Source of the DNA: Pseudoxanthomonas indica
GTDB taxonomy: Bacteria > Pseudomonadota > Gammaproteobacteria > Xanthomonadales > Xanthomonadaceae
Assembly: GCF_900167565.1 (NCBI RefSeq)
Contig: NZ_FUZV01000001.1
Coordinates: forward strand, 1 to 64,000
Length of the DNA stretch: 64,000 nucleotides
Direction of reading: 5' to 3'
Position numbers and translations under genes: made by a program. The first letter of the stretch is position 1. Each line of letters begins with the position of its first letter. Shown in pieces: positions 1 through 64,000 of the stretch. The notes under the pieces were generated by a model. The model was given only the letters and a program-made list of their open reading frames with translations, searched no databases and was not told the origin of the DNA.

Positions 1-1
1 C

Positions 2-217
2 ATCTCCAAGCCGGTGCACATCCTGACCACCAGCGCCACCCCGCGACGGGTGGTCAACATGACCGCCATCGCGGCGGTGGATGCGCAGATACGCGAACAG
101 TTCGAACGACTGGATCGTCTCCTCAGCCAGCAGCGCGCACGCAACTATCAGGACATTTTCGAGATCAAACCGAGGGGAAAGAAGTGGCAAGAAGCCAATC
201 CAAAGCAAGCAAGCTGA
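2..217 (+). CDS. C-terminal end of an unidentified protein (truncated by the window edge)
   Basis: The reading frame is open from base 2 and stops at 215-217, so only about 71 C-terminal residues are visible. The segment is polar, helical and rich in Q, R and L (for example IREQFERLDRLLSQQRARN), with a basic tail; no catalytic motif is visible. The stop overlaps the ATG of the next gene (TGATG), which suggests the two are co-transcribed and translationally coupled. I do not recognise the family. Confidence 0.5.
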   Translation: MSKPVHILTTSATPRRVVNMTAIAAVDAQIREQFERLDRLLSQQRARNYQDIFEIKPRGKKWQEANPKQAS

Positions 218-978
218 TGCGTCAAGGTCGCGCAGCACCGGTCAGCAGTGGCGACGCAAAAGCGCTGTTCCTGATGACGACGCTGCTACTGCCATTGCCT
301 GTGTTGGCGAGTTCTTACGAAGTAGGGGACGCAGACACTGGAAAAGGGGTGAAATTCAAAGCGCAGGTGTCCTACCTGAGGAACGAGAGCGAGGAGTCAT
401 GGGCTCGACCCGCCCTGGAGTTTGGCTGGGGATTTGCGCAGAGATTCGAGCTCACGGCCGGTAGCGGTTATGGGCTGTCCAATGTGCATGATGGAGATGA
501 AGTAACCGGGCACGAAGGCCTGCGCCTGGCCATGAAATGGAGGTTCCTCGGCGACCTGGATCAGTCGTTCAAGGCCGCCATCGAACCCGAGCTGATACTT
601 CCAACGGGAAGTCGATCCCTGCGGGGTGGTGACGACCGCACGCTCCTGACCTTGCCACTACGGGCGAGCAAGGAGTTCGAACGAACCCTGCTGACCGGTC
701 AGATTGCATGGCAGCGACCATTGGGATCGGATGAGACATTCTGGAGCGTGGGCGGCTTGGCCGAGTATCAAGCGGTGCCCGGCCTGTGGCTTGGAGCAGA
801 AATCATCCATGAAGAATCGAACAGCCAACAAGGCAAGTTCCAGCGAGGAAACGTGGGATTCCGCTGGGAAGTAGGGGAGAACTGGTCCTTGTTCGGAGCA
901 CTGGGCAGAAGTTTCAGCCACAACGAGGATGGCGTGCACACCTATGGCCGCTTGGGATTTGAGGTAGCGCTCAACTGA
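217..978 (+). CDS. Putative outer-membrane beta-barrel protein
   Basis: A 253-residue protein. The N-terminus carries a hydrophobic export signal (FLMTTLLLPLPVLAS) and the rest is a run of short amphipathic beta strands alternating with turns, ending in a strand (GRLGFEVALN), as expected for an outer-membrane barrel. It resembles the phenol-degradation/MetA-like transporter barrels in general style, but I cannot assign a substrate. The start at ATG 217 overlaps the upstream stop; ATG 271 directly before the signal core is the alternative. It lies 3 bp upstream of hutG, so it may be co-transcribed with it. Confidence 0.6.
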   Translation: MRQGRAAPVSSGDAKALFLMTTLLLPLPVLASSYEVGDADTGKGVKFKAQVSYLRNESEESWARPALEFGWGFAQRFELTAGSGYGLSNVHDGDEVTGHEGLRLAMKWRFLGDLDQSFKAAIEPELILPTGSRSLRGGDDRTLLTLPLRASKEFERTLLTGQIAWQRPLGSDETFWSVGGLAEYQAVPGLWLGAEIIHEESNSQQGKFQRGNVGFRWEVGENWSLFGALGRSFSHNEDGVHTYGRLGFEVALN

Positions 979-981
979 GCG

Positions 982-1962
982 ATGCCGGTACTGCGATTCA
1001 ACGTCGACAGCAAAGAAACAGGAATTTGCAAAGTGAGCTCATTGTGGCGAGGACGGATTGATCCGCCCGGGACGGCAGACACCTGCCGCTGGCACCAGGT
1101 TATACGGCCCATCGAAGTCGATGGCAGTCAGAAAGGCGGCATCGCCCTGTTGGGATTGGCATGCGACGAGGGCGTGCGCCGAAATGGCGGGCGGGTAGGA
1201 GCGCACGAAGGGCCAGATGCCTTGCGTCGCGCCCTGTCCAACTTGCCGGTCCTTCACACGCATGCCTTGTACGACGCAGGTGATGTGTCCTGCAAAGGAG
1301 ATGCGCTGGAAGTGGCGCAGCAGGCTTACGCGCAGAGGGCCCGGCAACTGCTCGATGCCGGCCACTTCGTCATCGGGTTGGGGGGCGGACACGAGATAGG
1401 CTTTGCCAGCTATCTCGCCCTGGCTGCGCACTTGGGGGGAGCAGACAAGCGCATCGGAATATTCAACTTTGATGCGCACTTCGACCTCCGCGAAGCAGCT
1501 CGCGCCAGTTCGGGTACTCCGTTCCTTCAGGCCATCAACCACGCGCAATCGCGGGAGATGCGGCTGACCTACCACTGCATCGGTGCGAGCCGAACCGGCA
1601 ACACCCCCCATCTGTTCGCCACAGCGGAGCGGTGCGGGGTTCGCTACATCGTCGAGGAAGAATTGTGCCCCTGGAACTGGATCGCACAAGCAGAACTGAT
1701 TCGAGGCTGGTGCGATGAGGTAGATGCCATTTACGTGACCATCTGCCTGGATGTCTTGTCCCAGTCAGTCGCGCCAGGCGTAAGCGCGCCCAATGCAGGT
1801 GGCATGGCTCTGGAAGTACTGGAAGCGCTACTGGATTCGATCATGGCGACGGGAAGGACCGTGATCATGGATGTTGCGGAACTTTGCCCGGTCCTGGACC
1901 GCGACAATGCAACGGCGCGAGTAGCCGCGCGTCTGATTCATCGCGCTGTCAGTCGACTGTAG
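982..1962 (+). CDS. hutG: Formimidoylglutamase (ureohydrolase family)
   Basis: A 326-residue arginase/ureohydrolase-family protein, predicted to hydrolyse N-formimidoyl-L-glutamate to glutamate and formamide in histidine catabolism. The two Mn-binding segments are visible as GGGHE (about 134-138) and NFDAHFD (about 162-168), followed by the substrate loop SSGTPF and the late metal motif CLDVL (the usual SxDxD is altered in the way typical of HutG rather than arginase). Length fits HutG. Other hut genes are not in the window; the preceding barrel gene is close enough to be in the same operon. Assignment to HutG rather than another ureohydrolase rests on these motif variants. Confidence 0.8.
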   Translation: MPVLRFNVDSKETGICKVSSLWRGRIDPPGTADTCRWHQVIRPIEVDGSQKGGIALLGLACDEGVRRNGGRVGAHEGPDALRRALSNLPVLHTHALYDAGDVSCKGDALEVAQQAYAQRARQLLDAGHFVIGLGGGHEIGFASYLALAAHLGGADKRIGIFNFDAHFDLREAARASSGTPFLQAINHAQSREMRLTYHCIGASRTGNTPHLFATAERCGVRYIVEEELCPWNWIAQAELIRGWCDEVDAIYVTICLDVLSQSVAPGVSAPNAGGMALEVLEALLDSIMATGRTVIMDVAELCPVLDRDNATARVAARLIHRAVSRL

Positions 1963-2088
1963 CGTTGGCTGCGTTGCCAACCCTGGGTCAGTTTCAGGAA
2001 AGGACGGAGGGTCTGCGCTGACCAGTAGCCGGCGACGCTGTGGCTGCGGGCCAAGGGATGCACCGTACGAAGGACTAGTCCATATTGT

Positions 2089-2116
2089 ATTTCGCATAAT
2101 GCAGCTTATGTACGGC
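2089..2116. repeat. Left attachment site (attL), dif-like
   Basis: A 28-bp site organised like dif: an XerC-type arm ATTTCGCATAA (2089-2099), a 6-bp centre TGCAGC and an XerD-type arm starting TTATGT (2106-2116). The 16-mer AATGCAGCTTATGTAC (2098-2113) recurs exactly at 9869-9884, bounding the prophage. The XerC arm matches dif well; the centre and the outer part of the XerD arm do not match canonical dif, so this may be a dif-like secondary site. Confidence 0.7.
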
Positions 2117-2210
2117 GCATCTGGCGGTACTACCTCAGCGTCCTCAAGCTGCTGCTGGAACGACTCTTGCAGCGTAACCGAGCCTACTCGGCTGACAGGA
2201 GGAACCTGGC

Positions 2211-2462
2211 ATGCAAATAGACCTGGACGGTGAATGGTATGGCTGGAAACAGCGCGGCCCCTACTTGGTCAGCCCTGAGGGCGACAAACTCACGTTGGAA
2301 CGCATGAAAGGCATTGTGTGGCGACTGGAAATGGAGGCGCACGTCGCGAAGGCCAGAACCGCGCGCAAGCGCAAAAACGAAATCCAACGCGGTCAACACA
2401 AAGTAGTCATCGTCGATCTGGCCGACTGGCACTCTGAGCGATTTGGAAACCGGGCCGGCTAA
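2211..2462 (+). CDS. Small prophage protein, DUF3653-like
   Basis: An 83-residue soluble protein starting with DLDGEWYGWKQRGPYLVSPEG, then a helical basic segment. The GW...G.YLVSPEG pattern resembles the small DUF3653 proteins common in Xanthomonas-type inoviruses, recognised by eye only. An AGGAGG ribosome site lies 8 nt before the ATG. It is transcribed opposite to the phage structural operon, from the region just inside attL, and may belong to a regulatory or accessory unit with the next gene. Function unknown. Confidence 0.6.
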   Translation: MQIDLDGEWYGWKQRGPYLVSPEGDKLTLERMKGIVWRLEMEAHVAKARTARKRKNEIQRGQHKVVIVDLADWHSERFGNRAG

Positions 2463-2500
2463 TTCGGTATACCATCCGGCCGTCACACACGGGGGCTGAC

Positions 2501-2914
2501 ATGGAACGCCGCGAACCGACCTTCGAGCCAGACGAACCAATCGAGTTCCGACCGCGAAGCTATCGCGGCCCTTCATCACCTGTGAGAAACCGAGACGAGT
2601 ATCTGGTTCTCAAGGTCAGCACGGGAACGGGCCTCGGCTTCCTCATTGCACTCTTGGTTTACAACGCATTCGACCGCTATCAAGACCGAAAAGATGCGGA
2701 GTTCGCCCTGAAGCAACTCAGCACCGAGCTAGCCCGCCAGAACGCAGAAGATGAGCGATTCTTAAGGGAGAATTCGATAAATGCGCCTACCCGCGCCCCA
2801 GCCAGACAGCTGCTACGCCCATTAGCACCGGACGAGCGCTGCATCAAAGGAGACAGGTTCAAGCGTATAGATCGTGGCTGGGTCCAGATAGCCAAAGAGC
2901 CTTGCCGAGACTAA
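2501..2914 (+). CDS. Single-pass membrane protein with coiled coil and C-terminal two-cysteine motif
   Basis: 137 residues: a polar, proline-rich N-terminus (about 1-35), one hydrophobic segment GLGFLIALLVYNAF (about 46-59), a charged helical/coiled-coil stretch and a C-terminal module C-I-K-G-DRFKR-I-DRGW-V-Q ending in a second Cys. The same module closes the proteins at 10078-10371 and 10387-10806 (see findings). It is located in the accessory left arm of the prophage. Topology predicts the C-terminus outside the cytoplasm, which would suit a disulfide. Function unknown. Confidence 0.6.
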   Translation: MERREPTFEPDEPIEFRPRSYRGPSSPVRNRDEYLVLKVSTGTGLGFLIALLVYNAFDRYQDRKDAEFALKQLSTELARQNAEDERFLRENSINAPTRAPARQLLRPLAPDERCIKGDRFKRIDRGWVQIAKEPCRD

Positions 2915-2945
2915 AACAAGGCTCGCTTGTACCCGCAGCGTTTAC

Positions 2946-3179
2946 TCAGAAGCCGCCGCCACCTCCACCGCCTCCACCGCCACCACCGCCGGCACCGCCA
3001 GCACCGCCACCACCACCGCCACCGCCACCACGACGATCAATCAGCTCCTTAACCTCAGGGATATTGATAATCACGCGAACGCTATCCTCGGCGCGTTTTG
3101 ACTTCAACAACGCAAGAACTGCAGTCACTAGTGATATTACGGCCGTGACCAAACTTAGAATCCCAGCAGTACAGTCCAT
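2946..3179 (-). CDS. Small membrane protein with glycine-only tail
   Basis: 77 residues counted from the second ATG, which has a GGAG ribosome site 6 nt upstream (an ATG at 3191 has none). One hydrophobic helix (about residues 6-24), a basic KSKR stop-transfer sequence, a short soluble segment and then a tail of about 25 residues almost entirely Gly with a few Ala and a terminal Phe. It is the last gene of the leftward phage operon. Gly-rich linkers are common in inovirus adsorption proteins, but here the Gly tract forms the C-terminus. Function unknown. Confidence 0.5.
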   Translation of the reverse strand: MDCTAGILSLVTAVISLVTAVLALLKSKRAEDSVRVIINIPEVKELIDRRGGGGGGGGGAGGAGGGGGGGGGGGGGF

Positions 3180-3222
3180 GTCCAGCTCCATTGTTGGGGA
3201 CGCGTTTCAAGCAATGGCTAGT

Positions 3223-3867
3223 CTAAGCAGAAACATCAATGGCGACGAGTACCGCCAGGTGGATCACATAGTAGGCAAGAAACAACCATTTGCAGCGGGC
3301 AACACTGCCTGGGAGCCTTCCCACCATCCATAAAAGCGGGATGGCTCCCAAGGCAATTAAATTGCCGTTGATGGCATACAGCGCGGCTACCGCAGCGACC
3401 ATCAGCGCAGCAGCAATTACCCACTGGCTTCTACTTTCTGCCGAAATACGCCACAAGTAAAAACCAGCCACGACCACCGCTACGCCAAACCATTCGTAGT
3501 CGACGACTGCCCCGCCCATGAGCCAAGCGATCACGGAAAGCCAGCGATTAGCGGCGGTGGCCACGTAAACGCCCAAGGCGAGCGTAAACAACACATTGAG
3601 CGGCACCCAGTAGCCAAACGCCCACGCGTGGAATGGCTGCGTCAACACGGCGAAAACGAGCATCCGGACCAACGCCCGCCGCGTCGCGTCCGGGCTTGGG
3701 TGCTGGGCAAGGTTATAGGCCAACACGATGGCGAAGATGGGAAAAACCACCCGGGCCACGTCCGTCAGCCATGGATACTGCTCGTGCAGCAGCACCTTGT
3801 TCACGTGGTCGCCGGTCATCAGGACCAAGGCCAGCCATTTGAGGACTTCCCGGCCCGCGCTGGTCAT
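3223..3867 (-). CDS. TraX-family membrane acyltransferase-like protein
   Basis: 214 residues, almost entirely hydrophobic helices, beginning MTSAGREVLKWLALVLMTGD-H-V-N-K. The K-W-L-A...MTxDHxNK signature, later FPIFA..LAYNLA and QPFHAWAF, is typical of TraX (conjugative F-pilin acetylation) and related acyltransferases. The start ATG overlaps the Zot stop (ATGA), so it is translated as part of the phage assembly operon. A plausible role is modification of a surface component such as pilin or coat, either to modify the virion or to exclude superinfection; this is inference. Confidence 0.75.
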   Translation of the reverse strand: MTSAGREVLKWLALVLMTGDHVNKVLLHEQYPWLTDVARVVFPIFAIVLAYNLAQHPSPDATRRALVRMLVFAVLTQPFHAWAFGYWVPLNVLFTLALGVYVATAANRWLSVIAWLMGGAVVDYEWFGVAVVVAGFYLWRISAESRSQWVIAAALMVAAVAALYAINGNLIALGAIPLLWMVGRLPGSVARCKWLFLAYYVIHLAVLVAIDVSA

Positions 3868-5018
3868 CGTGGCGCGGAGCCGGGTTGGCCGGCTTCGCCT
3901 TCGGTTCCCACCGCACGAACATCGCCGCGTATAAGTGGCGCCATGGGTGAAGGAGCGGACGCTTGCGCGTCCATAACCGCAGGGGCAGGCCCCTGCACCC
4001 CCATCCCCTGCCCCGCCTGCTGGCGTTCGCGGTAGGGATTGTAGATGGCCCCTCGGCGGGCCACCGTGCGGCACTCAGGCTGCGTCAGCTGGTAAACGGT
4101 GCCCTGCTCCGTCAGGCAAGTGCAGCTGTAGTCTTTCCATTCGCCCTGGGCGTCGTCACCGGACGTGGAACTCATGCAATACAGCTGAGGGTCGGCCGTT
4201 ACCGGGCGTTGGTCGAAGACCTCCGCCGACCACGGCATCATCGACAGGCGTGGCAGGTGTGCCTGGGCGTACTGCGTGGCATCGGTCCATTTGGGGGCAT
4301 CAGGATCACGACGCGACTCCCCAGCCGCAGCGGCCGCTGGCGCGGCCGCCGCGGCTGGCGCGCCTTCGTCGTTCTTGCCCACCAGCTTCCTGCCGTTCCA
4401 CCACACATAGCCCAACAGGAGTGCGGCGATACCCGCCAGCACCAAGCCGCGTTTCATCTTGCTCGACACGGTGCGCTTGACGGTGTGCACCTCGGCCGAC
4501 TTGTAGAGCGCGAAGCAATCGCTGGGATAGACCCATACCTCATGGTCTTCCGCCGCCAGCGCACGCTCGCTGCGCACGTTGTCGATGACCCGGCTACGCC
4601 GATACACGGTCGCCGACTGCTTACCGTTCTCACGGACCAGATGCTCATGCATGCCCACCAGCTGGCGGATGTTGGCATGAATCAATGTGGGGCTTTGGGT
4701 GATGAGGATGAGCCGGATGCCGACGTGGCGGATGGTTTCCATCGCTTGGATGTACGGCGGCACGGTGCCGGCAGCAGCGCGAAAGAAGCGCTGTGCTTCA
4801 TCCACCACCAGAATCGCCCCGGCTGGCAATTCCTCCCAGCGTGTGGGGTCATCAAATGCCGTAATGCCATCGATGGTGACGCCATTGAGATTGCAGACGA
4901 AAACTTCCTCGCCCGCCTTCACCGCTTCGCGGATGTACCAGACGGCGCGGAGTGACTTGCCGTTACCGGGCACGCCCGTTATGAGCGTGATGCTGGAGGT
5001 CTTGGCAATCGCGCTCAT
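3864..5018 (-). CDS. Zot/pI-like phage assembly ATPase
   Basis: 384 residues. Cytoplasmic N-terminal P-loop domain with Walker A GVPGNGKS (15-22) and Walker B AILVVDEAQ (about 68-76), one membrane helix GLVLAGIAALLLGYVWW (about 191-207) and a periplasmic C-terminal domain with paired cysteines. This is the pI/Zot morphogenesis protein that drives virion extrusion through the inner membrane. I chose the start at 5018 because it overlaps the upstream stop (ATGA) and lies just before the P-loop, as in the family; an upstream in-frame extension to 5147 has no support. Confidence 0.92.
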   Translation of the reverse strand: MSAIAKTSSITLITGVPGNGKSLRAVWYIREAVKAGEEVFVCNLNGVTIDGITAFDDPTRWEELPAGAILVVDEAQRFFRAAAGTVPPYIQAMETIRHVGIRLILITQSPTLIHANIRQLVGMHEHLVRENGKQSATVYRRSRVIDNVRSERALAAEDHEVWVYPSDCFALYKSAEVHTVKRTVSSKMKRGLVLAGIAALLLGYVWWNGRKLVGKNDEGAPAAAAAPAAAAAGESRRDPDAPKWTDATQYAQAHLPRLSMMPWSAEVFDQRPVTADPQLYCMSSTSGDDAQGEWKDYSCTCLTEQGTVYQLTQPECRTVARRGAIYNPYRERQQAGQGMGVQGPAPAVMDAQASAPSPMAPLIRGDVRAVGTEGEAGQPGSAPR

Positions 5019-5314
5019 GCCGGTGCCTTGGCGAAGAACACGCGTTTGGCCGCAATCAGCGTCAGCCCTGACACCATGATGCCCGCTGCCTTGGTGACAC
5101 CGAACAGCGCGAGCCAGCATTGATACTGGGCGGGAATCGCGTTCCACGCCGTCATTGCGTGTTCGATGAGCGGCTGGACGGCAAACTCATTCGTAGCCAG
5201 CACCAAGCCCAGGCGACCAAGAAAGCCCGCCACCATGAGCAGGCCCTTGACCGCGAGAAAGCGCATGATCCAAGGACCAATAATGGCCAGCAGTTCGGCG
5301 ATAACAACGGGCAT
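5015..5314 (-). CDS. pVI-like minor coat protein (DUF2523)
   Basis: 99 residues with three hydrophobic segments (LLAIIGPWIM, GLLMVAGFLGRLGLVLA, WLALFGVTKAAGIMVSGLTLIAA), matching the DUF2523/pVI family that caps the terminal end of filamentous virions together with pIII. It lies between the adsorption-protein and Zot genes, the canonical position. A GGGAG ribosome site precedes the ATG. Confidence 0.85.
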   Translation of the reverse strand: MPVVIAELLAIIGPWIMRFLAVKGLLMVAGFLGRLGLVLATNEFAVQPLIEHAMTAWNAIPAQYQCWLALFGVTKAAGIMVSGLTLIAAKRVFFAKAPA

Positions 5315-5317
5315 ACG

Positions 5318-6754
5318 TCAGCTCCCCAGCTGGAAGGCAACCCACAAGTAGGCGCAAGCCACCATCAACCAACCGATGAATGCGGCGACCGACCAGAACC
5401 CGGCAGGAAACTGGATGCTCTTGCCACCGATGGTCAGCGCAACCGGACACTGACCACCCGAGTTCCCGCCGAACAGATTGGGATTGAAGTCGCTGTTGTC
5501 GAACTCGTGGAAGATGGCGTTCGGGTCGACGTTGCCATGGCCGTCATCGGTGCCCAAGTTGCGCAAGGCATCGACCTCGGCCTGCTTCAACGCGGTCATG
5601 TGATCTTTGATACCGGTCTCGCCGCTACCGCCACCACCGCCGTCAAGGTTCAACTTTTCAAGCGCGCAAGTAGACCGCCACTGCATCAGCAGCTGGCTGT
5701 ATTCCAAGGCGTCGCAATTGTCGCCAGTGCATACCGGCATCGCCGCGCAACCGCCGCCGGAAATGTTGACGCGCCGACGCGTATTGCAGTCGATTCGCCA
5801 TTGAATCTTTACTTGAATGCAGGCAATCGCACTGCCTGAGCATGACGGGGGCGCGTTGCAGCTATCTCCGCCTGACGCCGTCTCCTTGTCAGGATCGTTA
5901 TCCGGATTGTCGTCGTCTTCGTCTGCCTTTCCGTCACCATCAGAGTCCTTTCCGCAGGTGCCATTCTCTCTGGGGGCCTCTCCCGCTGCACACTGCCCTT
6001 CGCCCGGCAGACAAGAACCTTGCGGACTCTTAATTTGCCCAGCAGGACAGGTGTCGCTGGCTTCCTCGCATTGCCCTTGCTGATTTACCTTCATGCCCGC
6101 CGGACACGCATTGCCACATGCACCGGTCACCGCATCTTTGACCTGGCCTTCTTCGCACACAACTTCCGGAGTTTCGCAGGCTTGAATGTAGGCGTTCCAG
6201 TACGACCCACCGCCCAGCGCCCCGCAATCTTCCTGTAGTTCGGGCGTCGTGCACACACCGGCCGCGCCGTGATTGAAGCTGCCTGTAAACGTCCCATCCG
6301 AGTTGGCGTGCCACTTTTGCGTGCAGCCATCGGTGCACGTAAACGACCCGTTACGAATTTTTCCTACCGCCGTCGACGTTGGCGGCGAGCCCGTGTAGCT
6401 GGGCTTAGCCGAACAGGTCTGCGCTGCTGGATAGCGATGGTTGCGACCGCCCAGGGTGCCGTAAAGAGCGCACGCGCCCCAGACAAGCGAATTCTTGTTT
6501 TGCACTTCACACACATAGCCCGGAAGGCTGCTGATGTTGGGATTGAAGGTGCAACGGTACTGCGCCCAAACAGTAGGTGCGCCTGCCATGTTCGCCGCGC
6601 CGCCAGCGTTACAGCCCGCGTATGCAGCGCCCTGATTCGGATAGGTGGCCTGGGCGTGTGCCTTTCCCAAACCCATCCATGCCAGCAGTAGCGCCACGAG
6701 CACGTAGGCCACGCGGCGCGCAATAGCATTGGCAAGGATGCGCTTGAAATCCAT
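5318..6754 (-). CDS. Adsorption protein (pIII-like)
   Basis: 478 residues. Signal peptide (positive start, core VAYVLVALLLAWMGL, cleavage after AHA near residue 30). Then come a cysteine-rich extracellular part with repeated CPAG/C..GQ units, an Asp-rich calcium-type segment (DSDGDGKADEDDD), further C-pairs, a Gly linker and a C-terminal membrane anchor (WSVAAFIGWLMVACAYLWVAF). This is the architecture of inovirus pIII, which binds the pilus and anchors the virion tip. The ATG overlaps the stop of the 29-residue upstream ORF by one base. Confidence 0.85.
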   Translation of the reverse strand: MDFKRILANAIARRVAYVLVALLLAWMGLGKAHAQATYPNQGAAYAGCNAGGAANMAGAPTVWAQYRCTFNPNISSLPGYVCEVQNKNSLVWGACALYGTLGGRNHRYPAAQTCSAKPSYTGSPPTSTAVGKIRNGSFTCTDGCTQKWHANSDGTFTGSFNHGAAGVCTTPELQEDCGALGGGSYWNAYIQACETPEVVCEEGQVKDAVTGACGNACPAGMKVNQQGQCEEASDTCPAGQIKSPQGSCLPGEGQCAAGEAPRENGTCGKDSDGDGKADEDDDNPDNDPDKETASGGDSCNAPPSCSGSAIACIQVKIQWRIDCNTRRRVNISGGGCAAMPVCTGDNCDALEYSQLLMQWRSTCALEKLNLDGGGGGSGETGIKDHMTALKQAEVDALRNLGTDDGHGNVDPNAIFHEFDNSDFNPNLFGGNSGGQCPVALTIGGKSIQFPAGFWSVAAFIGWLMVACAYLWVAFQLGS

Positions 6755-6843
6755 CAGTCCCAGTCGCCTGCAATGATGTACGAGGCCATGACCCACCACA
6801 GCAGGCACAGCGTCCCAAACAGTTGGTCGAAGTCAGTTCCCAT
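6754..6843 (-). CDS. 29-residue hydrophobic peptide, candidate pVII/pIX-type minor coat
   Basis: Encodes MGTDFDQLFGTLCLLWWV then MASYIIAGDWD. It is one membrane helix with acidic ends, the size and character of pVII/pIX minor tip proteins. It lies between the coat gene and pIII, and its stop overlaps the pIII start (TGATG). It has no Shine-Dalgarno sequence because the T-rich end of the preceding terminator abuts the ATG, so expression would need read-through plus unusual initiation. Confidence 0.5.
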   Translation of the reverse strand: MGTDFDQLFGTLCLLWWVMASYIIAGDWD

Positions 6844-6873
6844 AGGAAGAAAGCGGGGTGCCCTACCCCCGCT
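6844..6873 (-). terminator. Terminator after the major coat gene
   Basis: On the minus strand a 7-bp GC stem AGCGGGG / CCCCGCT (arms 6867-6873 and 6852-6858) is followed by TTTCTTCCT. It starts 7 bp after the pVIII stop. A strong terminator behind gene VIII, giving abundant coat mRNA and low read-through into pIII, is a classic filamentous-phage arrangement. Confidence 0.7.
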
Positions 6874-6880
6874 ACGTGAC

Positions 6881-7114
6881 TCAGGTCTTCGGCTTCAGCA
6901 GGCCGGTGGCGCGCAGCGTCCACAGGACTACGATGAAGGCGATGGTCGCCGCGACGGCTTCGGCACCGTACTCATCGAACAGGCCGGTGATGGTCGACAG
7001 CGCACCGCTGCCACCGCCACCGCCGGCAAAGGCCATCGGGGCGAGGGCCATGGCGGTCAGGCCAGCGACCAGGGCGGATACACGGGACTTGGACTTCGTG
7101 ACGAGATGACGCAT
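6881..7114 (-). CDS. Major coat protein (pVIII-like)
   Basis: 77-residue precursor. A basic start, hydrophobic core and AFA cleavage site (residues about 1-30) are followed by a mature protein of about 47 residues: Gly-rich start, amphipathic acidic helix, membrane helix AATIAFIVVLWTLRATGLL and a basic C-terminus KPKT that would contact DNA. This layout is diagnostic for inovirus coat proteins. Confidence 0.9.
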   Translation of the reverse strand: MRHLVTKSKSRVSALVAGLTAMALAPMAFAGGGGGSGALSTITGLFDEYGAEAVAATIAFIVVLWTLRATGLLKPKT

Positions 7115-7125
7115 GGGATTGCTCC

Positions 7126-7323
7126 TTACAAGTTGCGTTGGGGTTTGAGCAGCCGCTTGGCAGCGACCACCGAGAACAGGCTGGCGAAAAATGCGATCCC
7201 GACGACGTTGGCCTGCTCAACGGTCGGGAGGACGTTCACCCACGTCGACTGCTCCACCCACGCCTGCGCCAAGCAGGTTTGCGTGGACGAATCAAAATCG
7301 ACGCAGGTGAGAACCTTGGGCAT
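7126..7323 (-). CDS. Small phage membrane protein upstream of coat gene
   Basis: 65 residues: a polar N-terminus with two cysteines (TCVDFDSSTQTC), one hydrophobic helix VVGIAFFASLFSVVAA and a basic end KRLLKPQRNL similar in style to coat-like proteins. It lies between the ssDNA-binding protein and pVIII, a position often occupied by a minor virion protein. Exact role unknown. Confidence 0.65.
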   Translation of the reverse strand: MPKVLTCVDFDSSTQTCLAQAWVEQSTWVNVLPTVEQANVVGIAFFASLFSVVAAKRLLKPQRNL

Positions 7324-7326
7324 CGC

Positions 7327-7605
7327 TTAGGCCGCGCGCTTGGGCGCTTCGGCCACCGGCACGAGCGTCATGCGCCGGGCCAGCTCGGGGCCATAACGAC
7401 CGGGAATCACATCAGCTTCCACATCCCAGTCGTACACGCCGCTCTGCTTGTACGCCTGCTGCGGGCTGTCGATTTCCACTTCCAGCTGCACGCGCATCTG
7501 CTTGGTTTCCAGTTCCGCGTTCTGGTAATGAACCTGCTTCTGGCCAGCCTTCGTGGTGACGTAACGGCTTTGCGGTTCGCTCTTGATCGTGACTTTCGCG
7601 CTCAT
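7327..7605 (-). CDS. Phage single-stranded DNA-binding protein (gV-like)
   Basis: 92 residues: MSAKVTIKSEPQSRYVTTKA, then alternating beta strands, matching inovirus helix-destabilising proteins that coat the (+) strand before virion assembly. The GAGAGAAAAG ribosome site lies directly upstream of ATG 7605. An in-frame ATG at 7638 would add 11 residues without a ribosome site. It lies between Rep and the virion genes, as expected. Confidence 0.75.
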   Translation of the reverse strand: MSAKVTIKSEPQSRYVTTKAGQKQVHYQNAELETKQMRVQLEVEIDSPQQAYKQSGVYDWDVEADVIPGRYGPELARRMTLVPVAEAPKRAA

Positions 7606-7750
7606 GGTCTTTTCTCTCTTCGGTTGGTTGGTTGGCAAATTTCGGGCGGTACTGTGGGGTCAAGCTATGTCCCCCCTTACCCCCCATGACGGCGGCGCGG
7701 ATGGATGCTTGTTTGACCCCTACGCGATGCTTGCATCAGTCCGCCGGGTG
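7606..7750. other. Phage intergenic region with inverted repeat, candidate promoter/origin
   Basis: 145 bp between Rep and gV, the only sizeable gap in the leftward operon. It carries an 8-bp inverted repeat GGGGTCAA (7656-7663) / TTGACCCC (7713-7720) and two C6 tracts. On the minus strand TTGACC at 7663-7658 could be a -35 for the gV-coat transcript. It may also hold replication-origin elements; no known origin sequence is recognised. Confidence 0.4.
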
Positions 7751-8379
7751 CTACGGGTGGTGCTGGTTCGGCTGTAGCAGGCCGTCTTGCTCGGGTCGGG
7801 CGGTGTAGTCGATGGGCGGTGGCAACCACGCGCCGAAGTTCTTGCTGAAATCGACTTCCCCGCCTTTGGTTACGTACTTCGACACGTAGCCGGTGATGTC
7901 GGCCTGGCTGCGTGGTGCTTCGATGCGGTTGCGGCCAAACTCGCGGTACCAGAACTCGTGCCACTCGTAGCGGCTGGCCAGCTTGTTGAGGTCATCGGTC
8001 GCCGCTGCGGCCACGGCGTGGAAATGCAGGCGCCCGTCCTTGTGGAACTCCTGTCCCCTTGCCCACTGGACGCCGCCATGCCAGCGCGTTGACCACTTGG
8101 GGCCGTAGATTTCGCGGTTGAGGCAACTGACGAAGTACCGAAATGCCTTGTCGGCTGCTTCGCCGTGCATGCCGCCGTTGCGACCCGATTTGCTAATGCG
8201 AAACGTGAGCGTCCAAAACTGTTGCCAGGGGACCCGCCGTAGGAGGTCCGCATAGCCCGCCGCGTGTAAATCAGGAGGCCGCAATTCCTGCAGGTGGTCA
8301 GGTCCGTGGCCTGTGCATCCCGCAGTGTCACCAGAGACCCGCCACAGTGGGCGCACGGGCTGTTCGCGTGTCGATTCAT
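7751..8379 (-). CDS. HUH rolling-circle replication initiator (Rep), apparently split by a -1 frameshift
   Basis: The main frame carries PWQQFWTLTFR, the HUH metal motif LHFHAVA and the catalytic-tyrosine segment YVSKYVTK, so it is a phage Rep that nicks the (+) origin. The most credible start, ATG 8379, overlaps the upstream stop (ATGA, as in the rest of this operon) but is in another frame. It encodes a zinc-ribbon-like start with CAHC and CRNCGLLIYTRR. Joining both needs a -1 shift around 8225-8265. Alternatively Rep starts at ATG 8386 in the main frame with an unrelated N-terminus. Mutation, assembly error or recoding cannot be told apart by eye. Confidence 0.75.
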
Positions 8380-8543
8380 GGCTCATCGCCCTGCCCCGAG
8401 CCAATCAGCCTGATGCGTTCCTCAATCAGCTGGTCGTATTCGCGGCGTTCGTCGTCGGTCTGTGCGCTTCGGCGTGCTTCTGTCAGTTCGTGCAGCTTCA
8501 TGAGGTTCGACCCCCACGGGTCGTCGCAGGGATACTCATCCAT
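8376..8543 (-). CDS. Small acidic prophage protein
   Basis: 55 residues, MDEYPCDDPWGS then a charged helix (MKLHELTEARRSAQTDDERR). It overlaps both neighbours (8 bp with the upstream gene, 4 bp with the next start), consistent with a coupled phage operon. No recognisable domain. The start at 8543 is preferred over an upstream ATG because it fits the overlap pattern. Confidence 0.6.
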   Translation of the reverse strand: MDEYPCDDPWGSNLMKLHELTEARRSAQTDDERREYDQLIEERIRLIGSGQGDEP

Positions 8544-8766
8544 GCGCCCTCCCCTGCCACAGCTTTTCCAGTCGGTCGGACTCATCAATCAACACAGCGC
8601 GGATGCCGCGCCAGACGGTGACTTCCTGATCCGGTATGAAAAGGTCGAGGTTGCCGCCACGACTTAGGACGCGGCTCAAATCGCGCATCTTGTCGTTGGC
8701 TTGTCCGATTAGCCGCTCTACTACGACGTAGCGGGCCTCGATTTGCGTGAGCGTGCGCAGGGTCAT
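8536..8766 (-). CDS. Small helical prophage protein
   Basis: 76 residues, predicted all-helical (TLTQIEARYVVVERLIGQAN...), no membrane segment and no known motif. The ATG overlaps the upstream stop (ATGA). Part of the early leftward operon ahead of Rep; function unknown. Confidence 0.6.
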   Translation of the reverse strand: MTLRTLTQIEARYVVVERLIGQANDKMRDLSRVLSRGGNLDLFIPDQEVTVWRGIRAVLIDESDRLEKLWQGRAHG

Positions 8767-9029
8767 TGGATGTCCTCCGCAACGCGAATGCGTTGAGCCG
8801 CGTCGTGGGCTTCCTGCCGCAAGCGCTCTGCAAGTGCTTGCTCGGCGCGCTCCTGACCGACGTGTTCAAACTGATTGAAGAAGCGGAAGCGCTTCCGATT
8901 CTGCGTATAGCGGTCGAAACGACTCACCAACACGACCGCCCAGCCGAAAACGAAGCACACGATGATCGCCACCATGGCGAATTGCTGGAAACTCAAGACC
9001 GTTTCCCCACCCCATACGGTGATCGGCAT
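8763..9029 (-). CDS. Single-pass membrane protein with charged helical tail
   Basis: 88 residues if started at ATG 9029: a hydrophobic helix FAMVAIIVCFVFGWAVVLV near the N-terminus, then a basic FDRYTQNRKRFRFF stretch and a long charged amphipathic helix. First gene of the leftward phage operon. Its ATG overlaps that of the rightward gene at 9028 (shared CATG), so one of the two starts is probably elsewhere; a TTG ten codons later has a GGGG sequence upstream. Function unknown. Confidence 0.5.
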   Translation of the reverse strand: MPITVWGGETVLSFQQFAMVAIIVCFVFGWAVVLVSRFDRYTQNRKRFRFFNQFEHVGQERAEQALAERLRQEAHDAAQRIRVAEDIQ

Positions 9030-9312
9030 GAGAACGACTCGGGCGCAGATGGAAGCGGATGTCCGCATCGCTCGGCTGGAAGCCCAGGTCGAGGCCTTGG
9101 AGTTCCTTTTGCTCGGGGTACTCACCGGGTCGCGTCGAGATGACTCGATGCAGCGCGGGATTGCTGCCGCCTCGATCTTGCTGACGGAACTCACGGAAGC
9201 ACCTGATGAGCTGCGCAATGCCATTCACCGACAGCGCGTGCGCGACTATTTCGCGGATATTGCTTACGCGGTGTGGCTGGAAGACCCGCCGCCGGATTCC
9301 CCGCGGCACTAA
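9028..9312 (+). CDS. Small coiled-coil prophage protein
   Basis: 94 residues, MRTTRAQMEADVRIARLEAQ then a predicted coiled coil and a C-terminal RVRDYFADIAYAVW segment. Transcribed rightward towards the HTH regulator and divergent from the replication operon, a common place for control proteins. The start at 9028 abuts the divergent start at 9029; an alternative is the ATG 21 bp further in. Function unknown. Confidence 0.5.
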   Translation: MRTTRAQMEADVRIARLEAQVEALEFLLLGVLTGSRRDDSMQRGIAAASILLTELTEAPDELRNAIHRQRVRDYFADIAYAVWLEDPPPDSPRH

Positions 9313-9416
9313 GGCCCGTTGGATTCGCCATGCCCCTATCCCCTGCCCTAGCGCCCTAGAGGTCCCCTGCCCCGGCCTAGGGCGACCGGGGAGGGGGTGG
9401 CTGGCGAACCAGCCGT

Positions 9417-9434
9417 GTTCGGAACATTCCGAAC
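9417..9434. promoter_or_regulatory. Palindromic operator upstream of the phage regulator
   Basis: A perfect inverted repeat GTTCGGAA-CA-TTCCGAAC. Related half-sites follow: GTTCGGA at 9435-9441, CCGAAC at 9455-9460 and TTCCGAAC at 9477-9484, the last one touching the ATG of the HTH gene. The arrangement predicts repressor binding that covers its own promoter. Confidence 0.7.
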
Positions 9435-9484
9435 TGTTCGGAGTTAACCTGACACCGAACATGGTTGTCAAGGACTTTCCGAAC

Positions 9485-9964
9485 ATGAGCATCGTTGCGA
9501 CGCTTCTGGACAAAGCACGGGCCCGAAGAGGGATTCCCACCGACATGGCTCTCGCCGAACGGTTAGGGCGCTCGCGAGCAGTCGTGAGCGAATGGAGAGC
9601 GGGTAAGAGCTACCCTGATGAAGACCTGATCGTCGCCCTGGCAGAGCTTGCGGGTGACGACCCCGGTGAATGGCTACTGGCCATCAAGGCGATTCGGACT
9701 GAGGGTAAAGCCGGCAAAGTATGGGCTTCTTTAGCCAAGCGGCTCGCTACTGCTTCCGCAGTCTTGTTATGCGCAATCGGGCTGGCTGTGGGAACTCCTG
9801 CGCAAGCCGCTCCGGTGCGCAGCACGAGCGCAACAGATGCACAAGGAATGCAGATTATGTCGCTAGGGAATGCAGCTTATGTACCCAAAGAAGCGCAGGG
9901 GCCGAAGCCCCGTATAGCCCTGGAACCTTGCTGGAGCCTTCTCTACCGACGACCCACCGTCTGA
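9485..9964 (+). CDS. Prophage HTH regulator with C-terminal hydrophobic segment
   Basis: 159 residues. N-terminal HTH of Cro/CI type (DMALAERLGRSRAVVSEWRAG, about 19-39) followed by a short acidic linker, then a hydrophobic helix ASAVLLCAIGLAVG (about 98-111). It resembles the DUF3693-type regulators that keep Xanthomonas inoviruses lysogenic. The operator cluster lies directly upstream, consistent with autorepression. The attR repeat falls inside the 3' end, so the last 27 or so residues are encoded by flanking DNA and may differ from the free phage. Confidence 0.7.
   Translation: MSIVATLLDKARARRGIPTDMALAERLGRSRAVVSEWRAGKSYPDEDLIVALAELAGDDPGEWLLAIKAIRTEGKAGKVWASLAKRLATASAVLLCAIGLAVGTPAQAAPVRSTSATDAQGMQIMSLGNAAYVPKEAQGPKPRIALEPCWSLLYRRPTV
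9869..9884. repeat. Right attachment site (attR)
   Basis: AATGCAGCTTATGTAC, identical to 2098-2113. A near-copy AATGCAGATTATGT lies 22 bp to the left (9847-9860), giving a tandem pair of dif-like half-sites. The site lies within the coding sequence of the HTH regulator. Confidence 0.7.
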
Positions 9965-10077
9965 GAGCACGGGACTGGACGACGCCTGCTCAGGCCGCAA
10001 ACAATGCAGTCACCAGGAAGGAATCGACACACTGGAAACGTTGCCTCAACCGTTGAACAAGTCGAAGGGTAACGCTC

Positions 10078-10371
10078 ATGGAAAAAGCAGGATGGCAGGT
10101 CACTGCATTCGCTCTGGGGTTGGCTTGCATCGGCCTCACCGTAGGACTTGCCGCCAACAAGTCCGCTTTGAAGGAAACCGAACGTCAACTTGAGAACACC
10201 AGGAACGCACGGCAGCACCCAACGCAACACAGCGAAACAACGAACTGCGCCACTGAGTTAGCTCCTGAAGCAAATCCTCAGACCTCATGCGTCAGTGGAT
10301 ACAAGCTGATTGACGAACCCAAGGGACTGGAACCCATCATCAAGGATGGTCAGATCGAGAAATGCTCCTGA
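10078..10371 (+). CDS. Small anchored protein with C-terminal two-cysteine motif
   Basis: 97 residues: N-terminal hydrophobic helix (VTAFALGLACIGLTVGLAA), a short coiled coil (LKETERQLENT), a polar linker with one Cys and a C-terminal segment CVSGYKLIDEPKGLEPI ending KCS. Layout and ending parallel the prophage protein at 2501-2914. It lies just outside attR and converges with the next gene. Function unknown. Confidence 0.55.
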   Translation: MEKAGWQVTAFALGLACIGLTVGLAANKSALKETERQLENTRNARQHPTQHSETTNCATELAPEANPQTSCVSGYKLIDEPKGLEPIIKDGQIEKCS

Positions 10372-10386
10372 TCTATCTGTTCCCGC

Positions 10387-10806
10387 TTATCCACCCTGAC
10401 ACCGCTGCCAACCGCCATCTGGTGCATGAACCTGTTCCCAGCCGTTCGACAAGCGCTTGAAGGCCTGCCCGCCAACGCATGCATAACCGAGCTGCTTCGC
10501 TTCGGGAGCCCCAAGGCCAGGCAGCACGATGACGCTCGATGAAGGTGCCGGTCGCCCGGCCCGCCGGGCTTCGTTCTGAAGCGTCATGTTCTCGATGCTG
10601 TTGCAGTAACCCATCATCATGGGGTGCGGATGACGGCGATACTGATCGCAATTGAACGGCGTCGTGTCCTTTGCCGTGGAGTTGTACGCGGCACGAGGGG
10701 CGGCCGGCGGAGGCGGTGCCGGCTTCCCCTTGGCAGTTCGTACCTGCGCAAATACAGGTATGGCCACGCAGAGGGTCAATAGCAGTCCGCAAAGAATCCT
10801 TCCCAT
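10387..10806 (-). CDS. Secreted protein with C-terminal two-cysteine motif
   Basis: 139 residues with a signal peptide (LCGLLLTLCVAIPVFAQ, cleavage about residue 20), a proline-rich stretch, a middle cysteine pair (FNCDQYRRHPHPMMMGYCNS) and a C-terminal CVGGQAFKRLSNGWEQV ... C module shared with two neighbours. A GGGAGGAG ribosome site precedes the ATG. Predicted periplasmic with disulfides. Function unknown. Confidence 0.6.
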   Translation of the reverse strand: MGRILCGLLLTLCVAIPVFAQVRTAKGKPAPPPPAAPRAAYNSTAKDTTPFNCDQYRRHPHPMMMGYCNSIENMTLQNEARRAGRPAPSSSVIVLPGLGAPEAKQLGYACVGGQAFKRLSNGWEQVHAPDGGWQRCQGG

Positions 10807-10874
10807 GAAGCTCCTCCCGTCCTTTCAGGAAGAGCTTACCTCACGCCTGGCCCGTCGCTTGGGGCGACGGAACC

Positions 10875-13800
10875 TTACTCTGCCTGCCCTGCTCCCAGCA
10901 GCTCGATTTCAGCCAAGGAGAACTGATCTCCCTTGCTCGCAGCAGTCACCGTCAGCCGGTAGTGGCGATAACTTCCCGGCGTCCTGAGCTGGAACGGTCG
11001 GGTGTAGTGCGCCCATTCAAAGGTCTCGCCGGAGCGCCGATCCAGTTCCTTCCAGGTCGTGCCGTCACTCGAACCTTCGAGCACCCAGCCTGTCGGGTAA
11101 CCACCCTGGGTACCGGATGTGAGCGTGTAGTAGCGGACCTTGGCGCCTGAATTCTGCTTGAGCTCATACGCGATCGATACCGGCGTCGAAGCCGGGAAAA
11201 GCGCTTCCGTCAGCGAGTTGTCATCGAAGAGTTGGGCGCAGGTATCGCCACCTTTCACATTGCAACTGCCACGACCTGTTGCCGTGACATCCGCCAGAGC
11301 AGCGGGACGCGAATCGCCCTGCGTCAGCGAGGGTGGCAATGCCGCCTCGTCACTGCCCCACTTCGCCGGTTGCGGCGACATCGTGAACTCGATCTGGCCG
11401 CCTTGCGCCAATAAACGGTGCGGAATGACCGTGCGATTCCAGGCCTTTCCATTGACGGTGACGCCAGCGACGTAGACATTCTTCGCGCTGTTCTGCGGCG
11501 CGTTGATCACCAGCGTCTTGCCGCCTTCCAGGTGCAGCGTGGCGCGGGTGAACAGCGGCGAGCCAATCGCCAGGTTCTCACTGCCCATCTGCAGCGGATA
11601 GAAACCCATCGCCGACAACAGCCACCACGCCGAAGATTCACCATTGTCTTCGTCGCCCGGATAGCCCTGGCCAATCTCCGAGCCGATGTACATCCGCGCC
11701 AGCGTCTCGCGCACGATTTCCTGGGTGCGCCAGGGCTGTCCGGCATACAGGTACATCCACGGCACATGGTGGGCGACCTGGTTCGAGAACCCCCACTGCC
11801 CCATGCGCACGTCGCGCGCTTCGACCATCTCGTGGATCACGCCACCGTAGGAACCCGGGAAGCCCGCGGTTTCCGGAGACGCGAAGTATTCGTCCAGCTT
11901 GCGCGCCAACCCTTGTCGACCACCGTACAGGCTTGCCAGACCCTGGCCATCGTGCGGCACCAGGAAGGCGAAGCCCCAGCCATTGGTTTCGGTGTAATCG
12001 TGTTCGTGGCCCCACACACGCGGGTCGTAGTCGCCAGGCGCTGACTTCCATGCGCCATTGGCGGCGCGTCCCTGGAAGAAGCCAATGCCGGGATCAAACA
12101 TCCGCACATAGTTCAGCGCCCGATCGCGGTAGTACGCGCTCTCTTCGCGCAGACGCTCGGGCGGAAGAATCGGCTTGGGAGCCTTGGCCATGGCAGCGAG
12201 CATGTTGCTGATGCCGTAGTCATTGATGTATCCCTCCAGCGCCCAGGACAGGCCCTCCCCTACCGAGCTTGGGGTGTAACCGATGAAAGGCGCTTCCTGC
12301 ATGCCCTTGCGGCCGACGTGTTCGTCCGGCGGCAGCACCGCGGCGTTCTTGATCGCCGCCGCATAGAGTCCGGCGGCGTCCAGGCCCGGTACGCCCTTGA
12401 CCCAGGCGTCGGCAAAGGCCACGTCCGAGCTGGTTCCGGTCATGAGGTTCGCATAGCCGGGCGATGACCAACGCGGTACCCAGCCACCATCGCGATAGTG
12501 CTGGATGAAGCCGTTGACCATTTCACCTGCATGCTCCGGCGCGAACAAGGCATGTGCCGCCCATGCCGTGCGATAGGTGTCCCAGAACCCGTTGTTGACG
12601 TAGACCTTGCCGTCCGCGATCACGGCGCCCGTCTGCGTGGCCGTGCTGCTGGCCGCAATCTCCTTGCCAGCGTCGGACTGCACCGCGTGGCGCCATACCG
12701 GCGCGCTGTTGCTGCCGACATTTTCGTGCGCCGAGTTCGGATACAGGAACAGGCGGTACAGATTGGAATACAGCGTGGTCAGCTGGTCCTCGCTAGCGCC
12801 CTCCACTTCCAACACGCGCAGCTTCTGGTCCCACGCCTGCTGTGCGCGTTCGCGAACGTCGTCGAAGCTGTCGGTCTTTGCGATCTCCAGATCCAGGTTG
12901 TGCCGGGCCTGCTCGATGCTGATCAGCGAGGTGGCGATGCGCATGCTGACGCTGCGCTGTGCGCCGGCGTCGAAGCGGTAGTAGCCGGCTACGTTGCGGC
13001 GCGTGGGCGCAGCTTTCTGCCCGTCGTTCGCCATCAGCTTGCCTGAGGCGATGACCGGCCGGTCGAACCTGGCATAGACGAACATCCGGCTTGCGCCATT
13101 GGACAAGCCGCTGCGGGTGTCGGTGTAGCCGGTGAGCTCGCCGGTCTCCGGCGAGAGGGTCAGGCCGCCGCGATCGTCGACATTGTCGAAAACGAGGCTG
13201 GCATCGTCACCGGGAAAAGCGAAGCGCAGGATGGCCGCATGGTCGGTCGGTGCGACCTCGGCCACGATGCCGTTGTCGAAACGGACTCGGTAATGATGCG
13301 GCCGCGCGATTTCGTTCTCGTGGGTGAAGGTCAATGCGCGCTCGGCACGGTGGATGGGAGGCACGCCCTTCGCCATCGAGGGCATGACCTGGAAGGTCTG
13401 CCGATCGCCCATCCAAGGGCTGGTCTCGTGGGTCAGCGTCAGGGCTTCCAGGCGTGGCCGGTTCTGGGCGTCATTGCGCTTGGCGTACTCGTAGAACCAG
13501 CTCAGCGAACCGGCATCGGTCATCGGCGCCCAGAAGTTGAAACCATGCGGCATGGCCGTGGCCGGGATGTTGTTGCCGCGCGAGAAGCTGCCGCTGGAAT
13601 TGGTGCCACGCGTGGTCAGTACGCGATCGCTGGGGCGCAGGTCGGACGTGGGCGGCGACGATTCGCCGATGTGGATGTCATCCACCCACCCGCCGAATCC
13701 TTTCGCAGCCGCAGGACCGTCATGGGAAAGCAGGATGCGCTTGATGGTTTTGCCCGCAGCGACGGCGCCGAACTGCGATGCTTTCTGGTTCCACTGCTGC

Positions 13801-14342
13801 GTATAGAGCGACTTCGACTCGCCCTGCCCTCGCGGCGAAAGCAGGAAACCCTGCTGGTCCAGCGCACCCAGGTCCGAGAGACGGCTTCCATCGTCGAACT
13901 CCAGGTCAACGGCGGTCCAGGTACTCGGATAGGCCAGGTCATCCTGGATGAAGCGCGGGAAGATTCGATAACTGAGCTCGGTGCTGGGCGTGACCGGAAT
14001 GTTCACCGCAAACAGCACCTGGCGGGCGCTGCCGGCGGCGGCGCGTGGCTGGCCATCGTATTGAAGCGAGTGCACGCCGGTGAAGCCGACGTGCGTGCGC
14101 GCGGTGTAAGCCTCATCGGGGCCATCGGCGAGACGCACCCGCATCGAAGCGCCGCCGGCGCTTTCGCCCCGCTCGAGGGTGGGCTGCGGATCGCCGGCTT
14201 CGAACGAGCTATGGAATTGCCCGGCCGCGGCCACGGTCGGCGCCGGGCCAGCGGGTCGCGGCGTGCATGCCGCCAGGGACAGGACAGTCAGGGCGCTGCA
14301 GGTTGTGAGGAGCAGGCCGAACGGCTTTGATTTCGTGGTCAC
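10875..14342 (-). CDS. GH92 alpha-mannosidase lipoprotein with C-terminal carbohydrate-binding module
   Basis: 1155 residues. A lipobox LSLAAC near residue 26 predicts an outer-membrane lipoprotein. GH92 landmarks follow: FNFWAPMTDAGSLSWFY, TLTHETSPWMGDRQ, NGFWDTYRTAWAAHALF and PGDEDNGESSAWWLLS, containing the conserved catalytic-acid region. The C-terminus (about 1020-1155) is a discoidin/F5-8C-like beta sandwich. GH92 enzymes remove mannose from N-glycans or yeast mannan with inversion. The start is GTG 14342, overlapping the kinase stop (GTGA) with AAGGG upstream. Probably exported to trim mannosides before uptake by the TonB receptor at 15982. Confidence 0.9.
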   Translation of the reverse strand: MTTKSKPFGLLLTTCSALTVLSLAACTPRPAGPAPTVAAAGQFHSSFEAGDPQPTLERGESAGGASMRVRLADGPDEAYTARTHVGFTGVHSLQYDGQPRAAAGSARQVLFAVNIPVTPSTELSYRIFPRFIQDDLAYPSTWTAVDLEFDDGSRLSDLGALDQQGFLLSPRGQGESKSLYTQQWNQKASQFGAVAAGKTIKRILLSHDGPAAAKGFGGWVDDIHIGESSPPTSDLRPSDRVLTTRGTNSSGSFSRGNNIPATAMPHGFNFWAPMTDAGSLSWFYEYAKRNDAQNRPRLEALTLTHETSPWMGDRQTFQVMPSMAKGVPPIHRAERALTFTHENEIARPHHYRVRFDNGIVAEVAPTDHAAILRFAFPGDDASLVFDNVDDRGGLTLSPETGELTGYTDTRSGLSNGASRMFVYARFDRPVIASGKLMANDGQKAAPTRRNVAGYYRFDAGAQRSVSMRIATSLISIEQARHNLDLEIAKTDSFDDVRERAQQAWDQKLRVLEVEGASEDQLTTLYSNLYRLFLYPNSAHENVGSNSAPVWRHAVQSDAGKEIAASSTATQTGAVIADGKVYVNNGFWDTYRTAWAAHALFAPEHAGEMVNGFIQHYRDGGWVPRWSSPGYANLMTGTSSDVAFADAWVKGVPGLDAAGLYAAAIKNAAVLPPDEHVGRKGMQEAPFIGYTPSSVGEGLSWALEGYINDYGISNMLAAMAKAPKPILPPERLREESAYYRDRALNYVRMFDPGIGFFQGRAANGAWKSAPGDYDPRVWGHEHDYTETNGWGFAFLVPHDGQGLASLYGGRQGLARKLDEYFASPETAGFPGSYGGVIHEMVEARDVRMGQWGFSNQVAHHVPWMYLYAGQPWRTQEIVRETLARMYIGSEIGQGYPGDEDNGESSAWWLLSAMGFYPLQMGSENLAIGSPLFTRATLHLEGGKTLVINAPQNSAKNVYVAGVTVNGKAWNRTVIPHRLLAQGGQIEFTMSPQPAKWGSDEAALPPSLTQGDSRPAALADVTATGRGSCNVKGGDTCAQLFDDNSLTEALFPASTPVSIAYELKQNSGAKVRYYTLTSGTQGGYPTGWVLEGSSDGTTWKELDRRSGETFEWAHYTRPFQLRTPGSYRHYRLTVTAASKGDQFSLAEIELLGAGQAE

Positions 14343-15352
14343 CGAAATTTCCCTTGAAAGTGTGTGGCGGTTCCGCCGTAGGTTTCGTTGAGCAGTTGGT
14401 CCACTTCCTGCAGCAGCGGCATGGCGGCGAAGGCGCCCTTGCGCGTCACCGCGAGCGCGCCGACCGAAGCCGCAAATCGCAGCGCTTGTTCGACGGCATC
14501 GCGATCGCTGATGAACCCAGTCAGGTGCGCCGCATCCACCCCTGTGCTGACCAGATGAAAGAGTAGCCCACCGACAAACGCGTCCCCTGCAGCGGTGGTA
14601 TCGATCGCGTTGACGCGGGGAGTATGCAGTTCCCCTGCCCCGTCTGCGCCGTACCAGCGCAGCGGCAACGCACCATCGGTGACCACGACCCAACGAACGC
14701 CTGCCAGCATGAGCCTGCGCAGCACGGCCTGCTCGGTGGTTCCTTCGGCGAGATACTCGAGTTCGTTGCGCGCGAGCTTGACCACATCGGCGAGCTCCAG
14801 GGCTTGCCATAGCAACGGGCGCGGATCGACCTGTGCGTCCCACAACATCGGTCGCAGGTTGAGGTCCATGCTGACCAGCGCGCCGGCCTGGCGCGCGATC
14901 CGCATGCCATGCAAGGTGGCGCCCGCCGCCGGCTCGCCGGTCAAGCTGTTGGAACACACGTGGAGCGCGCCCGCGCCTGCGAAAAGCTCGGCCGGAAAAT
15001 CCTCGGCACGGAACATCAGGTCGGCGGCGGGTGGTCGGTAGAAGCTGAAGCTGCGTTCGCCGTGGTGGTCCAGGGCGACGAAGGCCAATGCGGTAGGCGC
15101 GGCGTCGGTCTGCACAACGTTGGCGATGCCGACACCTGCCGTCTGCAGGCTCTCCAACAGGAAATTGCCGAACATGTCGGCTCCGAGCGCGCCCACAAAC
15201 TGGGTCGGAACGCCTAGCCTGGCGGCCGCAACGGCGACGTTGGCCGGCGCGCCGCCGGCATGCTGGTGGAAGCTGCGTGGCGCGCCCGGTGTGGAAGTTG
15301 GTTCGGCGAAGAAATCAATCAGCGCCTCGCCAAAGCAAAAGAGGGTTCGCAT
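14339..15352 (-). CDS. PfkB-family sugar kinase (fructokinase-like)
   Basis: 337 residues starting MRTLFCFGEALIDFFAE, with the PfkB signature GGAPANVAVAAARLG and C-terminal anion-hole/catalytic motif DTTAAGDAF. The family usually has GAGD; Ala replaces the first Gly while the catalytic Asp is kept. Predicted to phosphorylate fructose or a related sugar in the cytoplasm. Coupled to GH92 by a 4-bp overlap. Together they suggest mannose to fructose (via an isomerase) to fructose-6-P. The start at 15352 lies 7 nt after the stop of a small ORF; ATG 15400 is the alternative. Confidence 0.85.
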   Translation of the reverse strand: MRTLFCFGEALIDFFAEPTSTPGAPRSFHQHAGGAPANVAVAAARLGVPTQFVGALGADMFGNFLLESLQTAGVGIANVVQTDAAPTALAFVALDHHGERSFSFYRPPAADLMFRAEDFPAELFAGAGALHVCSNSLTGEPAAGATLHGMRIARQAGALVSMDLNLRPMLWDAQVDPRPLLWQALELADVVKLARNELEYLAEGTTEQAVLRRLMLAGVRWVVVTDGALPLRWYGADGAGELHTPRVNAIDTTAAGDAFVGGLLFHLVSTGVDAAHLTGFISDRDAVEQALRFAASVGALAVTRKGAFAAMPLLQEVDQLLNETYGGTATHFQGKFR

Positions 15353-15359
15353 ATCGACT

Positions 15360-15521
15360 TCAGGCCTCGCCGCCGGCCCGCAGGGCGCCGTCATGGCCAA
15401 GCCGATCCCGGCGCAGGGCCTGTTCTGAAGTCTCGGATGCCACGCGGACGGTATGAGTTACATCGCAAAAGCGACTCGCCCTGCCCGGCCGGGTTTTGGG
15501 TTTTGGCATGGCTGCTTCCAT
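15360..15521 (-). CDS. Candidate 53-residue leader ORF upstream of the sugar kinase
   Basis: Starts MEAAMPKPKTRPGRASRF and ends 7 nt before the kinase ATG. A GAGGAG sequence lies 7 nt upstream of its ATG 15521, better than any ribosome site for the kinase itself, so it could be a translated leader that couples to the kinase. The sequence is basic and resembles no known protein. It may equally be non-coding leader RNA. Confidence 0.35.
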   Translation of the reverse strand: MEAAMPKPKTRPGRASRFCDVTHTVRVASETSEQALRRDRLGHDGALRAGGEA

Positions 15522-15588
15522 TGCGTTCTCCTCGATGCGGATTTGAGCGGGCATCAGCCAGAGATTGACCAGCCACCCCTGTGGCCTG

Positions 15589-15937
15589 GGATTTGGACCG
15601 ATCCAAATCCTAGGGCCAAAAAATGCGGAATCGTCACCGCGACTCCAGTTCGAGCGCGACTGGATCGGTCTAAACAGACCATACATCGCGGAAGCCCGCA
15701 TTCTGCACTGCACCAAAAATCCGCCCGACAAGGGCCCTTCCGCCCAGCCGGATGGCGGGTCAATCAGCCGATGCTGCGCAGCAGCATGCGGGCCACGCTG
15801 TCTCATGGTACTAATTTTGTCGCCGACCTAGACCGATCCAAATTCGGGATCGTGTGGCCCGGGAGGGTGATTTACACAGGGCCATGGCGGGCGACTTCTA
15901 CCGGAAGCATCAGGCCGCGAATTTAGATCGTTCCAAA
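15589..15937. promoter_or_regulatory. Four LacI-type operators between divergent sugar operons
   Basis: Four related palindromes with a central CG: 15589-15610 (perfect arms GGATTTGGA and TCCAAATCC around CCGA), 15659-15674, 15827-15842 and 15922-15937. The shared form is TTTRGAYCGRTCCAAA. They occupy the 460-bp gap between the leader/kinase/GH92 operon and the TonB receptor, two near each side, the last 45 bp before the receptor ATG. The matching LacI-family repressor is not in the window. Apart from these sites I see nothing else in the gap. Confidence 0.75.
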
Positions 15938-15981
15938 CGCAGAATTCTTTCGCTTGTTCAATCAGAGAGGGGTTGAATCAG

Positions 15982-18900
15982 ATGTCACGCACACATAACC
16001 GCAGTACGTTGTCCGCCGCCATCACCATCGCACTGACGGCTGCTGTCGCGTTGCCGGTGTCCGTCTTCGCGCAAGAGGCCACGCCGCAGGCCGAAACTTC
16101 CACCCAGGCCACGGACCTCGACGCCGTCAGCGTCGTCGGCTACCGCTACGCCATCGAAAAGAGCCTGGATCAGAAGCGCAACGCGAACGCCATCGTCGAA
16201 GTCGTCAACGCCGAAGACATCGGCAAGTTCCCCGACAAGAACGTCGCCGACGCGCTGCAGCGCGTTCCGGGCGTGATCGTCACCCGCAGCGGTGGCGAAG
16301 GCAAAAACGTCAGCGTCCGCGGCCTGTCGCCGGAACTGACCCTGACCCAGCTCAATGGCAACTACGTCGCCTCCGCCGAATCCAACGGCGACCCGACGCG
16401 CTCGTTCAACTACATGCTGCTGCCGTCCAACATGCTGTCCAGCGCCGAGTTGTTCAAGACGCCGGAAGCGCGCCTGGACGAAGGCGGCGTGGGCGGTACC
16501 GTGATCCTGCACACCCGTCGTCCGCTGGACATGGAATCCAATACCGGCTTCGTCTCGCTGGAAGGCACGTGGGCCGATACCACCAAGAAGACCGACGGTC
16601 AGGTCGCTGCCTCGTACTCCTGGCACGACAAGGAAGATCGCTTCGGCTTTTTCGTTGGTTACACGCAACAGAACCGTACCACCCGCACCTTGGGCACGAG
16701 CACCGAGAGCTGGCAGTGGTATGGCCGCGATGAAGGCGGCACGGCTGTCGACGTCAACGGCAATCCCTCCAACTTCGACTCCAACTGGTGGGGCGGTACC
16801 GGCTTCTGGGATCAGAACGGCAACTACTACACCGGCTTCATGATGCCGACCTCGGTCAACGCCAACGTCAAGGAAGAAGAGCGCGAGCGCAAGGGCGGCC
16901 AGGTGACGTTCCAGTTCAAGCCGAACGACGACCTGACCCTGACGGCGAACTACTTCCGCTTCGACCTGTCGCAGAATTCCGAGACCAACTCGCTGAAGAT
17001 TCCGGAATGGAGCATTGCCCGTTACTTCGGCGACGGCAATTGGCGCGGCGGTCGCATGCTCGACGGCCTGCACTTCGATCGCAGCGGCACGATTGTCACC
17101 GGCGCCGACTTCAGCGTGCATCCCGGCAAGACCTACTACTGCAGCGAGGATGAAGCCGCCGCCGCAGGGCTGGCACCGGGTGGCTGGGGTTCGGATGACT
17201 GCGCCATGCCGACGCCGCAGATGACCGGCAGCTACAACATCGAAGACGCGCTCTCGCAGACCGTCGATTTCGAACTGGAGTGGCGCGGCGAAGGCGTGGA
17301 CGTCAGCGCCAAGATTGGCCGCACCTGGGCGGAGGGTGGTCCTTCGCTGCAGTTCGCCGTGCCGGTCAAGCCGCGTCGCCAGAACGCCGACGGCAGCTGG
17401 AGCCTGGGCAACACCTACAGTGCGTGGGACCTGAGCGGCACGCCGACGATGACGTTTGCTCCGGACCTGATGCAGAACCTGATGAATGGCGTCCTGCAGG
17501 TCGATCTTGGCTCGACCGGCTCGTCCTGGACCAAGAACTCGGATGAGCAGAAGTACGCGCAGATCGACACCACCTGGCATTTCGATGGCGATGTCCTCGA
17601 CTCGATCCAGTTCGGCATCAAGGGCCGCGATGGTGGCGTCAGCCGCAGCACCGGCAACAGCTACTGGGTCTGCCCGGGCACCGATCCCTCGGACTACGAG
17701 AATCGCTACTGGAACGGCCGCTGCAGCACGCTGGCCACCCAGTTCTCGCCCGGCCTGCTGAAGTCCATGGGCAATCTCACCGGCGGGTTCAACACCAGCG
17801 CGTTCCCGGCCATCAATTTCCCGGCGTACATCGGCTACCTCAACGAGACGTACGGTCCGATGCAGACGCGCAACGAAGACAACTTCATCTACAACGTCGA
17901 CGAGAAGATCTACTCTGCGTACCTGCAGGCCAACTTCCGCACCGACCGCCTGCGCGGCAACATCGGTGTCCGTTTCGCCAGCACCAAGCAGCATGCCGAC
18001 TCGACTGACAAGGTCACCTCCTACAACGATTACTTCTTCGACGACGCAAACGGCAATCCCCTCGCCTGTCAGGAAGGTGCACCGATGCCGACCGGCGCGC
18101 CCGCTGACACCTACTGTGGCACCGAGGGTTTCTGGCGCTTGTCCGACAGTCAGCAGCGCGCCGAGACCTTCGCGGTCAGTGCGCTGGATCGCAACTACAC
18201 TGACGTGTTGCCCAGCTTCAACCTAGCCTACGACCTGACCGACACCCTGGTGCTGCGCGCGGCAGCCTCCAAGGTGGTGGCCCGTCCCAGCTACAACAAC
18301 ATCGCAGCACCGGGCAGCCTGGAGTACTACAGCGAAGAGTACGTCAACGATCGCCGCTTGACCGGTGGTGCCGGCGAACTGGGTTGGTACGGCTCCGGCA
18401 GCAACAAGGATCTCGAGGCGTATGAGGCCAAGCAGTACGACGTGGGCGTGGAATGGTACTTCCACCCCGGTTCGGTGTTGGGTGCAGGCCTGTTCCGCAA
18501 GGATGTCAGCAACTTCACCGTTCCCGTGGTGGCGGATGTGGACATGCTCGTCAACGGGCAGACCGTGACCGTGCAGAACTATTCGACTCAGGCGGGTGGC
18601 CGCGACGCCGTGTCGCAGGGTGTCGAACTGTATGCGCAGCACACCCTGGATTTCGGCCTGGGCTTCCAGTTCAACTACACCTACAACGACACCAACGAAG
18701 CGGCCATCGTGCTGGCCGATGGCACCCAGTTGGGTGAATCTCCGCTGGTGGGCAGTGCCAAGAACCAGACCAACTTCACCGTGTTCTACGAGAACGAAAA
18801 GCTGCTGCTGCGCGCCTCGTACAACCGTCGTGGCGAAGTGGTGCAGGGTTTGGTCGATGGCTTGAACGTGTACGACGAGCCGTACCAGCAGATCGATCTG

Positions 18901-19065
18901 AACGCCGCCTACAACATCACGCCGGCCCTCAGCCTGACCGCTTCGGTGCTGAACGTGACCGAAGAAGAAACCCGCTCGTACCTGGGCAACGACACCAAGG
19001 CACGCTTCTACAGCAACGGCTACGCCGGCCGCATTGCCTACTTCGGCCTGAGCTACAAGTTCTAA
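15982..19065 (+). CDS. TonB-dependent receptor, carbohydrate-type
   Basis: 1027 residues. Signal peptide to about residue 30 (VALPVSVFAQ), a TonB-box-like DLDAVSVVG stretch, plug domain (FPDKNVADALQRVPGV, DEGGVGGTVILHTRRPLD) and a large barrel ending with the aromatic outer-membrane signal FGLSYKF. The size and plug wording match the Xanthomonas/Caulobacter TonB receptors of carbohydrate-utilisation loci. GAGAGGGG precedes ATG 15982 by 9 nt; a TTG at 15973 is less likely. Predicted to import oligosaccharides released by the GH92 enzyme, under the LacI-type operators. Confidence 0.9.
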   Translation: MSRTHNRSTLSAAITIALTAAVALPVSVFAQEATPQAETSTQATDLDAVSVVGYRYAIEKSLDQKRNANAIVEVVNAEDIGKFPDKNVADALQRVPGVIVTRSGGEGKNVSVRGLSPELTLTQLNGNYVASAESNGDPTRSFNYMLLPSNMLSSAELFKTPEARLDEGGVGGTVILHTRRPLDMESNTGFVSLEGTWADTTKKTDGQVAASYSWHDKEDRFGFFVGYTQQNRTTRTLGTSTESWQWYGRDEGGTAVDVNGNPSNFDSNWWGGTGFWDQNGNYYTGFMMPTSVNANVKEEERERKGGQVTFQFKPNDDLTLTANYFRFDLSQNSETNSLKIPEWSIARYFGDGNWRGGRMLDGLHFDRSGTIVTGADFSVHPGKTYYCSEDEAAAAGLAPGGWGSDDCAMPTPQMTGSYNIEDALSQTVDFELEWRGEGVDVSAKIGRTWAEGGPSLQFAVPVKPRRQNADGSWSLGNTYSAWDLSGTPTMTFAPDLMQNLMNGVLQVDLGSTGSSWTKNSDEQKYAQIDTTWHFDGDVLDSIQFGIKGRDGGVSRSTGNSYWVCPGTDPSDYENRYWNGRCSTLATQFSPGLLKSMGNLTGGFNTSAFPAINFPAYIGYLNETYGPMQTRNEDNFIYNVDEKIYSAYLQANFRTDRLRGNIGVRFASTKQHADSTDKVTSYNDYFFDDANGNPLACQEGAPMPTGAPADTYCGTEGFWRLSDSQQRAETFAVSALDRNYTDVLPSFNLAYDLTDTLVLRAAASKVVARPSYNNIAAPGSLEYYSEEYVNDRRLTGGAGELGWYGSGSNKDLEAYEAKQYDVGVEWYFHPGSVLGAGLFRKDVSNFTVPVVADVDMLVNGQTVTVQNYSTQAGGRDAVSQGVELYAQHTLDFGLGFQFNYTYNDTNEAAIVLADGTQLGESPLVGSAKNQTNFTVFYENEKLLLRASYNRRGEVVQGLVDGLNVYDEPYQQIDLNAAYNITPALSLTASVLNVTEEETRSYLGNDTKARFYSNGYAGRIAYFGLSYKF

Positions 19066-19158
19066 TCTGTCTCTCCCCCTCCCCGCGCCGCAAGGCCGGG
19101 GAGTGTTCACCGGCAGTTGCCCTCCCCGGGCAGCTGCCGTCTTCTTATGTGGACAGCC

Positions 19159-20679
19159 ATGGATACACACGACCGTATCAAGCAGATTGTCGTCGTCGGC
19201 GGAGGCAGCGCAGGGTGGATGGCGGCCGCTGCGCTGGCGACTTACCTGGGCACGCAGGCAAAGGTTCGACTTGTCGAATCCGAGGAAATCGGCATCGTCG
19301 GCGTGGGCGAGTCCACCGTGCCATACATGAAGACCTTCAATACCCAGGTCCTGGGTATCCGCGAGGCCGACTTCGTCGCCAAGACCCAAGGCACGTTCAA
19401 GTTGGGCATCCAGTTCAACGACTGGGGACGCATCGGAGACAGCTACGTCCACGGCTTCGGCAAGATTGGCCATTCCATGGGACCGCTGCCATTCCACCAG
19501 TACTGGCTCAAACAGTTCCTCGCTGGCCGCGCGCCCGACATCGGCGCATTTTCATTGCCGACCGCCGCAGCGCCACTCAACAAGTTCATGGTCAGCCCCG
19601 CCGATGCGCCTGCGGGCTCGCCTCTGGCTGACATTGCCTACGGCTACCAGTTTGATGCCGGGCTTTACGCACGTTACCTGCGCGAGTTGGCGGAGAGCCG
19701 GGGCGCACAGCGCATCGAAGGCAAGATCGTCGAGGTACTCCGCCGCGGTAACGACGGATTCATCGAGGCGGTCGTGCTCGAAAACGGCCAGCGCATCGAA
19801 GGCGAGCTTTTCATCGACTGCTCCGGATTCCGCGGTCTTCTCATCGAAGAGACGCTCAAGACCGGCTATGAAGACTGGTCAGAGTGGCTGCCCTGCGATC
19901 GCGCCATGGCCGTACCCAGTGAATCGGCCGGCCCACTCACGCCCTACACCCGTGTCACCGCGCAAAGCGCCGGCTGGCAGTGGCGCATTCCGCTGCAGCA
20001 CCGCGTGGGCAACGGCTACGTATATTCCAGCCGGCACATCAGCGATGACGAGGCAGCGGCGACCCTGCTTGCCGGACTCAATGGCAAACCGCTGGCCGAT
20101 CCGCGACCGCTGCGGTTCATCCCGGGCCGGCGCAGGAAATTCTGGAATGGCAATGTGGTCGCGGTCGGCCTGGCAGGCGGCTTCATGGAGCCGCTGGAGT
20201 CGACCAGCATCTATCTGGCGCAGTCGGGCATCCAGCGCCTGCTCAGCCTGTTCCCGGATCGCGGTTTTGATCCGGCGTTGGCCGAGCGTTTCAATCGAGA
20301 GTCGGCGTTCGAGCAGGAGCGGGTCCGCGACTTCCTGGTGCTGCATTACAACGCCACGGAACGTGACGACAGCGCCTTCTGGAACCATTGCCGCACGATG
20401 GCGATACCCGAAGAACTGCGCGAGACCATCGAACTGTTCCGCCGCGACGGCCGCTACTTCCGCAATGGCGAGGACTTCTTCGCGCTACCCAGCTGGGTCC
20501 AGGTGATGCTGGGCCAGCGCATCATCCCGCAGGGCTACCACCCGATTGTCGACGAACTGCCGGAAGACAAGTTGGTCCAGCTCGTCGATCGCGTCCGGCA
20601 CGTCGTGGCCAACTGCGTGGAGAGCATGCCCGCGCATCAGCAGTTCCTCGATACGTACTGCCGGGCGCCCACGCCCTGA
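19159..20679 (+). CDS. Flavin-dependent tryptophan-halogenase-family protein
   Basis: 506 residues. FAD-binding GGGSAGW (14-20), the family lysine in TQGTFKLGIQF (Lys81, corresponding to the catalytic Lys of PrnA), the halogenase WQWRIP motif, and PLESTSIYL with the partner Glu. All features of an active flavin-dependent halogenase are present. It follows the TonB receptor by 93 bp with a GC hairpin between. Such genes are recurrent neighbours of TonB receptors in Xanthomonas and Caulobacter sugar loci, where their substrate is unknown; some characterised relatives halogenate indoles. The start at 19159 is preferred to ATG 19147. Confidence 0.85.
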   Translation: MDTHDRIKQIVVVGGGSAGWMAAAALATYLGTQAKVRLVESEEIGIVGVGESTVPYMKTFNTQVLGIREADFVAKTQGTFKLGIQFNDWGRIGDSYVHGFGKIGHSMGPLPFHQYWLKQFLAGRAPDIGAFSLPTAAAPLNKFMVSPADAPAGSPLADIAYGYQFDAGLYARYLRELAESRGAQRIEGKIVEVLRRGNDGFIEAVVLENGQRIEGELFIDCSGFRGLLIEETLKTGYEDWSEWLPCDRAMAVPSESAGPLTPYTRVTAQSAGWQWRIPLQHRVGNGYVYSSRHISDDEAAATLLAGLNGKPLADPRPLRFIPGRRRKFWNGNVVAVGLAGGFMEPLESTSIYLAQSGIQRLLSLFPDRGFDPALAERFNRESAFEQERVRDFLVLHYNATERDDSAFWNHCRTMAIPEELRETIELFRRDGRYFRNGEDFFALPSWVQVMLGQRIIPQGYHPIVDELPEDKLVQLVDRVRHVVANCVESMPAHQQFLDTYCRAPTP

Positions 20680-20713
20680 CGTGCGCGCCCTGACTTGAAT
20701 CAGGCGCCGGTGG

Positions 20714-22702
20714 CTAGAGATGCTTCTCCAGCCACCCCAGCACGCGCTCCTGCACATCGCGCTCGTGCTCGAACTCATGGAACCAGTGCGGTCCGCGCGG
20801 GTACACCACCATCTCCACCGGCGTGCCGGTGAACTCCAGCGCGCCATGCAGCATCTGGCCTTGCGACAAGGGCACACGCTTGTCCTGCTCGCCGTGCAGG
20901 ATCAGCACGGGCGCCTTGATCTTGCCGGCGAAGCGGATTGGCGAATGACGGTCGTAGATCTCGCGCTGCGTCACCGGGCTGCCGAAGTAGCCGGGCAGGT
21001 AGTCCGGGGTGTCGGTCGTCAACGCCATGGCGCCGATATCGATCACACCTGCGCCGACAATGGCCGTCTTGAAGCGGTCCGAATGCGACGCGGCCCATGC
21101 CGACATGTAACCACCGTAGCTCCAGCCACCGATGGCCAGGCGCTGCGGATCGATGACGCCTTCGCTTTCCAGCATGTCGATGCCATCCAGGATGTCCTGG
21201 AAATCGCCGCCGCCCCAGTCATTGCGCGCCAGCTCGGTGAAAGCGGCGCCCTGCCCTTCGGATCCGCGCGGATTGGGCAGGAACACGACATAGCCCCGCG
21301 TTGACAGCAACTGGCCCCAATCGTGCCAGGAACCCTGCCAACCGGAGCACCAGGCCCATGCCGGTCCGCCGTGGATCTGCACCAGCGTGGGCAGCGGCTT
21401 GCCGGGTTTCCAGTCGGGCGGCGTCAACAGCAAGCCGCTGATCTGTCTGCCATCCTTGGACGAGGTCCAGCTCAGTTCGCGCACGGTGCCATGCTTCCAC
21501 GTCGCGACCTGGGGATTGCTGTTGGTGCGTGCCTGTGTCTTGCCCTGGTGCAGGGTCCACACTTCGATCGGTTGGCTGGCTGTCATCCCGAGGTATGCAA
21601 TCTGCCCGCTCGCGGCCACCGTGAAGGCCTGGTACGGAATCTGCGGTTGTGCGATTTCCTTCCACGCACCGTCGGCTGCGTTGAATCGCAGGAAGCCGCC
21701 ACGCACGCCGCGTTGGCCCTCGCCAATCAAGGTGCGGTCATCCTGCCAGCGCACCAGCCACAAGGTGCCTGGCCAATCCGTACCCAGGGGCGTGATGCGA
21801 CCACTCGCGATGTCGTGAATCATCGGCACGGCGGTCATGCCGTGGCTACCCAGCTGCCCGTACAACAATCGCGATCCATCGGGCGACCACTGCAGCGGGA
21901 AGGCGGACGCGCGCGCCTCCAGCACCTTCTGTTGGGTGCCGGTCTGCGGGTCCAGCAACACCACGCGCGAGCGATACCAGTAGTGATTCAAGGTGGTGCC
22001 GTCGGAGATACGCGCGGCCAGCTGCTTGCCGTCGGGTGACCAGGCCACGTCCTGCACCTGGATGCCGGGCGGCGTCAGTGCGCGCGGTTTGCCATCGGGC
22101 AGCGACTGCACCCACACACGTGCGAACTGGCGGAATTCTCCTACCTGCTTCGCATCGTCCTTGGCTTCGATCGCGGCCTTGTCCTCGGCGGTTGGAGGAT
22201 CCGTGGCGAGGTAGGCCAGCTGCTTGCCGCTCGCATCAAAAGAGAAAGCCGAGACATCACCGATGGATTGCGTCAGCACGCGGGCATTGTTGCCGTCGGC
22301 ATCGACCTGCCAGACCTGCTTCTTCGCCACTGCCCCGGAATCCAGTTCCTTGGGCAGGGGACGGTCCGACACGAAGTTCAGGCTGCGCCCATCCCGCGAC
22401 CACCGCGGGTATTCGTCACTGGCATCCGCAGGCGCGGGCAGCGCCCGGGCCGGCTGGCTACCCTGCGTGGGCACGCGCCAGATCTGTTGCCGCGCTGGTT
22501 TGCCTTCGCGCTGGGGCGTGGCCAAGGTGTAGGCGATCCAGCGACCGTCGTGACTGATCTGCGGGTCGCTCACCGACTTCAGGCTGGCGATGGCTTCCGG
22601 CGTCGGCAGGGTCTGCGCGGACACCGCAGCGCTCGCCAGCAGCGCCAGCAGCGCCAGCAACAACGTCGTGCCCCGCCATGTCCAGCGCAGTGAATTCGTC
22701 AT
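20714..22702 (-). CDS. Secreted S9-family prolyl-oligopeptidase-like peptidase
   Basis: 662 residues with a signal peptide (LLLALLALLASAAVSAQ). N-terminal beta-propeller (repeated SPDGKQLA, SRDGRSLNF, SPDGSRLLYG blades) and C-terminal alpha/beta hydrolase with nucleophile GGWSYGGY, Asp in LILHGEQDKRVP and His in GPHWFHEF. It acts on short peptides, probably in the periplasm. Last gene of the operon; its ATG overlaps the esterase stop (ATGA). The family also includes lasso-peptide isopeptidases, but no lasso genes are here. Confidence 0.88.
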   Translation of the reverse strand: MTNSLRWTWRGTTLLLALLALLASAAVSAQTLPTPEAIASLKSVSDPQISHDGRWIAYTLATPQREGKPARQQIWRVPTQGSQPARALPAPADASDEYPRWSRDGRSLNFVSDRPLPKELDSGAVAKKQVWQVDADGNNARVLTQSIGDVSAFSFDASGKQLAYLATDPPTAEDKAAIEAKDDAKQVGEFRQFARVWVQSLPDGKPRALTPPGIQVQDVAWSPDGKQLAARISDGTTLNHYWYRSRVVLLDPQTGTQQKVLEARASAFPLQWSPDGSRLLYGQLGSHGMTAVPMIHDIASGRITPLGTDWPGTLWLVRWQDDRTLIGEGQRGVRGGFLRFNAADGAWKEIAQPQIPYQAFTVAASGQIAYLGMTASQPIEVWTLHQGKTQARTNSNPQVATWKHGTVRELSWTSSKDGRQISGLLLTPPDWKPGKPLPTLVQIHGGPAWAWCSGWQGSWHDWGQLLSTRGYVVFLPNPRGSEGQGAAFTELARNDWGGGDFQDILDGIDMLESEGVIDPQRLAIGGWSYGGYMSAWAASHSDRFKTAIVGAGVIDIGAMALTTDTPDYLPGYFGSPVTQREIYDRHSPIRFAGKIKAPVLILHGEQDKRVPLSQGQMLHGALEFTGTPVEMVVYPRGPHWFHEFEHERDVQERVLGWLEKHL

Positions 22703-23685
22703 GCGTGTTGGTCCACCTTGGTTGAATCCAGTTGCTCGGTCATCCAGGCAGCGCCGAGGCGGATGGCGTCCTGCGCCTGTTCGGAGACGGCCATCGCTTC
22801 GATGAAGCTGTGCGGGGCGCCGGCATGGATACTTTCTCGCACGCGCACGCCTGCATCAGCAAGTCGGCGCGCCATGCTCGTGTTCTGCTCGGCGAGCACA
22901 TCGCGATCTCCCCATAGCATCAAGCTGGGAGGCAGATCGTGCAGCTCCGCCCGCAGCGGCGCCGACAGGGGGCCCGCCACCCGCAGGGCATCGGGGCCGA
23001 GATACTCGTGCCAGAACTCGTCCATCTCTTCGCCACTGAGCATGTCGTCGCGTGTTCCCAGGTCCGCGCGCGCCTGTTCGGACAGCTGCGGATCCCAGGC
23101 GCCGTAGTTGAGCACCAGCGCGAACAGCCGCGACACTTCGCCGCTCTCGCGCAGCGTGAGCGCCGCTGCAACGGCCAGGTTGGCGCCAGCGGAGTCACCG
23201 CCCAGTGCAAGGCGGTGGGAATGGATTCCGCGTGAGGCGCCGTGTTCCTTCAGCCACTCAAGCACCGACGTGATCTGTTCCAGTGCCACGGGATACGGAT
23301 GTTCCGGGGCCAGGCTGTAGTCGACCGCAACCACCACCAGGCCGGCGGCGTCGGCGTATTCGCGCACCAGGCGATCATGGGTGTCCACGCCGAACAGACA
23401 CCAGCCGCCGCCGTGCAGGTACACCAGCGCGGGCGAATCGGGCGTTGCCGAGAGCGGCCAGTAAATACGCACGCCAAACGCAGCATGCGGGCCTTCGAAT
23501 GCAATGTCCTCGGTGTGACGCATGACCGGGCCACCCTGTCGCCAGGGTGAGCGTGCTTCGGCGGCCACCAGGCGTCGTTCGGGCCAGGTGTGGGGCCGGC
23601 CCTGGCTCAAGCGTGCCGACTGTTCGCAAACGTCTTCGATGAACTGACGAATCTGCGGGTCCAAGGCCTCCAGACTTCGCGTCAT
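22699..23685 (-). CDS. Alpha/beta hydrolase, HSL-type esterase
   Basis: 328 residues with the hormone-sensitive-lipase family signatures: oxyanion HGGGW, nucleophile GGDSAGAN, Asp in MLWGDRDVL and His in GAPHSFIEA. Cytoplasmic (no signal). Predicted to hydrolyse short-chain or N-acyl/ester substrates brought in by the operon's transporters. It overlaps both neighbours by 4 bp. Confidence 0.85.
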   Translation of the reverse strand: MTRSLEALDPQIRQFIEDVCEQSARLSQGRPHTWPERRLVAAEARSPWRQGGPVMRHTEDIAFEGPHAAFGVRIYWPLSATPDSPALVYLHGGGWCLFGVDTHDRLVREYADAAGLVVVAVDYSLAPEHPYPVALEQITSVLEWLKEHGASRGIHSHRLALGGDSAGANLAVAAALTLRESGEVSRLFALVLNYGAWDPQLSEQARADLGTRDDMLSGEEMDEFWHEYLGPDALRVAGPLSAPLRAELHDLPPSLMLWGDRDVLAEQNTSMARRLADAGVRVRESIHAGAPHSFIEAMAVSEQAQDAIRLGAAWMTEQLDSTKVDQHA

Positions 23686-24320
23686 GCAGACGGCTCCGAC
23701 GATGCGGCGAAATCGCGCATCCAGTTCGCCACGACGTCCTCGCCACTGGCATCCAGCCCGGCCAGCAGCTGGGCGAAATCATGGCGCGCCTCGTCCTGTC
23801 CCAGCTTGAACGTGGCACGGGTTTCCAGCACCTGCGCGCGGAACGCGGTGACGCCGGTGGCCAGGCGGGCAAAGCGTTCACCCATCTCGTCCAGCGCCCA
23901 GGCCTTGGGCCGACCGTCTTCCATCTGCGTGACCAGCGCGTCCAGTTCCTCGCGGACCGGCGGCTCTGCTTCGTCCAGTTGCAGCTCAAGATCAAACATT
24001 ACCGCGGCATAGTTCCAGCTCGGCGCCTGCGTGCGATCGTCGAGCCAGCTCGGCGACACATAGGCGTGCGGGCCGATGATCAAGGCTTGCGCGCGCGGGT
24101 CGCGGCGCAGGCGCGCCACGTGCGGATTGCGGCGCGCCAAGTGGCCACGCAAGGCGATGACCTGGCCGTCGGCGTCCTGTTCGGCACGTAACGGCAGCGG
24201 CGTGAAGCAGGCGTCCGGGCCGCCGGCCGACACCAGCCAGCCAAACGGTTGCGTGGCCAGCAGGCGCACGACATCGTCGTGGCTGCGCGGTGCATATCGA
24301 CTATCGCGGGCGTGGCCCAT
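23682..24320 (-). CDS. PaiB-like FMN-binding protein
   Basis: 212 residues, matching the PaiB/FMN-binding negative-regulator family: an FMN split-barrel with GWLVSAGGPDACFTPLPLR, the H-L-A-R-x-N-P-H segment (RGHLARRNPHVARL), AYVSPSWLDD and NYAAVMF. The family is annotated as transcriptional regulators but many members are probably pyridoxamine-oxidase-like flavoenzymes or detoxifying proteins. The start ATG shares a base with the amidase stop (TGATG); a longer reading frame upstream is not supported. Confidence 0.8.
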   Translation of the reverse strand: MGHARDSRYAPRSHDDVVRLLATQPFGWLVSAGGPDACFTPLPLRAEQDADGQVIALRGHLARRNPHVARLRRDPRAQALIIGPHAYVSPSWLDDRTQAPSWNYAAVMFDLELQLDEAEPPVREELDALVTQMEDGRPKAWALDEMGERFARLATGVTAFRAQVLETRATFKLGQDEARHDFAQLLAGLDASGEDVVANWMRDFAASSEPSA

Positions 24321-25753
24321 CAGTGCATCTCCTTCAGTACGGTGGCCACCGACATGGCGGGCCAACGCCCTTGCCACGGGGCGGCGTGTTCGAGTTCCGC
24401 CGCCAGTTGCAGCAGCAGCGGTTCCTGGCCACGGTCGGCGGCAAACTGCACGCCAACGGGCAGGCCATCGGCCGAGCCCAGCGGCAGCGAAATCGCCGGC
24501 GTGCCGGCCAGATTCTGCAGGGGCGTGTAGCTGATCCAGCCGAACATGGCGTCCGACAGCGCATTGAACTCGCGGTCGGGCGCCAGGTGTCCCAATGGCG
24601 GCGGCGGCGCGCTCAAGGTCGGAGTCAGCAGCACGTCGTACTGCTGGTGGAAGTCCGAGAACAGCACCGGCAGCTGGGCCAGCATCCGGTAGGCTTCTTC
24701 CAGTTCGGGCACGCCGCAGTGGGTCAGATGAAATTGCGCCAGGCCATGGGTCCAGGGTTCCAGCGAAGATTGCGCGAACGCAGCGCCGCGACTCGCGGTC
24801 ACTTCCTGCACGGCATCCAGACCCAGGCGTGACCAAAGCGTGTGCATGCCCCGCCACAGCCAGGGGCGTTCGAACGGATAGTCGGCCAGTTCGACGCGAT
24901 GTCCCAGGGATTCGCACGTGGACGCGACGCGATTCAAAACCTGTTCGACCTGCGGATGCGGAGCCGCGCCATTCAACGAGGGCACGATCATCGCGATTTT
25001 GAGCCGGCGCAGCGTGGGCTCGGCGGCAACGGCAGCGCCCTGCCCCGGCCGTGCCGTTTCGAACGCCCACGCAACGTCGCGTACGCTGCGCGCCATCAGG
25101 CTGTCGGCGACGATCAGGTCTTCAATGGCATGGCGGTCGCGCACACGCACCGTGGTGCCGCGACCTGGCTTCAGACCGACGACGCCACACGCGGAAGCGG
25201 GAATCCGGATCGAACCGGCGCCGTCGCTGCCTTGCGCCAACGGCACGATTCCGGCCGCCAGCGCCGCACCGGCGCCGCCACTGGAACCGCCCGGACTATG
25301 GTCGAGTCTCCAGGGATTGCGCGTGACCGGGCCCAGCAGCGGCTCGGTGGATCCAATCAGGCCAAACTCGGGCATCGCGCTCTTGCCGATCGCAACCAGT
25401 CCCGCGTGGTCAAAGCATTCGACGAACGGCGAACTGCTGGTCGCAGGCGTCCCCGTGCGCGAGCGGGAGCCGCCACGTGTGGGCATGCCGGCGTACTGCA
25501 GGGAATCCTTCGGTAGCCAGGGCACGCCTGCCATCGGTGCCGCCCTCTGCACTGCCTGCGCACGTGTCATGGCGCCGGCGAAGTCGGCGTGACTCAATGC
25601 GCCGAGTGACTGGAAGTGCTCGGCGCGAGTAATCGCCGCCGCCGTCAGTTCCGCAGGTGACAGCTTTCCATCACGCACCAACGCTGCCTGGTCGTGCGCG
25701 TCCAGCCGTCCAATCTCGAGCGCCTGCCGCAATGGGAACGTCTCACTGCTCAT
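24320..25753 (-). CDS. Amidase-signature hydrolase
   Basis: 477 residues with the amidase signature Ser-cisSer-Lys triad: Lys in WLPKDS, cis-Ser in PGGSSGGAGAA and nucleophile Ser in GSDGAGSIRIPA. It hydrolyses carboxamides or amide-linked amino acid derivatives in the cytoplasm. ATG 25753 overlaps the permease stop by 11 bp. In this operon it would cleave amides imported by the APC permease. Confidence 0.88.
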   Translation of the reverse strand: MSSETFPLRQALEIGRLDAHDQAALVRDGKLSPAELTAAAITRAEHFQSLGALSHADFAGAMTRAQAVQRAAPMAGVPWLPKDSLQYAGMPTRGGSRSRTGTPATSSSPFVECFDHAGLVAIGKSAMPEFGLIGSTEPLLGPVTRNPWRLDHSPGGSSGGAGAALAAGIVPLAQGSDGAGSIRIPASACGVVGLKPGRGTTVRVRDRHAIEDLIVADSLMARSVRDVAWAFETARPGQGAAVAAEPTLRRLKIAMIVPSLNGAAPHPQVEQVLNRVASTCESLGHRVELADYPFERPWLWRGMHTLWSRLGLDAVQEVTASRGAAFAQSSLEPWTHGLAQFHLTHCGVPELEEAYRMLAQLPVLFSDFHQQYDVLLTPTLSAPPPPLGHLAPDREFNALSDAMFGWISYTPLQNLAGTPAISLPLGSADGLPVGVQFAADRGQEPLLLQLAAELEHAAPWQGRWPAMSVATVLKEMH

Positions 25754-27287
25754 GCGCCACTCCCGCCAGACGGCGTGCGCGACGCTGGCCGTACGCCAGA
25801 TACAGCACGAAGCCGACCACCACGTACACCGCCAGGATCGAAGCTGGCAACACATCACCTCGGCGCACCTGCGCCAGCATGTCGCCCAGCACCGGCGCCA
25901 TCATGGTCAGACACATGACGATGCCCAGCACCGGCACCACGCCAATCCAGGCGCGACCGATCCAGACCCCACCCAAGGGAACGCGGAAGCCACCTTTCAA
26001 CTCCGGCCGCGTCGAGCGCAGCCACATCACCGCCAGGCAGACCACGATGAAGGCCGAGGCGATGCCCAGGCAGATCAGATCGCCAAGGATGCCGATTGGC
26101 AACAGCGCCGCCAGCGCCGCGCTGACCGTGCCGAACACCACGTTGGCCCACCACGGTGTGCGCAAGCGCGGATGCACGCGGGTAAACAGCGAAGGCAACA
26201 AGCCGTCCTGGGCAATGCTCAGGCTGATGCGGGAGATGCCATACGCATTGGCCAACAACACCGAACCCAGTCCAGTCAGCGCGCCAATCTTGATGATGAT
26301 GGCAAAGCCCGGCCAGCCGATGCGGTCCACCGCCAGCGCCACCGGGTCCGGCACGCCCAGTTCGCGGAACGGCACCAGCCCGGTCAGTACCGCACCGGCG
26401 GCGATGTAGAGCAAGGTGCACACGACCAGCGAACCAAGAATGCCCAGCGGTACATCGCGGCGCGGCTGGCGGGCTTCGGCAGCTGCCATCGACACCGTTT
26501 CAAAGCCCAGGTATGCGAAGAACAACAACGCCGCAGCGCGCATGATGCCCGGCCATCCAAACGCGAAGCCGCCTTCGTTCGGCGGGATGAAAGGCTGCCA
26601 GTTCTGCGTGTCGATGAAGCGCGAGCCGACCACCACGAACGCAATCAGCACCGCGACTTTGATAAGCACCAGCACCAGGTTTGCGAACGCTGAGCGACCC
26701 ACGCCGGCGATCTGGATCACCGCCGCGGCTGCAACGGCCAATGCCGCCAGCAGATTGATGCCGCCACTGAATGCCAGCAAGGTGTGTCCGCCCTGTTGCG
26801 TGGCGGTCACCGTGGATGTTGCCCACATCGCGGGTACCGACACCTGCAAATCCCCGAGCAGGCTGACCAGGTACCCGGAAAAGCCGGCCGCCACGGCGGC
26901 GGCGGCCAGCAGGTATTCCAGGATCACCATCCACGCCAGCGCCCAGGCCGCGCCCTCGCCCAGCGTCACGTAGCAGTACGTGTACGCCGAACCAGGCACC
27001 GGGATCGAGGACGACAGCTCGGCGTAGCACAGCCCGGTGAATGCGCACGCCATGGCCGCCAGCACGAACGCCACGATCACCGCCGGGCCGGCGAAGCTGG
27101 CCGCGGCCGTACCGGTCACCACGTAAATGCCGGCGCCCAGGATGTTGGCAATGCCAAGCACCATGAGGCTGCCGGCCCCCAGGCGACGCTGGAGGCCGGC
27201 CCGATCTGCATCGGCGATCGCGGCCTCCAGTGGTTTGCGACGGAGCGCCAGTTGCCAGCGCCCCACATGTTGCGTGGTCGATGCCAT
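25743..27287 (-). CDS. APC-superfamily amino acid permease
   Basis: 514 residues, 12 or more membrane helices. The first helix contains the substrate-site motif GIANILGAGIYVVTG, followed by the conserved ELSSSIPVPGSAYTY segment and the FFAYLGFETVSMAAAEARQP loop typical of the cationic-amino-acid/YfnA branch. Imports amino acids or small amides by proton coupling. It starts 4 bp after the receptor gene ends, so outer- and inner-membrane uptake are encoded together. Confidence 0.88.
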   Translation of the reverse strand: MASTTQHVGRWQLALRRKPLEAAIADADRAGLQRRLGAGSLMVLGIANILGAGIYVVTGTAAASFAGPAVIVAFVLAAMACAFTGLCYAELSSSIPVPGSAYTYCYVTLGEGAAWALAWMVILEYLLAAAAVAAGFSGYLVSLLGDLQVSVPAMWATSTVTATQQGGHTLLAFSGGINLLAALAVAAAAVIQIAGVGRSAFANLVLVLIKVAVLIAFVVVGSRFIDTQNWQPFIPPNEGGFAFGWPGIMRAAALLFFAYLGFETVSMAAAEARQPRRDVPLGILGSLVVCTLLYIAAGAVLTGLVPFRELGVPDPVALAVDRIGWPGFAIIIKIGALTGLGSVLLANAYGISRISLSIAQDGLLPSLFTRVHPRLRTPWWANVVFGTVSAALAALLPIGILGDLICLGIASAFIVVCLAVMWLRSTRPELKGGFRVPLGGVWIGRAWIGVVPVLGIVMCLTMMAPVLGDMLAQVRRGDVLPASILAVYVVVGFVLYLAYGQRRARRLAGVAHEQ

Positions 27288-27291
27288 CGGG

Positions 27292-29547
27292 TCAGTAGCG
27301 CCAGTTCACGGTGACGCCAAAGGTACGCGGACGCACCAGGCCTTCGCCAATCCCATTCATTTCCGACACGGTGCGGGTGATGCCGCGCTGATCGAACAGG
27401 TTGGCGCCAAACAGGGTGACATCGGTCGAACCGAAGGTCATGCGGTAGCGCATGTCGATCAGGTTGTAGTTGCCCTGCTCGTTCGGCGTCACGCCGGGCA
27501 CGGTCGAGTTCAGGTCACTGATGCCGCTGCCCACGTACTGGTGCGCCAGCGTCAACGTGGGCTGGAACTGCGCGTCGAAGCGGTAGCTGAGCAGGTTGCT
27601 GACCGTCCAGTCCGCCGAACCCGGCAACTGCGCACCGGCCGGCGCGGTGCCCACGTACAGGATGGGCAGATCCTGATCCAGGCGGGCGTGCTGCCAGGTG
27701 GCGCTCATCTGCCACGTAAACGCGTCGACCGGCGTCCAGGTGCTGGAGAACTCGATGCCGCGGCTGTAGGCCTTGCCGCCGTTGGCGGCGTAGTTGAAGA
27801 AATCCGGCGTCTGCAGGCGCAACTGGATGTCCTTCCAGTCGACGTAGAACAAGGTCGCATCCAGCAGCAGGCGACCGCCGGCCAGCGTGGTGCGGCTACC
27901 GAGTTCGTAGTTGACCAGGCTGTCGCTGCTGGAACCCGACGGCACCGGATAGGCACTCAAGCCCGCGGTGTTGGGTTCGCCAAAGCGGAAGCCTTCGGAC
28001 ACCAGACCATAGAACAACGTGTCCGCGGTGGGGTGCCAGGTCAGCGAAATCTTCGGGTTGAAACCGTCTTCCTTGGTCTGCGACGGGGTGACGATAGGCG
28101 CGCCCGGATAGGTCGAAAAGCCCACCTGCGTGGAGATGGTCTCGACCTTGTTGCGGAATAAGCGGCCACCGACGGTCAACTTCCACTGTTCATCGAAATG
28201 GTAGCTGGCCTCGCCGAACAACGCGGCTTCGGAGCCATCGATATGGTTGTAGAACGCGTTGAACACCTCACCGTTCGGGGCAATGATCGCGCCGCTGCCC
28301 GGGCCAAAGAACGGCGACTGATCAAAGGCGGCCGCGGCACCCTGCGCGCCAATCTGCTCGTACAGGTCCTTGTCCGAGTCGAAGTACATCGCGCCGATCA
28401 GCCACTCGAAACTGCCACCGGGCTTGGATGCCAGCCGTACTTCCAGGCTGTTGCCCTCGCTCTCGCCGCCGGAGCCGATGTACAGCGGTGCGGTGAGGTT
28501 CAAGCCGAGATCGGCGTTGTACGCACCACGCAGCGGACTGAAATCGAACACCCAGTCCTGCTTCTTTTTCTGATGTGCGTAAAGAGCCACCAGATCGCCG
28601 AAGCCCACGTCCTGATCCCAGCGCAGGCTGTGCACGGCCACCTTGGTCTTGGTGAATTCCGGCAACTCGGTCTTGCGTTCGAATTCGCCCAAACCCTGGA
28701 TGCGATAGCTGTTGTCATCGTTGTCGATGTTCTGCAACAGGCTCAACCAGGTCAGCGTGGTGCCTTCGTTGGGCGTCAGCACCATCGACAGGCGACCGCC
28801 GTCGACCTGGGTGGTGTTGGCGCCGCGGTCATGCGTGCCGATGTTGTCGAGATACCCCGGGTCTTCGCGGTACTGGGCGACCGCGCGGATGGCGAACAGA
28901 TCCTCTTTGACCGGCACGTTGACCATCGCCTTGGCCGCGTAGCCGGTGTTGGCGTTCTTGGTCTGGCTGACGGTGGCTTCCACCGCCGCGTCGAACCCGC
29001 TGGTATCGGCCACATTGGCCACATAGTTGATGGCGCCACCCATCGACGCCGAGCCCCACAGCGTGCCTTGCGGGCCTCGATAGACCTCGACGCGGTTGAG
29101 ATCGAAGGCATCGATGTCGGGAATGGCGATGGTCCAACCCGGCTCGGTCAACGGCACTTCGTTGATGAAATAGCCCGTAGTGGGCTGGCCCTGCACGTTG
29201 CCCGAGCTGGTCGCGATACCGCGCACCACCACATGGGAAACGCCCGGCTGGTAGCTGTTGAACACCACGCCCGGCGTGCGCTGGACGTAGTCGGCCAGGG
29301 ATTGGGCGCCCATATCCTGCAGTTGCTGGTTGGTGACCGCGGAGACGGAGCCGGAAATCTCGCGGACCGACTCATTGAGCTTGCCGGCCTTGACCACGAT
29401 CTTGTCCAACGTCGTGGCCTCGGGGCCTTGCGGTGCCTGTCCGGCATCGGCCTGCTGGGCCAGTGCCGGTGCCGCCATGAAGACCAGACTGCAACAGCCC
29501 AGGCGAATTGCCTGCGATAGCTTGCTTACGCGGATTTGCGATGCCAT
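27292..29547 (-). CDS. TonB-dependent receptor of the peptide/amide operon
   Basis: 751 residues. Signal peptide (CCSLVFMAAPALAQQ), TonB box-like DKIVVKAG, plug domain with LADYVQRTPGVVF and VEVYRGPQGTLWGSASMGGAINYV, then a barrel ending in FGVTVNWRY. It resembles FecA/CirA-type receptors more than the sugar receptor at 15982. First gene of the six-gene leftward operon; its start is ATG 29547 after GGAACG. The ligand is unknown; the downstream genes suggest a peptide or N-acyl/amide compound. Confidence 0.88.
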   Translation of the reverse strand: MASQIRVSKLSQAIRLGCCSLVFMAAPALAQQADAGQAPQGPEATTLDKIVVKAGKLNESVREISGSVSAVTNQQLQDMGAQSLADYVQRTPGVVFNSYQPGVSHVVVRGIATSSGNVQGQPTTGYFINEVPLTEPGWTIAIPDIDAFDLNRVEVYRGPQGTLWGSASMGGAINYVANVADTSGFDAAVEATVSQTKNANTGYAAKAMVNVPVKEDLFAIRAVAQYREDPGYLDNIGTHDRGANTTQVDGGRLSMVLTPNEGTTLTWLSLLQNIDNDDNSYRIQGLGEFERKTELPEFTKTKVAVHSLRWDQDVGFGDLVALYAHQKKKQDWVFDFSPLRGAYNADLGLNLTAPLYIGSGGESEGNSLEVRLASKPGGSFEWLIGAMYFDSDKDLYEQIGAQGAAAAFDQSPFFGPGSGAIIAPNGEVFNAFYNHIDGSEAALFGEASYHFDEQWKLTVGGRLFRNKVETISTQVGFSTYPGAPIVTPSQTKEDGFNPKISLTWHPTADTLFYGLVSEGFRFGEPNTAGLSAYPVPSGSSSDSLVNYELGSRTTLAGGRLLLDATLFYVDWKDIQLRLQTPDFFNYAANGGKAYSRGIEFSSTWTPVDAFTWQMSATWQHARLDQDLPILYVGTAPAGAQLPGSADWTVSNLLSYRFDAQFQPTLTLAHQYVGSGISDLNSTVPGVTPNEQGNYNLIDMRYRMTFGSTDVTLFGANLFDQRGITRTVSEMNGIGEGLVRPRTFGVTVNWRY

Positions 29548-29809
29548 GACTCGTTCCCCGTGGTGATGTGATGGGCTGCAGGCGCCTCCCGCGCACTGCG
29601 CTGGCCCCAAGTGAATGGCATATACAGGCGTACGTCCAGCAGGTTCCGCGGGTCCGGCCAATGTCATAGACTATTGATTCAAAAGGCCATATTCGGGTGT
29701 CTTCAGAATATTGCAGTTTTATTCGATGTGAATTCCGCAGAATCTGCTGTTGATGTCCATCAACTGTGCAGAAACTGCGGTCACCACAGCAGCCGACCGG
29801 AGGAACCGC
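29548..29809. promoter_or_regulatory. Divergent promoter region of the Lrp gene and the receptor operon
   Basis: 262 bp, distinctly AT-richer than its surroundings in the middle. It contains GAATA-N9-TATTC (29706-29724) and GCAGA-A-TCTGC (29737-29747), dyads of the kind bound by Lrp/AsnC regulators. The candidate operator is placed symmetrically between the divergent genes. Assignment is by position. Confidence 0.45.
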
Positions 29810-30286
29810 ATGGCCCACAAGGCCCCTGACCGCACCGACATGAAGATTCTCGACGTGCTCCAACAGGATGCACGCATCACCAACCAGGCCTTGGCCGAGC
29901 GAGTGGCGCTTTCGCCCAGCGCCTGCCTGGCGCGCGTTCGCGCGCTGGAAACGCGCGGCCTGATCCGCGCCTATCGGGCCCACGTGGCGGTGGACAGGAT
30001 TCGGTCGGTGACGATCGTGTTGGCGCAAGTGAGCTTCAAGCAGCATGCGCTGGAAGAATTCACCGAGTTCGATCGGCGCATCCTGCGCATGCCCGAAGTG
30101 GTGGAGGCCTGCCGCGTTTCCGGCGCTTACGATTACCTGTTACGGGTCATCGTCAACGATGTGCACCACTGGAAGGACATCGCCCGCCTGCTGTTGGGAG
30201 GCGACTACGGGGTCGAGAAAATCGTCTCGCACTTCCTGATGGACGAGGTCAAACCGTTCACTGGCTATCCGCTGACTTCTTCGTAG
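29810..30286 (+). CDS. Lrp/AsnC-family transcriptional regulator
   Basis: 158 residues: winged HTH (DMKILDVLQQDARITNQALAERVALSPSAC, about 9-38) and a RAM/AsnC ligand domain with MPEVVEACRVSGAYDYLLRV. A GGAGG ribosome site 7 nt before ATG 29810 fixes the start. Divergent from the receptor-permease-amidase operon, which it very likely controls in response to an amino acid. Confidence 0.92.
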   Translation: MAHKAPDRTDMKILDVLQQDARITNQALAERVALSPSACLARVRALETRGLIRAYRAHVAVDRIRSVTIVLAQVSFKQHALEEFTEFDRRILRMPEVVEACRVSGAYDYLLRVIVNDVHHWKDIARLLLGGDYGVEKIVSHFLMDEVKPFTGYPLTSS

Positions 30287-30551
30287 CCTTCCGCGTTCGC
30301 GCTCGGTCACGCGTTAATCGACTAACGCGAATCTATGCGCGTGCACTGCATTAGTTATGCAACCTAACCTATTGATATTCGTATAATAATGTTTCGCCTT
30401 GCGGCCAGGGAATGTCTCGGCCCCTTTCTTTCCGCCGATGTCCGCTTATGCCCCCATCGCGACCAGCATCCGCAGAACAGGCTGCGCCGTCAGTCCGAAA
30501 ATCCCCGCCCCTGTCACACACAGGGAATATTCGCGGGCTATAGTCCAATCC

Positions 30552-30797
30552 ATGGACACCTTGGCTGAAATCCGGGTTGCCCTGGACGCTGCCAGTCAGC
30601 GCATCGACAGCGGTCAGGTTCGCCCCGACACCCGTCGTTTTCTCGACGAATTGTGGGCGCATGTCTACGACACCGCACCTGTCGACCTGCAGCCCTACGT
30701 GTGGTCACGCCTGGCCGATTTTGGCGACCTGCTCGGCATGCCGGTGACCCAGCAAGCCACTCAACGCCTGCCGCCTTCGAGCCATTACCGGCTCTGA
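30552..30797 (+). CDS. Small hypothetical protein
   Basis: 81 residues, acidic and helical (MDTLAEIRVALDAASQRIDS...), no membrane segment. The upstream in-frame extension to 30399 has poor coding character, so ATG 30552 is chosen although its ribosome site is weak. The 265 bp before it contain only an AT-rich promoter-like patch near 30360-30390. Function unknown. Confidence 0.5.
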   Translation: MDTLAEIRVALDAASQRIDSGQVRPDTRRFLDELWAHVYDTAPVDLQPYVWSRLADFGDLLGMPVTQQATQRLPPSSHYRL

Positions 30798-30832
30798 CAC
30801 GTCCGCCAAGGGCGCCGACGGATTCGGACCCA

Positions 30833-30846
30833 TTGATTGAAGTCAA
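30833..30846 (+). promoter_or_regulatory. FNR/ANR box upstream of the 48-residue peptide gene
   Basis: TTGAT-TGAA-GTCAA, one mismatch from the FNR consensus. Centred 63 bp before the ATG at 30903. A -10-like TAGGCT at 30868-30873 is at the spacing expected for a class II FNR promoter. Confidence 0.75.
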
Positions 30847-30902
30847 TGCCGCACTTTGCCGGCACACTAGGCTGTGCGCATTCCACAAGGAGAGCCACAG
30901 CA

Positions 30903-31049
30903 ATGCATCCGATCCTTCGCGAGATCCTGCTTGAACCCGTAGGTTGGTTGGCTATCGGCGGCAGCCTGGTGATGTTTGGACTGGGCCTTGCGCTGGCGAT
31001 CTACCTGCGCCGACGCATGAAGGAAGAAGAGCGCCGCCGCAGCAGCTGA
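30903..31049 (+). CDS. 48-residue single-pass membrane peptide under an FNR box
   Basis: Sequence starts MHPILREILLEPVGWLAI, with one membrane helix (about 14-35) and a very basic/charged end RRRMKEEERRRSS. AAGGAG precedes the ATG and a strong terminator follows, so it is an independent transcription unit. It converges on napC. Small one-helix proteins (NapE, CcoQ, CydX, NorE-like) often stabilise respiratory complexes, so an accessory role in anaerobic respiration is plausible. No family recognised. Confidence 0.6.
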   Translation: MHPILREILLEPVGWLAIGGSLVMFGLGLALAIYLRRRMKEEERRRSS

Positions 31050-31082
31050 GTCAGGCCAGGCGACCACTTAGCTGCATGCCTG

Positions 31083-31116
31083 CAACAACGCCGCGAAAAC
31101 CGCGGCGTTGTTGTTT
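31083..31116 (+). terminator. Rho-independent terminator
   Basis: Perfect 13-bp stem CAACAACGCCGCG / CGCGGCGTTGTTG around AAAAC, then TTT. It ends the unit of the 48-residue peptide and lies 50 bp beyond the napC stop. Confidence 0.85.
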
Positions 31117-31166
31117 CTGCACGTCACTGCCGACTTCGCGGCGGTGGTTGCAGCCTGCAGTCGTCG

Positions 31167-31766
31167 TCACCCCTGCGGTACACCGGTCATGTCAGGCAGG
31201 TGGTGGGCCACACCCTTGTGACAGTCGATGCAGGTCTTCTTCTGCGGACCCAGCCAGAGCTTGTGTATCTGGGCCGCGCGCGAACCTTGGCGGGTCAGGT
31301 CCATCGAGGTGTAGTCGTGGCAATTGCGGCATTCCAGCGAGTCGTTCGCCTTGAGGCGATCCCACTCATGCATGGCCAGTTCCAGGCGGTGATCGAGGAA
31401 CTTCTCGCGCGTATCGATGGTGCCGAAAATCTTGCCCCACACTTCCTTTGACGCCTGCATCTTGCGCGCGATCTTGTCGGTCCAGTTGTGCGGCACATGG
31501 CAATCCGGGCAGGTGGCGCGCACGCCGGAGCGATTGGTGTAGTGGATGGTGGTCTTGAGTTCCTGAAACACGTTGTCACGCATCTCATGGCAACTGGTGC
31601 AGAACTTTTCCGTGTTGGTCGCTTCCAGCGCGGTATTGAATCCACCCCAAAACATGATTCCGGTAACGAATCCGGCCACCGTCAGGAACCCGAGGCTGTA
31701 GTGCCGACTGGGCCGTCGCAGGGTGCCCCACAGCGCCAACAGGCGCGTCTTGATGGTCTGCCACAT
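31167..31766 (-). CDS. napC: Tetrahaem cytochrome c, NapC/NirT family
   Basis: 199 residues: one N-terminal membrane anchor ([19 protein letters not shown], about 25-43) and four haem sites CTSCH (56-60), CPDCH (86-90), CRNCH (146-150) and CIDCH (179-183). It oxidises quinol and passes electrons to NapB/NapA in the periplasm. Last gene of napEFDABC, 3 bp after napB. No napG/H is present, so NapC is the only visible quinol route to Nap. Confidence 0.95.
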
Positions 31767-31769
31767 GGC

Positions 31770-32327
31770 CTAGGGACTCCCCTGCTTGTCTTCGGCGATC
31801 ACCGTGTCGATATCGCGGAAACCGTTGGCCACCAGCGGTCGGGCGTCGGTCTGTACGACGTGGCATTGGTTGCAGAAGTAGCGTCGTGACGAGATCGTCG
31901 CCAGGAACTGATCATCGCGATCCATGTAATGCGTCACGCTGACAGGCGGGGCCTGGAAGGTGGCTGCATTGGCGCGCGAATGGCACAACAGGCAGCGGTT
32001 GCTGTTCTTGTCGACCTGATAGTTGTCTATGGCATGCGGGATCGTGGGCGGTTGCATGGGATAGGCGCGCACCCGCTTGATATCCGCGTTCTCCACATGG
32101 GCCATGGGCGGCGGCGGGGCCTCCTGATCAATCGGCACGCCGCGACGCAGGGCGTCAATCTGCTGCCCGGCCGGCGGGGCATCGGCAGGGACAGGCGCCA
32201 CCTGGGCCACGTCCGGACCTTTGTCCGCATGCGAACTGGATGCTCCAAATTTCCAACCCGCATAAAACAGCAGCAAGGCCAACAGGACGCTCAAGGCCGT
32301 AGCAATGATGAGGTACTTGTTGCGCAT
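31770..32327 (-). CDS. napB: Dihaem cytochrome c subunit of periplasmic nitrate reductase
   Basis: 185 residues: N-terminal hydrophobic signal/anchor (IIATALSVLLALLLFYAGW), a proline-rich linker and two haem sites CLLCH (112-116) and CNQCH (152-156), with downstream residues typical of NapB. It transfers electrons from NapC to NapA. It starts 10 bp after napA ends. The signal lacks an obvious cleavage site, so it may remain anchored. Confidence 0.93.
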   Translation of the reverse strand: MRNKYLIIATALSVLLALLLFYAGWKFGASSSHADKGPDVAQVAPVPADAPPAGQQIDALRRGVPIDQEAPPPPMAHVENADIKRVRAYPMQPPTIPHAIDNYQVDKNSNRCLLCHSRANAATFQAPPVSVTHYMDRDDQFLATISSRRYFCNQCHVVQTDARPLVANGFRDIDTVIAEDKQGSP

Positions 32328-32337
32328 GATCGTTCTC

Positions 32338-34830
32338 CTAGACAGCCAGCACCTTGACGGCGCACTTCTTGTAATCGGTCTGCTTGGAGATCGGGTCGGT
32401 GGCGTCCAGCGTGACCTTGTTGATCAATTGCCCAGCATCGAACCAGGGCACAAACACCACCCCCTTGGGCATGCGGTTGCGGCCGCGCGTTTCCACCCGG
32501 GACAGCATCTCGCCGCGCCGCGATACCACCTTGACTTCATCGCCACGTTTGAGGCCACGGTCCTTGGCGTCATCCGGGTTCATGAAAACAACCGCGGCGG
32601 GAAAGCTGCGATACAACTCCGGCACCCGCATGGTCATGGATCCGGAGTGCCAGTGTTCCAGCACACGGCCGGTGACCAGCCACATGTTGTAATCATCGTC
32701 AGGCGATTCCGCCGGTGGCTCGTAAGGCAAGGCCCAGATGACGGCGCGACCGTCCTTGTTGCCATAGAACTCGAAACCCGCGCCTTCCTTGACGTAGGGA
32801 TCGGCGCCTTCACGGTACCGCCAGAGCGTCTCCTTGCCTTTGACCACGGGCCAGCGCAGTCCGCGCGCCCGGTGATAGTCGTCGAACGGCGCCAGGTCAT
32901 GGCCATGACCGCGCCCGAACGCCGCATATTCCTCGAACAACCCCTTCTGCACGTAGAACCCGAACGCCGTCGACTCGTCGTTGGCGTAGCCGGTTTCGAT
33001 ATCGCTGATCGGGAACTTCTCGACATTGCCATTGCGGAACAGCACGTCGAACAGCGTCTTGCCCTTGAATTCGGGATGCGCCGCCAGGGTTTCAGCGGTC
33101 CAACACTCGTCGGTGGTGAAGCGCTTGGAAAACTCCATCAATTGCCACAAGTCGGAACGCGCCTGCCCGGGCGCCGTCACCAGCTGGTGCCAGAACTGCG
33201 TGCGACGCTCCGCATTGCCATAAGCGCCCTCCTTCTCCACCCACATGGCGGCGGGCAGGATCAGGTCTGCCGCTTGCGCGGTCACGGTGGGATACGCATC
33301 CGAGACGACAATGAAGTTTTCCGGATTGCGATAGCCCGGCCAGGTTTCTTCACGCAGGTTGGCGGCGGCCTGCATATTGTTGTTGACCATCACCCAATAC
33401 GCATTGAGCTTGCCGTCCTTCAAGGCGCGGTTCTGCTCCACGGCGTGATAACCCGGCTTGGGCTGGATGGTGCCCTCCGGCACCTTCCAGATCTCCTCGG
33501 CATGCTTGCGATGCTCCGGATTGGTGACCACCATGTCGGCCGGAAGCCGGTGACTGAACGTGCCCACCTCGCGCGCCGTTCCGCAGGCCGAAGGCTGGCC
33601 GGTGAGCGAGAACGGACTGTTGCCCGGCGTGGCAATCTTTCCGGTCAGCAGGTGGATGTTGTAGACCATGTTGTTGGCCCACACACCCCGCGTGTGCTGG
33701 TTGAAGCCCATGGTCCAGAACGACATCACCTTGATCTTGGGGTCGGCGTAGAGCTCGGCCAGCTGCTGCAGCCATCCGCGCTCCACCCCGGTCATCTCGA
33801 CCGCCTTGTCCAGCGTGTAGGGCGCGACGAAGCTGGCAAAATCATCAAACGTGATGGGCTGCCCGCCGCCGGCGTCCTTCGCGTTCTTGGCCTTGACCTC
33901 GAGCGGGTTGTCGGGCCTGAGCCCATAGCCGATATCGTCATTGCCGCGCTTGAACGTGGTGTGCTTGTCGACAAAATCCTTGTTGACCTTGCCCGACTTG
34001 ATGATGTGGTTGGCGATGTAGTTGAGGATGACCAGGTCGGTCTGCGGCTTGAACACCATGGGGATATCGGCGAGCTCGAAGCTGCGATGCTCGAAGGTCG
34101 ACAGCACCGCCACCTTGACGTGCGGATGCGCCAGCCTGCGATCGGTCACGCGCGTCCACAGGATCGGATGCATCTCGGCCATGTTCGAGCCCCACAGGAC
34201 GAAGGCGTCCGCGGCTTCGATGTCGTCATAGCAGCCCATCGGCTCATCCATGCCGAAGGTGCGCATGAAGCCCATCACCGCCGACGCCATGCAGTGGCGC
34301 GCATTGGGATCGATGTGGTTGCTGCGGAATCCGGCCTTCATCAGTTTGTTGGCGGCATAGCCTTCGAAAATCGTCCACTGGCCCGAGCCGAACATGCCCA
34401 CGGCGCCAGGGCCCTTGGTCTTCAAGACCTGCTTGAACTGGGTCGCCATGACGTCGAATGCTTCGTCCCAGCTGACCTGGGTGAAGTCTCCGTCCTTGGC
34501 ATAGACCCCGTTCTTCTTGCGCAGCAATGGCATGGTCAACCGATCCTCGCCGTACAGGATCTTGGAAAGGAAATAGCCTTTGACGCAGTTGATTCCGCGG
34601 TTGACTTCGGCGTGGACGTCGCCATGGGTAGCCACCACCCTGCCCTGCTTGACCGCCACGTTGACACCGCACCCGGTGCCGCAATAACGGCACGGCGCCT
34701 TGTCCCATTTCAGGCTCGTGAGATCGCCTTCGGTCACCAGATTGCTGCCCTGGCCGGTCAATGGCATGCCTGCGGCGGCGGCCGCCGTCGTCAGGGCGCT
34801 GTTGCGTATGAACTCGCGGCGCGTGCTCAT
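32338..34830 (-). CDS. napA: Periplasmic nitrate reductase, catalytic subunit
   Basis: 830 residues. Tat signal with TRREFI at 3-8; a [4Fe-4S] site C47-x2-C50-x3-C54-x27-C82; Mo-ligand Cys180 in ARHCMASAV; bis-MGD domains through to the C-terminus. Reduces nitrate to nitrite in the periplasm. Full length for the family. It depends on NapD (downstream in coordinates, upstream in the operon) and on MobA for the MGD cofactor, encoded next to the operon. Confidence 0.97.
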
Positions 34831-34842
34831 GGTTGGACTCCC

Positions 34843-35151
34843 TTATCCTTCTTGCGCCGACAGCGGAAGCTCGAGAGCCTGACGCGGTTCGGCATGGTGG
34901 TAGACGAGCAATACGTTCAAGGCGCCGGGCACGGCGCGCAGTTGTTCAATACGGTCCATGACCAGATAGCGATCCTCGGATTCACAGATCACGACACTGC
35001 GCGTGTCGCCTGCCAGCCCAAGTTCAAGGTCGGGACACTCGGCGATCATGGCCGCCAGTGCCGGGCCGGCTTCCTGGCGGTGTTGGACCACGAAGCTGGC
35101 AATGTGGACTTCGTTCGCAGTGGCCTGCGCGGTTGGCGGGGCTTGGCTCAT
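34843..35151 (-). CDS. napD: NapD chaperone for NapA
   Basis: 102 residues, ferredoxin-like fold typical of NapD: VHIASFVVQHRQE at the start, then alternating helices and strands (CPDLELGLAGDTRSVVICES). Binds the NapA Tat signal to hold back export until the cofactor is inserted. The ATG overlaps the napF stop (ATGA). Confidence 0.85.
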   Translation of the reverse strand: MSQAPPTAQATANEVHIASFVVQHRQEAGPALAAMIAECPDLELGLAGDTRSVVICESEDRYLVMDRIEQLRAVPGALNVLLVYHHAEPRQALELPLSAQEG

Positions 35152-35486
35152 GCAGGCTCCAGGGGTGAGGGTTGCATGACGATGGCCTGGGCGGGACAGA
35201 CGCCCACGCAGTCGCTGCATCCATCGCACAGGTCTGCTACGACGTGGATGGCGGCGCGCTCGCGGATCGGAATGAGGATGGCCCGATGGGGACAGGCGTC
35301 GGCGCAGCTGGCGCACACGACACCCTGGGCATTGAGGCAACGCAAAGCGGCAATCTCCGCCAGCCAGCGAGTGGTCGCGTCATCGCGCGAAGCGGCTGCG
35401 GATTGGTTCTGCACCATGGAGCGCGGCGCATCAGCGCCCGCGCCGAACAGCAGACTACGCCGCGACAACCGTGTGGTGGAGGACAT
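35148..35486 (-). CDS. napF: NapF-type ferredoxin, short two-cluster form
   Basis: 112 residues with two [4Fe-4S] motifs: C-x7-C-ASC-ADAC-P and C-DGC-SDC-VGVC-P. Enteric NapF is longer and carries more clusters, so this is a reduced form. The N-terminus has RLSRRSLLFG, resembling a Tat-like motif without a clear hydrophobic region. Thought to help cytoplasmic maturation of NapA. Second gene of the operon. Confidence 0.82.
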   Translation of the reverse strand: MSSTTRLSRRSLLFGAGADAPRSMVQNQSAAASRDDATTRWLAEIAALRCLNAQGVVCASCADACPHRAILIPIRERAAIHVVADLCDGCSDCVGVCPAQAIVMQPSPLEPA

Positions 35487-35489
35487 GCT

Positions 35490-35657
35490 TCAGTGTCCCG
35501 CCGGCGGACCCGCGAACATCTGGTAGAACCAGACCAGGAATCCGTATCCGGCCACAATCAGGATGGCCATCAGCGGGAAGACCACGAAGGTCAACAACAG
35601 GAAGGCGATACGCTCCTGCGCTTTGCTTGACCCCACGTGCGGTGAGGGATGCTCCAT
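35490..35657 (-). CDS. napE: NapE small membrane protein
   Basis: 55 residues, MEHPSPHVGSSKAQERIAFL followed by one membrane helix (LLTFVVFPLMAILIVAGYGFL begins near 21) and WFYQMFAG, the pattern of NapE. First gene of the nap operon, 3 bp ahead of napF. Role in Nap is unsettled. No FNR box is visible in the 91 bp upstream, unlike most other units of the island. Confidence 0.88.
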   Translation of the reverse strand: MEHPSPHVGSSKAQERIAFLLLTFVVFPLMAILIVAGYGFLVWFYQMFAGPPAGH

Positions 35658-35748
35658 ACGTCCACCTTGGCAGTTCTCAGCTGGGTGACCAGGTCGCGAA
35701 TCAGGCTAGCACTTGTTGCTCGGTTGGAAGTGTACGACGTATGCAATC

Positions 35749-36336
35749 TTAGTTCGAATCGTCGGAAGCTGGACAGCCTGCCGTCTGAAGCAGCGCCTTC
35801 CACTCCTCGGGTGTATTGCACCCTCGCAGCTCTTCCTGCCAATGGGAACCTTCAAGCAGGTTGCCACCCAGTTCCCGCTGCAGCGTACGCAGGGAACGTT
35901 GCACCTCGGGCAACAGGCTCAGGCGCGCCAGCACGGCACGTACGGGAGTGGCCAGCTCCAGCCGCATAGGGAGTGGATGGAACTCGAAGGCCGCGCAGGC
36001 GCCCGGCGCACCCGCCAGCTGTTGCAGTAGTTCGTTTGAAAGCAAAGGCATGTCCACCGGCACGATCACCAGGACGCCATCGTCCAGTCGCGGTGCCAAT
36101 TGGGCCAATGCAGACAGCGGGCCTTGGCCGCGCTGCTCGTCAGGCATCTCGTCTTCCCTACCGCTGCGGCCGCTCACCACCACGCGCGCGGCACCGGCCG
36201 AAAGCAACCGCGAACGCGCCTGGTCCAGCAGTGTTCGCGCGCCCCACGGCAGCAGCGCCTTGTCGCTGCCCATGCGGGAAGACTGGCCACCTGCCAGCAC
36301 GATGCCTGTCCAGGGTGGGGAAACGGCGGTTGTCAC
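35749..36336 (-). CDS. mobA: Molybdenum cofactor guanylyltransferase
   Basis: 195 residues with the nucleotidyltransferase signature GIVLAGGQSSRMGSDKALLPWG (12 residues in from the start) and VPVDMPLL. It makes the guanine dinucleotide form of the Mo cofactor needed by NapA. I choose GTG 36336, which has AGGGG upstream and gives the usual family length. The ATG at 36453 would add 39 atypical residues and put the start 6 bp from the hemN FNR box. Confidence 0.88.
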   Translation of the reverse strand: MTTAVSPPWTGIVLAGGQSSRMGSDKALLPWGARTLLDQARSRLLSAGAARVVVSGRSGREDEMPDEQRGQGPLSALAQLAPRLDDGVLVIVPVDMPLLSNELLQQLAGAPGACAAFEFHPLPMRLELATPVRAVLARLSLLPEVQRSLRTLQRELGGNLLEGSHWQEELRGCNTPEEWKALLQTAGCPASDDSN

Positions 36337-36458
36337 AATGGGGTCCCCTGGCGGCGCAGGTAGCGCCACCGCCTTTTCCCGCGAGGCAATCAGCCTACCA
36401 GAGCGGGACAGGCATTCGCGGAAGGGTGGCCTGGGAAGGGCATTGACGGCCATGTGAA

Positions 36459-36472
36459 TTGATTCAAGTCAA
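36459..36472 (+). promoter_or_regulatory. FNR/ANR box of hemN
   Basis: TTGAT-TCAA-GTCAA. Its centre is exactly 41.5 bp before the A of the hemN ATG, and TACCCT (36495-36500) sits at the -10 position. The predicted +1 therefore coincides with the start codon. Confidence 0.85.
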
Positions 36473-36506
36473 AGACAAGCCTGGACCTGCTCCCTACCCT
36501 GCCGCC

Positions 36507-37907
36507 ATGGCCGCATTGACTTCCCTGTTTGATCCGGATTTGCTTCGTCGCTACGACAAGCCGGGCCCGCGCTATACGTCGTATCCGACGGCACCCCAGT
36601 TTTCGCCACAGTTTGGCGAGGCGGAGTTCCGCCAGGCGGCCTCGGAAACCAACGACGACCCGATCCCCCGCCCGCTTTCGGTGTATGTGCATGTGCCGTT
36701 CTGTCGCAGCCCCTGCTTCTACTGCGGCTGCAATCGGATCATCACCCGCGAGAAGGCCCGTGGCGACGCCTATCTGACCCGTCTGTACCGTGAAGTTGCG
36801 ATGGTGTCGCAGTTGTTCGATCGAGACCGCGAAGTGCATCAGCTGCACCTGGGCGGAGGTACGCCCAACTTCCTCGACGCAGAACAGATTGCCGAAGTGG
36901 TGGACGTGACCCGCCGCCATTTCAACCTGGCGCGGGCCGATCAACTGGATTGTTCCATCGAGCTGGACCCGCGCTTCATCAACCCGGACGCGGTAGCCGT
37001 GCTGGCGCGGTCAGGATTCAACCGGGCCAGCTTGGGCGTACAGGATTTCGATCCGCTGGTGCAGCAAGCCGTCAACCGGATCCAGAGTGTCGAGGAAACC
37101 CTGGCCATCATCGATGCGTGCCGCGCCCATGGCATGCGCTCGGTCAACGTGGACCTGATCTACGGCCTGCCCAAGCAGAATCTGGCAGGCTTTTCGCGCA
37201 CGCTCGACATCACCTTGCGTGCGCGCCCGGATCGGCTGGCCATTTACAGCTACGCGCACATGCCCAATCTGTTCCGACCGCAGCAGCGCATCCATGCCGA
37301 GGATCTGCCCAGCCCGGAACAGAAGCTGGAACTGCTGCACTGCGCCATCGAGCGGCTGGGAGAAGCCGGCTACGTCTACATTGGCATGGACCATTTCGCC
37401 CTGCCCAGCGACGATCTGGCGATCGCCCAGGTCAATGGCGGACTCCACCGCAACTTCATGGGATACACCACCCATGCGGAAAGCGACCTGGTGGGTTTGG
37501 GTGTGAGCGCCATCAGCCATGTCGGTGCCAGCTTCAGCCAGAACCCGCGCGACATCGACAACTGGGAAGAGTGGATCGACAGTGGTCGTCTGCCCGTGTG
37601 GCGTGGCATGCGCATGGACGAGGATGACGTGCTGCGCGCCGATGTCATCCAGCAACTGATGTGCCATGGCAGCATCGATCGCGAGCGCATCGAGCGCCGA
37701 CACCTGATCGATTTCAACCAGTACTTTGCCGAAGCCCTGGTGCGCTTGCTGCCGTTGCAGGCGGACGGCCTGGTCGAAGTGGGGCCCAGGACCATTGTCG
37801 CCACCTCGCGCGGCAGGATGTTGTTGCGTATCATCGCCATGGCATTCGACCGATATCTCCCCACCGCCAATGACGGCGCGGCCACGCGTTTCTCGCGCAC
37901 CGTCTGA
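36507..37907 (+). CDS. hemN: Oxygen-independent coproporphyrinogen III dehydrogenase
   Basis: 466 residues. GPRYTSYPTAPQF start typical of HemN, radical-SAM cluster motif C-RSP-C-FY-C-G-C, glycine-rich LGGGTPNFL. Converts coproporphyrinogen III to protoporphyrinogen IX without O2, supplying haem for the cytochromes of this island. ATG 36507 fits the family start; there is no ribosome site, consistent with a leaderless mRNA. fnr follows after 16 bp, probably co-transcribed. Confidence 0.95.
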   Translation: MAALTSLFDPDLLRRYDKPGPRYTSYPTAPQFSPQFGEAEFRQAASETNDDPIPRPLSVYVHVPFCRSPCFYCGCNRIITREKARGDAYLTRLYREVAMVSQLFDRDREVHQLHLGGGTPNFLDAEQIAEVVDVTRRHFNLARADQLDCSIELDPRFINPDAVAVLARSGFNRASLGVQDFDPLVQQAVNRIQSVEETLAIIDACRAHGMRSVNVDLIYGLPKQNLAGFSRTLDITLRARPDRLAIYSYAHMPNLFRPQQRIHAEDLPSPEQKLELLHCAIERLGEAGYVYIGMDHFALPSDDLAIAQVNGGLHRNFMGYTTHAESDLVGLGVSAISHVGASFSQNPRDIDNWEEWIDSGRLPVWRGMRMDEDDVLRADVIQQLMCHGSIDRERIERRHLIDFNQYFAEALVRLLPLQADGLVEVGPRTIVATSRGRMLLRIIAMAFDRYLPTANDGAATRFSRTV

Positions 37908-37923
37908 TTCCCTTGCCCATTGC

Positions 37924-38679
37924 ATGAACCAGAGCGTCGTCTTCCCCCGCACAGATGCACGTATCCTGGCCGATGACGGCGACTCGCTGAGTTTCTGTTC
38001 CACCTGCGCGTTCTCGCAGGCGTGCCTCAGCGAGGGGATGGACAAGAGTGCGCTCATGGAACTGCACGTGCTGGTGGAACACGTAGGTCCGCTTGCGGCC
38101 GGTGACCATGTCTTCCGCGAAGGCGATCCATTCAGCGCCATTGCGGCCGTGCGGGCCGGCACCGTCAAGACCTACCAGATTGACCGCGATGGTCGCGAGC
38201 AGGTACTGGGTTTCCACCTGCCGGGTGAGGTCATTGGGTTGAACGCGATCCATGACGACCGATATCCCTGCAACGCCGTCGCATTGGATACGGTCATGCT
38301 GTGCCGTTTTTCCTTTCCCAAGATCGCCTTGCTGGCGAGCCAGCTGCCCAACCTGCAACGTCATCTGTTCCGCCTGCTCAGTCACGACATTGGCGTTGCT
38401 TCGCTGTTCGCCCGGGACAACAGCGCCGACGAGCGCATGGCGGCCTTCCTGATTGGCCTGTCGCGGCGCCTGGCCGCGCGCGGTTTCTCCGCCAAGCGCT
38501 TCCAGCTGACCATGTCGCGCACGGACATCGCCAACTACCTTCGGCAGGCGCCGGAAACTGTCAGCCGCGTGCTGCGTCGCTTCGAGCGCGAAGGCCTGTT
38601 GCATATCAAGCAGCGCGATGTGGAGATCCTCGATCTAGCGCGCCTGCAGGCCATGGCCACCGCCGTCCTGCGCGATTGA
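37924..38679 (+). CDS. fnr: FNR/ANR-type oxygen-sensing regulator
   Basis: 251 residues. Four cluster cysteines: C25, C28, C34 (FCSTCAFSQAC) and C115 (RYPCNAV), as needed for an O2-labile [4Fe-4S] cluster. cAMP-type beta-roll, dimer helix, then HTH with ETVSR, the E..SR residues that read TTGAT half-sites. It is the only Crp/Fnr gene in the window and likely the activator of the boxes found here. Downstream of hemN under its FNR box, implying autoregulation. Confidence 0.94.
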   Translation: MNQSVVFPRTDARILADDGDSLSFCSTCAFSQACLSEGMDKSALMELHVLVEHVGPLAAGDHVFREGDPFSAIAAVRAGTVKTYQIDRDGREQVLGFHLPGEVIGLNAIHDDRYPCNAVALDTVMLCRFSFPKIALLASQLPNLQRHLFRLLSHDIGVASLFARDNSADERMAAFLIGLSRRLAARGFSAKRFQLTMSRTDIANYLRQAPETVSRVLRRFEREGLLHIKQRDVEILDLARLQAMATAVLRD

Positions 38680-38790
38680 TCAATCGGGTTGGTGCCAGTC
38701 CCGTTCTTGCGGGAGTGTCCGGCTTGCTTTCTTGCGGGCCAATTTTTCGCCAGCTGTGCGCGTGTTTCCAGGCAACACACTGCCTGTCGC

Positions 38791-38804
38791 TTGACCCATG
38801 TCAT
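38791..38804 (+). promoter_or_regulatory. FNR-like box of the NO reductase gene
   Basis: TTGAC-CCAT-GTCAT, two to three mismatches from consensus, 61 bp before the norB ATG. An AT-rich GAATAT lies at the -10 spacing. The region 38680-38858 holds no other feature. Confidence 0.6.
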
Positions 38805-38858
38805 GGAGCATCTTCGGCCATAGACAGAATATGCGGCACCTACACAGGAGTGCGCATC

Positions 38859-41129
38859 ATGCAATCAACCCGAAGACTGTGGGCAGGCCTGGCGGCCCTG
38901 TTGCTGGTCTCCTTCTCGGTACTGCTCTGGGTGGGAGGCGAAGTCCACCGACAGGCTCCTCCCCTGCCCGAACGTGTCGTGGATACGGAAGGCAACCTGC
39001 TCTACACCCGCCAGGACATCGAAGTCGGCCGGCAGGTCTGGCAATCGATTGGCGGGCAGCAACTGGGTTCCATCTGGGGCCATGGCGGCTACGTTGCACC
39101 TGACTGGGGCGCGGACTGGCTGCATCGCGAAGCCGAGGCAATCCAGGATGGCTGGGCCCGGCGCGAGGCCAATGTCGAAAGCTACAAGCAGCTCGATGAA
39201 GCCACTCGCGCGGCCTATGCCAAGCGGGTCCAGACCGTACTGCGGCCCAACCGCTACGAGGCCAGCACCGGTACGATCACGGTGGATGTTGATCGCGCTG
39301 CGGCCATGCGGGAGGTAGCTCACCACTATGAGCAACTATTCGGCGACACGCCGGAACTGGCTCCCTTGCGCGAAGCCTACGCCATGCGCAATGGCACCGT
39401 GGCCGATGCCGCGCACCGCCACCAGCTGACGGCCTTCTATTGGTGGGCAGCGTGGTCTTCGGTGACCGAGCGCCCCGACTCGAAAATCAGCTACACAGCC
39501 AACTGGCCGGCCGACGAAATGGTGGGCAATACGCCGCCTTCGAATCTGTTCCTGTGGACGGTCTTCAGCGTGCTGTTCCTGTTGGCAGGTATCGGCTTGC
39601 TGGGCTGGCACTACGCGGTCAACCATGGCGATGAGATCGCAACAGTCCTGCCCAAACGGGATCCGCTGGCGGAGTTGCGCATCACCCCGTCGATGCGTGC
39701 CACCGGCAAGTACTTCTGGGTGGTGTGCGCCTTGTTCCTGGTGCAGATCCTGCTGGGCGCAATGACTGCCCACTATCAGGTGGAAGGCCAGGAAGCCTAT
39801 GGCTTCGCGCTGGCCGATGTCCTGCCCTACTCGCTCACACGCACCTGGCATACCCAGTTGGCAGTGCTGTGGATTGCCACCGCCTGGCTGGGCATGGGCT
39901 TGTATATCGCACCGGCGATTTCCGGCCACGAACCGAAGTTCCAGCGCCTGGGCGTACACGCCCTCTGGGTCTGCCTGTTGATCATCGTGGTGGGCGCCTT
40001 TGCCGGCCAATGGTTCGCGGTGATGCAGAAGATGGGGCTGGAGCACAACTTCTGGTTTGGTCACCAGGGTTGGGAATACGTGGATCTTGGCCGCTTCTGG
40101 CAATGGTTCCTTTTCATCGGCCTGGTGCTGTGGCTGTCGCTGGTGGGTCGCGCCCTGTGGCCCGCACTGCGCAAGGGCAGCGAATCACGCTCCATCGTCA
40201 CCCTGCTCTTCCTGTCCACCGTGGCCATTGGCCTGTTCTACGCCGCCGGCCTGATGTGGGGCGAACACACCCACCTCTCGATGGTCGAGTACTGGCGCTG
40301 GTGGGTAGTGCATCTGTGGGTCGAAGGCTTCTTTGAAGTGTTCGCCGTGGCGGTCATCGCGTTCCTGTTTACCCGCCTGGGCCTGCTGCAGATTCGGTCC
40401 GCCACCATGGCGGTGCTGTTTGCCACCATCGTGTTCCTGTCCGGTGGCGTGCTGGGTACGCTGCATCACCTCTACTTCACCGGTACGCCGACCGCGGTCA
40501 TTGCCCTGGGTGCAAGTTTCTCCGCACTGGAAGTGGTGCCGTTGGCGTATGTCGGGTTCGAGGCCTATCACAGCTACAAGATGGGCAAAGCCACACCGTG
40601 GATGGCGCGCTACCGCTGGCCGATCATGTTCTTCATCGCGGTGTCGTTCTGGAACCTGGTGGGTGCGGGCCTGTTCGGCTTCCTGATCAATCCGCCGCTG
40701 TCGCTGTACTACATGCAGGGTCTGAACCTGACGCCGACCCATGGCCACACCGCTCTGTTTGGCGTGTACGGCATGCTCGGCATCGGCCTGATGCTGTTCT
40801 GCCTGCGCGGCCTGAAGCCGGACGTGGTGTGGAACGAGAAGCTGCTGAAGACCGCGTTCTGGGCCATGAACATCGGTTTGAGCTTGATGGCGCTGCTGAC
40901 CCTGTTGCCGCTGGGCCTCCTGCAGTTGCGAGCAGCGTTGGAGCACGGCTACTGGTATGCGCGCTCTGCCGAGTTCATGCAGCAACCCCTGATCGATCTG
41001 CTGGTCTGGATGCGCGTTCCCGGCGACACCATCTTCAGCATCGGCGCGGTGGCCTTGGTCTGGTTCGTGTTCCGCCTGTGGGTGGCGCCGCGGCGCGAGG
41101 CCGCGCTGCCCGCCCCGCAAGCAAGCTGA
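38859..41129 (+). CDS. norB: Quinol-dependent nitric oxide reductase (qNor)
   Basis: 756 residues. Single-subunit type: an N-terminal membrane helix and soluble extension (replacing NorC but without a CxxCH haem site), then a 12-helix haem-copper-type core with conserved His (RTWHTQL, HNFWFGHQGWEY, GEHTHLSMVEYWRW, GTLHHLY, HGHTALFGVYG). Reduces 2 NO to N2O using quinol. AGGAG lies about 8 nt before ATG 38859; in-frame upstream sequence overlaps fnr and is not coding. Monocistronic with a strong terminator. Confidence 0.95.
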   Translation: MQSTRRLWAGLAALLLVSFSVLLWVGGEVHRQAPPLPERVVDTEGNLLYTRQDIEVGRQVWQSIGGQQLGSIWGHGGYVAPDWGADWLHREAEAIQDGWARREANVESYKQLDEATRAAYAKRVQTVLRPNRYEASTGTITVDVDRAAAMREVAHHYEQLFGDTPELAPLREAYAMRNGTVADAAHRHQLTAFYWWAAWSSVTERPDSKISYTANWPADEMVGNTPPSNLFLWTVFSVLFLLAGIGLLGWHYAVNHGDEIATVLPKRDPLAELRITPSMRATGKYFWVVCALFLVQILLGAMTAHYQVEGQEAYGFALADVLPYSLTRTWHTQLAVLWIATAWLGMGLYIAPAISGHEPKFQRLGVHALWVCLLIIVVGAFAGQWFAVMQKMGLEHNFWFGHQGWEYVDLGRFWQWFLFIGLVLWLSLVGRALWPALRKGSESRSIVTLLFLSTVAIGLFYAAGLMWGEHTHLSMVEYWRWWVVHLWVEGFFEVFAVAVIAFLFTRLGLLQIRSATMAVLFATIVFLSGGVLGTLHHLYFTGTPTAVIALGASFSALEVVPLAYVGFEAYHSYKMGKATPWMARYRWPIMFFIAVSFWNLVGAGLFGFLINPPLSLYYMQGLNLTPTHGHTALFGVYGMLGIGLMLFCLRGLKPDVVWNEKLLKTAFWAMNIGLSLMALLTLLPLGLLQLRAALEHGYWYARSAEFMQQPLIDLLVWMRVPGDTIFSIGAVALVWFVFRLWVAPRREAALPAPQAS

Positions 41130-41144
41130 GAAAATCGTCGTCAG

Positions 41145-41182
41145 AAAAAGGAAGGGCCGCTTGCAGCGGCCCTTCTTCTTTT
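41145..41182. terminator. Bidirectional terminator
   Basis: Stem GAAGGGCCGC / GCGGCCCTTC (41151-41160, 41166-41175), preceded by AAAAAGG and followed by TTCTTTT. It lies between the convergent norB and small HMA-like gene and can serve both. Confidence 0.85.
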
Positions 41183-41220
41183 GCGAGCCCGTCTGACGAC
41201 AGACGCTGCCGGCGCCAGGT

Positions 41221-41463
41221 TCAGTGCGAGCAACACCCGCAGCATTCCTGATCGCTGCCCTCGCCATCGCCGCAGCTGGTGACGGGCTCACCCAAGGCAG
41301 CCAGAATCGTCGACACGCGCTCGCTGGGCAGGGTCGTGTAAACGCTGAGGCGCCCGGAATCCTCATCCCACAGGATTTCTGCTTCGGGGTCCCATTCTCG
41401 AAGGGCGTCGGTCATCGCTTGCTGGCGACGTTGGCGGAGGTCGGGCGTATCGGAGCGGGTCAT
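41221..41463 (-). CDS. Small HMA-like protein with Cys-rich metal-binding tail (paralogue A)
   Basis: 80 residues: a helical start, then DPEAEILWDEDSGRLSVY, VSTILAALGEPV and a tail C-GDGEGSDQ-ECCGCCSH. The alternating strand/helix pattern looks like a ferredoxin-like HMA domain, but the metal-binding cysteines are at the C-terminus. It aligns without gaps over 41 residues to the protein at 49700-49939. AGGA lies 7 nt before ATG 41463. Its own FNR box (41537-41550) puts it in the denitrification regulon. A copper-handling or metal-chaperone role is inference. Confidence 0.6.
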   Translation of the reverse strand: MTRSDTPDLRQRRQQAMTDALREWDPEAEILWDEDSGRLSVYTTLPSERVSTILAALGEPVTSCGDGEGSDQECCGCCSH

Positions 41464-41536
41464 GAAATTCCTGTAGGCAAGGAGGCGGCACGGTGGCCAG
41501 TACCGGCAATCTAGGTAAACCCGTCCCGCACGACAT

Positions 41537-41581
41537 TGACCGGAATCAAGACGACGCGGCCTGGTGTTGACCCAGGTCAAT
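41537..41581. promoter_or_regulatory. Two FNR/ANR boxes in the divergent HMA-like/nnrS promoter
   Basis: TTGAC-CGGA-ATCAA at 41537-41550 and TTGAC-CCAG-GTCAA at 41568-41581. The first is suitably placed for the leftward gene (TAGATT as -10 near 41508-41513). The second is centred 40.5 bp before the nnrS ATG. Confidence 0.85.
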
Positions 41582-41614
41582 GCCCGACTCGCCGTCGCCG
41601 CACACACTGCGCGC

Positions 41615-42862
41615 ATGCCCACGATCCCCCTGCCCACACCTCCCACGTCGGTACCGGCACCGGTATCGATCCGTCAGCTGCTGCAGGCGCCACATCGGCT
41701 GATGTTCTTCATCGGCGCCGGCAACCTGATGCTTGCGATGCTGTGGTGGGCCTGCTGGCTGGCGGCGCAGTATTCCGGAGCCTGGTCGATGCCGGAAACT
41801 CCCATCTATGCCGGCTGGCTGCATGCCTTTGTCATGCAATACCTGGTCCTGCCCAGTTTCATTTTCGGATTCCTGTTGACCGTGTTCCCGCGCTGGATCG
41901 GCCAACCGGACCTGCCACGCTGGCGCTATGTGCCCGTGGGGGCCGGTCTGATGGGCGGGCAGTTGGCCGTGCTGCTGGCTACGCTCGGTTGGTCAGCGGG
42001 ACTGACGGTAGGCGTCATTCTGGCGTTGGGTGGCTGGTCCGCCGCACTAGGCACCCTCGGACAGGTCCTCAGGCGCGACGGTGGCCCCACCTGGCATGCG
42101 CGCTCCTGTTATGCAGCGCTGTTGCTGGGGTGGTTGGGGCTGGCTTTGTATCTGGGATTCCTGATCACCGGCGATGCGATGCTCGCCTTCGCCAGCATCA
42201 AACTCGGTGGCATCGGCATGTTGCTGCCGATCTACCTGAGCGTGGCGCATCGCATGTTTCCGTTCTTCGCCGGCAACGCGATTCAGGGCTACCGGCCATG
42301 GCGCCCCTTGGCTTGGTTGGGGGCGGTCTGGGTGGCCGCGATGGTTCATCTGGGCCTGGAACTACTGCACGCGTATGCCTGGTTATGGTTGCCCGACGCC
42401 GCCCTTCTGGCGCTTACCGGCCAGGCCTTGTGGCGTTGGTGGCCACGTGCGCGCATGCCGGGTTTGCTGGCCGTACTGTTCTTCGGCACGGCATGGATGC
42501 CAATCACCTTTGCGCTCTACATCATTCAGAGCCTAGTCTATCTGGCAACCGGCGAGTTCGTGCTGGGCCGTGCGCCCATGCATGCGATGTTCATAGGATT
42601 CTTCGGCAGCGTACTGGTGGCCATGGTCACCCGCGTCACCCAGGGGCATTCTGGTCGCCCGCTGGCGATGCCGCGCGTGGCGTGGTTTGCATTCCTCGCC
42701 CTGCAAGCCGTCGCGGTCATGCGGGTGGTCGCCGAACTCGTGCCGGATGGCATGTTGTGGCAATGCCTGGCGGCGTTTGCCTGGTTGCTGGCGTTGGCGC
42801 CATGGGTCAGCCGAATAGGCGCGATCTACCTCAGCCCGCGCGCCGATGGGCGACCGGGGTGA
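41615..42862 (+). CDS. nnrS: NnrS-family membrane protein
   Basis: 415 residues, about 12 membrane helices with conserved His (GWLHAFVMQYLVLPSFIFGFLLT split by motifs, YLSVAHRMFPFF, HAMFIGFFGSVLVAMVTRVTQGHSGRP). NnrS is a haem/Cu membrane protein protecting against NO-induced damage and typical of NO-regulated operons. ATG 41615 sits at the predicted FNR-dependent +1, with no ribosome site. First gene of a five-gene operon with 4-10 bp overlaps. Confidence 0.9.
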   Translation: MPTIPLPTPPTSVPAPVSIRQLLQAPHRLMFFIGAGNLMLAMLWWACWLAAQYSGAWSMPETPIYAGWLHAFVMQYLVLPSFIFGFLLTVFPRWIGQPDLPRWRYVPVGAGLMGGQLAVLLATLGWSAGLTVGVILALGGWSAALGTLGQVLRRDGGPTWHARSCYAALLLGWLGLALYLGFLITGDAMLAFASIKLGGIGMLLPIYLSVAHRMFPFFAGNAIQGYRPWRPLAWLGAVWVAAMVHLGLELLHAYAWLWLPDAALLALTGQALWRWWPRARMPGLLAVLFFGTAWMPITFALYIIQSLVYLATGEFVLGRAPMHAMFIGFFGSVLVAMVTRVTQGHSGRPLAMPRVAWFAFLALQAVAVMRVVAELVPDGMLWQCLAAFAWLLALAPWVSRIGAIYLSPRADGRPG

Positions 42863-42866
42863 GCGC

Positions 42867-43262
42867 ATGATGACGTTCTATCCCAGCATCAAACACCTGC
42901 ACATGGCCGTGGCATTGACCAGCGGTGGATTGTTCGCGTTGCGTGGCGCCGGGCTCCTGCTGGATCAGCGCTGGCCGCGACATGCGCTGCTGCGCTATCT
43001 GAGCTACAGCGTGGATACCGTCCTGCTGACCGCGGCGCTGTTCCTGCTGACCTTGTTGCCGGCAGCGCTGTTCGCCAATGGCTGGCTGCTGGTCAAGGTG
43101 GGATTAGTCGTCGCTTACATCGCGCTGGGCACGTTGGCCTTCCAGGTCGGGCGCGGGTTGCGCGCTCGCGCCACGCTGTGGCTGCTTGCCCTGCTCTGCT
43201 TCGTGCAGATCTATGGCATTGCGCGGACGCATGATCCGCTGGGATGGCTGCTATGGCTATGA
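42867..43262 (+). CDS. SirB2-family membrane protein
   Basis: 131 residues, four membrane helices, beginning with YPSIKHLHMAVALTSGGLFALRG, matching SirB2. Often adjacent to nnrS and denitrification genes; function unknown. It starts 4 bp after the nnrS stop; ATG 42870 is an equal alternative. Confidence 0.82.
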   Translation: MMTFYPSIKHLHMAVALTSGGLFALRGAGLLLDQRWPRHALLRYLSYSVDTVLLTAALFLLTLLPAALFANGWLLVKVGLVVAYIALGTLAFQVGRGLRARATLWLLALLCFVQIYGIARTHDPLGWLLWL

Positions 43263-43420
43263 GCTTCAACGAACTATCGAGCACTCTGGATCTCTGCGCA
43301 CCGTGGACGCCAACGCTGGGAGAGTGCCTGGACGCAGCCGGCTGCGATCGCATTTGCCCCACGCATGCCGGCGTCGACCCGGATGACGCCTCTGCGCTGG
43401 AGCCTGCCCCATGTCGCTGA
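43259..43420 (+). CDS. 53-residue cysteine-rich protein in the nnrS operon
   Basis: Reads MSFNELSSTLDLCAPWTPTL, then G-E-C, GC-DRIC and a final PCR: five cysteines in 53 residues, with DLC-x9-C-x5-C-x3-C resembling a small metal or Fe-S site. The ATG overlaps the SirB2 stop (ATGA) and its stop overlaps the next gene by 10 bp, so it fits the operon perfectly. It is short and easily missed. No family recognised. Confidence 0.6.
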   Translation: MSFNELSSTLDLCAPWTPTLGECLDAAGCDRICPTHAGVDPDDASALEPAPCR

Positions 43421-43662
43421 TGCAGCTGGATTTGCGCAACCTGCCCGCGCCCGAGCCGATGGAATGCGTGATCGCCGCGCTACGGCAACTCAAGCGCGGC
43501 CGACACATCGAGGCGCTTACGCCGATGCGCCCCCTGCCCTTGATGGCCATGCTGGATGACTGGGGATATGCCTACAGCGTGGAGAATCTGCCGGGCGGGC
43601 AGGCGCGCATCTTCATTGCCCACTGCGAAGACCAGGCCAGCCTGCCGCACTGCGATGCATGA
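43411..43662 (+). CDS. DUF2249 (TusA-like) protein
   Basis: 83 residues: LDLRNLPAPEPMECVIAALR then RHIEALTPMRPLPLMAMLDDW, the TusA-like fold of DUF2249. The Cys in PMECVIAAL is at the place of the TusA active Cys; a further Cys pair lies at the C-terminus (HCEDQASLPHC). Frequently encoded with SirB2/NnrS and NO-related genes; function not established. ATG 43411 (or 43420). Confidence 0.8.
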   Translation: MSLMQLDLRNLPAPEPMECVIAALRQLKRGRHIEALTPMRPLPLMAMLDDWGYAYSVENLPGGQARIFIAHCEDQASLPHCDA

Positions 43663-44939
43663 GTGGGCTGGACCTCGGACAGGCACCGCCTCCGGTTGAA
43701 CCATGGCGGTTCCTTCGCAGCTCCCTCATCTGGGGCGTGGCCGCCGGCGCATGGTGGGTGTGGCAAGGCGAGTGGGCGCTAACCTCGCGCTGGGCGCCGC
43801 CCACCCTGGTGTCCGTGCACGCGTGGGTGCTCGGCGTGCTGGGCAACGCCATGCTGGGAAGCCTGCTGCAGTTTCTGCCGGTGGCGGCCAACACCCGTCT
43901 GAGCCTGCCGCTACCTGCACTGTGGCTGCATCGTGGCTTCAACCTCGGCGTGATGGCGTTGCTGCTGTTCTTCGTGAGGCCCCACACCGTGCTGGGCATC
44001 TCCGCCCTGCTGCTGCTCGCTGGCAGCCTGGGCGTGTTCGCTCTGCGTTCCCTGCTTGCATTGCACGCGGTCATCCCTGTGGATGCATTGCAGCGTGGCA
44101 TCGCAATGTCGCTGTGGTTCCTTCTGGCGACCGTCGTCCTGGGTGGCGCTTCGGCGATGGTCCTCACTGGTCACCTGTCGATCCCGCTTGAGCGCATCGT
44201 CAATCTGCACGCCGCCCTGGGCCTTGGGGGTTGGTGCGTCGGCCTGCTGGCTGCGGTGGCTGCCGTCACCGTGCCGATGTTCCAGGGTGCGCGGGTCTTG
44301 ACCCGCCGTGCGCAGCGAATCTGGGGGAACGGATGGCGTGCGGCGATGGGTTTGACGGTGCTTGCAGCCACTGCGCGGCAAGCTGATAGTCCGCTGATGC
44401 TGGGTATCAGCCTGCCTTGTGCGGGACTGGCCTGCATGATTCTGTGGATGCAGGTCCGTTCCCCTCATCCGCGCAATCTTCCGCTGCGGCTGGCCTGGCG
44501 GCTCGGCGCCTTCTTTCTGTGGCTTCCGTTGCTCTTGCCGGTAGTACTGCCACTGATGCCCGTCAGTGCAACATCCCCTGCTGCCTCGTTGGTGGCCGGC
44601 ACTGCCGTCGTGGTGGCCGGCCTGCCCCTGCTGGTGCTCGGCATGCAGCTGGAAATCGTGCCCTTCCTGGCATGGATCGAGCTGCGCCAACGCCACCCCC
44701 GCGGGGTGCGGGTGCCGGGTGTCGGCCGTCTGCTGGATTCCACGCACAAGCAGCGCCTTGTGTTGATCCACGTGGCGGCGGCCGTGGCTGCGCTAATTGC
44801 CGCATTCGCGGCGAGGACAACGGTGATCGCAGGCGTATTGATCATGCTTGCCTACGCCGGCTCGCTTCTCAGGTTTGGCGCCGTATGGCGCAATGCGCGG
44901 GCCTGGCAGCCCGCGCCCGAATCTCCGCGCAGCCAATAA
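43659..44939 (+). CDS. NnrS-like polytopic membrane protein
   Basis: 426 residues, about 12 membrane helices, with His-bearing segments in helices (VSVHAWVLGVLGNAMLGSLLQ, LWLHRGFNLGV, IVNLHAALGLGGWCVG, LALHAV) and a loop EIVPFLAWIELRQRHPRG. The His pattern recalls NnrS and haem-copper oxidase subunit I without a clear match. Last gene of the nnrS operon, 4-bp overlap with DUF2249. Possibly a second haem protein of NO metabolism; uncertain. Confidence 0.65.
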   Translation: MSGLDLGQAPPPVEPWRFLRSSLIWGVAAGAWWVWQGEWALTSRWAPPTLVSVHAWVLGVLGNAMLGSLLQFLPVAANTRLSLPLPALWLHRGFNLGVMALLLFFVRPHTVLGISALLLLAGSLGVFALRSLLALHAVIPVDALQRGIAMSLWFLLATVVLGGASAMVLTGHLSIPLERIVNLHAALGLGGWCVGLLAAVAAVTVPMFQGARVLTRRAQRIWGNGWRAAMGLTVLAATARQADSPLMLGISLPCAGLACMILWMQVRSPHPRNLPLRLAWRLGAFFLWLPLLLPVVLPLMPVSATSPAASLVAGTAVVVAGLPLLVLGMQLEIVPFLAWIELRQRHPRGVRVPGVGRLLDSTHKQRLVLIHVAAAVAALIAAFAARTTVIAGVLIMLAYAGSLLRFGAVWRNARAWQPAPESPRSQ

Positions 44940-44951
44940 ACGCCGGCAGGC

Positions 44952-47018
44952 TCAATAGCTCAGATTGACCTTGAGCCACAAGGTGCGCCCCGGCTCATGG
45001 ATGCGCACCGGATCCGCCGGATAACCAAAGGCGCTGTTGCCACCCAGATTGAGGTGTTCGCTGTAGTCACGATCAAACAGGTTGTCGACGCCCGCGCTCA
45101 CCTGCACGCGTTCGCTGTACCTGTACGCCGCATTGGCGGAGAACACGGCAAAGCCGGCACTGGGCCCCAAATCCTGGCCGACCACATTGCCCGTCCCCGG
45201 GTTGACACGATCCTGTTGCGCGACCACCCGCAGCAACGTTCCCCACGAGAACTTGCCGCGCTCCTGCGCCAGTGACAGGCGCAGTTCCAGCGGCGGCATC
45301 TGCGGCATCGCTCCTTCGTTCTTCAGATCGCCCCAGGCATAGGCCAACACACTGCCCACCTTCAGGCCGCGACCCGGTCGCCATTCAACCCCGGCTTCAC
45401 CGCCGTGGATGTCAGCATCGACATTGCGGGCACGCGTTGCCTTCATGCCCATGCCTCCGGACAGGTAGTCGAACAGCACGAAGTCCTGCACCCGCCCGGC
45501 ATACAGCGATACCCAGGCATCGACCTGGCGCCCCTCGTACTGCGCGCCGATGTCCAACTGGGTCGTCTTCTCCGGCCGTACGCCCGCAAACGCATTGGCT
45601 GCGCCCACCGGGCCGCGCGTGGCCGAAAACAGCTCCCAGTAATCGGGCATCCGCGCGGTGTGGCCCACCCCTGCATGGAAGCCCAGACCCTGGTGATCGT
45701 ATTCGTAGCGGACAAAACCACTGGGCAACGTGTCCTGGCGGCGCTGTCCTGCGGTTGGATTGGGCATGGGCATCATGCCTCCTGTGCGTTTGCGCAGGTC
45801 CTGCACCTCGGCCCGGTCCAGGCGCAGGCCCGACATGAGGTGGTGATGTTCGGTGATGTGCCAATGCGATTCGGCAAACACGCCATAGGTCTGGAACTTC
45901 GCGTCGACGGTCCAAGGTTGCAGTCGATACGCACCGCGCCCCATCGCACTGCGCTGGCTGTGGCGGCTGTCGCGCAGGTCGGCGCCGGCGGTGATCTCCC
46001 AGCGATCCTTCTGCCAGGTGGCGGCGACGCGACCGCCCTGCACATCCTGCGCGACATTGCTGGCCATCGGCATCGGCATGCTGCTGTGCGGGTCGGGCTG
46101 ACGCAGGCTGTAGTTGTCCATCACATGGTCGACCTGGTTGCGGTAGACGTTGGCGACCAGCGCATCCAGCACGCCTCCCATGTGTTTCTTCTCGAAGCGC
46201 AGGCCCAGGCTGTCGCGATCAAAGGTCGCCCCATCCATGCCGCGGCCCGCGTAGCGTGCCTGTGCATCACCCTGGCCGGCGCTGAGTTCCAGCACCGTAT
46301 CGGCGTCGGGCGTCCAGCCAATGGCGGCATCGGCATTCCACTTGCGCCAGGCCGAAGGAACTTCGTTGCCCGCCCCGTCCTGATAGTCGTCGGACTCGGA
46401 ACGATTGGCCGCCACCCGCACATAGCCTTGCGGTCGGCCAAAGACCGCATCAACCACCTGATCATTGCGATTGCGGCTGCCCATCAGGGCGCTGCCCGAG
46501 AGGCGCGATTCGGGACGATCGAAGTACGGCACTTCGCGTTCGAAGCGGATCGTGCCAGCCGATGCACCGCCGCCCCACAGAACGCTCTGCGGGCCCTTGA
46601 TGACAATCAGGCGGTCGTAGGTTTCCGGCGCGATGTAGGACATGGCGTTGTCCATGCGCGAAGGACATGCACCGCTCAAGGCGCCATCGTTGGTCAACAG
46701 GTTCAGGCGCGAACCAAACATGCCGCGCAGGACCGGATCGCCATTGGTGCCGCCGCTGCGCAGGACGGAGAAGCCGGGAATGGTCTTGAGGTAATCGGCG
46801 CCGTCACTGGCGGGAACCGGTTGCCGTGGCAGCTTGGGATCGGTGACGAAGGTGGTGGCCAGGCTGGGCGCCACGCCAATGACCACGACCCCGTCGAGCT
46901 GGGTTGCGGCGGCGGCATGTCCTTCGTGCGACTGATCGTTGGGCTGGGCGATGGCGGTGCTGACCATCAGCCAAGGCAGCGCTATCGCCAGTGCAACGGC
47001 AAGCGGATGTCTTTCCAT
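44952..47018 (-). CDS. TonB-dependent copper receptor, OprC/NosA-like
   Basis: 688 residues. Signal peptide ([17 protein letters not shown]), plug domain with [20 protein letters not shown] and [15 protein letters not shown], and Met-rich copper-type loops ([19 protein letters not shown]). The barrel ends LWLKVNLSY. The family takes up copper in pseudomonads and is needed for Cu enzymes of denitrification. Here it would feed NirK and azurin. Divergent from nirK with an FNR box between. Confidence 0.88.
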
Positions 47019-47104
47019 GGACGTGCTCTCTTGGTGAGTTGCAACATCTTTGGCCCGCTGCCGATGCATCGGTATGCGACAGAGCGTCGCATTGTCAGCG
47101 TGGC

Positions 47105-47157
47105 TTGACGCGGATCAAGAGAATCACATTCCCCCTTGCTCGATTGATTCTGATCAA
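47105..47157. promoter_or_regulatory. Two FNR/ANR boxes between the copper receptor and nirK
   Basis: TTGAC-GCGG-ATCAA (47105-47118) and a perfect consensus TTGAT-TCTG-ATCAA (47144-47157). The perfect site predicts a nirK +1 near 47192 with TACCTT as -10 (47181-47186), giving a leader of about 36 nt. The weaker site faces the receptor gene. Confidence 0.9.
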
Positions 47158-47227
47158 CGCCCCTGCAGGGAGTGCGCGCCTACCTTGCACGCAACGGCCA
47201 CGAGGCCATGACACAGGGATACGCGTA

Positions 47228-48295
47228 ATGAAACGCTGCAAACCGCTTCTTCTCTCGAGCGCCCTGGGCTGCGTGCTCGGCTTGCTGGCCACGGGCCAGG
47301 CGATGGCTGCGCCGGGCGCAGATCGGAGCACGCCCATGGAAACCATCCAGGCCGTGCTGACGGCGCCGCCGATGGTGCCGCCGCCGATCACCCGCAAGAC
47401 GCCCGCCAAGGTGGTGGTCGATCTGGAAGTGATTGAAAAGGACATGCAGATTTCCGACGGCGTGACCTACAACTTCTGGACGTTCGGTGGTTCGGTGCCG
47501 GGCAGCTTCATCCGCGTGCGCCAGGGCGACACGGTGGAGTTCCACCTCAAGAACGCCCACGACTCGAACATGGCGCACAACATCGACCTGCACGCCGTCA
47601 CCGGCACGGGCGGCGGCGCCGAAGCCACCTTTACCCTGCCCGGCCACAAGACGCAGTTCACCTTCAAGGCGCTCAACCCCGGCCTGTACGTCTACCACTG
47701 CGCGATGCCGCCCGTCGGCATGCACGTGGCCAACGGCATGTACGGCTTGATCCTGGTGGAGCCAGAAGAGGGCCTGCCCAAGGTCGACAAGGAGTTCTAC
47801 GTGATGCAGGGCGACTTCTATACCGAGGGCGCGCATGGTGATCCCGGCCTGCAACCTTTCAGCCTGGAAAAGGCCATCGACGAGCATCCGACCTACGTCG
47901 TCTTCAATGGCGCCGAAGGCTCGATGACGGGCGACAAGGCGCTGACCGCCAAGGCCGGCGAAACCATCCGCATGTTTGTCGGCAACGGCGGTCCCAACCT
48001 GGTGTCGAGCTTCCATGTGATCGGCGAGATCTTCGACAAGGTCTATACCGAAGGTGGCAGCAAGGTGCAGGAGAACGTGCAGACCACGCTGGTACCGGCA
48101 GGCGGCTCGACGATTGTCGAATTCAAGGCCGACGTGCCGGGCAACTTCATCCTCGTCGACCACAGCCTGTTCCGCACCTTCCACAAGGGCTCGCTGGGCA
48201 TCCTGAAAGTCGACGGTGACAAGAAGCCGGAGATCTACACCGGCCAGCAGGCCAGCGGCGAATACGCTGCGCCCGCCGACAAGCCGGCCAAGTGA
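47228..48295 (+). CDS. nirK: Copper-containing nitrite reductase
   Basis: 355 residues with a signal peptide ([15 protein letters not shown]). Two cupredoxin domains. Type 1 Cu ligands H117, C158, H166 and M171; type 2 Cu ligands H122, H157 and H312; catalytic D120 and H263. Reduces nitrite to NO in the periplasm, probably fed by the azurin at 53421. ATG 47228. Followed within 4 bp by nirV. Confidence 0.96.
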
Positions 48296-48299
48296 TGCC

Positions 48300-49064
48300 A
48301 TGAAACGCGCGTTGACCGGCGTGGCCTGTCTGCTCGCAGTCGCCTCCACCCTTGCGGCGGAGGCGGCTTACGTCACGTTGCCGGGCGGCTCGTTTGTTTC
48401 GGCCATCCGCTACGAAGAATCGTCCGCTCCCCTCCAGGTGGCGCCATACCGGATGATGAGCAAGCCTGTCAGCAACGCCGACTTTGCCCGCTTCCTCCAC
48501 GAATACCCGCAGTGGCGACGAGATCGTTTGCCGGCCGTGTTTTCCAGTCCTGGCTACCTGAGCCATTGGCAGTCAGCCGAATCCGTCGGCGAACAGGCAC
48601 TAGACGACGCTCCGGTGACCCGGATCAACTGGTACGCCGCTGATGCCTATTGCCGCAGTCAGCAGGCGCGGCTGCCCACCTTCCTGGAATGGGAGTTCGC
48701 CGCCGCTGCTGACGCCCAGCAGGTCGACGCACGCCGCAATCCGCAACGTCGCCTTCGCCTGCTGGAAGACGCCACCCCGCGCGCCATCGATGCACAACCC
48801 CAGGCAGCCGCCAACGTCTACGGCGTGCAGGGCCTGCACAGCGCGCATTGGGAATGGGCCGATGACTACGCCTCCCTACTCAGCGCCGAAGACCGTCGCG
48901 GTGGCGAGGATGGCGATGCACTCAAGTTCTGCGGCGCGACCTCGCTGGCCTTCAACGATCGTGAGCAGTACGCGGTCGTGAAGCGCTTTGCCGTGCTGTC
49001 CGCGCTCAAACCCGGCGACACGCTCGCCAACCTCGGATTTCGTTGTGCCAGGAGTTCACCATGA
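48300..49064 (+). CDS. nirV: NirV, formylglycine-generating-enzyme-like protein
   Basis: 254 residues: signal peptide (VACLLAVASTLAAEA) and FGE-sulfatase fold with MSKPVSNADFARFLHEYPQW, WYAADAYCRSQQARLPTFLEWEFAA, and NLGFRCARS at the end. NirV homologues accompany nirK in many denitrifiers; function unclear. It lacks the full cysteine pair arrangement of true formylglycine enzymes as far as can be judged. Overlaps sco by 4 bp. Confidence 0.85.
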   Translation: MKRALTGVACLLAVASTLAAEAAYVTLPGGSFVSAIRYEESSAPLQVAPYRMMSKPVSNADFARFLHEYPQWRRDRLPAVFSSPGYLSHWQSAESVGEQALDDAPVTRINWYAADAYCRSQQARLPTFLEWEFAAAADAQQVDARRNPQRRLRLLEDATPRAIDAQPQAAANVYGVQGLHSAHWEWADDYASLLSAEDRRGGEDGDALKFCGATSLAFNDREQYAVVKRFAVLSALKPGDTLANLGFRCARSSP

Positions 49065-49651
49065 GACACGTGCTTCCTTCGCTGTTGCTTGCCGCCCTGT
49101 TCGCCACCAGCGTGGGCCGGGTCTGCGCGCAGGCGTTGCCGGGCGATTCGGTGTATCACGTCGATGCCCAGGTCACCAATGCACAAGGCCGGACACAAGC
49201 CTGGCGCTCACTGCGCGGTCAGCCGCAAGTGGTGTCGATGTTCTACAGCGGTTGCCATGTGATGTGTCCGCTCATCCTGGAAAACGCAAAGGGCGTGCAG
49301 AAGCAGTTGACCGCCGCCGAACGTAATCGCCTCGGACTGACCATGATCAGCCTGGATCCCGCGCATGACACGCCCGCGGTGTTGGCCGAAACCGCGCGCA
49401 ATCATCGGCTGCCGGCGCACTGGCAGTTGCTGCGGCCGGGTGAAGATGAGGTGCGCGCCTTGGCCAGCGTGCTGGATGTGCGGTATCGCGTCCGCGAGGA
49501 CGGCAGCATCAATCACACCAGCGTGCTGATTCTGTTGGATGCGGATGGGCGCATCCTGGCGCGCAGCGAGGTGGCCAGTGCGGCACCGGATCCGGCTTTC
49601 ATCACCGCCGTGCGACAAGCCCTCGCCCAGTCCGCCACGCCCGTCCATTGA
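49061..49651 (+). CDS. SCO1/SenC-type copper-binding thioredoxin-fold protein
   Basis: 196 residues: signal peptide to about residue 24, thioredoxin fold with Cu ligands C65 and C69 (SGCHVMCP) and H152 (INHTS). Delivers Cu or reduces cysteines for copper-site assembly in the periplasm. Position in the nirK operon suggests a role in NirK maturation. Confidence 0.88.
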   Translation: MRHVLPSLLLAALFATSVGRVCAQALPGDSVYHVDAQVTNAQGRTQAWRSLRGQPQVVSMFYSGCHVMCPLILENAKGVQKQLTAAERNRLGLTMISLDPAHDTPAVLAETARNHRLPAHWQLLRPGEDEVRALASVLDVRYRVREDGSINHTSVLILLDADGRILARSEVASAAPDPAFITAVRQALAQSATPVH

Positions 49652-49699
49652 TCCCGACCGCCGCCCGGGTGGCGGCGCCGTCTCCGTTGCGAGGTTGTC

Positions 49700-49939
49700 A
49701 TGCAGTATGCGATTCCGCTGGACCACGCTGGCCTGGATCTGGTCGCCCTGGAAGCCCAGCTTCTCAATTTCGATCCGGCTGGCGTAGTGGACTACGACCC
49801 TGCCAGCGCACGCCTGCGCATCTCAACCGTGGTACTGGCAATCGAGTTGGTCTTCATCCTGGAACAGGCGGGCCATCGGGTGCCGCTCAGCCATATCGAA
49901 CACGTACCGTCGGTCTGCTGCGGCGGTTGCAGCGGCTGA
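49700..49939 (+). CDS. Small HMA-like protein with CCGGCSG tail (paralogue B)
   Basis: 79 residues: FDPAGVVDYDPASARLRIST, VFILEQAGHRV, then VPSVCCGGCSG. Gap-free similarity to the protein at 41221-41463 in a 41-residue core plus the CC-G-x-C tail. GAGG lies 7 nt before ATG 49700. Last gene of the nirK-nirV-sco unit (48 bp after sco). Co-location with two copper proteins suggests a metallochaperone; inference. Confidence 0.65.
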   Translation: MQYAIPLDHAGLDLVALEAQLLNFDPAGVVDYDPASARLRISTVVLAIELVFILEQAGHRVPLSHIEHVPSVCCGGCSG

Positions 49940-49994
49940 CGTCGTCGCCCGGATCACGCCCTTGCAGCGTATCGAACGTGAGCCGGATCCAGAC

Positions 49995-50008
49995 TTGATT
50001 TCAGTCAA
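49995..50008 (+). promoter_or_regulatory. FNR/ANR box of nadB
   Basis: TTGAT-TTCA-GTCAA. TAGCAT at 50031-50036 is exactly at the class II -10 position, giving a +1 near 50043. The -10 overlaps the first ATG of the nadB frame, which argues for a start at or after the GTG at 50041. Confidence 0.75.
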
Positions 50009-50034
50009 TGGCAAGGGTTCCACGCCTGCCTAGC

Positions 50035-51624
50035 ATGGCGGTGAATGCTCACTTTCCGGTGCGTGCCGCCGTGTCTTCCCGCCCTGTTCCAACTGTCGAT
50101 GATGTCCCCTTGCAGCGCCCGGCGCCGAGTCCGGCCAGGCGATCCGGCGCGCGTGGCGTCCGCCTGATACAAGCCGCGCCGCCACCGCTGGTGATTGTCG
50201 GTAGCGGCATAGCCGGGCTGGTGACCGCGCTTTCGGCGGCGCCGCGTCCGGTGCGCTTGATCAGTCCCCTGCCGGTCGCCACCACCTGCGCCACCGCGCT
50301 GGCACAAGGCGGTATCGCCGCCGCCCTCTCCAACGACGATACGGCCGCCGCGCACGCACGCGACACCTTGGTGGCCGGCGCGTACCACAACGACTATGAC
50401 GCGGTCCGCTACCTGGTGGATCACGCTGCCATCGCCGTGCGCTGGCTGCAGGCGCAAGGCGTGGGCTTTGACCTTGACGGCACGCGCTTCCTGCTCGGCC
50501 GCGATGGCGGACATCGGCGCGAACGCACCGTGCATGCCGGCGGCGACGCCAGCGGCGCCGCCCTGCTGCTGGCATTGATGCGAGCGGCTGAGCAGGCCAG
50601 CCATATCGAATGGGTGGCCCCTGCCCGTCTGGACGCGATCCGCCTGCGCAATGGGCATGTGGCCGGGGTACGCGTGGCCACGTCCGAGGCGGTGGAAGAA
50701 TGGGACTGCGCGGAACTGGTGCTGGCGACCGGTGGCTGCGCCGCTCTGTTCGCCGCCAGCACCAATCCCCGTAGCGCCGACGGCAACGGTCTGGCTTTGG
50801 CCATGGCCTGCGGCGCCGCTTCCCGTGATATCGAATTCGTGCAGTTCCACCCCACCGCGCTAGCGACGCCGGCCCAGTCAACCTTGCCGATGATTACCGA
50901 TGCGCTGCGATCGGCGGGCGCGCGATTGATCGATGACGCCGATCGCCCGCTGATGCCGGGCGCAACCCATGACGCCCAGGTTTCGCCGGCCAAGATCGCA
51001 CGCGAGGTCTGGCTGTGCCGGGAACGCGGCAGCCAGGCGTGGCTGGACGCCACCGGCCTGCATGAGCACTGGTTACTCCACTTTCCCAATGTCTATGCGC
51101 TGTGCCGCGCGCACGGCGTGGATCCCTTGCATGAGCGCATACCCGTCACGTCGGCGGCGCATTTCCACATTGGCGGGATCGCGGTGGATGCGGAAAGTCG
51201 CAGCAGCGTGCATGGCCTCTACGCCGTCGGCGAGGTGGCCTGCAACGGCGTGCATGGGGCCAACCGGCTGGCGAGCAATTCCTTGCTGGAAGGCGTGGTG
51301 TTCGGCCGTCGACTGGGACATTCGCTCGCGGACATCCGCCTGCATCCACCCGGGCGTGGCACGGATCGGTGGGTGGACCGCGGCGCCAGCGCGGACGCGG
51401 AGAGCATGCCGCAGCTGCGCGAGATGGCCTGGCGTGCACTCGGTCCGGTACGCGATGGCGCCACCTTAGCGGGAACCGACCATGCACTCGCCCAGGAAAG
51501 ACACCTGGCCGGCACCTGGCAGGCCGGGCTGCTACGCTGCATGCTGCGGGCTGCACGAGCCCGCACGCAGAGCCTGGGCAGCCACTTCCGCCGCGACGAC
51601 GGCCACGCGGCCTGGCTCAACTGA
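50035..51624 (+). CDS. nadB: L-aspartate oxidase
   Basis: About 529 residues. FAD-binding [37 protein letters not shown] and [41 protein letters not shown] are all NadB/succinate-dehydrogenase-family landmarks. Oxidises aspartate to iminoaspartate for NAD synthesis; fumarate can serve as electron acceptor without O2. The N-terminus before the FAD motif is about 50 residues long, unusually so; the promoter layout suggests GTG 50041 or later. nadA/nadC are not adjacent. Its position under an FNR box is unusual. Confidence 0.88.
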
Positions 51625-51646
51625 CGCTGGCACGGAGGGCGCCACG

Positions 51647-52783
51647 ATGCCGTTGAGTTTCGATCTGCAGGCTTCCATCCAGCGCCGCGGCTGGGTCGCG
51701 GAGGCCATGCGCATCATCGAAGCGGACTTCAACCGTTCCGCCGACACCCATCTGATCCCGTTGACCTTGCCGGCCTTTCCGGAACTGCCGATTTATCTCA
51801 AGGACGAATCCAGCCACCCCACCGGCAGCCTCAAGCATCGTCTGGCGCGCTCGCTGTTTCTCTACGCGCTGGCCAATGGCTGGTTGCGCGAAGGCATGCC
51901 GGTCATCGAAGCATCCAGTGGCTCAACCGCCGTCTCGGAAGCGTATTTCGCGCGCCTGCTGGGGCTGCCCTTCATCGCGGTCATGCCACGCCAGACCTCG
52001 CCCGACAAGATTGCCGCCATCGAATTCCAGGGCGGACGTTGTCATCTGGTCGAGCAGGCGGCGGGCATCAACGATGAGTCAACGCGCCTGGCGAGAGAAC
52101 TGGGAGGGCATTTCATGGACCAGTTCACCTACGCCGAGCGCGCCACCGACTGGCGCGCCAACAACAACATCGCCGAATCGATCTTCCGCCAGCTGGCCCA
52201 GGAGCAACACCCCATCCCCGCGTGGCTGGTCTGCAGCGCGGGCACCGGCGGCACCTGCGCCACGCTGGGCCGCTATGTCCGCTACCGCCGTCATCCCACC
52301 CAGGTCCTGTGCGTGGACCCGGAGCATTCGGTGTTCTTCGATTTCTATCGCGATTGCGCGCAAGGCCGGCGCGATCTGCAGCGCGTGCACGATTGCGGAT
52401 CGCGCATCGAGGGCATCGGCCGCCCGCGCGTGGAAGCCAGCTTCATTCCCGAGTGCGTGGACGCCATGCTCAAGGTGCCGGATGTCCTCAGCCTCGCGGC
52501 GATGCGTTTCGTCAGTGCACGCCTGGGGCGGCGCGTCGGTGGTTCCACCGGGACCAATTTTGTCGGCGTGCTGGCCGCGGCACATCGGATGCGACAGCAA
52601 GGTCGGGAAGGCTCACTGGTGACGATTCTCTGCGACAGCGGCGAGCGGTACGCCCACAGCTACTACAGCCAGGCGTGGTACGAAGCCCAGGGCATGGATA
52701 TCGAAGCCGCCGATGCCGTCATTGCCGCCGCGGCCAGCGGCGAACCGCTGCCCGCGCTGGCCGCTGCGCAACTGGGTGGTTGA
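51647..52783 (+). CDS. PLP-dependent cysteine-synthase-family enzyme (Cds1-like)
   Basis: 378 residues of fold-type II: PLP lysine in [12 protein letters not shown], phosphate loop and substrate loop [24 protein letters not shown], and GGSTGTN. Closer in layout to L-cysteine desulfhydrase/Cds1-type proteins than to CysK. It would release or fix sulfide from cysteine. GGAGG precedes the ATG; it lies 22 bp after nadB, so in the same FNR-controlled unit. Substrate not assignable. Confidence 0.75.
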
Positions 52784-52795
52784 ATTACAGCGTTG

Positions 52796-53242
52796 TCAGA
52801 GCGCGCAACAGGCCAGCGGTTGGGGATCGCGGTCGGGCGAATGGAAACTCTGATAGCGCAGCCAGAAGGTGTTGCCAATCGAACGCGCGGATTCGTTGGC
52901 CATGGTTTGCAAAGCGGGATTGCCGCAGTCGGCAGTCGTCTGCTCGAACACCTGCAACCAGCGTTCGAAAAATTCCGCTGTCAGCCCGGGCATTTCCAGG
53001 TGACGCGACACCGGCGCACCATGGAATCGTCGCGTGCCGCGCAGCAGGGCCGACCAGAACGCCACCAGATGGGCCTCATGCCACGCCCAATCCTTGACCT
53101 GCGAAGAAAACACCGGACCCAGCAAGGCGTCCTGGCGCACGCGCGCGTAGAAGTCTGCCACCAGTTTGACGACCTCTTCTTCCGAGCACAGGCGCAGACT
53201 GGGGCCGGTGAAGTTCTCTTCGTCTTCCGGTGAAAAACGCAT
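52796..53242 (-). CDS. Group 3 truncated haemoglobin
   Basis: 148 residues: LVADFYARVRQDALLGPVF, W-x-W-H-EAHLVAFWSALL, F-HGAPVSRH (proximal region) match group-3 trHb. Such globins bind NO/O2 and often accompany NO metabolism. The C-terminus has an extra CCAL. TATCCT lies at the -10 position relative to the FNR box at 53301, on the minus strand. Confidence 0.82.
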   Translation of the reverse strand: MRFSPEDEENFTGPSLRLCSEEEVVKLVADFYARVRQDALLGPVFSSQVKDWAWHEAHLVAFWSALLRGTRRFHGAPVSRHLEMPGLTAEFFERWLQVFEQTTADCGNPALQTMANESARSIGNTFWLRYQSFHSPDRDPQPLACCAL

Positions 53243-53300
53243 GCGTGGGTTTCCGATGGGCGGGGCGCACGCAGGATAGGCATTTCATATAAAAGGTCGT

Positions 53301-53314
53301 TTGATCTGGATCAA
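53301..53314. promoter_or_regulatory. FNR/ANR box between trHb and azurin
   Basis: Perfect consensus TTGAT-CTGG-ATCAA. It has a good -10 (TATCCT) at class II spacing towards trHb, and CAAAGT at the same spacing towards azurin. One box may serve both. Confidence 0.9.
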
Positions 53315-53420
53315 GGCTGCAAGAGCGCAACACGTGCAAAGTGAGCGCGCATCGAGGAGTAGCCCGATGCGCTCTCTCCCGAACCCGTTCTTTCTTTCAA
53401 TGCGACACCAGGAGTGTTCC

Positions 53421-53879
53421 ATGAAATCCGCAACCACCGTTCTGCTCGGCCTGGCTCTGCTGGGTACGGCCGGTCTGGCCCACGCCGCAGGCAACTGCAC
53501 CGTCACGCTCAAGGGCGACGACGCGATGAAGTTTGATCTCAAGACCGCCACGGTCTCGGCTGCCTGCCCCACCATCACCATCGAGTTGGTCCATACCGGC
53601 AAGTTGCCGGTGACCGTGATGGGCCACAACGTGGTCATCGCCAAGACCAGCGATGTCGCAGGCGTCACTTCCGCCGCCACCAAGGCCGGCGCCGCCAACC
53701 ATTACCTGCCCAAGGGCGACGCGCGCGTCATCGCAGCCAGCGGCCTGGTGGGCGGTGGCGAGAAGACCAAGTTGACCGTGCCGGGCAAGAAGCTGACCGC
53801 CGGTGGCGACTACTCGTTCTTCTGCAGCTTCCCCGGCCACAGCACCATGATGAAGGGCAAGCTGGTCGTCACGCCGTAA
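53421..53879 (+). CDS. azu: Azurin
   Basis: 152-residue precursor with signal peptide (LLGLALLGTAGLAHAA). Cupredoxin with ligands H69 (MGHN), C135, H140 and M144 (FCSFPGHSTMMKG), and the disulfide pair C26/C49. Periplasmic electron carrier, likely donor to NirK. GGAG precedes the ATG. Confidence 0.96.
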   Translation: MKSATTVLLGLALLGTAGLAHAAGNCTVTLKGDDAMKFDLKTATVSAACPTITIELVHTGKLPVTVMGHNVVIAKTSDVAGVTSAATKAGAANHYLPKGDARVIAASGLVGGGEKTKLTVPGKKLTAGGDYSFFCSFPGHSTMMKGKLVVTP

Positions 53880-53904
53880 CGTTTCGGGGCCGCCTTTGTG
53901 CGGC

Positions 53905-53933
53905 GGCGCTGGCCTTCGGGCCAGCGCCTTTTT
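53905..53933 (+). terminator. Rho-independent terminator of azurin
   Basis: Stem GGCGCTGGCC / GGCCAGCGCC with a TTCG loop, then TTTTTATT. It lies 26 bp after the azurin stop. Confidence 0.92.
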
Positions 53934-53942
53934 ATTGGGCGA

Positions 53943-54695
53943 TCAGAAGCCGAACGCGTAGCCCACCTGCGGGCCGCTCAACACCACGTGCGCGTCCACG
54001 GCGTTCTGGCCCAGTTTCATGTCCAGGTGCTGGTAGCCCACCGTCCACGCGCCATGTGCCATCCGGTATTGCGCCAGCAGCGACGCGCTCCAGGTGCCAC
54101 GGGTCTGTCCCGCACTGGCATCGGCCTGCAGGCTTGCCGACCAACGAGCTGACAAAGGCAGACTCACGCGCGCGCCCATCAGCAAGTCGGCGAACTGCCT
54201 GTCCAGATCGAGGCCCCGGGGCGCGGTTCCAGCAGCAGCCGGCGCAGCGGCGACGCTCAGATCCGCGTCGATATAGCGCATGCCCATGTGGACATCCACG
54301 CCGCGATCCCGTTGCTCGCCCGGTCGCCAGGTCGCGACCAGATCCAGCACGCGCGCATCGACGTCCGTGCGCGTATGCACGCCGTTGCGATCATTGCCCT
54401 TGCCCAGTCCGAAGTAGTTGAAGTTGGCCTGCATGCCCAGGTGATCTCCGCGCCCTTCCATGCGGACCATGAAGGCGCCTTGCAGGATATCGGTGACTTC
54501 CTTGAAGGACAGGTCCTGCTTCGCACTCACGCCCAGTGCCGGCGCAGCTACCTGGGTATCCAGACCTGCCGCCCACACATAGGGCTCGACGGACCAGTCC
54601 CAGTCAGGGGATTGCTCGGCGTGGGCCAGGCTGGCGCTGGCCAGCGACGCCACCGCCAGGCCGATGGACAGGCGCGTTCTTTTGCCGATGGACAA
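53943..54695 (-). CDS. Outer-membrane beta-barrel protein
   Basis: 250 residues: signal peptide (IGLAVASLASASLAHA), then WDWSVEPYVWAAGLD and alternating strands ending VGYAFGF, an OmpW/porin-like small barrel style. TTG start at 54695 with GAGGAG upstream. Convergent with azurin. Substrate unknown; no FNR box seen. Confidence 0.7.
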   Translation of the reverse strand: MSIGKRTRLSIGLAVASLASASLAHAEQSPDWDWSVEPYVWAAGLDTQVAAPALGVSAKQDLSFKEVTDILQGAFMVRMEGRGDHLGMQANFNYFGLGKGNDRNGVHTRTDVDARVLDLVATWRPGEQRDRGVDVHMGMRYIDADLSVAAAPAAAGTAPRGLDLDRQFADLLMGARVSLPLSARWSASLQADASAGQTRGTWSASLLAQYRMAHGAWTVGYQHLDMKLGQNAVDAHVVLSGPQVGYAFGF

Positions 54696-54786
54696 AGTTC
54701 TCTCCTCGATTCACGTGATCAGTTGCGCTGACACGCGGACCGTCCGCGCCAGCAAGGCGCGAATTCAAACAGATGTACCCACGCAT

Positions 54787-54810
54787 GAAATGCGCCATCG
54801 GACGCATTTC
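54787..54810. repeat. Inverted repeat downstream of lhr
   Basis: GAAATGCG - 8 nt - CGCATTTC, perfect 8-bp arms, in the 192-bp gap between lhr and the outer-membrane gene. No T-tract, so not a standard terminator; could be an operator for the outer-membrane gene. Confidence 0.35.
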
Positions 54811-54887
54811 CTGATCGGCTGCAGCAAGCTGACAAGCCCGGCAAACGGGCGCCATCACAACGCGCAATCGCGGTCACGTACCGGTAG

Positions 54888-57800
54888 TTATTCGGATTCG
54901 TCTGATGGCGATCCGGGCACGCGTGCTACGGCGGAAACACTCGCCCTGTGCGCTTCCGGTGCATCCAGCGCCAGCAAAGCGTGGTTCGCCGCCTGCTGAT
55001 CCGCGGCACCCAACTCGACCAGCCAGGTGATCTCCCCCGACACCCGCTTGGCCACCGGCACGCCATCGCGGTAGAGCACGCGTGCACCTGCCACGCGCGG
55101 CACTTTTTCACCGGGCAGCACACTGCCCAGCAGGTTGGCCGGATCCACGGCCGCGACCCGTAGCCAGGCGCCGTCGTCGGCGCTGCGGCGCACCTGCCGC
55201 AGCGCGGCGATGGCTTCCGGCAAGGCGAACTGTTCACCGGACAGGCCGGTGATGAAACGTCCGCCGCGTATCTCGCCGCGCGCTTCCAACCGGTGATACA
55301 CACGCACCAGTTCACGCCACGGCGGCAGCCAGGCCGCCTCGCGTTCCAGCAGGCGCCAGCAGACCACGCCATAGCGGCGCAACAAGGTCCGTGCGATGTG
55401 TTCCAAAGCGTCGCCGCGCGCACTGCCTGCGCTGCCGCCGGCGGTTCGTATCAGCGCCCAGCGGCCCGCATCCTGCACGCCGAACAGCGAAGTACGACGA
55501 CGCCGTCGCGACGCCGCGCTGGCGCGTTTGGAAGACGGCACCAGCAAGGCGCGCAGCCCGCTGTAGCTGTCGCAATGGATGCGGCCACGCATCACCAGTT
55601 CGGCCAGGGCGTCTTCCAGTTCGGTCTTGAGCAGGTGAGCGCCATCGAGCAGTTCGTCGAAGAACGAGGCGCCATGGTTGTCCAGATAGTCCACGACGCG
55701 CTGCGCACGCGAGCCCAGCGCCGCACCTTCTTCGCCGCCGGCCGTCATCTGTTTCCACATGGCCGCACTGCGTCGCGGCAGCAGCACGATCGGGGTGACG
55801 CGCAGGGAAAGATTGGCGCGCGCGCCGGCCTCGCCCGTGGAGGGCCGCAGCCGGGTCCACAGGGTTCGCCCGGCAATGCACATTTCGTCCAGCCACTGGA
55901 TCGCGTAGTCGCGCACGCGCGCCGGCAGCAACTCGGTCTCCCAGCTGATCGCCGGCGCCTCGTAGGCTTCCAGCTGCGCCAGCACACTGCCCAGGGCTTC
56001 CGGGCCGCTGACCCGTTCGCTACCGCTCACGTGCTGCCAGTCGAACAGGAAGCGCTGGAAATGTCGCGGCTCCACCGGTTCAATCTCGCGGCGCAGCTGG
56101 CGCAGGGTGTAGCGATGGATGCGCGCCAGCAGGTGGCGCTCGCACCACTGCTGCTCGCTACCGCCACTGAAGCAGCCTTGCATCACATAGCCTTCGCTTT
56201 GCAACGCCAGCAGGGCCAGGTCGACCTCTTCCAGCGGCAGGCCCAGCGAATTGGCCAGGCCGCCGGGCAGCGCCGGACCCAGGCCGGTGAGCCGCGCGCG
56301 CAGCAATTCGCGCAAGGCGGTTTCGCGCGACCACGCCACGCTGGCGAATTCATCCGGTGCCTGGATCATCGGTGCCATGTCGCGGCCCGGATACAGGGCC
56401 GCCAGCATCGGCAGCAATTCGGCGGCGACCCAGGCGGCAGGCACGGTGTCCTGTGCTTGCAGCAGGGTGGCGCGGCCCTGCCCGGCCAGGGTGTGCAACC
56501 AGTCCTGCCAACCGTCTTCGTTGCGCGCCTCGGCGGCGGTGACGAGGCCCAGCACGCTCAACGTCTCGTGCATTTCGTCCACGCTGCGCGGCTGCGGCCA
56601 GGCCTCCTCGCGCACGGCGGCGATCGCGGCCGGGTCGAGCTTGCCCAACTCATCGGCCGATTCGGCCTCGCGGTACAAGCGGCTCTGCACGGCCTGGGTG
56701 CGGCGCTCTTCGAGTGGGGCGTCGTCGAGAAACGCATAGGGACGCGCATTGATGATTTCCGCCGCCAGCGGCGATGGCAGCGGCAAGTCGCAGGCCACGA
56801 CCTCAATCCGGCCGGACTCGATGCCCCTCAACACGTCCAGCCAGCCTTCGGTGTCCATGGCCTCGTGCAGGCAGTCGTCCATGGTCTGCGCGACCAGCGG
56901 ATGGTCAGGCACTTCGCGCTCACCAACGATGTTCTCCAGGCACGCCACCTGATCGGGGAACACCGTCGCCAGCAGATCCTCGGATTTCATCCGCTGCAGC
57001 TGCGGCGGCACCTTGCGTCCTCCCACGAAGCGCGGCAAGGCCAGCGCGGTGGTGGCGTTCCAGCGCCAGCGCACGCCGAACAACGGCGCATCCAGCAGGG
57101 CCTGGATCAGCACGTCCTGCGCCGAGCTGGAATGCAGGTAGCGCGAGACCTCCAACAAAGGGAAGCTGTGGCTGGTGGACAGCGACAGGATGATCGCGTC
57201 CTCGGTCGCGGCGGCCTGCAGTTCGAAGTTGAACTGGCGGCAGAAGCGCTTGCGCAAGGCCAGGCCCCAGGCGCGGTTGAGGCGGCTGCCGAACGGCGCG
57301 TGGATCACCAGCTGGGTGCCGCCGGATTCGTCGAAGAACCGTTCCAGCACGATGCGTTGTTGGGTCGGCATGCGCCCGAGCGCGGCCAGCGCCTTGGCGA
57401 TGTAGTCGGCCATCTGCCGCGCCGCTTCCTCGTCCAGGCCCAGCTGCTGTTGCAGCCACTGGCAGCCCGCATCCACACCACCCTCGCCTATCGCCAGCGC
57501 GACCTCCTCGCGCAGGCGCGAAACGCCGGTGGAGAGCTCGTCGGTGCGGCCCGGCGCCTCGCCCAGCCAGAACGGAATGTTGGGCGGTGCGCCTTGCGCG
57601 TCTTCCACCCGCACGCGACCGGGCTCCACGCGCAGGATGCGATAGCTGGCATTGCCCAGCTGGAATACATCGCCGGTCAGCGATTCGATCGCGAAATCTT
57701 CATTGACCGTGCCGATATTGTGCGCGTCCGGCTCCAGGATCACCGCATAGTCGCCGGTATCGGGAATGGTGCCGCCCGACATCAACGCCGTCATCCGCGC

Positions 57801-59258
57801 GCCCTTGCGCTCGCGCAGGCGGTGGTGGACGGCATCGCGATGGACGTAGCCGGCGCGCGGCCCGCGACGGGTGCTGAAGCCCTCGGCCAGCATCTTCACC
57901 ATCGCGTTGAAATCTTCGCGGCGCAGGCCCGCATAGGGCGCGGCGCGACGGACCAGCGCGTAGAGCTCGTCTTCCTGCCATTCGCGGCTGGCCGTCTCGG
58001 CCACCAGTTGCTGCGCCAGCACATCCAGCGGCGCCACCGGGATGCGCAGTGCATCCAGCTCGCCGCGACGCACGCAATCCAGCAGGGCCGCGCATTCGAT
58101 GAGTTCATCGCGCGACTGCGGGAACAGGCGCGCCTTGGGCACGCCGCCCACCGCATGTCCGGCGCGGCCGGCACGCTGCAGAAACGTGGCGATGGAACGT
58201 GGCGTACCCAGCTGGCAGACCAAATCGACATCGCCAATATCCAGGCCCAGTTCCAACGACGCCGTGGCCACCAGCACCTGCAGCTCGCCATGCTTGAGCC
58301 GACGCTCGGCTTCCAGCCGCAACTCCCGCGCCAGGCTGCCGTGATGCGCGGCCACGGCCTGCTTGCCCAGGCGCTCACCCAGATGGCGCGCCGTGCGCTC
58401 GGCCATGCGCCGGGTGTTGACGAACACCAGCGTGGTGCGGTGCCCGCGCACCAGATCGGCCACCCCGTCGTAGACCTGCGCCCATTGGTCGGTGGACATC
58501 ACCGCACCCAGCGGCGTGGGCGGCAATTGCAGCGCCAGGTCGCGTTGCTTGCCGTAGCCGATATCGACGATGCGACACGGTTGCGGCTGACCCGTCGCAT
58601 CAACGCCCACCAGGAACCGCGCCACCGCGTCGATGGGTTTCTGCGTGGCCGACAGGCCTATGCGCACCAGCGGATGCGCGCTGAGCGACTGCAGCCGCTC
58701 CAGCGACAGGGCCAGATGGCTGCCGCGTTTGCTCGCGGCGACGGCATGGATTTCGTCGACGATCACCGAGCGCACGTTCGCCAGCATGGCGCGGCCGGAT
58801 TCGGAACCCAGCAGCACATAGAGCGATTCGGGCGTGGTCACCAGCACGTGCGGTGGCTTGCGGAAATGCTTCTGCCGTTCGCCCGCCGGGGTGTCACCGG
58901 TGCGCACGGCGGTGCGGATCTCGACGTCGGCCAGCCCCATCTCCGCCAGCACCTGGCGGATCCCTGCCAGGGGCGCCTCCAGGTTGATGTGGATGTCGTT
59001 GGACAGCGCCTTCAACGGTGAGACGTACACCACCACTGTTTCATCGGCCAGCCCCTCGGCGGACAGTCCGCGCTTGACCAGCTCATCCAGCGCCGACAGG
59101 AACGCAGTCAGCGTCTTGCCTGACCCGGTCGGCGCGGCGACCAGGGTGTGCTGATGCGACTGGATGGCCGGCCATGCCGCCCGTTGCGCCTCGGTCGGCG
59201 CAGCAAACGTGCGCTCGAACCACTGCGCGACAGCAGGATGGAAGTTGTCCAGAGGCAT
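54888..59258 (-). CDS. lhr: Lhr-family ATP-dependent helicase
   Basis: 1456 residues, superfamily 2. Walker A APTGSGKT (42-49), DEIH box (168-171), motif IV-VI region with [18 protein letters not shown] and QRAGRAGH, then the winged-helix and long C-terminal domains of Lhr. A 3'-5' DNA/RNA-DNA helicase involved in DNA repair. Full family length. Unlinked to neighbours. Confidence 0.93.
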
Positions 59259-59376
59259 GGGCGGACAATACCGGGCTTGCGCCGGGAAATCGGTGAAAAC
59301 GGAGGATCCAGATGGTGACGAAATCCAGTCGGATCCAGCGAACCCGGCGGTATCTGTTCAGATAGCCGGCACGTGC

Positions 59377-59868
59377 TCAGTAGCAGGCGCGATGGACGTC
59401 TTCATCGAGCTTGGCAAGCATCGCGTAACTACGCGTGAGCCCTGCCCTGGCTAGGGTTGCCTCGCGTTTTCGCTGCGCGGCGAGACAGGCGGGCGTCGCG
59501 CCCTTGGGGTTGAGCGGAATCACGGCGGCTTGCGCCGTGCCGCTCAATCGCGGTCGTCGACGGGCCTCTTTGCGTGTCGTCGCGCGCGCGCGTTTTGACT
59601 TGCGGATGGCGTCATCGCGCGGGCGTGCCTCTTCGATTGCGGAATCCGCAGCTTGTCCAGCCACCACCGGTATCGTGGCTGGCGATGCAGGCGCTGTGCT
59701 CACTTCCCGTGACCACGCCTGTTCGTCGTGACGGGCACACGCCAGCGTCTGGTAGCTGGCGATGCCGTTGGCCGCCACGCACTTGTGGATGAGCGGCGCG
59801 GCGTGGATGCCGCCGACGCAAACCAACAGCAGACTCAGGGCGATGCAGACGTTTCGAAACAGAACCAT
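59377..59868 (-). CDS. DUF4124-type secreted protein
   Basis: 163 residues: signal peptide (IALSLLLVCVGGIHAA), then a DUF4124 motif IHKCVAANGIASYQTLAC, a basic linker and C-terminal paired Cys. A periplasmic, disulfide-containing protein of unknown function, common in xanthomonads. GGAGAAGG precedes ATG 59868; ATG 59880 would add four residues. Confidence 0.7.
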   Translation of the reverse strand: MVLFRNVCIALSLLLVCVGGIHAAPLIHKCVAANGIASYQTLACARHDEQAWSREVSTAPASPATIPVVAGQAADSAIEEARPRDDAIRKSKRARATTRKEARRRPRLSGTAQAAVIPLNPKGATPACLAAQRKREATLARAGLTRSYAMLAKLDEDVHRACY

Positions 59869-60026
59869 GACCTTCTCCATGCGGAGAAAGTCTGCTCGCC
59901 GTGGCCTGCCGACACCATCGGAATTCACCGCGGCGTGATGTCGGCGAATGCCGCAGCCTCGTAGGCAAATCCCTACCCGCCCGCCAACAGACGCGCAGCC
60001 CGTGCAGGGGCCGCGCGGTGGTCCGC

Positions 60027-62660
60027 CTAATTCGTCGCCGGCGGCGGCAGGACGTCGGCGAGCGACTGCAGATGCAGGCTGGCGCGCAGCGCGGCCAGAT
60101 GGGCCTTGGAAGTGACCTTCAGAGTCACCGACTCGCCCGGCAGCAGGTCCAGCGCGTTGTCCGACACGGCCGCATCGTGCTCGCCGAAATCGATCCACAG
60201 ATCGCGAACCAACTGTGCAGACTGCAGGCGCAGCTGATAGCCGTCCCCGTCGCGTTCCAGCGCGGTCTGGATGGCCGCGGCGGGCAGTTTCAAGGCCTTG
60301 GCGGCTTCGAAGTACACCAGCTGGCGCGCCAGCATCGTCTCGCCTTCATACAGCTCGAACACCGCCACGCTGGCCGCGGCATCGGCGCCGCGCAGCAACT
60401 CGCTGTCCTTGAAGGCGCGCACGTGGGTAGCCGACAGCGGTGGCAGCGTCACCGCCGCCTTGCGCTGGCGCAGCACCTTGCCGTTGAAGTCCATGACCCG
60501 CAGCCGCCACTCACCCTTCAGCGGCTGCTGGCGATCCGAGACCAGGTCCAGTTGGATCTCTCCCTCCCTGCGCGACGCGGCGACCGCCACCGGCGCGAAA
60601 AATCGTCGTGCGTGGAAGTGCAGCGCCTTCCAGCGGCCGGCATGGTCGATGCTCGACCACGACGCGCCCGGCCACACATCGTTGAGCTGCCAGTACAGCG
60701 AACCCATGGTGTAAGGACGCGAGGCGCGGTGATGCAGCGCCGCCAGCTCGATGCCCTCGGCCTGCATCACCTGACTCAGGTAGATGAAGTCGGCGAAGTT
60801 GCGTGGCGTGCCGTACTCGTTCTGGATGTACTGCAGCAAGCGCTCGTTGCCGGCGCCGGCCATGAACTTCTGGTGCGCGCGAATCACCGGTGCGTCGATG
60901 GCCTGTTCGGCGCGGCTGGCAAACGCATCGACCGTGCGCTGCACCGGCCAGGCCTGCAGGCCGAACTCGGACATGAAGCGTGGCGTCTCCTCCAGGTAGG
61001 CCTGGACCGGCTTGGCCGGCGCGCCCCACACTTCCCAGTAATGCTTGTCGCCCTTGCGCGAGTCGTTGGCCTTTTCGTCCAGATCATTGCTGGGGGAACT
61101 GGACCAGTACGGCACACCCAGGCCCTCTTCGTGCACGACCCGGCGCAGGTCGCGACCGAACAGCGCGACATAGCCTTGCCAGACGCGGTCGGCAAACACC
61201 GGATCCGCCTCGGCCAACTGCTTGCGGTGGCCCCAGTCCTTCCAGGCCGTCTCTTCTTCGTTGTTGCCGCACCACAGCACGATGCTGGGGTGATGGCGCA
61301 GGCGACGGAGGTTGTCGCGCGCCTCGGCCACCACATTGGCGCGGAACAGCGGCTCATAAGCGGGCTGCATGCCGCCACCGAACATGAAGTCCTGCCAGAC
61401 CAGCAGGCCCAGCTCGTCGGCAATGTCGTAGAACGACTCGTCCTCGTAGTAGCCGCCGCCCCAGTTGCGCAGCATGTTCATGTTGGCGTCGCGCGCCGCC
61501 TGCAGGACCTCGCGGATGCGCGCGGGCTGCACACGTGCGGGAAAGGCGTCGAACGGAATGACGTTGGCGCCCTTGGCGAAGATCGGCACGCCATTGATGA
61601 CGAAGGCGAAGCCCTGCCCGTCCGCATCGCGATCACGGCGCAGCTCGACACTGCGCAGACCGGTCAGGCGCTCGGCCGCAACCGAATCCCCACGCGCATT
61701 GCGCACGCTCAGGCGGAAGCGATAGCGCGCCTGCTCGCCGTAGCCTGCCGGCCACCAGCGCCGCGGCGAACGCAGGGTGGTGGTCAGCTCGACGCGGTTC
61801 TCGCCCTGTACCAGCAGCGCGCTGCGCTGCAGGAGGCCCACGCGCTGGCCATCCGGATCCAGAATCTCCACTTCCATCGCCGCCGTGTCCGGGCCGGCAC
61901 TGTCGACGGTGGCGATGATCGCCAGATCGGCCTCATCCTGATCCAGCGAGGTGGTGGCGATGGCCAGGTCGGTCACCCGCAGCGACTTCCAGGTCTCCAG
62001 CCGCACCGGTCGCCACAGACCGGCCGTGACGTAGCGCGGCCCCCAGTCCCAGCCGAAGTGATAGCCCGGCTTGCGCACGAAGTTGCCGACCATCGCGTCC
62101 TTGGGCTCGTCGCCGTAGGGCGAGGGATAGTTGCCGGCGATCTTGTGCGGCATCGCCTGCACCTGCGGCAGCAAGGCGCGGATCGGCGAGCGGAAGATGA
62201 TCCGCAGCTCGTTCTTGCGCGCCTTCAGCCGCTTGTCCACGCGCACCCGCCAGGTGCGATGGCTGTTGTCGGTCGAGAGCAGCGGCTTGCCGTTGAGGCT
62301 CATCTCGGCCAGCGTATCCACGCCTTCGAACACCAGCTCGGCGTTCGGCCGCGCCAGCGTGGCTTCGTCCACGTCGAAACGATGGACGTACTCCCAATCC
62401 GCCAGACCGATCCACTGCAGGCTCGCCTCGGGCGCGCCCACATACGGATCCACGATCACGCCATGGGCCAGCAAATCCGTGTGCACGGAGCCAGGCACGC
62501 TGGCTTTGCGCCAGGCGGTGGCTTCGGGATGGGCTTTGGCCTGGGCGTCGCCCGGCAGCAGGCGGAACCGCCAACCGTCATCCAGCGTGCGCGACACCAC
62601 CTGCGCCCATCCGGGCATGGCGACCAGCAACAGGCACAGGGCCAGACACAAGCGTTTCAT
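60027..62660 (-). CDS. GH2 beta-mannosidase
   Basis: 877 residues with signal peptide (CLALCLLLVAMPGWAQ). GH2 domains: N-terminal jelly roll (LDDGWRFRL, VDTLAEMSLNG), immunoglobulin-like domain and TIM barrel with acid/base E468 in CGNNEEE and nucleophile E565 in FMSEFGLQAWP. The PHKIAGNYPSPYGDEP and WDWGPRYVTAG segments match beta-mannosidases. Cleaves beta-mannose, such as the core mannose of N-glycans. Probably co-transcribed with the epimerase upstream. Confidence 0.92.
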   Translation of the reverse strand: MKRLCLALCLLLVAMPGWAQVVSRTLDDGWRFRLLPGDAQAKAHPEATAWRKASVPGSVHTDLLAHGVIVDPYVGAPEASLQWIGLADWEYVHRFDVDEATLARPNAELVFEGVDTLAEMSLNGKPLLSTDNSHRTWRVRVDKRLKARKNELRIIFRSPIRALLPQVQAMPHKIAGNYPSPYGDEPKDAMVGNFVRKPGYHFGWDWGPRYVTAGLWRPVRLETWKSLRVTDLAIATTSLDQDEADLAIIATVDSAGPDTAAMEVEILDPDGQRVGLLQRSALLVQGENRVELTTTLRSPRRWWPAGYGEQARYRFRLSVRNARGDSVAAERLTGLRSVELRRDRDADGQGFAFVINGVPIFAKGANVIPFDAFPARVQPARIREVLQAARDANMNMLRNWGGGYYEDESFYDIADELGLLVWQDFMFGGGMQPAYEPLFRANVVAEARDNLRRLRHHPSIVLWCGNNEEETAWKDWGHRKQLAEADPVFADRVWQGYVALFGRDLRRVVHEEGLGVPYWSSSPSNDLDEKANDSRKGDKHYWEVWGAPAKPVQAYLEETPRFMSEFGLQAWPVQRTVDAFASRAEQAIDAPVIRAHQKFMAGAGNERLLQYIQNEYGTPRNFADFIYLSQVMQAEGIELAALHHRASRPYTMGSLYWQLNDVWPGASWSSIDHAGRWKALHFHARRFFAPVAVAASRREGEIQLDLVSDRQQPLKGEWRLRVMDFNGKVLRQRKAAVTLPPLSATHVRAFKDSELLRGADAAASVAVFELYEGETMLARQLVYFEAAKALKLPAAAIQTALERDGDGYQLRLQSAQLVRDLWIDFGEHDAAVSDNALDLLPGESVTLKVTSKAHLAALRASLHLQSLADVLPPPATN

Positions 62661-62760
62661 CGACGATGTTCTCCCAGGTGCGCCCGCACGACGAGCGCAC
62701 CATCAGCCAACGCAGCGACAACTTTCCGTTGCTGTCGCGATCAGCAACCCTGCCGCGTGT

Positions 62761-63972
62761 TCAGGACTTTGCCGCCGCCGGTGCGACGACGTTGAGCACT
62801 TCATGGCAGGCGCCCATGGTGTGGTAATCGGTCTTGCCCGCCGGACTCTTTTCGTTGTCGTACTTGCGATTGTCGGCATCCAGGATACGGAACCAGGCGC
62901 CGTACTGGTGGTCGACGAAATGCTTCCAGGAGTAGTTCCACAGCCGGTCATACCATTCCCAATAGGTGGCGTCGCCGGTGCGCGCGGCCAGCAGCGCCGC
63001 GGCCGCCAGCGACTCGGCCTGTACCCAGAAATACTTGTCGTCGTCGCAGACTCGGCCATCCGGCGCAAAGCCGTAGTACAGGCCGCCGCGCTCGGCGTCC
63101 CAGCTGCGCGCCACCGCGGTGTCGAACAGATGGCGCGCCGTCGGCAGCAGCCAGTCGGCCTGCACATGGCGATCGAGGATCAGCAGCAGCTTGGTCCACT
63201 CGGTCTGGTGACCCGGCTGGAAACCCCACGGACGAAACAGGTGCTTGGGATTGTCCAGGTTGTACTTCCAGTCGATCTGCCAGTCCCGGTCGTAGTGCTC
63301 CCACACCAGCCCTTCTGCCTTGGCGGCCTGGCGACGGGTCATGTGGTCGGCCAGCAGCAGCGCCCGCTCCAGGTAACGTGCTTCACCACTGGCTTCGAAT
63401 GCCGCGAGCATGGCCTCGCACATGTGCATGTTGGCGTTCTGGCCGCGGTAATCGGTGAAGTTCCATTGCGCATCGGCCTCATCCTTGTACAGGCCGGACT
63501 CGGGTTCCCAGAATCGCGCTTCCAGCAAGCGCCAGGTTTCGTCCATCCAGCCGCGCGCTTCCTCGATGCCAGCCTTCAGGCCGCAGGAGTACGCCAGCAA
63601 CACGAAGGCCACACCGTAGCAGTGGTTCATGTCGTCCTCGACCACGCCATCGCGCAGGGTCCAGGCGTAGCCGCCGCTCACCGGGTTGCGGTGGACCTCG
63701 CGCAGGTAGCGCAGGCCATGCCGGACCGCCTGCAGATAATCGGCATTGCCGAACTCGCGGTAGGCCATGGCGTAGTTGAAGACAAAGCGCGTGCTGCTGA
63801 CCAGATGGCGATGGCCGGCGTCATACACCGAGCCGTCGTCGCGGAAGTAATGGAAGAAGCCGCCCTGCGGATCGATTGCACGCGGGTGGTAGAACGCCAT
63901 GGTGTCGGCGATGTGGGCGCGCAGGAAGGCCGGCGAACGGAAATCCTGGGGAGAGGCGTCAAGCATGGGCAT
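62761..63972 (-). CDS. AGE-family sugar epimerase/isomerase (mannose isomerase-like)
   Basis: 403 residues, an (alpha/alpha)6 barrel typical of N-acylglucosamine-2-epimerase/cellobiose-epimerase/YihS proteins: SSTRFVFNYAMAYRE, DDMNHCYGVAFVLLAY, NANMHMCEAMLAAFE, GFQPGHQTEWTKLLL with catalytic His. Next to beta-mannosidase it probably converts mannose to fructose, which the PfkB kinase at 14339 could phosphorylate. ATG 63972 or 63966; AGGA lies upstream. Confidence 0.85.
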   Translation of the reverse strand: MPMLDASPQDFRSPAFLRAHIADTMAFYHPRAIDPQGGFFHYFRDDGSVYDAGHRHLVSSTRFVFNYAMAYREFGNADYLQAVRHGLRYLREVHRNPVSGGYAWTLRDGVVEDDMNHCYGVAFVLLAYSCGLKAGIEEARGWMDETWRLLEARFWEPESGLYKDEADAQWNFTDYRGQNANMHMCEAMLAAFEASGEARYLERALLLADHMTRRQAAKAEGLVWEHYDRDWQIDWKYNLDNPKHLFRPWGFQPGHQTEWTKLLLILDRHVQADWLLPTARHLFDTAVARSWDAERGGLYYGFAPDGRVCDDDKYFWVQAESLAAAALLAARTGDATYWEWYDRLWNYSWKHFVDHQYGAWFRILDADNRKYDNEKSPAGKTDYHTMGACHEVLNVVAPAAAKS

Positions 63973-64000
63973 GGTGATCCTGCAGCAGGTTCTGGACTTC

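Follow-up and report, generated by a model that had tools for sequence, protein, structure and literature searches.

Two small proteins encoded in a denitrification island, here called sA and sB, form an unnamed branch of HMA-type proteins that is overlooked by present domain models. As judged by profile comparison and, for sB, predicted fold, both descend from HMA copper chaperones (Atx1/CopZ/GolB), and their genes keep company with that of the copper nitrite reductase NirK. The first-pass annotation had proposed the pair as a candidate family of copper or iron chaperones serving NirK or NO-handling proteins. This interpretation largely survives, with one correction, that the C-terminal tail probably came first, and one refinement, that NirK and copper are preferred over NO.

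The genome measures 3.96 Mb, and the window, the whole 64,000-nt stretch of DNA analyzed, belongs to a contig of 2.3 Mb. The features on which the analysis rests are as follows.

38859..41129, plus strand: quinol-type NO reductase (qNor), with a NorB cytochrome-c-like domain and COX1
41151..41175, minus strand: terminator-like hairpin between the convergent qNor and sA genes, from a consensus scan
41221..41463, minus strand: sA, 80 aa, putative HMA-derived protein with a C-terminal cysteine tail
41224..41244, minus strand: sA tail CCGCCSH (relatives end in CCGGCSH or have longer tails of Cys and Gly)
41536..41549: FNR/DNR-type box whose far end lies 86 nt upstream of the sA start
41564..42862, plus strand: nnrS (PF05940, 204 bits)
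41567..41580: another FNR/DNR-type box in the gap shared by sA and nnrS
43411-43662: DUF2249 protein (Pfam match)
44952..47069, minus strand: TonB-dependent copper receptor (TIGR01778, 779 bits, cut-off 472)
47105-47118 and 47144-47157: two FNR/DNR-type boxes in the gap between the copper receptor gene and nirK
47228..48295, plus strand: nirK, copper nitrite reductase (TIGR02376, 376 bits)
48300..49064, plus strand: FGE-sulfatase-domain protein (domain match), nirV-like
49061..49651, plus strand: Sco (SCO1/SenC; domain match)
49700..49939, plus strand: sB, 79 aa, putative HMA-derived protein with a C-terminal cysteine tail
49916..49936, plus strand: sB tail CCGGCSG
53421..53879, plus strand: azurin, preceded by an FNR/DNR-type box (53301-53314)

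The island also contains nap genes, hemN, a gene for an FNR-type regulator and sirB. sA lies between the NO reductase gene and nnrS and shares its upstream gap with the divergent nnrS, while sB starts 48 nt after sco. Azurin is encoded between sco and sB in 15 of the 20 loci compared, an arrangement absent from the first-pass annotation. A gene for an 88-aa protein (F16) occurs near sB in 11 loci, probably as shared gene order. The four terminator-like hairpins found in the region are no enrichment over shuffled sequence, which yields 5.5 on average.

Both reading frames are present with the tails first described, sA ending in ECCGCCSH on the minus strand and sB in VCCGGCSG on the plus strand, and by sequence both behave as genes. 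This rests on database homologues, codon scores and dN/dS values. Each single query returned nine database rows (sB itself being among its nine), and the named homologues, 77-78% identical, point to Pseudoxanthomonas. The codon scores of the two genes are positive (6.2 and 16.6). The dN/dS ratio is 0.14-0.31 in 15 pairs for sA; for sB it is at most 0.37 in 39 of 66 pairs, while the remaining 27, all of which cross the deepest split, give 0.42-0.89. A leader-peptide role for sA was considered and is disfavored: sA is a lone gene convergent with qNor and has its own box.

sA and sB are homologous, with a similarity beyond chance. BLASTP aligned them from residue 16 of each with 19/64 identical residues (E 2e-6 as a single comparison), and the sole gap falls directly before the tail, which bears out the gap-free core claimed earlier. 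Used as a single query, sB retrieved sA-family genes from two other genomes, G019 (E 4.1e-4) and G020 (E 8.8e-4). The sA profile (A5, 15 rows) matched the sB profile (A4, 23 rows) at E 8.4e-11 with tails included and at E 4.5e-7 with tails removed, against 0.21 for the reversed control. It is these cross-genome matches, together with the profile comparison against its control, that place the likeness beyond chance.

The proteins had been called unrecognized, and Pfam and NCBIfam scans of both indeed returned no match. Neither reaches the curated Pfam cut-off of the HMA family (PF00403), and a Pfam scan of 23 sB members that admitted E values as high as 10 yielded six families, each matched by a single member and none of them HMA. 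One listed sB homologue, P0031, bears the database name 'HMA domain-containing protein'. By inspection neither protein has a signal-like N-terminus; the hydrophobic core stretch of sB has a mean hydropathy of 1.73. A search of the open-access literature found no description of the family.

Profile searches and structure prediction, both proposed in the first-pass annotation, connect the two proteins to HMA chaperones. Searched against PDB sequences, the sB profile gave matches at E 0.006-0.011, the best being the copper chaperones ScAtx1 (E 0.006) and GolB (E 0.0084). The sB model (pLDDT 89.7) has the strand-helix order E H E E H E of the HMA fold, and Foldseek ranked Atx1 and GolB first. The prediction for sA is less complete: its model has a pLDDT of 71 and the first strand is missing, and on this model sA is a more reduced form of the HMA-derived protein. 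A domain-only profile built from nine HMA proteins with CxxC matched sB at 3e-13 and sA at 6.2e-11, against 0.02-0.22 for reversed controls; because the nine proteins had been found through the sB and sA profiles, this match is not independent of the search; the PDB matches are independent of it.

The metal site of HMA proteins, a CxxC in the loop that follows the first strand, is lost in sA, sB and the listed sB homologues, and the cysteine cluster is the most conserved part of sA/sB-type proteins. The sB profile search found 477 homologues. Among the matches listed, the best 120 of the 477, all 120 carry a CCG[GS]C tail, and a CxxC outside the tail occurs in one (CLRC in P0022), where it is not in the first-strand loop.

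Weaker matches to the sB and sA profiles within the host's bacterial family provide intermediates. Three of them (L123, L124 and L131) score 45.7, 40.7 and 32.9 bits against the HMA model, above the Pfam cut-off of 24.8, and combine an intact CxxC with a CCGGC tail; L123 adjoins azurin and nirK. L126 resembles these three except that it has lost the CxxC, and at 16.3 bits it falls under the cut-off. The motif is also missing from a second set (L125, L129, L132, L133 and L135), as it is from sA and sB. Since relatives with both sites exist and others have lost only the CxxC, gain of the tail probably preceded loss of the classical site. Thus, the proposal of an HMA-like protein whose metal site had moved to the C-terminus holds as to HMA descent, loss of the old site and the tail cluster, and a simple move is corrected by the proteins that carry both sites. 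In a tree of 33 domains with tails excluded, sB forms a single group (95/91), and CxxC-less proteins fall in two places. The sequences thereby make two losses of CxxC likely; the fork that sets one CxxC-less group among CxxC proteins has support of 93/90, below the star level of the tool, so that a single loss is still compatible with the tree.

The genes of this family look, from their upstream sequences, to be under anaerobic control. PMC1274295 reports a DNR consensus for denitrification genes, CTTGATnnnnATCAAG, which the box found here resembles. A strict box (TTGAY-N4-RTCAA) lies 69-92 nt upstream in all 17 distinct sA genes examined (L026 and L053 counted once as one gene, L050 and L130 included). 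The FNR linkage first suggested for sA is borne out by the boxes in the gap shared with nnrS. For sB in the window it stands in part: boxes lie in the gap between nirK and the TonB-dependent receptor gene, and none was found within 170 nt upstream of sB itself. Most linked sB genes, those within denitrification clusters, likewise lack a box, which precedes 5 of 33; of four linked loci missed by the pattern, L104 and L107 have a box and L109 and L113 were left out.

When up to one outer mismatch is allowed and up to 170 nt are searched, 21 of the 24 sB genes unlinked to such clusters carry a box, namely 19/22 by pattern and 2/2 in loci inspected besides; other genes in the same loci have one in 7/208 cases (Fisher 3e-19 for the 22 unlinked sB genes). 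The three exceptions (G535, G546 and G510, the last searched over only 37 nt) all come from genomes without NirK. Among the intermediates, a box is found in 8/9 of those lacking CxxC. A one-mismatch box precedes 3/3 genes for HMA proteins with an SDCCGGCS tail and none of those for six other HMA proteins.

Of the 149 genomes examined from the host's family, 59 carry high-scoring sB-type genes (62 minus the weak sB-profile matches G452, G493 and G511). A sample of 250 genomes of the order shows such genes in 12 genomes, which belong to three other families, and among 369 genomes sampled from the class only two reach such scores, both of the same family. In the 149 genomes, sB co-occurs with denitrification genes, as the first reading had anticipated. 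NirK above cut-off is found in 52/59 genomes with sB and 10/90 without, NnrS in 58/59 and 30/90, and qNor in 53/59 and 24/90. At the genus level, NirK is present in 20/24 genera with sB versus 4/30 without. Shuffling of the sB labels within genera gave p 3e-4 over eight informative genera, a test that corrects for descent only in part. Azurin was rejected as the real partner: it is found in 44/59 genomes with sB versus 42/90 without, a weaker association than that of NirK. NirK is present in 41/44 azurin genomes with sB versus 7/42 without, and in 11/15 versus 3/22 of the 37 azurin-less genomes with any other gene scored.

Because NnrS is nearly always present with sB, the main rival is an NO-related role. 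The tail of a nitrosative-stress thiol/iron protein would react with NO, bind iron or form dinitrosyl iron complexes, and sA and sB would protect the cytoplasm or serve NnrS during NO production. The position of sA divergent from nnrS, the location of sB between qNor and nnrS in deeper relatives, the cysteine-rich tail and the DNR-type boxes all fit such a protein, which we nevertheless regard as rather improbable. sB is present in 49/58 NirK-only genomes but in just 2/16 NirS-only genomes, which also make NO, and in 3/4 genomes with both reductases and 5/71 with neither; NirS was scored here in 20 of the 59 genomes with PF02239 matches, those at E 3.5e-89 or better, and 39 genomes with weaker matches were not scored, 35 of which pass Pfam's own cut-off (55 in all). 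Even among genomes that have both qNor and NnrS, NirK accompanies sB in 51/53 cases versus 9/21 without sB, and copper-chaperone ancestry likewise speaks against the NO/iron role. Since sB is far commoner in NirK-only than in NirS-only genomes, NirK and copper are favored over NO handling; of the two partners first named, the NirK side stands and the NO side is the less favored.

Association could also arise by hitchhiking, sB traveling with the nirK cluster through linkage and shared descent with no copper-specific role. Within 15 kb on the same contig, 35 of the 59 sB genes have nirK, nnrS or qNor as a neighbor, and the association tests correct for descent incompletely. Against this, 24 of the 59 are unlinked on the assembled contigs, mostly as the genes sit on different contigs, which leaves the true distance of most of them unclear. 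NirK is nonetheless present in 20 of these 24 genomes and 21 of the 24 sB genes have a box of their own, and we consider hitchhiking very unlikely.

We give about an even chance to the reading that sA and sB are cytoplasmic, anaerobically induced carriers or buffers of Cu(I) that use the tail and support NirK and azurin via a P1B ATPase. Under oxygen limitation, an FNR/DNR-type regulator would induce sA and sB with the genes for copper import and copper enzymes, a module comprising the outer-membrane copper receptor, Sco, NirK and azurin. Cu(I) would be held by the flexible C-terminal cysteine tail instead of the lost CxxC loop, and sA and sB would buffer the incoming metal or hand it to a P1B-type ATPase, which would export it to supply periplasmic NirK and azurin during their assembly. 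Binding by the tail followed by buffering or transfer is the simplest reading. The chaperones from which the two proteins descend are cytoplasmic; for sA and sB themselves, copper binding, the cytoplasmic location, the ATPase partner and delivery to NirK are inferences.

A PF00403 search of the genome found a single HMA domain, in a heavy-metal P1B ATPase encoded beside ccoG and presumably CcoI-like by gene order. As this is the sole match, the search found no stand-alone CopZ, and the ATPase, which carries the only HMA domain so detected, is a plausible partner of sA and sB. A CcoI study invokes unidentified alternative copper donors to a P1B ATPase (PMC8475189).

A domain without its metal site might instead act through protein contacts. 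sA and sB would then be regulators or adaptors, the HMA fold serving those contacts and the tail sensing redox state, zinc or copper so as to control maturation or transport in the island. HMA folds lacking the metal site do serve protein-protein contacts in the integrated HMA domains of plants, and the tail is conserved far above the domain surface. Domain scans of sA and sB found no DNA-binding or signaling domain, and we hold this role to be unlikely.

Comparison with known systems sets the Cu(I) carrier proposed here apart. The Atx1/CopZ chaperones (Synechocystis ScAtx1; PF00403) share the predicted strand-helix order, match by profile without gaps over the domain and are joined to sA and sB by the intermediates, whereas in sB the first-loop CxxC is gone, a C-terminal CCGGC is added, boxes of the anaerobic type occur and Pfam gives no match. 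GolB of Salmonella (PDB 4y2i), also a small stand-alone HMA protein and the second-best match type by sequence and structure, retains CxxC and has no such tail. AccA/PCuAC of Neisseria, which according to PMC13006917 has been proposed to carry copper to NirK (AniA), is a periplasmic protein with His/Met sites; sA and sB, by contrast, end in Cys tails and lack a signal-like start, and Pfam scans of both found no PCuAC domain. CutF of Rhodobacter capsulatus (DUF2946-like) is described in PMC8456105 as a small cysteine-motif protein encoded beside a copper enzyme and required for its maturation, but its signal sequence, central CXXXC and proline-rich end set it apart; DUF2946 matched neither sA, sB nor the 23 sB members. 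DUF2249/TusA likewise matches neither protein in Pfam, unlike the neighbor at 43411-43662.

One evolutionary course can be proposed tentatively: an HMA chaperone may have gained a CCGGC site and FNR/DNR control and then dropped CxxC, apparently more than once, to become a cytoplasmic copper supplier dedicated to NirK, with intermediates of each step in one bacterial order. In this family a metal-chaperone fold has traded its defining motif for a site in the tail, and intermediates document the change; its members constitute a group of genes with anaerobic-type boxes that current domain models miss. The copper supply of NirK is settled in few bacteria, and the sA/sB family is a NirK-associated candidate. 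According to PMC13006917, AccA/PCuAC is absent from some NirK bacteria, which may need no alternative chaperone; the sA/sB family offers a test of that idea.

In the denitrification island, the TonB receptor gene divergent from nirK encodes a copper receptor; its identity makes the island a unit of copper uptake and copper enzymes. This receptor and further features of the window are as follows.

3223-9312: filamentous-phage-like genes (Zot-domain protein and G2P-like replication protein)
29750-29763: FNR-type box that precedes an Lrp-like frame at 29810 by 46 nt (frame judged by eye)
30833-30846: FNR-type box preceding a 48-aa frame close to the nap genes
43659-44939: membrane-protein-like frame of 426 aa, after DUF2249
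44952-47069: TonB-dependent copper receptor (TIGR01778, 779 bits)
49995: FNR-type box accompanying the next two genes
50008-52783: L-aspartate-oxidase-like and L-cysteine-desulfhydrase Cds1-like genes, 3′ of sB (the 79-aa HMA-derived protein with a C-terminal CCGGC tail)

The 426-aa frame had no match in the Pfam or NCBIfam scans, and its position behind DUF2249 is kept in relatives. The Cds1-like gene scored 540 bits, slightly below the cut-off of 600; the neighbors of sB in several relatives (L109, L110, L112 and L119) again include Cds1/CysK-like genes. The Zot-domain and G2P-like genes are interspersed with small membrane-protein-like frames.

In two genomes, G029 and G027, the sB copies are interrupted (L043, about 6175-6522; L047, about 6814-7224). 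nirK is absent from the 14-kb neighborhoods of both, and azurin adjoins one of them. Azurin also adjoins an intermediate that lacks the HMA CxxC site (L132, around 4363), a copy of sA, the 80-aa HMA-derived protein with a C-terminal cysteine tail (L050, 6734-7000), and the sB copies of L109 and L110. With azurin adjacent and nirK not nearby at any of these four loci, azurin may be a second partner.
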